From positions 1-23,046 of IMG/VR virus record IMGVR_UViG_3300023087_000116: a stretch of 23,046 nt of DNA. The stretch is one strand, 5' to 3'. Within the stretch, counting starts at the first letter, position 1, and the number at the start of each line of letters is the position of its first letter. The stretch is from a virus. Position numbers and translations under genes: made by a program. Under the pieces are notes generated by a model. The model was not told the DNA's origin. It searched no databases and saw only the letters and a list, made by a program, of their open reading frames with translations. Of this stretch, positions 1 to 23,046 are shown piece after piece.

Positions 1-186
1 TCTAGGTGACTCTCACAGTGTGTGCACAACGCATAAAAAATTATTTTATAATGTTAAAATGTGGGCAGTTATACAGTATATGTATTAGTTTCCCACGGGA
101 CAGATAAAAAATAAAGTTAAATATTGCCTATATATTATCATTTGGGATAACATACAGGCTTTATTTAGTTAATCAGCCAAGGGCAT
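1..186. other. non-coding A/T-rich stretch at left edge
   Basis: I see no credible gene here. The longest minus-strand reading frame with an ATG is about 22 codons (start near 152) and has no supporting context. There is no copy of the 13-base leftward promoter element and no clear RNA gene. It lies downstream of the strong leftward terminator at 187-221, so it may separate this block from the next one to the left. Confidence 0.5.
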
Positions 187-221
187 AAAAAAGTCCCATA
201 CCTCCGAAGAGGCATGGACTT
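187..221 (-). terminator. strong intrinsic terminator with UUCG tetraloop
   Basis: On the minus strand a 13-bp stem with one bulged base is closed by a C(UUCG)G tetraloop and followed by six T residues. The only non-Watson-Crick pair (plus 200/213) is a U-G wobble on the minus RNA but an A-C mismatch on the plus strand, which supports leftward use. It ends the transcript of the gene at 226-528. Confidence 0.9.
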
Positions 222-225
222 AATG

Positions 226-528
226 TTATGCAAAGGCTTTAGCCATTTCAATGTCTTCCCAATGTTGAGACATTTCAGGTGAAGTATAGCGTTGGTATTG
301 CTCACTCCACTCCAAGGTAATTGTAGTTGGGTGGTCAAGACCATGGATGCGCTTAAAGAACAGAGGTTGAGTCTCTTCTTCATCAGCGTATCTTACTTGC
401 GCTTCAGGTGTATTCTCAAGGTATTCCTCAATATCTGTTGTTACTACAAAGATACCTTGGATAATACGCTTGCCTGTTTCTTCATCATACTTGTTAGTAA
501 TTCTGCGTTTTAGAAATTTTGCTTTCAT
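226..528 (-). CDS. small acidic hypothetical phage protein, 100 aa
   Basis: I do not recognise the family. The 100-aa product has a basic N-terminus (MKAKFLKRR) followed by an acidic, threonine- and glutamate-rich body, with no signal peptide, membrane span or cysteine cluster. It looks like a small soluble cytoplasmic protein of the host-takeover type often found in phage early regions. The start at 528 is the natural one: it follows an A/T-rich leader and lies 32 bases downstream of a 13-base promoter element. A strong terminator begins 4 bases after the stop, so this is a monocistronic unit. Function unknown. Confidence 0.85.
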   Translation of the reverse strand: MKAKFLKRRITNKYDEETGKRIIQGIFVVTTDIEEYLENTPEAQVRYADEEETQPLFFKRIHGLDHPTTITLEWSEQYQRYTSPEMSQHWEDIEMAKAFA

Positions 529-560
529 AATTTTAATCTTTAAAGGTTAATTACTTATCA

Positions 561-575
561 TCTATAGAAACTGTT
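561..575 (-). promoter_or_regulatory. leftward 13-mer element, copy 1
   Basis: On the minus strand this reads ACAGTTTCTATAG plus flanking bases, one of eight near-identical copies between 561 and 2448. It stands upstream of the gene at 226-528. A phage-specific promoter is inferred from its fixed position before genes and after terminator-like hairpins. Confidence 0.7.
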
Positions 576-579
576 TAAA

Positions 580-591
580 CCGCGTAAGCGG
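580..591 (-). repeat. short GC hairpin upstream of promoter copy 1
   Basis: Arms CCGC and GCGG enclose GTAA (TTAC on the minus strand). This loop matches that of the terminator hairpin at 614-629. It sits between that terminator and the next promoter element, so it may be a second stop or an insulator. Confidence 0.5.
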
Positions 592-601
592 GAATATGTT
601 A

Positions 602-629
602 TAAAGAAAGTAAGGCGCCGTAAGGCGCC
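602..629 (-). terminator. intrinsic terminator after the 36-aa gene
   Basis: On the minus strand the palindrome GGCGCC is repeated across a TTAC loop, giving a 6-bp all-GC stem, and is followed by the T-rich tail TTACTTTCTTTAT. On the plus strand it appears as a tandem copy of TAAGGCGCCG at 611-630. It lies 8 bases past the stop of the gene at 638-748. Confidence 0.75.
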
Positions 630-637
630 GTTATACA

Positions 638-748
638 TTAGTAAATGTCATAGATAGTTTCTCTACGCTCATACAGAAAGCATTCTACACGCTCTTCTAT
701 TGGCATACTATCTTCCGGGTAATAGAATTGTGTTAAGTCTTCATCCAT
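638..748 (-). CDS. very small acidic protein, 36 aa
   Basis: This short frame reads MDEDLTQFYYPEDSMPIEER and ends ETIYDIY. It is strongly acidic and tyrosine-rich, with no recognised domain. I accept it as a gene because it is placed like its neighbours: the ATG lies 23 bases downstream of a copy of the 13-base promoter element, and the stop is followed within ten bases by a GC-rich hairpin with a T-rich tail. A different frame of this stretch would lack that framing. Function unknown. Phage micro-proteins of this size and charge often act as inhibitors of host enzymes, but nothing in the sequence shows this. Confidence 0.65.
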   Translation of the reverse strand: MDEDLTQFYYPEDSMPIEERVECFLYERRETIYDIY

Positions 749-771
749 GGTAATATAATTTTGGTTATTGT

Positions 772-786
772 TCTATAGAAACTGTT
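772..786 (-). promoter_or_regulatory. leftward 13-mer element, copy 2
   Basis: The minus strand reads ACAGTTTCTATAG. It lies 23 bases upstream of the ATG of the 36-aa gene and downstream of the ncRNA terminator at 841-890. Confidence 0.7.
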
Positions 787-840
787 ACGCGTTATACTTT
801 ACAGACATACCCACGGTATACTGTTAAGAGACATGGTAAG

Positions 841-890
841 AAAAAACAAGTAGGGTAAGAGACATTGCATATGATATCTCTTACCTACTT
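841..890 (-). terminator. intrinsic terminator of the first putative ncRNA
   Basis: On the minus strand the arms are AAGTAGGTAAGAGA (877-890) and TCTCTTACCCTACTT (848-862). They form 14 pairs with one bulged base around a 14-nt loop, followed by G and then six T residues. This is a strong stem and a clear T-tract, oriented leftward. Confidence 0.85.
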
Positions 891-1045
891 GGAGCTCTTG
901 TTCTTGAGTAGGATGCTCACCCCTACTTTCATCACATAGTGATTAAGTATGCCTTACACAGTAGGTACCTACCTTGTGCCCTGGGTTAAGGCTCATCACA
1001 TAATCAAAAGTTTTTGATCCCAGGAAACGCGTTAGTAATTATAAT
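842..1045 (-). ncRNA. putative structured non-coding RNA 1 (~200 nt)
   Basis: This stretch has a copy of the leftward 13-mer element directly upstream (1046-1060) and a strong intrinsic terminator at its end (841-890), but no believable ORF: the best frames are 15 and 17 codons. Read on the minus strand it folds locally into several hairpins. CCTGGG/CCCAGG (1019-1024 with 980-985) encloses an ATCAAAA/TTTTGAT hairpin (1003-1018). Next comes CACA..GTAG/CTAC..TGTG built on a perfect 12-base palindrome at 961-972. Then come ATCAC/GTGAT with a 3-nt loop, GTAGG/CCTAC with a 9-nt loop, and the terminator stem. It is not a tRNA and I recognise no known RNA family. The promoter, folded body and terminator together make a small independent RNA gene the best reading. 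Confidence 0.6.
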
Positions 1046-1060
1046 ACTAAAGAAACTGTT
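1046..1060 (-). promoter_or_regulatory. leftward 13-mer element, copy 3, before ncRNA 1
   Basis: The minus strand reads ACAGTTTCTTTAG. No ATG-started gene follows within the usual 18-33 bases. Instead a hairpin-rich stretch with a terminator follows, so this copy argues that the element acts in transcription rather than as a translation signal. Confidence 0.7.
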
Positions 1061-1109
1061 TAATAAAAATGAGTAAGTACACAGAACACCGTACAAAATA
1101 TACTTACCC
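1061..1109 (-). terminator. intrinsic terminator of the second putative ncRNA
   Basis: On the minus strand GGGTAAGTA (1101-1109) pairs with TACTTACTC (1071-1079), nine pairs with one G-U, around a 21-nt loop. The tail ATTTTTATTA follows at once. The promoter element for the next unit starts directly after it. Confidence 0.7.
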
Positions 1110-1172
1110 GTTATTAAGATCCATTAAGGTATTCTATTTGCTAACTCCGAAAAATTAACTCTCTTAATAACT

Positions 1173-1201
1173 AAACAAAAGTAGAAGGTGATCAGCCTTC
1201 T
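1173..1201 (-). terminator. internal hairpin with T-rich tail inside ncRNA 2
   Basis: A 6-bp stem (1183-1188 with 1196-1201) with a 7-nt loop is followed on the minus strand by ACTTTTGTTT. It could be a partial terminator that yields a short form of the RNA, or simply a structural hairpin. Confidence 0.45.
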
Positions 1202-1264
1202 CCTTTCTATCTCACAAAATACCAAGCAGGGCAGCTGATACTAGTACTTTGTTTTGACTACAAG

Positions 1265-1279
1265 GCTATAGAAACTGTT
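1265..1279 (-). promoter_or_regulatory. leftward 13-mer element, copy 4, before ncRNA 2
   Basis: The minus strand reads ACAGTTTCTATAG. A CTTTAC/GTAAAG hairpin (1284-1298) lies just upstream, and a non-coding, hairpin-rich stretch lies downstream. Confidence 0.7.
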
Positions 1280-1321
1280 TAAACTTTACGTAGTAAAGGA
1301 ATACAATATGTTAAGCCCCTA

Positions 1322-1349
1322 TAAAGAAAAGAGGAAGCCTAAGCTTCCT
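1322..1349 (-). terminator. intrinsic terminator overlapping the 57-aa stop
   Basis: On the minus strand the 7-bp stem AGGAAGC/GCTTCCT has the loop TTAG, and the TAG stop codon of the 57-aa gene is read within that loop. The tail CTTTTCTTTA follows. The TTAG loop recurs in the hairpins at 1904-1925 and 2168-2196. Confidence 0.75.
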
Positions 1350-1512
1350 TCTTCTTACAGATGTTGAATACAACGTATTCTCCAGCAGTATGGATTTCAT
1401 ACTTACGTAAGATGCCAGTAGTAATCCACTGGTTAATCTTTGTCTGAACTTTAGTCAGACCTTCTGCATCATTGGCCATGACGCTTTCAATAAGGACCTT
1501 ATAGTTTTCCAT
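1339..1512 (-). CDS. small hypothetical protein, 57 aa
   Basis: The product begins MENYKVLIESVM and ends NICKKKEA. It has a mixed alpha/beta look: an amphipathic N-terminal helix, then KINQWITTGILRKYEI followed by the beta-like GEYVVFN, which faintly resembles a helix-turn-helix with a wing. That is only an impression. A promoter element lies 17 bases upstream of the ATG, the shortest spacing of the set, so the mRNA leader must be very short if the element is a promoter. The stop codon falls inside the terminator hairpin loop, so termination and the end of translation coincide. No recognised family. A small cytoplasmic takeover protein is plausible. Confidence 0.75.
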   Translation of the reverse strand: MENYKVLIESVMANDAEGLTKVQTKINQWITTGILRKYEIHTAGEYVVFNICKKKEA

Positions 1513-1529
1513 GGTAAAAAATTTAGATC

Positions 1530-1544
1530 TCTAAAGAAACTGTA
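1530..1544 (-). promoter_or_regulatory. leftward 13-mer element, copy 5
   Basis: The minus strand reads ACAGTTTCTTTAG. It stands 17 bases before the ATG of the 57-aa gene and directly after the hairpin at 1549-1576 that closes the preceding unit. Confidence 0.7.
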
Positions 1545-1548
1545 AGAG

Positions 1549-1576
1549 TAAGGGCTCAACATAAGCTGAGCCCCTA
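1549..1576 (-). terminator. hairpin after the 79-aa gene
   Basis: On the minus strand the stem around GGGCTCA/TGAGCCC extends to 10 pairs, with one U-G that would be A-C on the other strand, and an 8-nt loop. The tail CTCTTAC is only moderately T-rich, so termination may be partial. Confidence 0.6.
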
Positions 1577-1579
1577 ACA

Positions 1580-1819
1580 TTAGAATGGTAAGTCATCCCA
1601 ACGAATTGGATCTGGGTTACTATGATAGTTAGCGCTAAAGAACCAACGCTTATAGTCATGCAACCATGGGAATGCTAGTTGCTTAGTCTCAACAACGCTG
1701 AAACTTTCTACACTACCACCAGGAGCATCATAGTCAGCTTCAAAGTCTATCATCTTTACAAGACCATCAGTATCTACATAAGTATACCAATCCAATCCTT
1801 TCAATTCAATAAGTGTCAT
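1580..1819 (-). CDS. hypothetical protein, 79 aa, aromatic and acidic
   Basis: The 79-aa product is rich in aspartate and tryptophan, with segments GLDWYTYVDTDGLVKMIDFE and a tail ending IRWDDLPF. There is no signal peptide, membrane helix or cysteine motif. The repeated aromatic-acidic pattern suggests a compact beta-rich soluble protein, but I know no matching family. The ATG lies 25 bases downstream of a 13-mer promoter element, and a hairpin follows the stop within a few bases, so this is a single-gene transcription unit. Its leader shares a second 12-base element (minus strand ATACTAATCAAA) with the two genes upstream in the transcription direction. Confidence 0.8.
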   Translation of the reverse strand: MTLIELKGLDWYTYVDTDGLVKMIDFEADYDAPGGSVESFSVVETKQLAFPWLHDYKRWFFSANYHSNPDPIRWDDLPF

Positions 1820-1829
1820 AATAAAACGT

Positions 1830-1841
1830 TTTGATTAGTAT
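1830..1841 (-). promoter_or_regulatory. second leader element ATACTAATCAAA, copy 1
   Basis: An exact 12-base match on the minus strand is shared by three neighbouring leaders (also 2138-2149 and 2419-2430), between the 13-mer element and the ATG. It may be part of the promoter, a leader RNA signal, or a trace of unit duplication. Confidence 0.5.
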
Positions 1842-1844
1842 ATA

Positions 1845-1859
1845 TCTAAAGAAACTGTA
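1845..1859 (-). promoter_or_regulatory. leftward 13-mer element, copy 6
   Basis: The minus strand reads ACAGTTTCTTTAG, 25 bases upstream of the ATG of the 79-aa gene. Confidence 0.7.
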
Positions 1860-1903
1860 CACACTCTGCTTTGTAGACCTTTACATAAACCAGGTGTTTT
1901 AAG

Positions 1904-1925
1904 TAAGAGAGCCTAAGCCCCCTTA
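1904..1925 (-). terminator. hairpin with TTAG loop after the 65-aa gene
   Basis: Nine pairs on the minus strand with a TTAG loop, two of them U-G wobbles that are A-C mismatches on the plus strand. This fixes the RNA strand as leftward. The tail is not T-rich, so it may be a weak terminator or an mRNA 3'-end stabiliser. Confidence 0.55.
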
Positions 1926-1927
1926 TC

Positions 1928-2125
1928 TTATCTATTCTCATACCAGTAACCATGTAGCATAGCAGCAGATACATGAGCAAACATAGCAAACCAAAACTTG
2001 GCGTCTATGCCCCAAGAGAAGTAGTTAGCCTCAGCACCAAAGGTTAACCCTATTAGGTACAATGAGATGAACGCAATTACTACAAAGACAAAGTGTCTAA
2101 CAATAGTTCTAATAATCTTTTCCAT
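1928..2125 (-). CDS. small membrane protein, 65 aa, about two helices
   Basis: The 65-aa product has a short positive N-terminus (MEKIIRTIVRH), a strong hydrophobic segment at about residues 12-30 (FVFVVIAFISLYLIGLTFG), and a second, less hydrophobic aromatic-rich stretch at about 41-58. This suggests two inner-membrane spans with both ends inside. No family is recognised. Phage membrane proteins of this size include superinfection-exclusion factors and holin-like proteins, but there is no lysis gene beside it, so the role is open. The ATG is 27 bases downstream of a 13-mer element, and a TTAG-loop hairpin follows the stop, making a monocistronic unit. Confidence 0.8.
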   Translation of the reverse strand: MEKIIRTIVRHFVFVVIAFISLYLIGLTFGAEANYFSWGIDAKFWFAMFAHVSAAMLHGYWYENR

Positions 2126-2137
2126 AAAGCTTTATAA

Positions 2138-2149
2138 TTTGATTAGTAT
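2138..2149 (-). promoter_or_regulatory. second leader element ATACTAATCAAA, copy 2
   Basis: Exact copy of the 12-base leader element, between the 13-mer at 2153-2167 and the ATG of the 65-aa gene. Confidence 0.5.
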
Positions 2150-2152
2150 ATC

Positions 2153-2167
2153 ACTAGAGAAACTGTT
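2153..2167 (-). promoter_or_regulatory. leftward 13-mer element, copy 7
   Basis: The minus strand reads ACAGTTTCTCTAG. This is the only copy with C at the variable tenth position of the 13-mer. Confidence 0.7.
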
Positions 2168-2196
2168 AAAGAATAAGGGAGAGCCTAAGCCCTCCC
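2168..2196 (-). terminator. intrinsic terminator with TTAG loop after the 68-aa gene
   Basis: An 8-bp GC-rich stem (2177-2184 with 2189-2196) with a TTAG loop is followed on the minus strand by TTATTCTTTAA. One U-G pair is compatible only with leftward transcription. Confidence 0.75.
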
Positions 2197-2201
2197 CTTC
2201 A

Positions 2202-2408
2202 TTACATTTGCTTCAACATGAATAGCAGATGTTCCTTCCTTTCAACTAAGGTGAAAACCTTACGTTCAGTGAAGTCACTCCAGATATCATCTTTCTCTTG
2301 CTGGAGCACAGCTTGCAGCTCTCTCTCTGTCTGTGCAACTCTAGCTTTGATAGCTTCTTTCACTTCCCACATCTGGTCGTGAGTGTCATAGTTTAATTCC
2401 TTTGTCAT
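2202..2408 (-). CDS. small coiled-coil hypothetical protein, 68 aa
   Basis: The 68-aa product is almost entirely helical by composition. Charged heptad-like stretches run from about residue 15 to 45 (VKEAIKARVAQTERELQAVL, then QQEKDDIW) and continue into a basic, leucine-rich tail ending FMLKQM. It probably dimerises or binds a host protein as a coiled coil. There is no recognisable DNA-binding or catalytic motif. The ATG is 25 bases downstream of a 13-mer element, with the 12-base leader element between them, and a good intrinsic terminator follows the stop. This is the first unit of the small-gene array in the direction of transcription. Confidence 0.8.
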   Translation of the reverse strand: MTKELNYDTHDQMWEVKEAIKARVAQTERELQAVLQQEKDDIWSDFTERKVFTLVERKEHLLFMLKQM

Positions 2409-2418
2409 AACAAAAATT

Positions 2419-2430
2419 TTTGATTAGTAT
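2419..2430 (-). promoter_or_regulatory. second leader element ATACTAATCAAA, copy 3
   Basis: Exact copy of the 12-base leader element in front of the 68-aa gene. Confidence 0.5.
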
Positions 2431-2433
2431 TTT

Positions 2434-2448
2434 TCTAAAGAAACTGTT
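2434..2448 (-). promoter_or_regulatory. leftward 13-mer element, copy 8
   Basis: The minus strand reads ACAGTTTCTTTAG. This is the rightmost copy. The overlapping-gene operon further right (2581-4335) has none, so the array of independent units begins here. Confidence 0.7.
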
Positions 2449-2455
2449 AGACTAT

Positions 2456-2480
2456 GGGGGGTCCCCCTAACTTTTTTTTT
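2456..2480 (+). terminator. G/C-run hairpin with nine T, facing right
   Basis: GGGGGG-T-CCCCC folds into a short GC stem, and on the plus strand TAAC and then nine T residues follow. This looks like a rightward terminator although no rightward gene lies to its left; it could block antisense transcription into the operon. On the minus strand the run would precede the stem, so it is not a normal leftward terminator. The homopolymers are also places where read errors are likely. Confidence 0.4.
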
Positions 2481-2580
2481 GCCGGGGCTTTGTTTCTAGG
2501 GACTCTGCCTCCATGCAAAACACATTAAATTTTGGTATGAGGAGGGGAATGATTATAAAATTGCTGTGTACCGGGGAGTT

Positions 2581-2670
2581 TTAGTTTAGGTACTCCATAA
2601 TTTTATCCATGATATAGGGTATAAGCTTTACGCATATTACTCCCAGTACTATTACTAGTAGGATTTTCAT
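2581..2670 (-). CDS. 29-aa single-span membrane micro-protein
   Basis: The frame encodes a 29-residue peptide beginning MKILLVIVLGVICVKLIPYI and ending MEYLN: one hydrophobic helix at about residues 3-20 with a short polar tail. Such a short frame would not count alone. Here its ATG overlaps the TGA of the 107-aa gene as ATGA, the same coupling seen elsewhere in this operon, which supports translation by re-initiation. It is the last gene of the leftward operon; the next 130 bases contain only short frames. Likely an inner-membrane peptide; function unknown. Confidence 0.6.
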   Translation of the reverse strand: MKILLVIVLGVICVKLIPYIMDKIMEYLN

Positions 2671-2990
2671 TTGGTGTATCTGTTAAGTTGTTCAGATATT
2701 CTAACTTTTACTACAGGATCTTCAACATGTTCATATGCTTCTTGTAATAGGTCTTTGATATCTTCAATGCCTTTACGTTTGGAGTGCATACGGTTAGCAG
2801 TTTCTACTTGGAAGAGGTGGTATGCAACTTCATCTGTAGATTTAAGTTTGTTATAGTATTTATCTAGGCGTACGTCTAGTTTACGTTTACGTTCTAGGTT
2901 GCTTACTGTAGGTATAGCTTTATGTAGTTCGTCAATACGTCCTTTGAGATATTGAATTTCTAGGAGTTTATGGATTTCGTGTTCTGTCAT
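2667..2990 (-). CDS. helical, charged hypothetical protein, 107 aa
   Basis: The product is rich in Lys, Glu, Arg and Leu and appears to be a helical bundle or coiled coil throughout, for example LKGRIDELHKAI near residues 15-26 and IKDLLQEAYEHVEDPVVKVR further on. No membrane span, cysteine pair or catalytic motif is visible. The start at 2990 is one base after the TAA of the upstream gene, and its TGA overlaps the next ATG by four bases, so it is embedded in a translationally coupled operon. No family recognised. A regulator or host-protein binder is possible. Confidence 0.8.
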   Translation of the reverse strand: MTEHEIHKLLEIQYLKGRIDELHKAIPTVSNLERKRKLDVRLDKYYNKLKSTDEVAYHLFQVETANRMHSKRKGIEDIKDLLQEAYEHVEDPVVKVRISEQLNRYTK

Positions 2991-2991
2991 G

Positions 2992-3159
2992 TTAATAGTT
3001 TTTAGGAATTAAGTTTAAAGATATGAACCATCTGCCCCATCCGATTTCTAAGGAGTAGAAACCATTTAGATCTAGAGTATATCCTATAAGTATAGTGGGA
3101 AGTATGGAGAAGTGTCCCCAGGTTTTAAGAGTTGTTATCTCTAGAATCCAGTTTTTCAT
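2992..3159 (-). CDS. small hydrophobic, probably membrane-bound protein, 55 aa
   Basis: I start this gene at the internal ATG at 3159 (MKNWILEITTLKTWGHFSIL) rather than the upstream ATG at 3186, because the later start limits overlap with the preceding 53-aa gene to 35 bases. The middle (about residues 15-33) is hydrophobic and the remainder is rich in Trp, Phe and Tyr, consistent with a membrane-associated peptide. Its TAA is one base before the next ATG. Such a short hydrophobic frame could be a shadow of the 53-aa gene for its first third, but it runs well past the end of that gene. Function unknown. Confidence 0.6.
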   Translation of the reverse strand: MKNWILEITTLKTWGHFSILPTILIGYTLDLNGFYSLEIGWGRWFISLNLIPKNY

Positions 3160-3286
3160 CTTGTAAACGTTTAATTTCTTTAGCATGATACATCATGCGT
3201 TTCATGTCAGTGTTAATACTATAACGGGCTTCTTGCCATTGTCTCATATGCCACTTAAGATCATTACTCTGTTCTTTTGCTTTCAT
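3125..3286 (-). CDS. basic helical micro-protein, 53 aa
   Basis: The product begins MKAKEQSNDLKWHMRQWQEA, contains KRMMYHAKEIKRLQDEK, and ends RDNNS. It is highly charged and predicted helical, with no recognised domain. It overlaps the 3' end of the thioesterase gene by 23 bases and the next gene by 35 bases. Gene overlaps of this size are a habit of this operon, so I consider the frame real. A small basic helix could bind nucleic acid or a host protein; nothing shows which. Confidence 0.65.
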   Translation of the reverse strand: MKAKEQSNDLKWHMRQWQEARYSINTDMKRMMYHAKEIKRLQDEKLDSRDNNS

Positions 3287-3665
3287 TGTATTTTGCTTTT
3301 ACTCTATCTGAGATGGGTATGCTATCACCATTCTCATCAATTCTTACAAATCTTATATTAGTTGATAGGATAACAGACTGCTGACCAGAGTATACGTTGT
3401 GTGCTCTAGCTTCAAGATAGAAAGTAATAGAGGTGTTACCAATGTGTACTACTTTACCATAGATCTTGATCAGCTGACCTTCTTTGGCTGGCTTTTTAAA
3501 TAGGCATTTATCAATCATTACAGTCACCATACGTGGAGTGTCACAGACCTCCATGGCATACGCTGCCCCCGCTGCATCCAGCCAGGCTAAAAGTTTGCCC
3601 CCGAAGAGATTGGCATGAAAACCTAGATCACTTTTTTTAACGGGATGTGTGGTGATTAAGTTCAT
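3264..3665 (-). CDS. acyl-CoA thioesterase, hotdog fold (YciA/BFIT-like)
   Basis: At 133 aa this has the length of a single hotdog domain. Visible features match the YciA / acyl-CoA hydrolase family (4HBT fold). The segment NLFGGKLLAWLDAAGAAYA (residues 19-37) is the central helix with the expected aspartate (D30). MVTVMIDKCLFKKPAKEGQL resembles the family's VT...F..P...G strand pair, and KIYGKVVHIGNTSITFYLEA is the characteristic G-N/T-S strand region. Family members hydrolyse acyl-CoA thioesters to fatty acid and CoA in the cytoplasm, so this is a metabolic gene carried by the phage, perhaps altering host lipid or CoA pools during infection. Its start overlaps the upstream 55-aa gene by 29 bases and its end overlaps the 53-aa gene. 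The substrate cannot be inferred. Confidence 0.87.
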   Translation of the reverse strand: MNLITTHPVKKSDLGFHANLFGGKLLAWLDAAGAAYAMEVCDTPRMVTVMIDKCLFKKPAKEGQLIKIYGKVVHIGNTSITFYLEARAHNVYSGQQSVILSTNIRFVRIDENGDSIPISDRVKAKYNESKRTE

Positions 3666-3804
3666 TGATTTGTGTATTGATCTCTTCTAGATGTTGTTTT
3701 ATCTCCAGGGCCTCTTTAAGAGCTTCTAAACCACTGGATCTTTGAATATCATACAGTCTATGCTGCAGCCATTCACGTTCTTGTTGTAGTTTGTCTAGAG
3801 TCAT
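3637..3804 (-). CDS. small coiled-coil protein, 55 aa
   Basis: The product begins MTLDKLQQEREWLQHRLYDI and continues as one long amphipathic helix (ALKEALEIKQHLEEINTQIN) to a short His-rich end. Its ATG overlaps the stop of the secreted-protein gene as ATGA, and its 3' end overlaps the thioesterase start by 29 bases, so it is translated as part of the chain. A coiled-coil dimer is very likely. It might be a partner of the thioesterase, which it directly precedes, but this is only positional. Confidence 0.75.
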   Translation of the reverse strand: MTLDKLQQEREWLQHRLYDIQRSSGLEALKEALEIKQHLEEINTQINELNHHTSR

Positions 3805-4232
3805 ATCACTAGTTTAAGTCCTACATGGACATAGTTCAAGTTTGGATTTACTTGCAATATACTAAAAGTTCCGTATAAGTGCTTGATTATCTGATAGTCA
3901 GCTCCTGCTCTACCAATAAGAAGGGTTGGATCATGGTTTAATCTGTATACAGGACCACCATAAATTCTTAATTTGCGAATTACAAATTCATACTGTGCAA
4001 ATGTGTATGCAGCTCCATGATGTCCCTCACCCATTGCTAAGATACCAACAAACAGATTATCGTATCCAACCTCTGCTACAACGCCTTGTGCATGAAAACA
4101 AGATACATATCCAATTGCCCCAGACTTCTTATCAGATAGTAAGAAATCATTTATTGGATGATATGGGCTACACTCCTGTGCAGTGCTACCCAGCCAGAGG
4201 ATAGTTAGAAAAATCGTAAGTAGGTACTTCAC
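3801..4232 (-). CDS. secreted protein, possible small outer-membrane beta-barrel
   Basis: The 143-aa product has a clear Sec signal peptide: a short basic start, a hydrophobic core (LLTIFLTILWLG), and a cleavage-like STAQ at residues 16-19. The AQ ending is common in Bacteroidota exported proteins. The mature part alternates polar and hydrophobic or aromatic residues (VVAEVGYDNLFVGILAMG, QYEFVIRKLRIYGGPVYRL, and the end NYVHVGLKLVI). This suggests several transmembrane beta strands and resembles small outer-membrane beta-barrel or YadA/OmpW-like host proteins. A plausible job is altering the outer surface, for example superinfection exclusion, or it may be an acquired host gene. Its TGA overlaps the next ATG. 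The length is short for a full 8-strand barrel, so the fold is uncertain. Confidence 0.75.
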   Translation of the reverse strand: MKYLLTIFLTILWLGSTAQECSPYHPINDFLLSDKKSGAIGYVSCFHAQGVVAEVGYDNLFVGILAMGEGHHGAAYTFAQYEFVIRKLRIYGGPVYRLNHDPTLLIGRAGADYQIIKHLYGTFSILQVNPNLNYVHVGLKLVI

Positions 4233-4335
4233 TGACGTAATAGTAGTTAAGAGTTAAATTGATTGAAGCTGTGGTATTCATATACCACTCTGGATATACC
4301 CCACTTTGATCTTGTATAAATATGGTTTCACTCAT
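4186..4335 (-). CDS. possible small protein at the operon head, 49 aa
   Basis: This frame starts at an ATG at 4335 (MSETIFIQDQSGVYPEWYMN), passes a Tyr-rich stretch and ends NYPLAG. It overlaps the start of the secreted-protein gene by 47 bases, in line with the heavy overlaps in the operon. It would otherwise leave an untranslated leader of about 100 bases. No domain is recognisable and composition alone does not prove coding. If real, it is the first gene of the leftward operon. Confidence 0.45.
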   Translation of the reverse strand: MSETIFIQDQSGVYPEWYMNTTASINLTLNYYYVSEVPTYDFSNYPLAG

Positions 4336-4413
4336 ATTACTAAGATAATCATAAATTTTAAATATTTAAACTTATTTTGTATATTAGTAATGTAAACTTT
4401 AAAACTAACAACA
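4336..4413. promoter_or_regulatory. divergent strand-switch region
   Basis: This very A/T-rich gap separates the leftward operon from the rightward packaging and structural genes, so it must hold the promoters for both unless transcripts cross it. On the plus strand it contains TTTGTATATTA (4376-4386), 27 bases before the ATG at 4414. No leftward 13-mer is present, so the overlapping-gene operon must use a different promoter class from the small single-gene units. Confidence 0.6.
4376..4386 (+). promoter_or_regulatory. candidate late promoter TTTGTATATTA, copy 1
   Basis: This exact 11-mer also occurs at 11978-11988 and 16928-16938, each time upstream of a structural gene block. All three are followed by a TA-G/A-TG-like segment. 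The TATATTA core recalls a -10 element; the factor that reads it is unknown. Confidence 0.65.
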
Positions 4414-4635
4414 ATGTCTGAAGATAAAAAAGACTTGTCTCCACAGGAATACCAGGAGCGCAAAGAGAAGCTTCATGAGTTTTACACTAAAGAAGTAAAG
4501 TGGTTGCAAACTCAGCTAGAATATGAGGAGCTACTAAGAGATATATCTAAGGCTAGAGCAGAAAGATTGCAAGCAGACGCCTTTGTTTTACAAATGACTA
4601 ACCCACAAGAAGGTGAGGACGATGCTGGTGAATAA
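4414..4635 (+). CDS. small helical protein, first rightward gene, 73 aa
   Basis: The product is polar and helical (EYQERKEKLHEFYTKEVKWL, then a second helix to about residue 60) and ends in an acidic tail, NPQEGEDDAGE. It looks like a helical hairpin or coiled coil. The gene begins 27 bases after a candidate late promoter, after an A-rich leader (AACAACA), and its 3' end overlaps the next gene by 14 bases. No family recognised. Its place at the head of the packaging block suggests an assembly or regulatory accessory protein, but this is inference. Confidence 0.8.
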   Translation: MSEDKKDLSPQEYQERKEKLHEFYTKEVKWLQTQLEYEELLRDISKARAERLQADAFVLQMTNPQEGEDDAGE

Positions 4636-5020
4636 AGTAGATAAGAGAGTTAAGCTTGATAAGCGTGAGGTTGTCAAGTATCAGATCCTTACATACTGTT
4701 TTCTGAATGGTGTGCAGGTAAGTGAGTCTGATCTTAACTGTCTTACTGAGCTTGGTCTTCTGGGTGAAGATGAGCTTACTTCTTTTTGCTCTAAGGTTGC
4801 GGAGAAAAATATATTTAAGTCTCCACAATCTGCACGTAATGCCATTACTAAAGCAGAGAAGAAGAATCTTTTGGTAAAAAACGGTAAGAACCGTAAGACT
4901 ATTAAGCTAAATGATATATTGAACGTTCAAGTAAACGGTACTGTATTGCTTGATTTTAAATTTGTTTCTGTTGAAGCCAAAGAAGTACAGAGAAATACTG
5001 AAGAAGATACAGAAGCATAA
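4622..5020 (+). CDS. putative winged-helix DNA-binding protein, 132 aa
   Basis: I choose the ATG at 4622 over the GTG nine bases earlier, because AAGGTGAGG sits a normal Shine-Dalgarno distance upstream of it. The N-terminal half is helical and Lys-rich (VDKRVKLDKREVVKYQILTY). Residues from about 90 contain SARNAITKAEKKNLLVKNG followed by KNRKTIKLND, which resembles the recognition helix and wing of a winged-helix domain. The C-terminus is acidic (EAKEVQRNTEEDTEA). The pattern suggests a DNA- or RNA-binding regulator or a replication or packaging accessory factor. It overlaps both neighbours and precedes the IHF-like gene. The assignment rests on pattern only. Confidence 0.75.
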   Translation: MLVNKVDKRVKLDKREVVKYQILTYCFLNGVQVSESDLNCLTELGLLGEDELTSFCSKVAEKNIFKSPQSARNAITKAEKKNLLVKNGKNRKTIKLNDILNVQVNGTVLLDFKFVSVEAKEVQRNTEEDTEA

Positions 5021-5339
5021 TGACTGGGATGAAGATCTCATGTCAGATGCGGTAAACTTTTTCTATAGTCGTGTTAGAAAAGCTATGTCTAGCCTAGAGG
5101 ATACTACAATGTTTATCCCAAAGCTGGGAACCTTTAAGATTCGCAAGCATAGGATGGATAAGATGATTGAAGAAAAGGAAGAGCTGATAAAGAAACTAAA
5201 CCCTCATGAGTTTACTAAGTATGATTCATACAGAAAAAACAAGGAGGATTTAGAAAAACTATACAAAATAAAAAATAAGTTTAATGAGCTGGATAAGAAA
5301 CGTACTGAATTCCGTACAGGAACGGGTACAAAAGATTAA
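4950..5339 (+). CDS. IHF/HU-like DNA-binding protein with C-terminal helical tail, 129 aa
   Basis: Residues about 11-66 match the HU/IHF fold: two N-terminal helices (KKYREILKKI, then SDAVNFFYSRVRKAMSSLED) followed by the family signature strand FIPKLGTFKIRKHRM, equivalent to the G-F/L-GTF-x-R turn of HU. The long DNA-clamping arm of classic HU is replaced by a charged helical tail of about 60 residues. Such proteins bend or bind DNA and are typical of crAss-like and related Bacteroidota phages, next to packaging genes. The helices need residues before the ATG at 5040, so translation must begin earlier. ATG 4950 is used here, though the TTG codons at 4962 or 4971 would shorten the unusually large overlap with the upstream gene. 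Confidence 0.85.
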   Translation: MILNLFLLKPKKYREILKKIQKHNDWDEDLMSDAVNFFYSRVRKAMSSLEDTTMFIPKLGTFKIRKHRMDKMIEEKEELIKKLNPHEFTKYDSYRKNKEDLEKLYKIKNKFNELDKKRTEFRTGTGTKD

Positions 5340-5580
5340 AGAAGCTTGGGGTAACCGGTTTCTTATTCTTGATGCAGTAAAGAACTACATGGCTAATGAC
5401 TCAGAGATTGAAGCGTTAGCCACAACTAGAATGGATATTTGTAATGAGTGTCCATTATTAGATTTAAAGGGATCTAAATGTTTTGCTCCTGGAACGCAAC
5501 CTTGCTGCGGGAGTTGTGGATGTTCTTTAAAGTTGAAGACAAGAAGCGTTGAAAGTTCTTGTCCAGAAGGAAAATGGTAA
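5284..5580 (+). CDS. Cys-rich zinc-ribbon-like protein, 98 aa
   Basis: The N-terminal half is helical (VQERVQKIKEAWGNRFLILD). The C-terminal half has the pattern R-x3-C-x2-C (RMDICNEC), then further cysteines and CGSCGCSLKLKTR, ending CPEGKW. This arrangement, an IC-x2-C pair, a C-x2-CGC pair, K-x-K and a terminal CP-x-x-KW, is a recurrent small phage protein family that presumably binds one or two zinc ions. Its function is not known to me; DNA or protein binding is likely. It overlaps the IHF-like gene by 56 bases and is followed three bases later by the nuclease gene, which ties it to the pre-packaging block. Confidence 0.8.
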   Translation: MSWIRNVLNSVQERVQKIKEAWGNRFLILDAVKNYMANDSEIEALATTRMDICNECPLLDLKGSKCFAPGTQPCCGSCGCSLKLKTRSVESSCPEGKW

Positions 5581-5583
5581 ACT

Positions 5584-6396
5584 ATGTCTGTAGCATTTAC
5601 AGCAAATAACCACAAGTATGTAAGTATTGATGGAGAAGATATTCTCTGGACCAGTACTACATCTTTTATATCTAAGTTTAAAAAGCCCTTTGATAGGGAT
5701 GGAGTAGCTGAAAGAGTTTCTAAGAGTAAAAAATCCAAGTGGTATGGTAAGACTCCTGATGAGATTAAGGCTATTTGGGATGGTGAGGCTTCTAGAGCAA
5801 TGGACCTTGGTAACTGGTATCATGATCAAAGAGAAGCTGACTTGCTTGAATTTAACACTATTGAGCGTTACGGAAAGGAAGTTCCTATAGTTAGACCTAT
5901 CACAGAGGGAGAAAAGAAGCTAGCACCCCCTCAAAAGCTCTCAGATGGGTTGTATCCAGAGCATTTAGTCTACCTTAAGTCTGCAGGTATATCTGGTCAG
6001 TCAGATCTTGTAGAGGTTGTTGACGGTTATGTACACATCACCGACTATAAAACCAATAAGGAGATTAAAGAAAAGTCCTATGTAAACTGGGAAGGTGTAT
6101 CTCAAAAGATGTTACCCCCTGTAGATCACCTGGATGACTGTAATTTAAACCATTATAATTTACAGTTATCACTTTACATGTACATTATCCTCAAACACAA
6201 CCGTAGACTAAAGCCTGGAAACCTGGTAATACAGCACGTGAAGTTTGAAAAGGATGGTGAAGATGAAAACGGATACCCAATTAATAGCAAAAATGCACAA
6301 GGAGACTATGTTATTGAGGATATCAAATATTATGAGCTACCTTATTTAAGAGAAGAGGTGGTTAACATGCTCAAGTGGCACAAACAAAATAAGTAA
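5584..6396 (+). CDS. PD-(D/E)XK nuclease, RecB/Cas4-type exonuclease domain
   Basis: The 270-aa product shows the ordered motifs of the RecB-family PD-(D/E)XK fold: RAMDLGNWYHDQRE with H80 (the G-x-x-x-H motif), E126 in the conserved E-H-x-V strand, GQSDLVEV with D141, HITDYKTNKEIK with D154 and K156, and the helix NLQLSLYMYIL (about 192-202), equivalent to the Q-x-x-x-Y motif. All expected metal and catalytic residues are present, so it should be active. There are no Fe-S cysteines of the Cas4 type. Members degrade or trim DNA ends. In this neighbourhood, shared with many Bacteroidota phages, it probably serves recombination, genome processing or packaging. The stop overlaps the next ATG (TAATG). 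Confidence 0.92.
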   Translation: MSVAFTANNHKYVSIDGEDILWTSTTSFISKFKKPFDRDGVAERVSKSKKSKWYGKTPDEIKAIWDGEASRAMDLGNWYHDQREADLLEFNTIERYGKEVPIVRPITEGEKKLAPPQKLSDGLYPEHLVYLKSAGISGQSDLVEVVDGYVHITDYKTNKEIKEKSYVNWEGVSQKMLPPVDHLDDCNLNHYNLQLSLYMYIILKHNRRLKPGNLVIQHVKFEKDGEDENGYPINSKNAQGDYVIEDIKYYELPYLREEVVNMLKWHKQNK

Positions 6397-6929
6397 TGCT
6401 GGTAAAATTATTTGATATTCAGAACGGAACTGTAATTCCTAGTGAACATAGTTATACATTGAACTTCCTAAAAGTGATTAGAGAGGAGTATCCTGAAGAA
6501 CATTTAGACATCTATGCCTACTTGTTCTACATGACTTGCCCTAATCCAGATATGAATCCTTTCTTCAATATTCCCGATAGAGATAAAGAAGACCTGATAC
6601 TCAGGGAGTTACGTACTGGTAAAGATTTCTCTGACTTTGATACAGATGAAGAGATGATTCAAGAAGCTTTAAAGAATTGTACTCTGTTATACGAGACTCC
6701 TACTTATAGAGCTTATAAGGGTATTGCTAGTATGTTGGACCGTTTGGCAGACTATATGATGAGAACACCAATAGAACATGGTAGAGATGGTAACATTAAT
6801 CAGATAGTTAATGCAGCTGCTAAATTTGAACAAATACGAAATTCATTTAAAGGAGCTTATTCAGATCTACAGGAAGAGCAGAAGTCTTCTGTTAGAGGAG
6901 GTCAAAACTTATCTTATGATCAAATGTAA
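6396..6929 (+). CDS. conserved-position hypothetical protein before TerL, 177 aa
   Basis: The 177-aa product is acidic and helical, with aromatic-rich segments (DIYAYLFYMTCPNPDMNPFF), then DKEDLILREL, TYRAYKGIASMLDRLADYMM and a Gly/Ser-rich end. It overlaps the nuclease and terminase genes by a base each (TAATG junctions), so the three are made together. Position immediately upstream of TerL is where small terminase subunits often lie, but there is no helix-turn-helix that I can see and the length is only roughly right. I leave the function open: small terminase or terminase accessory protein is the leading guess. Confidence 0.8.
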   Translation: MLVKLFDIQNGTVIPSEHSYTLNFLKVIREEYPEEHLDIYAYLFYMTCPNPDMNPFFNIPDRDKEDLILRELRTGKDFSDFDTDEEMIQEALKNCTLLYETPTYRAYKGIASMLDRLADYMMRTPIEHGRDGNINQIVNAAAKFEQIRNSFKGAYSDLQEEQKSSVRGGQNLSYDQM

Positions 6930-9133
6930 TGAGTGATATCAGTATCTCATGTTATAACTGTAAGGAGCAAGTCTGGACAGAGGCAAAGTTCAAAGAAAAA
7001 AATGAACTTGTCAAGTTTATCCAAGAACTTTTTAAAGAGCCTGGTGAGTATAACTTCACTGAGGAGACTGAAATATTTACTGCCGAAGCTACTAAATTCA
7101 ATAAATACGGGGTTTATTGTACAGCTCCATACATGTCAAAAGAATTTGTTGAGTACTGGGATGATCAAAAACAAAAGTGCCGCAATGGGGTAATTATCCA
7201 GGGAGAGAAAGACACCTGGTATCTTACTCGTGACTACTACATGTGGTTAAATTTTCTTCCCATCTACGACAAGGAAGAAAAGAAATACGGCTTTGCTAAG
7301 GTTAGGGATGCTCAGTATCATATGGCATTATATGAATGGTTGGCTGAAGCCGAATACAAACACGTAGCCATTCTGAAAAAACGTCAGATTGCATCATCAT
7401 ACTTTCATGCCGCCAAACTTCTAAATACTTATTGGTTTGAAGAAGGTGCTGTACTAAAGATGGGTGCATCACTTAAATCCTATGTTAATGATGAGGGTAC
7501 ATGGAAATTCCTGGACGAGTACAAGAACTTTCTTAATGAACACACCGCCTGGTACAGACCAGCAAATCCTGACAAAACTCTTTTATGGGAGCAAAAAATT
7601 GAGGTTACTATCAATGGGCGTAAGCAGAATAAAGGGCTTATGTCTAAGATACAGGGGATGTCTTTTGAAAAGAATGCCACCAAAGGAGTAGGGGGTCCTG
7701 TAACTTATTTCTTTCATGAGGAAGCAGGTATTGCTCCTAAGATGGATCAGACCTATGAATACTTAAGACCTGCCATGGCGTCAGGTCAGATTACTACAGG
7801 TATGTTTATTGCAGCAGGATCTGTAGGGGATTTGGAACAATGTGAACCGTTAAAGGACATGATCCTAAATCCTAAAGCCAACGATATCTATGCAGTAGAA
7901 ACCAACCTGCTAGATGATAAGGGGAGTAGAGGAGAAGTGGGACTCTTCATTCCTGAACAGTGGTCTATGCCACCTCTTATAGATGATTGGGGAAACTCAA
8001 TGATAGAGGAAGCATTGCTAGCTATTCAGGAAGAGAGGGCTACATGGAAAAGAGAATTAAGCCCTGAGCAGTATCAGCTGAGAATATCTCAGAAACCAAC
8101 AAACATTGCTGAGGCTTTTGCTTATCGTAAAGAGTCACTCTTCCCTCAAAACCTTATCTCATCACAAACCAAAAGAATTGAGGATAAAAACTATCCTGTA
8201 GAACATCTTGAGTTAGATTGGGATGAAGCCGGCACTGGTATTAAAGCTAGCCGTAGCAGAAAGCAACCAATCAATACTTTTCCTGTAGATAAGCGTCAAG
8301 AAGATAAGACTGGAGTACTTTGTGTTTATGAGCGTCCAGTAGATAATCCTGAGTTTGGTATGTACTATGCTAGTATTGACCCCGTAGGAGAAGGTAAAAC
8401 AACAACGTCTGAGTCACTTTGTAGCATCTATGTATATAAGAACCCTATTGAGGTAACAAAGATCACTGACGAAGGTCCTCAGAGCTTTGTAGAGGGTGAT
8501 AAAATTGTAGCTGCCTGGTGTGGTAGATATGATGATATCAATAAGACTCATGAGCAGCTAGAAAAGATTATAGAATATTACAGAGCTTGGACTCTTGTGG
8601 AAAATAACGTGTCACTATTTATCCAGTATATGATTGCTAAACGCAAACAGAAGTGGCTGGTTCCCAAGGATCAAGTCCTATTCCTGAAAGATATAGGGAG
8701 TAATAGAAGTGTGTACGCAGAGTATGGGTGGAAGAATACTGGTACAATGTTTAAGAATCACTTAATAAACTATGCTATTGAGTTCCTTAAAGAGGAGATA
8801 GATATAGAGACTGATGCTGACGGCACCATTACTAAACGTATATTTGGTATTGAACGCATTCCTGATATTATGCTTATGAAAGAAATGCAAGCATACCAGC
8901 CTGGTGTAAACGTGGATAGACTGGTATCTTTTGCAGCTCTTATAAGTTTTGCCAAAGTGCAACAAGCAAATAGAGGATATCAGAAACGAATTGATAATGA
9001 GTCATCTGTAAAATTGGATAATACGCAGAAAATGACTAAATTAAATATGAGTCCCTTTAGACATATTGGAGGGGGCAACAAAGGTATTATGGGAGGTAAA
9101 GGAAAGCGTTCAGCTTTTAAAAATTTAAAGTAA
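6929..9133 (+). CDS. terL: terminase large subunit (ATPase-nuclease)
   Basis: The 734-aa product is a phage DNA-packaging motor. In the ATPase domain, the Walker A-like segment AILKKRQIASS (residues 147-157) is a variant P-loop of the R-x-x-x-S type without the canonical GKT/S. The Walker B-like strand is GPVTYFFHEEAGI, with E264 and E265, and AAGSVGD (296-302) fits the coupling motif. The RNase H-fold nuclease domain has YYASIDPVGEG with D484, LVENN with E558, and VDRLVSFA with D663 as the three acidic metal ligands. It is larger than most TerL proteins because of N-terminal (about 140 aa) and C-terminal extensions. It acts at the portal to translocate and cut the genome. The portal gene starts two bases after its stop. 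Confidence 0.93.
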   Translation: MSDISISCYNCKEQVWTEAKFKEKNELVKFIQELFKEPGEYNFTEETEIFTAEATKFNKYGVYCTAPYMSKEFVEYWDDQKQKCRNGVIIQGEKDTWYLTRDYYMWLNFLPIYDKEEKKYGFAKVRDAQYHMALYEWLAEAEYKHVAILKKRQIASSYFHAAKLLNTYWFEEGAVLKMGASLKSYVNDEGTWKFLDEYKNFLNEHTAWYRPANPDKTLLWEQKIEVTINGRKQNKGLMSKIQGMSFEKNATKGVGGPVTYFFHEEAGIAPKMDQTYEYLRPAMASGQITTGMFIAAGSVGDLEQCEPLKDMILNPKANDIYAVETNLLDDKGSRGEVGLFIPEQWSMPPLIDDWGNSMIEEALLAIQEERATWKRELSPEQYQLRISQKPTNIAEAFAYRKESLFPQNLISSQTKRIEDKNYPVEHLELDWDEAGTGIKASRSRKQPINTFPVDKRQEDKTGVLCVYERPVDNPEFGMYYASIDPVGEGKTTTSESLCSIYVYKNPIEVTKITDEGPQSFVEGDKIVAAWCGRYDDINKTHEQLEKIIEYYRAWTLVENNVSLFIQYMIAKRKQKWLVPKDQVLFLKDIGSNRSVYAEYGWKNTGTMFKNHLINYAIEFLKEEIDIETDADGTITKRIFGIERIPDIMLMKEMQAYQPGVNVDRLVSFAALISFAKVQQANRGYQKRIDNESSVKLDNTQKMTKLNMSPFRHIGGGNKGIMGGKGKRSAFKNLK

Positions 9134-9134
9134 C

Positions 9135-11900
9135 ATGCCTAAAGTTATAAATGCAATGCAGGCTAAGGCTGGTGCCAAGGTTGAAAAGAATAAGATGGGA
9201 ACCTTGGAACAGCCAACTCAGTTTCTTCCTGAAAAGAAGAAGGATCAAGAGTGGGCTGCCTGGAATATAGATTGGATTGAAGTACAAGGTCAGAAGCAAC
9301 TTAAAAGAAATGCTAGACGTTTGCTGAAGAACTACAAGCTTGCCAAAGGTATTATTGACAAGACTGACTACATTGTAGAAGAAGACAACCTATATGCAGA
9401 TCTAGTAGATCAGCTTACTCAAGAAGATGTATCTGCACTTGAGATTAAATTTTATCCCATCATTCCTAACGTAATCAATGTTCTTATGGGAGAGTTTGCA
9501 TCTAAGTATGCAAAGGTTACCTTCCGTGCTGTAGATGACATGTCTTACAATGAGATGTTAGAGCAGAAAAGAGCAATGATTGAAGAGACGATTTTATCAA
9601 ACGCCGCGTCTGATATAATTACTAAGCTTGCTTCTCAGGGTGCAGATATGCAGAATCCTGAGATACAGCAGATGCTTTCTAAAGAGTCTTTGATGACTCT
9701 TCCTCAGATTGAAGACTTCTTCCGTAAGGACTATAGATCACTTGTAGAAGAATGGGCAGATCATCAGATGAAAGTAGATGAGGAACGCTTTAAGATGTAT
9801 GAGCTAGAGGAAAGGGCTTTCCGTGACATGCTTATTACTGATAGAGAGTTCTGGCACTTCCGTATGGGAGAGGATGATTATGATATTGAATTGTGGAATC
9901 CTGTTCTTACATTCTATCATAAGTCACCTGATGTACGTTACATTTCTCAGGCTAACTGGGTAGGTAAGTCAGATATGATGAGTGTTGCTGATGTCATTGA
10001 TAAGTATGGTTACTTGATGACTGAAGATCAGATTAAAGAGCTTGAGAATGTTTATCCTTCTAGAGCAGCTGGTTATGCAATTCCTGGTACACCTAATGAT
10101 GGATCTTTCTATGATGGTACTAGATCACATGAATGGAATAGTATTGAGAATGGATCTTTAGGTTATCGTCAGTTTGTGGCTAACTATGACTTAGGTTTTA
10201 GTGGCGGTGGTGATATTGTAGACTGGATTTTAGGAGAGTCAGAAGATTTGTTTGACTTTGGTAAAACCTTCATGCTTAGAGTATCTACAGTTTATTGGAA
10301 GACTCAGAGACGTGTTGGACATCTTACTAAAGTATTAGAAGATGGTACAGTAATTCAAGATATTGTTACAGATAGTTATACTGTATTAGATAAACCTTTA
10401 TACAATACAAATTCCTCAAGGCAAAAGACTAAAGAAAATGTAATCTTTGGTGATCATATTGATTGGGTTTGGATTAATGAAGTATGGGGTGGTATCAAGA
10501 TTGGGCCTAATCATCCAACTTACTGGGGAATGACTAGTCCAGATGGAGTGAGTCCTATATACTTGGGTATTGATAAGCCAGAACCAGGTAGACTTAAGTT
10601 CCAGTTTAAAGGTGATAGTACTCTATATGGGTGTAAGCTTCCTGTAGAGGGTGCTGTATTCTCTGATAGAAACACCAAGTCAGTATCTCTAGTAGATATG
10701 ATGAAGCCTTATCAGATTGGATACAATATTGTAAATAACCAGATTGCAGATATCCTTGTAGATGAATTAGGTACTGTAATCATGCTAGACCAGAATGCTA
10801 TTCCACGTCACTCATTAGGAGAAGACTGGGGTAAAAATAACTTGGCTAAAGCATACGTAGCAATGAAGGATTTCCAAATGCTTCCTCTTGACACGTCTAT
10901 TACAAATACAGAGAATGCTCTTAACTTCCAACACTACCAAGTATTGAATCTAGAGCAGACTCAGCGTTTGATGTCTAGAACACAGTTGGCTAACTACTTT
11001 AAGAACCAAGCGTTTGAAGCTATTGGTGTTAATGCTCAGCGTTTAGGTGGGGCCATGGAACAACAAACTGCTACTGGTGTACAGGCTTCGCTAGAGATGT
11101 CTTACGCACAAACTGAAACATACTTTATTCAGCACTCAGATCATTTAATGCCAAGAGTCCATCAGATGCGTACAGATCTAGCTCAGTACTACCATAGTAA
11201 CAACCCTTCTGTAAGGTTGCAATATATTACTAGTGAAGGAGAGAAAGTAAACTTTAGTATCAATGGTACAACACTTTTGCTAAGAGACTTTAATATCTTC
11301 TGTACTACTAAAGCAAATCACAGAAGAATCCTTGAGCAACTTAAGCAGATGGCTCTTACTAATAACACTACTGGTGCTAGTATTTATGATCTTGGTAATA
11401 TTATCAAGTCTGATAGTATTGGTGAGGTTACTAGTATCATGAAGGATGCTGAACAAAAACAAATGCGTGAACGCCAAGCTCAACAGCAACAAGCAATGGA
11501 AATGGAGCAGCAAAGACTTCAAATGGAAGCTCAAGAAAAAGAGATGGCTAGAAGATTTGAAGCTGAAGAAAATGATAAAGACCGTCAGAATAGAATTATT
11601 CAGGCTGAAATCAAAGCTTCGGGATATGGTGCTATGCAGGATATTAACCAGAATAAAGTTTCTGATTTCCAAGATTCACTTAAAGACATTAGAGAGACTG
11701 AAAAGTATAGAGCTCAAATGTCTCTGAAGCGTGAGCAGGAAAGCAATAAACAGGTTAACCAGCAGCAGACTATGGCTCTTAAACGTGAAGAAATTCAGAG
11801 TAAAGAGCGTATTGCTAATACTCAGTTAGAGATTGCTAGAGAGAACAAAAACAAGTATGATGTTCCTCAAGCAAAGAAATCTAATAAGAAAGAGAAATAG
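9135..11900 (+). CDS. portal protein with long Gln-rich coiled-coil tail
   Basis: The 921-aa product directly follows TerL, the usual place of the portal. The N-terminus contains WAAWNIDWIEVQGQKQLKRN, followed by RLLKNYKLAKGIIDKTDY, a region I associate with portals of Bacteroidota and crAss-like phages. The middle (about 110-720) has the mixed alpha/beta content expected of the portal wing, stem and clip. Residues from about 770 to the end are an extended Gln/Glu/Lys-rich coiled coil (MRERQAQQQQAMEMEQQRLQ), consistent with a barrel extending into the capsid. The portal forms the 12-fold channel at the capsid vertex. The size is large for a portal but normal for this phage group. An intrinsic terminator follows. 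Confidence 0.85.
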   Translation: MPKVINAMQAKAGAKVEKNKMGTLEQPTQFLPEKKKDQEWAAWNIDWIEVQGQKQLKRNARRLLKNYKLAKGIIDKTDYIVEEDNLYADLVDQLTQEDVSALEIKFYPIIPNVINVLMGEFASKYAKVTFRAVDDMSYNEMLEQKRAMIEETILSNAASDIITKLASQGADMQNPEIQQMLSKESLMTLPQIEDFFRKDYRSLVEEWADHQMKVDEERFKMYELEERAFRDMLITDREFWHFRMGEDDYDIELWNPVLTFYHKSPDVRYISQANWVGKSDMMSVADVIDKYGYLMTEDQIKELENVYPSRAAGYAIPGTPNDGSFYDGTRSHEWNSIENGSLGYRQFVANYDLGFSGGGDIVDWILGESEDLFDFGKTFMLRVSTVYWKTQRRVGHLTKVLEDGTVIQDIVTDSYTVLDKPLYNTNSSRQKTKENVIFGDHIDWVWINEVWGGIKIGPNHPTYWGMTSPDGVSPIYLGIDKPEPGRLKFQFKGDSTLYGCKLPVEGAVFSDRNTKSVSLVDMMKPYQIGYNIVNNQIADILVDELGTVIMLDQNAIPRHSLGEDWGKNNLAKAYVAMKDFQMLPLDTSITNTENALNFQHYQVLNLEQTQRLMSRTQLANYFKNQAFEAIGVNAQRLGGAMEQQTATGVQASLEMSYAQTETYFIQHSDHLMPRVHQMRTDLAQYYHSNNPSVRLQYITSEGEKVNFSINGTTLLLRDFNIFCTTKANHRRILEQLKQMALTNNTTGASIYDLGNIIKSDSIGEVTSIMKDAEQKQMRERQAQQQQAMEMEQQRLQMEAQEKEMARRFEAEENDKDRQNRIIQAEIKASGYGAMQDINQNKVSDFQDSLKDIRETEKYRAQMSLKREQESNKQVNQQQTMALKREEIQSKERIANTQLEIARENKNKYDVPQAKKSNKKEK

Positions 11901-11950
11901 TACTTAGCTATATACTTCCAAAAAACACATGTAAAAGATAATGTAAAAGC

Positions 11951-11980
11951 AAATCTCTGAGGTTTATTCCTCAGAGATTT
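11951..11980 (+). terminator. terminator after portal, fused to a late promoter
   Basis: A perfect 12-bp stem (11951-11962 with 11969-11980) with loop TTTATT ends in ATTT, and the next bases are GTATATT. The downstream arm overlaps the TTTGTATATTA promoter by three bases. The T-tract is short, so termination is probably partial. Confidence 0.75.
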
Positions 11981-11988
11981 GTATATTA
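11978..11988 (+). promoter_or_regulatory. candidate late promoter TTTGTATATTA, copy 2
   Basis: Identical to copies at 4376 and 16928; it lies 25 bases before the scaffold-like gene. Together with the overlapping hairpin it lets the scaffold and capsid genes be expressed above the terminase and portal genes. Confidence 0.65.
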
Positions 11989-12013
11989 ATAGTGAGAGAA
12001 AAACCAACTTAAA

Positions 12014-13282
12014 ATGAGTGAAGAAAAAACTAACAAGGTAGAGGAATCTACCAATGTATCTCAGGTAGATATTAATCTAGATGAGATCTTTGGAATGCCA
12101 GGAGCTGAGTCAGTGACTCTTCCTGCAGATGAAGAAGCAGATAAAACTGCAAACGTTCTTTCAAATAAGAAGACAGATATGTCTTTTCTTGATGATGAAG
12201 AAGAAGCTGATACACCAGCTGCTGATTCTACAGACAGTACTGAACAAGGATCAGAAGATGCTGATAAAACGTCTTTTGAAGACTTGGTTACAGAAGTAGA
12301 AGGAGCAGTAGAAGAAGACGAAGAAAGTGAAGATGAAGCTCCTAAGAAAAGAGGCCGTAAGAAAATTGACGGTGTAGCAGATGTCTTCAGTAAGCTTATT
12401 ACAGATGAGATGTTAATCCCATTTGATGATGATAAGCCTATTGAAGAGTACACTGCTAAAGATTTCCAGGAGTTGATTCAAGCCAACATTGAAGAAAGAG
12501 AAAGAAAAATTAGAGAACAAACGCCTCAAGAATTTTTCCAGTCTCTTCCTGAAGAGCTTCAGTATGCTGCTAAATATGTAGCGGATGGTGGTAGAGATCT
12601 TAAGAGTTTATTTAGAGCTCTTTCTCAAGTAGAAGCTACTAGAGAATTAGATCCTTCATCAGAGCAAGGCCAAGAAATGATTGTAAGACAATACTTGTCT
12701 GCAACAGGATTTGGTGATGCTGAAGAGATTCAAGAAGAGATTGATTCATATAAAGACATTGGTAGACTAGAGCAGCTTGCTAATAAGTTCAAACCAAAGT
12801 TGGACAGAATGCAAGAGCAGATTGTACAACAACAGGTGGCAGAACAAGAAGCACGTAAGCAACAACAGGCTGAAGCTGCTAATGCTTATATGGAAAATGT
12901 ATATGAGACTTTAAAAGCAGGAGAGCTTGGTGGTATCAAGCTAGACAAAAAGACTCAAGCAACTTTGTACCAGGGTTTGGTAGAACCTAATTACCAATCA
13001 GTATCTGGTAGACAAACAAATATGCTAGGTCACTTGCTAGAGAAGTACCAGTATGTAGAGCCTAATCATGAGTTGATTGCTGAAGCTCTTTGGTTGCTAT
13101 CTGATAGAGATGGTTACCATAGTAAGATTAAAGAAGGAGCTAAGGCAGAAACTGTAGAGAAGACTGTACGCCAGTTGAAGACAGAACAAAGTAAACGTCA
13201 GTCATCAACTGTATTAGAAGAAAAAGAAGTTAAGAAGTCTAGAGGACTACCTAGACCAAATAACATATTTAAAAGGTTTTAA
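12014..13282 (+). CDS. putative scaffolding / capsid assembly protein, 422 aa
   Basis: Residues 1-115 are extremely acidic and low in complexity (DDEEEADTPA, VEEDEESEDEAPKK), followed by a short basic patch (KKRGRKK). The rest is helical with Gln-rich coiled coil at about 265-290 (EQIVQQQVAEQEARKQQQAE), and the C-terminus is basic (RGLPRPNNIFKRF). This acid-coil-basic design, lack of enzyme motifs and place just before the probable capsid gene are the usual marks of a scaffolding protein, whose basic tail touches the capsid shell. No protease motif is seen. It has its own promoter and an A-rich leader (AACTTAAAATG). The role is inferred from architecture and position. Confidence 0.7.
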   Translation: MSEEKTNKVEESTNVSQVDINLDEIFGMPGAESVTLPADEEADKTANVLSNKKTDMSFLDDEEEADTPAADSTDSTEQGSEDADKTSFEDLVTEVEGAVEEDEESEDEAPKKRGRKKIDGVADVFSKLITDEMLIPFDDDKPIEEYTAKDFQELIQANIEERERKIREQTPQEFFQSLPEELQYAAKYVADGGRDLKSLFRALSQVEATRELDPSSEQGQEMIVRQYLSATGFGDAEEIQEEIDSYKDIGRLEQLANKFKPKLDRMQEQIVQQQVAEQEARKQQQAEAANAYMENVYETLKAGELGGIKLDKKTQATLYQGLVEPNYQSVSGRQTNMLGHLLEKYQYVEPNHELIAEALWLLSDRDGYHSKIKEGAKAETVEKTVRQLKTEQSKRQSSTVLEEKEVKKSRGLPRPNNIFKRF

Positions 13283-13314
13283 ACAATAATTACTAATCCT
13301 AAATTTAGATAAAC

Positions 13315-14934
13315 ATGGCAACTCCTGTTTTGAACAATGGTATCTTTTTGAGAGATACTTCTTACAAGGCGTCATCTCATGTTGATTCTTACCACTTGGC
13401 AAACATGCTAGGTAGTGCAGAACCAACTGATATGGGTCCTGTAGACCTTTGGGCTATGGCTCAAAAGGTTGAAATGCCACTATACCAGATGGCATCTTTT
13501 GGTGGTAAAAATACCATCACTGTAGACAATGCTCGTGGTGAGTATAAATGGCAAGTTCCTGTAGCTCAGGATCTTCCTTACATCATTGAAGACATTGAAG
13601 CTGGTAATGAGCGTAAAGGTATTGATGGTACTACTTTCAAAATCAAGCTTAACAAGCGTGCTTTTGGACATGGTGACATCATTACTTATGACAAGTACAA
13701 CGGTGCTGAATTGTACATCACTGCAGAAGATATTCTTCCTGCTGGTGACGGATTCATCTACACTGTACAGTTGGTAAACAATGATAGCTTGAAGTTCTTG
13801 GATAACAAGTACTTGGCTTCTGGTACTAAGATCTTCCGTAAAGGTTCTGCACGTGGTGAGTACGGTGAGCGTTTCTCTGACATGGGTGATGTTTCTACTG
13901 GTTACCGTGAATTCTACAACTACGTAGGTGGTGCAGAAGCACACGTACACTACTCTATTTCTTCACGTGCTGACATGATGATGAAAGGTGGTATGCGTGC
14001 AGACGGTACAGTTCCTGTAACTGAGATCTGGAGAAACTTGGATAACAGCATGGATCCATCTATTACTAGCTTGGAAGACATGGTATCTAAGATGGGTAAA
14101 GATGCAGTTAAGCGTAGCATGGAGAACGGTACATTGAGCCGTACTTTTGTTACTAACTTGGAAGCAGCACACTTGTCTAAGATTGCTAAGGATATTGAAA
14201 CTTACTTGATGTGGGGTCATGGTGGCCGTGTACGTCAGGACGGACCAGATGATGTACGTCTTTCTGTAGGTTTGTGGAAGCAGTTGGATAACTCTTTCAA
14301 GAGAGTATACAACAAGTCTGGCTTCTCACTAGATATGTTCAAAGCAGAATTGATGAACTTCTACCAAGGCCGCGTAGAGTTGGCTGGACCAGACCCACAA
14401 CGTCAAATCATTGTACAAACTGGTTTGGGCGGTATGAAGCTTGTTAATGAAGCTATCAAAGCTGAAGCTAATGCTTCTGGTCTTTTGGTACGTGCTACTG
14501 ACATTGGTGCAGTATCTGGTACTAACATGGACTTGAACTTTGGTTTTGCATACACTTCTTACGTTATTCCTTTCTTGGCTAACGTTAAGTTTGTATTGAA
14601 CCCAGCGTTTGATAACCTACATACTAATGATATTGAGAACCCTCTAGTAGATGGTCACCCACTAAGCTCTTACAGCTTTGTAGTATTTGATGTTACTGAA
14701 AACGGTAATGACAACATCTACTTGTTGAAATTGTCTTGGGATAACCAATTGAAGTGGTTCTACCAAAATGGTACTATGGATTACATGGGACGTACACAAG
14801 GATTCCAGTCTTCTGGTAACTTCAACGGATACCGTGTATTCATGACACAAACAATGCCAGCTATCTGGGTTAAAGATGCTACTAAGGTATTGAAGATTGT
14901 AATGAGAAACCCTGTAACAGGAGGATCATTCTAA
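13315..14934 (+). CDS. probable major capsid protein
   Basis: The 539-aa product has the place and look of the major capsid protein: just after a scaffold-like gene, before a strong terminator, and with the codon bias of a highly expressed gene (Arg mostly CGT, Leu mostly TTG, while neighbours mix AGA and CTT/CTA). The N-terminal part (MATPVLNNGIFLRDTSYKAS) is arm-like, the middle is mixed alpha/beta with many Gly turns, and the C-terminal third is beta-rich (SYSFVVFDVTENGNDNIYLL). I see no cysteines of note and no transmembrane segment. The HK97 fold is expected but cannot be shown by eye. A tail-sheath-like or other abundant structural protein is the alternative. Confidence 0.78.
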   Translation: MATPVLNNGIFLRDTSYKASSHVDSYHLANMLGSAEPTDMGPVDLWAMAQKVEMPLYQMASFGGKNTITVDNARGEYKWQVPVAQDLPYIIEDIEAGNERKGIDGTTFKIKLNKRAFGHGDIITYDKYNGAELYITAEDILPAGDGFIYTVQLVNNDSLKFLDNKYLASGTKIFRKGSARGEYGERFSDMGDVSTGYREFYNYVGGAEAHVHYSISSRADMMMKGGMRADGTVPVTEIWRNLDNSMDPSITSLEDMVSKMGKDAVKRSMENGTLSRTFVTNLEAAHLSKIAKDIETYLMWGHGGRVRQDGPDDVRLSVGLWKQLDNSFKRVYNKSGFSLDMFKAELMNFYQGRVELAGPDPQRQIIVQTGLGGMKLVNEAIKAEANASGLLVRATDIGAVSGTNMDLNFGFAYTSYVIPFLANVKFVLNPAFDNLHTNDIENPLVDGHPLSSYSFVVFDVTENGNDNIYLLKLSWDNQLKWFYQNGTMDYMGRTQGFQSSGNFNGYRVFMTQTMPAIWVKDATKVLKIVMRNPVTGGSF

Positions 14935-14948
14935 GAAGAATAGTAGAA

Positions 14949-14980
14949 GGGAGAGGGTAAAACCTCTCCCAATCTTCTTT
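14949..14980 (+). terminator. intrinsic terminator after the capsid gene
   Basis: Stem GGGAGAGG/CCTCTCCC (14949-14956 with 14963-14970) with a 6-nt loop and tail AATCTTCTTTAATTT. Flanking AGAAG/CTTCT may extend the stem. The next 80 bases before the following gene contain no copy of the late promoter. Confidence 0.85.
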
Positions 14981-15063
14981 AATTTGCTTGCTGTACACCT
15001 TACTTTATCAGGACTGGTAACCCTGGCAAGCATCAAGATTACACTAACTTAAAACCAAAAAAA

Positions 15064-16077
15064 ATGAGTGTGACTATTGTAGAGAAATACCAAATTGGAA
15101 AGTCAGGCAAGATTAGTATCAAGCCTTACTTTGACCCAAGTATCAGTAACATGGGTCTTGAGAACTATCAGATGTCTCTAATGGATGGTGTATACCATGA
15201 AGAGCAACTTGCTTGTTTAGAGATTAACGGGATCAAGAGATATGTAACTGGACTTAATGAATTTGCGCCAGAAGTTAAAATGCTTCCTGCAGATGAAAGA
15301 GCTGCTAAGATCCGTGAGATCCGTGATGTGGTTGCATCACTAGAGCAAGACTTAGCTGCTAATGTTATTGATCCTGAAAGTAAAGACTTCTGGAAAGAGG
15401 TTAAGCTTTTAAGACCAGATAATGATGAGTTCTGGAGTAAGATTACTCTTAAGTGTGGTAATGACCCAGTATTTTTGGATCCTGTAAAGGACCCTTATGA
15501 CTTAATTAAGTTATATGCAATTGAAGCCGGAGGGTTCTCAATTGTAACAAAAAGTTTGGAAGCTGCTAGGAGCAAACCAACCCCTCCTAAATTCTTCCTT
15601 GACAAGTTGGAGACTACGGCTGCTAACCGTACAGAAATTTCTAAGCTGCGCAATAAAGCATTGGCAGAACTTCAGAAGATGTATGACAAGCAAGCTAACA
15701 AGATGTTCTTGGTTGCTAAGGTTGTTGATGCTAATAGCACACAATACACTAAGAACACGCCTAATGATATCATCTACGAGAACATGGATAACTACATCAA
15801 TGGTCTAGGAGTTGATAGAGATAAAAAGAAAACTGCTCAGGTATTCTTAGATGCAGCAAGACTCAGCATGGAAGTGTTGAAGCTTAAAGCAATTGTAAAG
15901 GATGCCACACAATATAGAATGATTACTACTAAATCAGATGGTATGATTTATGATCTAGACAGCGGAACAGCTCTAGGACGTACACCTTCAGATGTAGTAG
16001 GATTCTTGCAAAATCCTCTAAATGAAGAGGTTATGATGAAGCTGATGAGCAATGTAGAAGGAATGTGGAACTCCTAA
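15064..16077 (+). CDS. structural-block hypothetical protein, 337 aa
   Basis: I do not recognise the family. The 337-aa product starts beta-like (SVTIVEKYQIGKSGKISIKP), then becomes mostly helical (ADERAAKIREIRDVVASLEQ; then KLRNKALAELQKMYDKQANK), without signal peptide, cysteine cluster or catalytic motif. It sits between the capsid and the putative connector gene, where head-completion, decoration or tail-assembly proteins occur. The gene starts after an A-rich leader (ACTTAAAACC then a run of A). No late promoter was found in front of it, so it may depend on readthrough of the capsid terminator. Confidence 0.8.
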   Translation: MSVTIVEKYQIGKSGKISIKPYFDPSISNMGLENYQMSLMDGVYHEEQLACLEINGIKRYVTGLNEFAPEVKMLPADERAAKIREIRDVVASLEQDLAANVIDPESKDFWKEVKLLRPDNDEFWSKITLKCGNDPVFLDPVKDPYDLIKLYAIEAGGFSIVTKSLEAARSKPTPPKFFLDKLETTAANRTEISKLRNKALAELQKMYDKQANKMFLVAKVVDANSTQYTKNTPNDIIYENMDNYINGLGVDRDKKKTAQVFLDAARLSMEVLKLKAIVKDATQYRMITTKSDGMIYDLDSGTALGRTPSDVVGFLQNPLNEEVMMKLMSNVEGMWNS

Positions 16078-16089
16078 ATATATATAACC

Positions 16090-16215
16090 ATGAGTGAAGA
16101 TAAAGACTTTCAGATGGATGACAGCTTTGCTGATTTTGTTAATGAGCTAGAGAAGGCCCCTCAGCCAACTTGTAATCTGGAAAATCCTGAAGATTGTGAA
16201 GCTTGTGGTAGCTAA
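16090..16215 (+). CDS. acidic micro-protein with C-terminal cysteines, 41 aa
   Basis: A 41-codon frame fills the gap between two structural genes: it starts MSEDKDFQMDDSFADFVNEL and ends CNLENPEDCEACGS. It is strongly acidic and its last 14 residues hold three cysteines (C-x7-C-x2-C), possibly a metal site. Only 12 bases separate it from the upstream gene and 5 from the downstream one, so the spacing is that of an operon. The sequence has normal neighbour-like codon use. Function unknown. Confidence 0.75.
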   Translation: MSEDKDFQMDDSFADFVNELEKAPQPTCNLENPEDCEACGS

Positions 16216-16220
16216 GTCCT

Positions 16221-16922
16221 ATGAACAACACTACACTGCAAATTAAGTTTAAGCAAAGGCTAAACAAGTTAGCTAGTAACGACTATGATAATATAGAGTG
16301 CTGGCAAATAGTTGAAGCGTTTAACAAGGCTCAGATTGAGTGGTGTAGACGTCAGCTTCATGGGAACAATGTCTTTAAAGAAGGCGATGAGCAAAGTAAA
16401 ATGCTCATTGATGATCTTCAAGAGTTATTGGAAACTACATCTTTACAGGGTATAGAATCTGATAACGTTTATGTAAGTAATTCTCTTCCCAATAATTATC
16501 TCTCTTTTAAGAGGGTCAGCACTTTAGCTAAAACTGAGTGCTGCCCTCCTAGGGATATGACTACTTATTTGGTAGAAGAAGCTAACATAGACATTATCTT
16601 AAGAGATCCTTTAAAAAGACCTGATTATGACTGGGGAGAAACTGTTTGTACTCTTTCAGGTGGAAGACTCAGAATCTATAGTAATTCTGATTTTACAATC
16701 TTCAAACCTACACTTACTTACTACAGATCTCCTAGAAATATTGAGATTGCCGGATGTAAAGATCCTTATACTGGCAGTATCTCAAATGGAGACGTGCCCT
16801 GTGAATTTAAGGATGACATTGTGGAAATCCTTATTGATGAGGCCGTAGCAATTATTGCTGGTGATATTATGGATGTAACAAATTACCAAAGAGAAATTGC
16901 TGCAGGACAACGTAATACGTAA
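16221..16922 (+). CDS. putative neck / head-tail connector protein, 233 aa
   Basis: The N-terminus (LQIKFKQRLNKLASNDYDNI, then ECWQIVEAFNKAQIEWCRR) belongs to a type of protein I associate with the structural block of Bacteroidota phages, where it is thought to be a tail-stabilising or connector-ring protein. The middle is beta-rich with many aromatic residues (GGRLRIYSNSDFTIFKPTLT), and the C-terminal part carries an acidic helix (KDDIVEILIDEAVAIIAGDI). Cysteines are scattered rather than clustered. Its position after the capsid and before a probable tail protein fits a neck function. The exact family assignment is from memory and uncertain. A candidate late promoter follows its stop. Confidence 0.65.
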   Translation: MNNTTLQIKFKQRLNKLASNDYDNIECWQIVEAFNKAQIEWCRRQLHGNNVFKEGDEQSKMLIDDLQELLETTSLQGIESDNVYVSNSLPNNYLSFKRVSTLAKTECCPPRDMTTYLVEEANIDIILRDPLKRPDYDWGETVCTLSGGRLRIYSNSDFTIFKPTLTYYRSPRNIEIAGCKDPYTGSISNGDVPCEFKDDIVEILIDEAVAIIAGDIMDVTNYQREIAAGQRNT

Positions 16923-16927
16923 TAATT

Positions 16928-16938
16928 TTTGTATATTA
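16928..16938 (+). promoter_or_regulatory. candidate late promoter TTTGTATATTA, copy 3
   Basis: This third exact copy starts six bases after the stop of the connector gene. It is 59 bases before the next ATG, the longest leader of the three, and the leader contains a strong hairpin. Confidence 0.65.
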
Positions 16939-16940
16939 TA

Positions 16941-16976
16941 GTGTAAGGCACGTTGCTTTACACATAATCTTTTTTT
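16941..16976 (+). terminator. leader hairpin with T-tract: attenuator or terminator
   Basis: GTGTAAGGCA (16941-16950) pairs with TGCTTTACAC (16954-16963), ten pairs with one G-U and a 3-nt loop, followed by ATAATC and seven T residues. It lies just downstream of a candidate promoter and before the 365-aa gene. It may end transcripts from the upstream gene, act as an attenuator, or protect the 5' end of an abundant mRNA. Confidence 0.6.
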
Positions 16977-16997
16977 GTTAATTTAAATTTTGAAATC

Positions 16998-18095
16998 ATG
17001 GCTTATTTTCCCCATGCTTACAGAAAAGTTTTCATTGCCCGTGACGTAGACGTACAGGGTGGTGTAACTTCTGATGCTCTAGCTACTGGTCAAGTATCAG
17101 TTCTAGACAAAACCTTTACTTCAGTTGCACCTGGTGCAATTGCTACTAATGGTCTTTACATTTTGGCTCAAGGTAGCTTGCACAGTGTAGACAAAATTGG
17201 TCCTCACCACGGTGGTTACCAAGAGTCTGTTAAATCTAAAGGAATTAACCCTAAGTTTATTTCTAAGATTTGGACTAAAGATGCAGCAGCTGCTACTAAC
17301 TCAACTGCTATTATTGCTTCAGCTGCTGGTACTTTTCCTGCAGGTAAGACTATCTTCTTGCGCGTAGATGTTAAAGGTTCTCCTGCTCTACGTTTCTTGG
17401 GACGTAACTCTTACTTTGTTGCTGATTACTTGACTGATTGTGATGATGCTCAAACTCCAGTAGATGCTTCTAAAGTAATGCTAGGTTTGGCTGCATCTAT
17501 TGCCGGTGATCCATTGGTAAGCCCATTCCTTGATGTTTCTGTTGAAGAAGAAACTGCTCCTGGTGTTTGGACACCAATCACTGTTGCTAATAGCAATGGT
17601 AATGTATGTAGACTAGCTATTAGAGGTGCTTATGTAGACACTCAGTTTGGTGACTGTTCTTTTGATCCTAAAGATTACTTTGAAAAAGAGCCAGTACAAA
17701 TTCTATTGTCTGAGTTGAATGAGTCAGGTGACATTTGTGTTAATGACTTTGAAGATGCTATATTAAATCCAGGTGTACAGGGTTCAGGATTTGGTGAGTC
17801 TGTTATCCGTGAGTTTATTCTTTCTAACCGTTACATGCAAGAGCCTTACAACAATGATCCACGTATTCGTGAGATTACTGATTCTATTGCTTTTGAGGTA
17901 GATAGAACTGCTTCTTACAAGGAGTACAACTTGCTTCATAGCATTCCACGTTCTTACAACCCTTCAGGTATGCACAACAGTGATCAATACTTGTTGACTG
18001 TTTACGCTCCTGCAGGTGGTGCTCAAGCTGCTGATATGGATACTTACTGGGCTGCTTTGGCAACTGCAGCAGATCTAGTAGTAGAGGCTTACTAA
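16998..18095 (+). CDS. probable major tail or other abundant virion protein, 365 aa
   Basis: The 365-aa product has no signal or membrane segment and is rich in Ala, Gly, Asp and Val with alternating beta-like stretches (SVLDKTFTSVAPGAIATNGL, then GKTIFLRVDVKGSPALRFLG). The C-terminal half carries more aromatic and acidic residues. Its own promoter, leader hairpin and downstream strong terminator, with regular codon use, mark a highly expressed single-gene unit, as expected for a major tail tube or sheath protein. A head decoration protein is the alternative. I cannot recognise a tube or sheath motif directly, so the morphology of the phage is not settled by it. Confidence 0.6.
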   Translation: MAYFPHAYRKVFIARDVDVQGGVTSDALATGQVSVLDKTFTSVAPGAIATNGLYILAQGSLHSVDKIGPHHGGYQESVKSKGINPKFISKIWTKDAAAATNSTAIIASAAGTFPAGKTIFLRVDVKGSPALRFLGRNSYFVADYLTDCDDAQTPVDASKVMLGLAASIAGDPLVSPFLDVSVEEETAPGVWTPITVANSNGNVCRLAIRGAYVDTQFGDCSFDPKDYFEKEPVQILLSELNESGDICVNDFEDAILNPGVQGSGFGESVIREFILSNRYMQEPYNNDPRIREITDSIAFEVDRTASYKEYNLLHSIPRSYNPSGMHNSDQYLLTVYAPAGGAQAADMDTYWAALATAADLVVEAY

Positions 18096-18116
18096 CAAAT
18101 AGTTAGAATTCTTAAT

Positions 18117-18153
18117 AAAAAGGGAATGGGGTTTATACTCTGTTCCCTTTTTC
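18117..18153 (+). terminator. strong intrinsic terminator after the 365-aa gene
   Basis: A 15-bp stem (18117-18131 with 18138-18152) with TTTATA loop begins with five A and ends with five T. The G-U pairs in its upper part are valid on the plus-strand RNA. The tail continues TTTTTCTTTG. Confidence 0.9.
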
Positions 18154-18218
18154 TTTGATATAAACTTATTTTTTAGTAAATTAAATATGAGCCCCAGTGG
18201 TTAATTAATCTAATAATT

Positions 18219-18755
18219 ATGGCCTCAAAACATGAATTAAGTTTAGAGATTCCGGAAACGGCAAATGCTAAACTATTTAGAGTTATTGATACAAGTTCTT
18301 ACAGCAAGGACCTGGCAGTAGAGTGCCCAACTTTGCAGATCTTGTCTCCTGGTTTCAATGAGACTAGAGATGTTGAGGCTATAGCTGGCTTCAACTATGT
18401 TCTTAATGCTTGTACATTAGGTGTACAAACGTCAGGCTGTGATACAACTTCTGCAGATTTAGGTGATGGTATCTATGTGATCCGTTATAGTGTTTCTCCT
18501 AATGAGTATGTATACGTAGAATACAATCATTTGAGAATGACACAGGCACTTAACATGTACTATGAGAAGCTAGGAGAGATTGATTTAGGTGGTTATGATC
18601 CTACAGATACTCAACTAGAGTTGCTAGGTGAAATGAGACTAATTAAATCAATGTTTGACGCAGCTAAAGCAAAAGTAGAATACTGTCATGAACCTAAAGA
18701 GGGATATGAACTATTTGTTTATGCCCTTAAAAGACTAAAGAATCTTTGTGTTTAA
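18219..18755 (+). CDS. tail-region hypothetical protein, 178 aa
   Basis: The first 100 residues are beta-rich and contain cysteines (ELSLEIPETANAKLFRVIDT, then CPTLQILSPGF and GIYVIRYSVSPNEYVYVEY). The last 75 are helical (MYYEKLGEIDL, LIKSMFDAAKAKVEYC, FVYALKRLKNLCV). This two-part layout, a beta sandwich followed by a helical tail, suggests a structural or chaperone protein of the tail. I do not know the family. It begins after a leader containing AAACTTATTTTTTAGTAAA, which resembles the bases around the late promoter at 4371-4390, so it may have a related promoter. It lies between the putative major tail gene and the fibre genes. Confidence 0.75.
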   Translation: MASKHELSLEIPETANAKLFRVIDTSSYSKDLAVECPTLQILSPGFNETRDVEAIAGFNYVLNACTLGVQTSGCDTTSADLGDGIYVIRYSVSPNEYVYVEYNHLRMTQALNMYYEKLGEIDLGGYDPTDTQLELLGEMRLIKSMFDAAKAKVEYCHEPKEGYELFVYALKRLKNLCV

Positions 18756-18774
18756 CTTAAAAATAGAAACCAAA

Positions 18775-18903
18775 ATGGCTATTTGCCCTAACTGTAAATC
18801 AAAACTAAGCTGCAGTTGTCAGAAGAGAACTGCATCAGATGGAAAACAAGTATGCTCTAACTGTATGTCATCATATCAGCAGCGCATTCTTAAGAATAAA
18901 TAA
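18775..18903 (+). CDS. zinc-ribbon micro-protein, 42 aa
   Basis: The product begins MAICPNCKSKLSCSCQ and contains VCSNCMSSYQ. The pairs C-x2-C near both ends, with an extra C-x-C in between, describe a minimal zinc ribbon. It follows an A-rich leader (CCAAAATG) 19 bases after the previous stop, and ends two bases before the next ATG. Structural genes of this kind sometimes carry tiny zinc proteins that are either virion-associated or regulatory; nothing here decides which. Confidence 0.8.
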   Translation: MAICPNCKSKLSCSCQKRTASDGKQVCSNCMSSYQQRILKNK

Positions 18904-18904
18904 A

Positions 18905-19531
18905 ATGGCAAGCAGAAGCAAAGTAATAAGTTTTACCGATAGTTCTGTTAAACTACAAAAGAACTACTCAGATGCGGTATACAAAGTGTTCCTAGAAGAA
19001 CGCTATGGTATTGCACCTTGTGGTAAAGGTAAATCTATGGAGCAGCTAGAAGCAGAGAAAATGCTCTGTGACTGGAAAGTTTTAAAAGGTGCTGAAGATC
19101 TATCAGATACTCAGTTGAGATACTTTGCTAATCTTCCAATTTATATTGACCAGAAAGCTGGTACAGTTACTAATGACTCACACTATAGATTTGCTGGATC
19201 AGCATCTAATAGAAATGCAACAGTGACTTACAATACCGGTTTTAACGGAGAGCAGAATATTGTAGAAATTAATGCTGGTGGTGCAGTAACAAGAATTAAC
19301 CTTAACTCAATTATTAATATTGATAACACTGAGTTAGATAAATACACTCACTACCAAGAAACTCCTTCTACTGTATGGACTATTGTTCATAATATGGAGT
19401 TTGTACCAGGTAACGAATTAATTACAGACCTGGATGGAAATGAAATAGAAGGTGTAACTAGAGTAATAGATCTTAATACTATTGAGATCACCTTTAGTGA
19501 AGCTATAGCAGGATATGCATACGTGAGTTAA
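18905..19531 (+). CDS. tail fibre-associated protein with shared C-terminal beta domain, 208 aa
   Basis: I start this gene at the ATG at 18905 (MASRSKVISFTDSSV). The longer frame opening at 18839 would add 22 residues lying entirely inside the zinc-ribbon gene. Residues 1-75 are helical and include a fairly basic stretch. The middle is beta (VTYNTGFNGEQNIVEINAGG). The last 62 residues (from YTHYQETPSTVWTIVHNM to FSEAIAGYAYVS) form a domain also found at the end of the next protein. Similar domains occur at the ends of phage fibre and baseplate proteins, where they bind partners or receptors. It is followed one base later by the next gene, so the two are co-translated. Confidence 0.75.
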   Translation: MASRSKVISFTDSSVKLQKNYSDAVYKVFLEERYGIAPCGKGKSMEQLEAEKMLCDWKVLKGAEDLSDTQLRYFANLPIYIDQKAGTVTNDSHYRFAGSASNRNATVTYNTGFNGEQNIVEINAGGAVTRINLNSIINIDNTELDKYTHYQETPSTVWTIVHNMEFVPGNELITDLDGNEIEGVTRVIDLNTIEITFSEAIAGYAYVS

Positions 19532-19532
19532 G

Positions 19533-20057
19533 ATGGCACAGAATAAAAAGATATTTTATAGTAACATAAGTCTTGCTAAGAATGAGCTCTTAGATGCTAG
19601 GATTCAAAACAAGACTACTGCTCAGAGACAGGCAATGTCTTTAGGTGCTACGCATTCTGGTTTAGCTGTATGGGATTTAGACCTTGCAGCTTTATTTGTA
19701 TGGCAGTATGACCATTGGGTACGTGCTGAGGCAGACCCTGGTGATGTTCTTAGATGGAATGCAGCTTATGATGATTCTGTAGTAGGTATTAACATTACTC
19801 AGGGTACTGATACTACATTTACTATTGAAAGAAGAAACAGTGAGAATCTTACTGCAGTATATAGAAGTGGTTATGAGCATAATCAAAACACACCTTCTAA
19901 CACTTGGGTAATTAATCACAACTTAAATAAAAGACCTTCAGTAACAGTTATTGATTCTGCAGGCACTGAGGTAGAGGGAGCAGTTACTGTAGACTCTCTT
20001 AATCAGATAACTATTGTTTTTTGTTCAGCCTTTTCCGGAAAGGCATTATTAAATTAA
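19533..20057 (+). CDS. short tail fibre-like protein, 174 aa
   Basis: The N-terminus (YSNISLAKNELLDARIQNKT) resembles the N-terminus of the 634-aa fibre (SIDLSKCELINASIHNLATA), which may be the anchor to the tail. A central segment (HSGLAVWDLDLAALFVWQYD) matches the GQVYFDTSDAQMYFYNG-type strand pair of the fibre. The C-terminal 45 residues (NTPSNTWVINHNLNKRPSVT to the end) match the end of the preceding protein. It reads as a minimal fibre: anchor, one repeat and a terminal beta domain. It probably assembles as a trimer next to the larger fibre. Confidence 0.75.
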   Translation: MAQNKKIFYSNISLAKNELLDARIQNKTTAQRQAMSLGATHSGLAVWDLDLAALFVWQYDHWVRAEADPGDVLRWNAAYDDSVVGINITQGTDTTFTIERRNSENLTAVYRSGYEHNQNTPSNTWVINHNLNKRPSVTVIDSAGTEVEGAVTVDSLNQITIVFCSAFSGKALLN

Positions 20058-20082
20058 TATATATATTAAATAAAAATTAGTC

Positions 20083-21987
20083 ATGGCTAAAAAGTTTTTA
20101 ACCAGCATTGACCTCTCAAAATGTGAGTTAATCAATGCTTCAATCCACAACCTGGCTACTGCCCCATCAACTCCTGCTGATGGTCAGGTGTACTTTGACA
20201 CAAGTGATGCTCAAATGTACTTCTACAATGGTAGTAGCTGGCAAGCAATGGGTGGTGATATTAGCTCTGTAGAGATTATAGCAGGTGCTGCAATGAGCGG
20301 TAGTTTGTCTGTAACTAGAGGAGCTTTTTCTACTACTCTTGATGTTAACACTGACGGTGCTACAATTGCCGTTAACGGTGAAGACAATCTTTACGTTATA
20401 AAAGATGCTGAGTACTTAGAGACGTTCTACAATACTAACGGAAGTTTGACTTCTGCACGTACTGTAACTCTAGGAGCTCATGATCTTACATTTAATGCAG
20501 GTGGTACAGGTAGTTTAACTATTGAAAGTGATCTTTACTTAGGTACTGCAGGTTCTAGCACAGGTACTCTACACTTGGGTGCACTTGCAGATGGTTCTAG
20601 TAGCCAGATCTTGTTTGAAGATGGTTCTGCTCCTCTTGGTGAAATCCGTTTTGCACACAATGTAGGTGACTTCCAATTCCGTATTTCAGATTCTACTTTC
20701 TTGCAGATTGATGGTACTGCTGGTAATGCCGGTATCAAAGTAAACAAAGGTTCTCTTGTATCAAGTGAATTTGCTCTTGATGTTACAGGTAATGCTGGTG
20801 CAGCAGGTCCTGCACGTTTGGAAGGAATGCTTGAGACTACTACAGAGTCTAAATTGGTTACTGTTACAGATGCTGGTGTTCTTGAATACAGAGTATTAAC
20901 AGGTCTTGATGCAGATGGTACTCTTAAGAATATTGGTAGTCACGATCTTTCAACAACTGCTGCACGTACTCTTAGTGTACTAGATAATACTGCTAGTGCG
21001 TTTGCTATTAAAGAAGGTGCTAACAGCATTCTTGATCTTACTACTACAAACGGTTCAGAAAAAATCACTCTTGGTTACAGTACTGAAGTAGGTGGTAACT
21101 TGACTGTAAACGGTAACCTTACTGTTGTAGGATCTCAAACAAATGTTTCTGTAGAATCTACTACTGTACAACTTGGTGATTCTTACTTGAGCTTGAACTC
21201 AGGATGGGATAGAGGTCTTGATGCAGTTAATGATGCTGGTTGGGTTGTTATCCGCGGTGCTGAACAAGGTAACGTATCTGTTGTATGGAAAGAAGAAGAG
21301 CGTAAATTCTACCTTGCTAATGTAGGTGATGAAGATGGTGTGACGGATCCAGCTAACGTTGGTATTGTAGACACTGTTGCTCTTCACGTAGGAGCTTTGA
21401 CAGCAGATGATGCTGCTGTTATTTCTGGTAGCTTGAGCATTGGTACTATTGCAGAAGATAACGCATCTTCTATTATGGGTATTGATGGTAACGGTCTTGT
21501 TACAACTGTTAGCACGTCTTCTATTGTTGCAGGCGGTATGACCTTTAAGTACTCTGATGATGAAGGTTCTGCTACAGCTCTTGCCTCAACTTCAGAACTT
21601 ACTATTAATGCTGGTGAAGGTCTTACTGCAAGTGGATCTGGATCAACTATTACTCTTGAGGGTGAAGATGCTACTGCATCTAACAAAGGTATTGTTGAGT
21701 TAGCTACAAACACTGAGACCAACGCAATGGCTGATACTGCAAGAGCAGTAACTCCTGCAGGTCTTGCTAAGCTGCGTTTCACAGATGTTGTTCCAGGTGG
21801 TGCTACAACGGTACCTATTGGACACGGTTTGAATTCTTTGTTCTGTATTGTACAGGTAATGGAATTAGCAACTGGTGCTACAGTAGAATGTGATGTACGT
21901 AGAGTAGATCCTGATCACGTAGAACTAGACTTCTGTGTTGCTCCTGAAGAAGGTGCATTGCAGGTAATGGTTATGAAGGTAGCCTAA
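20083..21987 (+). CDS. tail fibre protein, 634 aa
   Basis: The N-terminus (FLTSIDLSKCELINASIHNL) is anchor-like and is followed by APSTPADGQVYFDTSDAQMY, a common opening module of phage fibres. Residues 50-520 are repetitive, Gly/Thr/Ser/Asn-rich beta structure with elements such as GNLTVNGNLTVVGSQTNVSV and SVESTTVQLGDSYLSLNSG, typical of trimeric beta-helix shafts. Residues about 531-566 match the phage tail-fibre repeat (KGIVELATNTETNAMADTAR then AVTPAGLAKL). The last 68 residues are a beta domain with the HGLNSLFCIV pattern related to the ends of the two preceding proteins. It should recognise the host surface. No intramolecular chaperone domain is seen. Confidence 0.88.
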   Translation: MAKKFLTSIDLSKCELINASIHNLATAPSTPADGQVYFDTSDAQMYFYNGSSWQAMGGDISSVEIIAGAAMSGSLSVTRGAFSTTLDVNTDGATIAVNGEDNLYVIKDAEYLETFYNTNGSLTSARTVTLGAHDLTFNAGGTGSLTIESDLYLGTAGSSTGTLHLGALADGSSSQILFEDGSAPLGEIRFAHNVGDFQFRISDSTFLQIDGTAGNAGIKVNKGSLVSSEFALDVTGNAGAAGPARLEGMLETTTESKLVTVTDAGVLEYRVLTGLDADGTLKNIGSHDLSTTAARTLSVLDNTASAFAIKEGANSILDLTTTNGSEKITLGYSTEVGGNLTVNGNLTVVGSQTNVSVESTTVQLGDSYLSLNSGWDRGLDAVNDAGWVVIRGAEQGNVSVVWKEEERKFYLANVGDEDGVTDPANVGIVDTVALHVGALTADDAAVISGSLSIGTIAEDNASSIMGIDGNGLVTTVSTSSIVAGGMTFKYSDDEGSATALASTSELTINAGEGLTASGSGSTITLEGEDATASNKGIVELATNTETNAMADTARAVTPAGLAKLRFTDVVPGGATTVPIGHGLNSLFCIVQVMELATGATVECDVRRVDPDHVELDFCVAPEEGALQVMVMKVA

Positions 21988-22031
21988 TTAAAGGTTAATC
22001 CTTAAATTTACTACTATACAAATATCTTAAG

Positions 22032-23046
22032 ATGAAGAAGTTTCTTAGTGATGTATTAGTAGATTGTAATCTAACGGTAAGCGGCACCACTTCACTTGGT
22101 GCTGCTACCGGGATTACAGCAAGTGCAGAAGATAACTCTACAGCTTTAGCTACTACAGAATGGGTTACAACTCACGTATCTACTAATGCCATATACAGTT
22201 TAAGAGTACCAACAGGTACTACCAATATTAGACTCTCCTCTGGTGGGGTTACAGAAGATGTGACAATCTCTGCTACTGGAGCAGCAGCTGTATCTAGAGT
22301 TTCTGATTCAGAGATTAGAATTACATCTTCTAATGATGTAGATTATATTTCAGATGTATCTCTTAGTGGTTCTACCCTAAGCTTTACAGGTATTAATAAT
22401 GCTTTTACAGGATCTTTAGATCTTTCAGCATTAAGTGCACAGCTTACAGATATTGAAACAGTATATGCTACTGTACGAAATGTTTCAGGTATTTTTATAC
22501 CAAAGGGAACTCCACTTGCTACAGTAATAGGTCAGACTTCAGGAAATGTTTCTGATGTTGTTCCTGCAGATGCCTCTGATCCTGCTTTTATGCCTGCATT
22601 ATTTGTTGCAGATGAAGATATTGCAGAAGAAGCAGAAGGTAGAGCTGTAGCTTATGGTGAAATTAGAGGTATTGATACCTCCCTTTATCCTTCAGGTACT
22701 ACAGTTTATGTAGCACCAGGGGGTGGTTGGACAGACATTAAACCAACCGGAACAGATTTAATTCAAAACCTTGGTGTAATTACCAAGCAACATAACACCA
22801 ATGGTGGTGGTATTGTTACTGGTGTTGGTAGATCTAATGATGTACCTAATATTCCACAAGGATATGCTTGGGTAGGTAATGCAAATGGAGTTGCAACTCC
22901 TACATTACTTGGATCTTTAGCATACAGTTCTGCTACCTATGATAATTATGGTAGTTGGAACTTAAAGACTAACGGTGTACAGCGTACTACTGTACAATCT
23001 GGTGGTAACTTAGATATTGTTGCTGGTACTGATATTAGCGTAAGCT
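22032..23046 (+). CDS. tail fibre / receptor-binding protein, cut by window end
   Basis: The frame is open from the ATG at 22032 to the last base, at least 338 codons. It starts MKKFLSDVLVDCNLTVSGTT. Residues 31-45 (ASAEDNSTALATTEW) form the DNST-x-ATT-x-WV motif of fibre proteins. From about residue 145 comes a fibre domain of the type VRNVSGIFIPKGTPLATVIG, with VADEDIAEEAEG, YPSGTTVYVAPGGGWTDIKP, and GVGRSNDVPNIPQGYAWVG, known in tail fibres of aquatic and other phages. The last residues (NGVQRTTVQSGGNLDIVAG) start a repetitive beta shaft that continues beyond the window. It is a second, probably longer, fibre; the receptor-binding tip is not in view. Confidence 0.85.
   Translation, partial: MKKFLSDVLVDCNLTVSGTTSLGAATGITASAEDNSTALATTEWVTTHVSTNAIYSLRVPTGTTNIRLSSGGVTEDVTISATGAAAVSRVSDSEIRITSSNDVDYISDVSLSGSTLSFTGINNAFTGSLDLSALSAQLTDIETVYATVRNVSGIFIPKGTPLATVIGQTSGNVSDVVPADASDPAFMPALFVADEDIAEEAEGRAVAYGEIRGIDTSLYPSGTTVYVAPGGGWTDIKPTGTDLIQNLGVITKQHNTNGGGIVTGVGRSNDVPNIPQGYAWVGNANGVATPTLLGSLAYSSATYDNYGSWNLKTNGVQRTTVQSGGNLDIVAGTDISVS

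Follow-up and report, generated by a model that had tools for sequence, protein, structure and literature searches.

The DNA analysed here, referred to as the window, is a stretch of 23,046 nt corresponding to positions 1 to 23,046 of the virus record IMGVR_UViG_3300023087_000116. PHROG matches and tblastn revealed crAss-type terminase, portal and head/capsid genes in this 23-kb record, and the window is part of the genome of a crAss-like phage, a type of phage that is very abundant. A near relative, G003 (104 kb, locus L004), has a terminase 99% identical to that of the window. It also matched (26% over 734 residues, E 1.9e-22) the C-terminal part of a large structural protein of the Cellulophaga phage phi14:2 virion, a protein of 2180 residues which we take to be a giant virion RNA polymerase. 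The start of G003 corresponds to window position 2925 and its other end aligns with a 35-kb relative, G017, near base 8,850 (approximately 94-95% identity over 17.7 kb), thus placing the array of small genes described here (195-2447) within the gap of G003. The only relative found to carry this array was G017 itself (locus L084, contig IMGVR_UViG_3300048123_000034), recovered through a 100-aa array protein with 95% identity.

The array is located between the rightward late genes and a leftward block and consists of eight cassettes, each opening with the 13-mer ACAGTTTCTNTAG, followed three bases downstream by a TATAcT-like hexamer. Six of the eight encode proteins of 36-100 aa, and the other two, termed units A and B, encode no protein. 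A leftward 4HBT thioesterase-like protein (window 3264-3665; Pfam PF03061, E 5.6e-17) adjoins the array, and the approximately 190 bases past the last array gene (window 1-200) are non-coding, well conserved in L084 and devoid of the 13-mer.

Table 1. Coordinates of the array, of units A and B and of the predicted helices of RNA A in the window.
Feature	Coordinates	Strand	Basis
Eight leftward cassettes forming the array (13-mer, hexamer and gene, mostly followed by a terminator-like hairpin)	195..2447	-	Eight exact 13-mers, six small ORFs, hairpin scan
36-aa gene, downstream of unit A	638..748	-	ORF
13-mer preceding the 36-aa gene (next unit), separated from P1 by one base	773..785	-	13-mer scan
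Putative RNA A, ~246 nt, five-helix junction	787..1032	-	Comparison with L084, consensus fold
P1, 3' arm	787..793	-	Fold; ACGCGT count
P5 hairpin, 13 pairs; three one-sided changes, all pairing	797..828	-	Consensus fold
P4 (954-951 with 832-829), closing the variable arm that contains hairpin 885-854	829..954	-	Fold, terminator scan
P3 (979-969 with 964-956); one both-sided change	956..979	-	Consensus fold
P2 (1024-1019 with 985-980) and loop; one pair changed on both sides	980..1024	-	Consensus fold
P1, 5' arm (with 787-793), ACGCGUU/AACGCGU	1026..1032	-	Fold; ACGCGT count
TATAAT hexamer of unit A, three bases after the 13-mer	1038..1043	-	Site alignment; predicted start near 1032
13-mer ACAGTTTCTTTAG preceding unit A	1047..1059	-	13-mer scan, site alignment
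Unit B: terminator-like hairpin at the end; neither coding signal nor relative found	1060..1265	-	Codon scores, searches, folding
13-mer ACAGTTTCTATAG in front of unit B	1266..1278	-	13-mer scan
57-aa gene, upstream of unit B	1339..1512	-	54/57 codons identical in L084, 3 synonymous differences

Scanning of the window revealed eight exact copies of the 13-mer, every one of which lies on the minus strand within 562-2447. Tolerating one mismatch raised the number to ten (strays at 10429 and 22701), which none of 100 shuffles reached. The L084 locus has eight copies, all inside its array, and one exact copy occurs in the 104 kb of G003. When the 16 sites of the two arrays (window 562-2447 and L084 148-2182) were aligned, the fourth base of the hexamer was A in 16 of 16, which are not 16 independent cases because several of them are orthologous pairs. 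No sigma-70 -35 hexamer was found 16-18 bases before the -10 in these 16 sites, positions -7 to -2 holding 0.02-0.99 bits compared to 2.0 bits in the 13-mer, and for lack of a properly spaced -35 hexamer the array site was rejected as a sigma-70 promoter. Sigma-70-like sites numbered 22 in window 1-5600, compared to 19.3 in shuffles, and 16 in L084 1-2800, compared to 7.8, with none at the 13-mer plus hexamer. A terminator scan restricted to loops of 3-8 nt detected a hairpin with a T-rich tail in five of the eight window units (minus strand) and in six of the eight L084 units (matching strand). In several genes the two-part site is close to the ATG, so that leaders there would be only a few bases long.

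The early genes of crAss001 are grouped in a module of their own, and the virion polymerase transcribes a comparable module in phi14:2 (PMC8375218), from which we infer that the array of the window may be early as well. On this view each cassette would be monocistronic and probably immediate-early, with transcription starting from a promoter that is specific to the lineage and composed of the 13-mer, three bases and the TATAcT-like hexamer.

The content of the array varies between phages, since the window has one 79-aa gene where L084 has two other genes. These two small genes (L084 784-1029 and 1138-1386) had no confident Pfam or PHROG match. The L010 contig retains 123 bases of the 79-aa gene (window 1702-1824, L010 1-123), identical, at the contig end and without a 13-mer; this identity, compared to approximately 77% over window 2669-6000, suggests a recent exchange of the cassette. 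The only relative of the 79-aa protein was in the L010 contig, the 57-aa protein had none in phages, and the 100-aa protein had two, in L084 and L085, the latter (32% over 57 residues) being discarded as an array relative because it has no array repeat. Tandem 13-mers (spacings 261-291) were found in 11 stretches of viral contigs, with an array in the L084 contig only; the other ten, judged by their flanks, are repeats embedded in other sequences. In 20 additional loci, the region upstream of the terminase gave no array, the two highest-ranking repeated words on each strand being of low complexity, and no 13-mer-like array was found in the early region of phi14:2 (record without its last 418 bases).

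Codon analyses revealed that neither unit A nor unit B has the coding signal of its neighbours: codon scores were 0.02 to 0.21 in six array genes and -0.14 to -0.38 in all minus-strand stop-free stretches of at least 20 codons in A and B. Synonymous and other differences in the array genes shared with L084 numbered 21/14, 3/0, 3/1 and 19/5, and 10/29 in the fifth, a 65-aa gene. A sequence-only reading of the window had described 842-1045 and 1061-1264 as two adjacent structured RNA genes without an ATG frame above 17 codons. The longest complete ATG frame inside 842-1045 indeed has 17 codons, and in the whole units the longest ATG frames have 23 codons in A (870 to 799) and 6 in B.

L084 has a single non-coding unit where the window has A and B. 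Its core (1780-1866) is 79.1% identical to A over 91 nt and its tail (1916-1962) 93.6% over 47 nt, the middle between these conserved ends being unrelated. The tail lies outside the limits of the sequence-only reading, whose lower boundary for A (842) was wrong, as conservation continues from 842 to 787. In the wider alignment, window 1-832 and L084 2744-1916 are 89% identical, and the tail does not exceed the adjacent 36-aa unit (178/192 bases) in identity. The inverted repeats named in that reading, including GTTATTAAGA/TCTTAATAAC, can be read in the sequence; two of those in A are not conserved in L084, ATCAAAA/TTTTGAT lying in a changing loop and GTAGG/CCTAC in the unrelated middle. Two further repeats were seen in A: TCATCACATA occurs at 993-1002 (P2 loop) and 929-938 (variable arm), and TAAGAGACAT at 825-834 and 856-865, that is, in the conserved tail and in the terminator-like hairpin, so that the tail could compete with one arm of this hairpin.

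Searches for further relatives returned L084 only. Exact 20- and 25-mers of B and A had no match in viral contigs, a two-block pattern of the A core was found there in the L084 contig only, and a longer two-block pattern was absent from bacterial and archaeal genomes. A one-block pattern gave nine stretches, one of them the L084 contig; the other eight have unrelated flanks and no covariance-model match, and were rejected. A covariance model of the core scored well in the window and L084 only among 58 sources, with three more matches at 15.7-17.1 bits (E 1.8-3.6), and among 29 records it recovered G017 only, plus one match at E 0.2; these weak matches were taken for chance. A distant DNA search of 50,697 phage records found nothing for window 780-1330 or L084 1697-1975, and a near DNA search with window 1-6000 gave no match.

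The consensus fold of unit A was obtained with RNAalifold on the two sequences, window and L084, and consists of 39 pairs in five helices around a junction with linkers of 1, 0, 1, 0 and 3 bases. Between the two phages 32 pairs are unchanged, five are changed on one side, two on both sides and none is broken, counted in the same alignment from which the fold was derived. P2, for example, is CCUGGG/CCCAGG in the window and CUUGGG/CCCAAG in L084. Without the variable arm, which was left out only after its non-homology was seen, the consensus had -33.8 kcal/mol and z = -5.32 (0/1000 column shuffles). The background had a mean z of -0.67 (sd 1.13, minimum -4.52, n=220); it consisted of 220 of 473 equal-length windows from alignments of window 1-6900 with related loci (same strand, 65-90% identity), some windows from one contig (L010, L086) having entered twice. 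With the variable arm, z was -4.65 (0/200 shuffles), and coding units with their terminators gave -2.12, -2.15, -4.65 (at 96% identity), -3.29 and -1.28 in the same test. The core of A alone had z = -3.4 (3/500 shuffles), a value as low being found in 1 of 45 coding windows, and the 3' tail alone z = -1.6 (35/500 shuffles). At least two both-sided changes occurred in 10 of the 45 coding windows, and letter shuffles between the two sequences performed equally well in 136 of 500. For the window sequence by itself, the junction is the minimum-energy fold with P3 slightly shifted (-79.0 compared to -78.7 kcal/mol with the consensus pairs enforced), and in L084 it lies 5.9 kcal/mol above the minimum of that sequence.

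Taken with these backgrounds and the shuffle and coding-window controls, the consensus z supports the fold as an energy signal, and covariation supports it weakly. The sequence-only reading had proposed a search for homologues and a test for compensatory changes in the stems; one homologue (L084) and both-sided changes in 2 of the 39 pairs were found, in a comparison of only two sequences. The density of inverted repeats that it described was not above chance: without the terminal hairpin z was +0.15 for A (261/500 shuffles folding as well) and -1.73 for B (30/500 shuffles), the values with the hairpins being -2.41 and -2.20, and protein-coding units fold as low or lower (e.g., z = -4.43 for 1279-1530). 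The prediction of unit A as a structured non-coding RNA is thus supported through the conserved junction, as seen in two sequences only.

The leftward 13-mer noted earlier in front of both units is present at 1059-1047 and 1278-1266, and a hairpin with a T-tract closes both stretches, at 885-854 in A (recovered by the terminator scan) and, in B, as a 12-bp stem that encloses a 15-nt loop and precedes TCATTTTTATT. The equal length attributed to the units holds for the limits of the sequence-only reading only; from 13-mer to 13-mer they measure 261 nt (A) and 206 nt (B). The hexamer of A, at 1043-1038, places the predicted start near 1032, the first base of P1. Since this TATAAT lies 6 bases ahead of P1 and a single base separates the 3' arm of P1 from the next 13-mer, the junction fills unit A. 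The palindrome ACGCGT occurs twice in the window (787 and 1027) and twice in L084 (8.5 kb), always as the P1 arms. In both phages a hairpin with a U-rich tail lies within the variable arm. Transcription could terminate at this hairpin, close to 840, and leave the 3' strands of P1, P4 and P5 unmade. As folded in the window, the U-tract is paired to A-rich sequence upstream of it, and it may therefore belong to the arm. The 13-mer of L084 is approximately 100 nt upstream of P1 (1684 compared to 1785), so that the RNA of L084 would carry a 5' extension. A degenerate 13-mer seen by eye just upstream of the L084 core was rejected as too weak (4/12 bases differ).

Unit B has a weak hexamer, TGTAGT, at 1262-1257, and its terminator hairpin is absent from the scan list because the scan covered loops of 3-8 nt. 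A hairpin of B may resemble the 3' end of 16S rRNA, a likeness to which no weight is given. In L084, the 86 nt that precede the A-like core show no similarity to B (395/500 shuffles score as high), and descent of the 5' portion of the L084 unit from B was accordingly rejected. Of the pair of matched RNA genes originally proposed, A as a structured RNA and the lack of a protein signal in B were borne out, whereas no relative of B was found, its folding without the terminator does not clearly exceed that of its shuffles, and L084 has a single unit. For unit B, an orphan RNA or a cassette in decay is the likeliest reading, and a function for it is not supported.

For RNA A, the repeated promoter-like site, the lack of coding signal and the conserved fold are computed results, and its transcription, exact ends, early expression, action in trans and any partner are inferred. 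The reading ranked most likely, and which we hold to be moderately probable, is that RNA A is an early RNA acting in trans, produced by a cassette whose product is RNA. Its main rival makes A the cis-acting 5' leader of the 36-aa gene, with transcription either stopping at 885-854 or reading through, and the balance set by folding of the junction. A single base lies between the end of the junction and the 13-mer of that gene, no terminator was found there, the order and the 3' tail are unchanged in L084, and the hairpin with its U-tract lies inside the arm in both phages, all of which would suit a leader. However, the 36-aa gene has its own 13-mer, the U-tract is paired within the arm in the window fold, and an attenuator enclosed by its own structure would be unusual, because the 3' strands would be made only after read-through; we regard a leader as unlikely.

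The conserved ends could also act at the DNA level, as an operator or as replication or recombination sites, with ACGCGT beside two promoters. The palindrome does occur at these two places only, in the window as in L084, near the predicted start of A and upstream of the next 13-mer, and the 47-nt tail is conserved no better than the 36-aa unit. An operator would nevertheless leave unexplained the kept pairs of P2, P3 and P5 and the z of -5.32 against the 220 background windows, and a DNA element appears quite improbable. It is very improbable that the units are decayed or hidden protein cassettes, as might be imagined from the exchange of cassettes in the array (the 79-aa gene against two L084 genes, and the L010 fragment without a 13-mer) and from a 33-codon frame of B (1225-1124) with a possible TTG start 40 nt downstream of the 13-mer, a distance similar to that in the other genes. 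A frame as long (ATG, GTG or TTG) arises in 21.5% of shuffles of B, and the codon score of the TTG frame (-0.33) is lower than that of stop-free shuffles on average (-0.21); the overlapping +2 frame contains stops and scores +0.14. Moreover, the A core has gaps of 1 and 2 bases between the phages, and matches of unit frames to array proteins span at most 13 residues (best E 0.038). Readthrough of stop codons gives no more than 46 codons: with TAG as sense, 46 in A, up to 33 in B and up to 25 in L084, and with TGA as sense up to 23, 33 and 21, respectively.

In the preferred trans-acting reading, the site at 1059-1038 would drive transcription from a start near 1032, and the resulting RNA of approximately 246 nt would fold into a compact five-helix junction with its ends paired by P1. 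The P4 arm would change freely between phages, while the junction and the partly conserved P2 loop would bind a host or phage partner as a decoy or scaffold. The adjacent small proteins of the array presumably act on the host, as RNA A would. The decoy, anti-defence or regulator roles suggested in the sequence-only reading are possible. More tentatively, and with less confidence than the action in trans, RNA A might be the first member of a new class of phage RNAs with a constant junction body and an exchangeable arm, made early from a dedicated promoter by an injected phage polymerase and serving as a take-over or anti-defence factor, RNA and protein effectors occupying equivalent slots of the array. 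Should A prove to be a genuine RNA effector of a cassette array, it would offer a defined RNA with which to study host take-over in this order of phages, and more cassettes could be sought by means of the promoter signature.

The sequence-only reading recognised no known RNA class, and the Rfam search that it proposed was consistent with this: Rfam 15 at gathering thresholds gave 0 matches in the whole window, and with the E limit raised to 10, the matches in A, B and the L084 unit were all at chance level and far under the thresholds. ARAGORN found no tRNA or tmRNA genes in the window. The packaging RNA of phage phi29 is a small, early RNA with paired ends and a multi-helix junction; RNA A differs from it in helix number, has no Rfam match and shows no link to packaging. 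ToxI RNAs are tandem repeats of approximately 36 nt, and no such repeats were found: the repeat families of window 786-1265 had two copies each and a length of 10-17 nt, and L084 1690-1965 had no repeat family. The pseudo-ToxI RNA of phage phiTE is a phage RNA that mimics a host RNA and thereby evades a defence system (PMC3475682).

RNA anti-CRISPRs (Racrs) are small non-coding phage RNAs that act in trans as mimics and are described as solitary CRISPR repeats (PMC10651486), whereas RNA A is a larger junction without an Rfam match. No CRISPR-repeat family was among the Rfam matches. Bacterial Y RNAs, the partners of TROVE (Ro) proteins, are structured small RNAs, as A would be, and crAss001 has an early TROVE gene (PMC8375218). 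A TROVE protein was found in none of 10 records, which included the incomplete G003 and G017, in whose missing parts such a gene might lie, and together with the lack of an Rfam match this led to rejection of a Y RNA identity for RNA A. A limited literature search, of sources available in part, found no report of structured non-coding RNA in crAss-like phages. The closest likeness in gene organisation is the host take-over module of Bacillus phage SPO1, which consists of many small, mostly uncharacterised early genes, some of which disrupt host processes (PMC10531801). The window likewise has a cluster of small genes, in a crAss-like phage and known from its sequence only; the SPO1 products described in that source are proteins, whereas here one slot of the array apparently holds an RNA.
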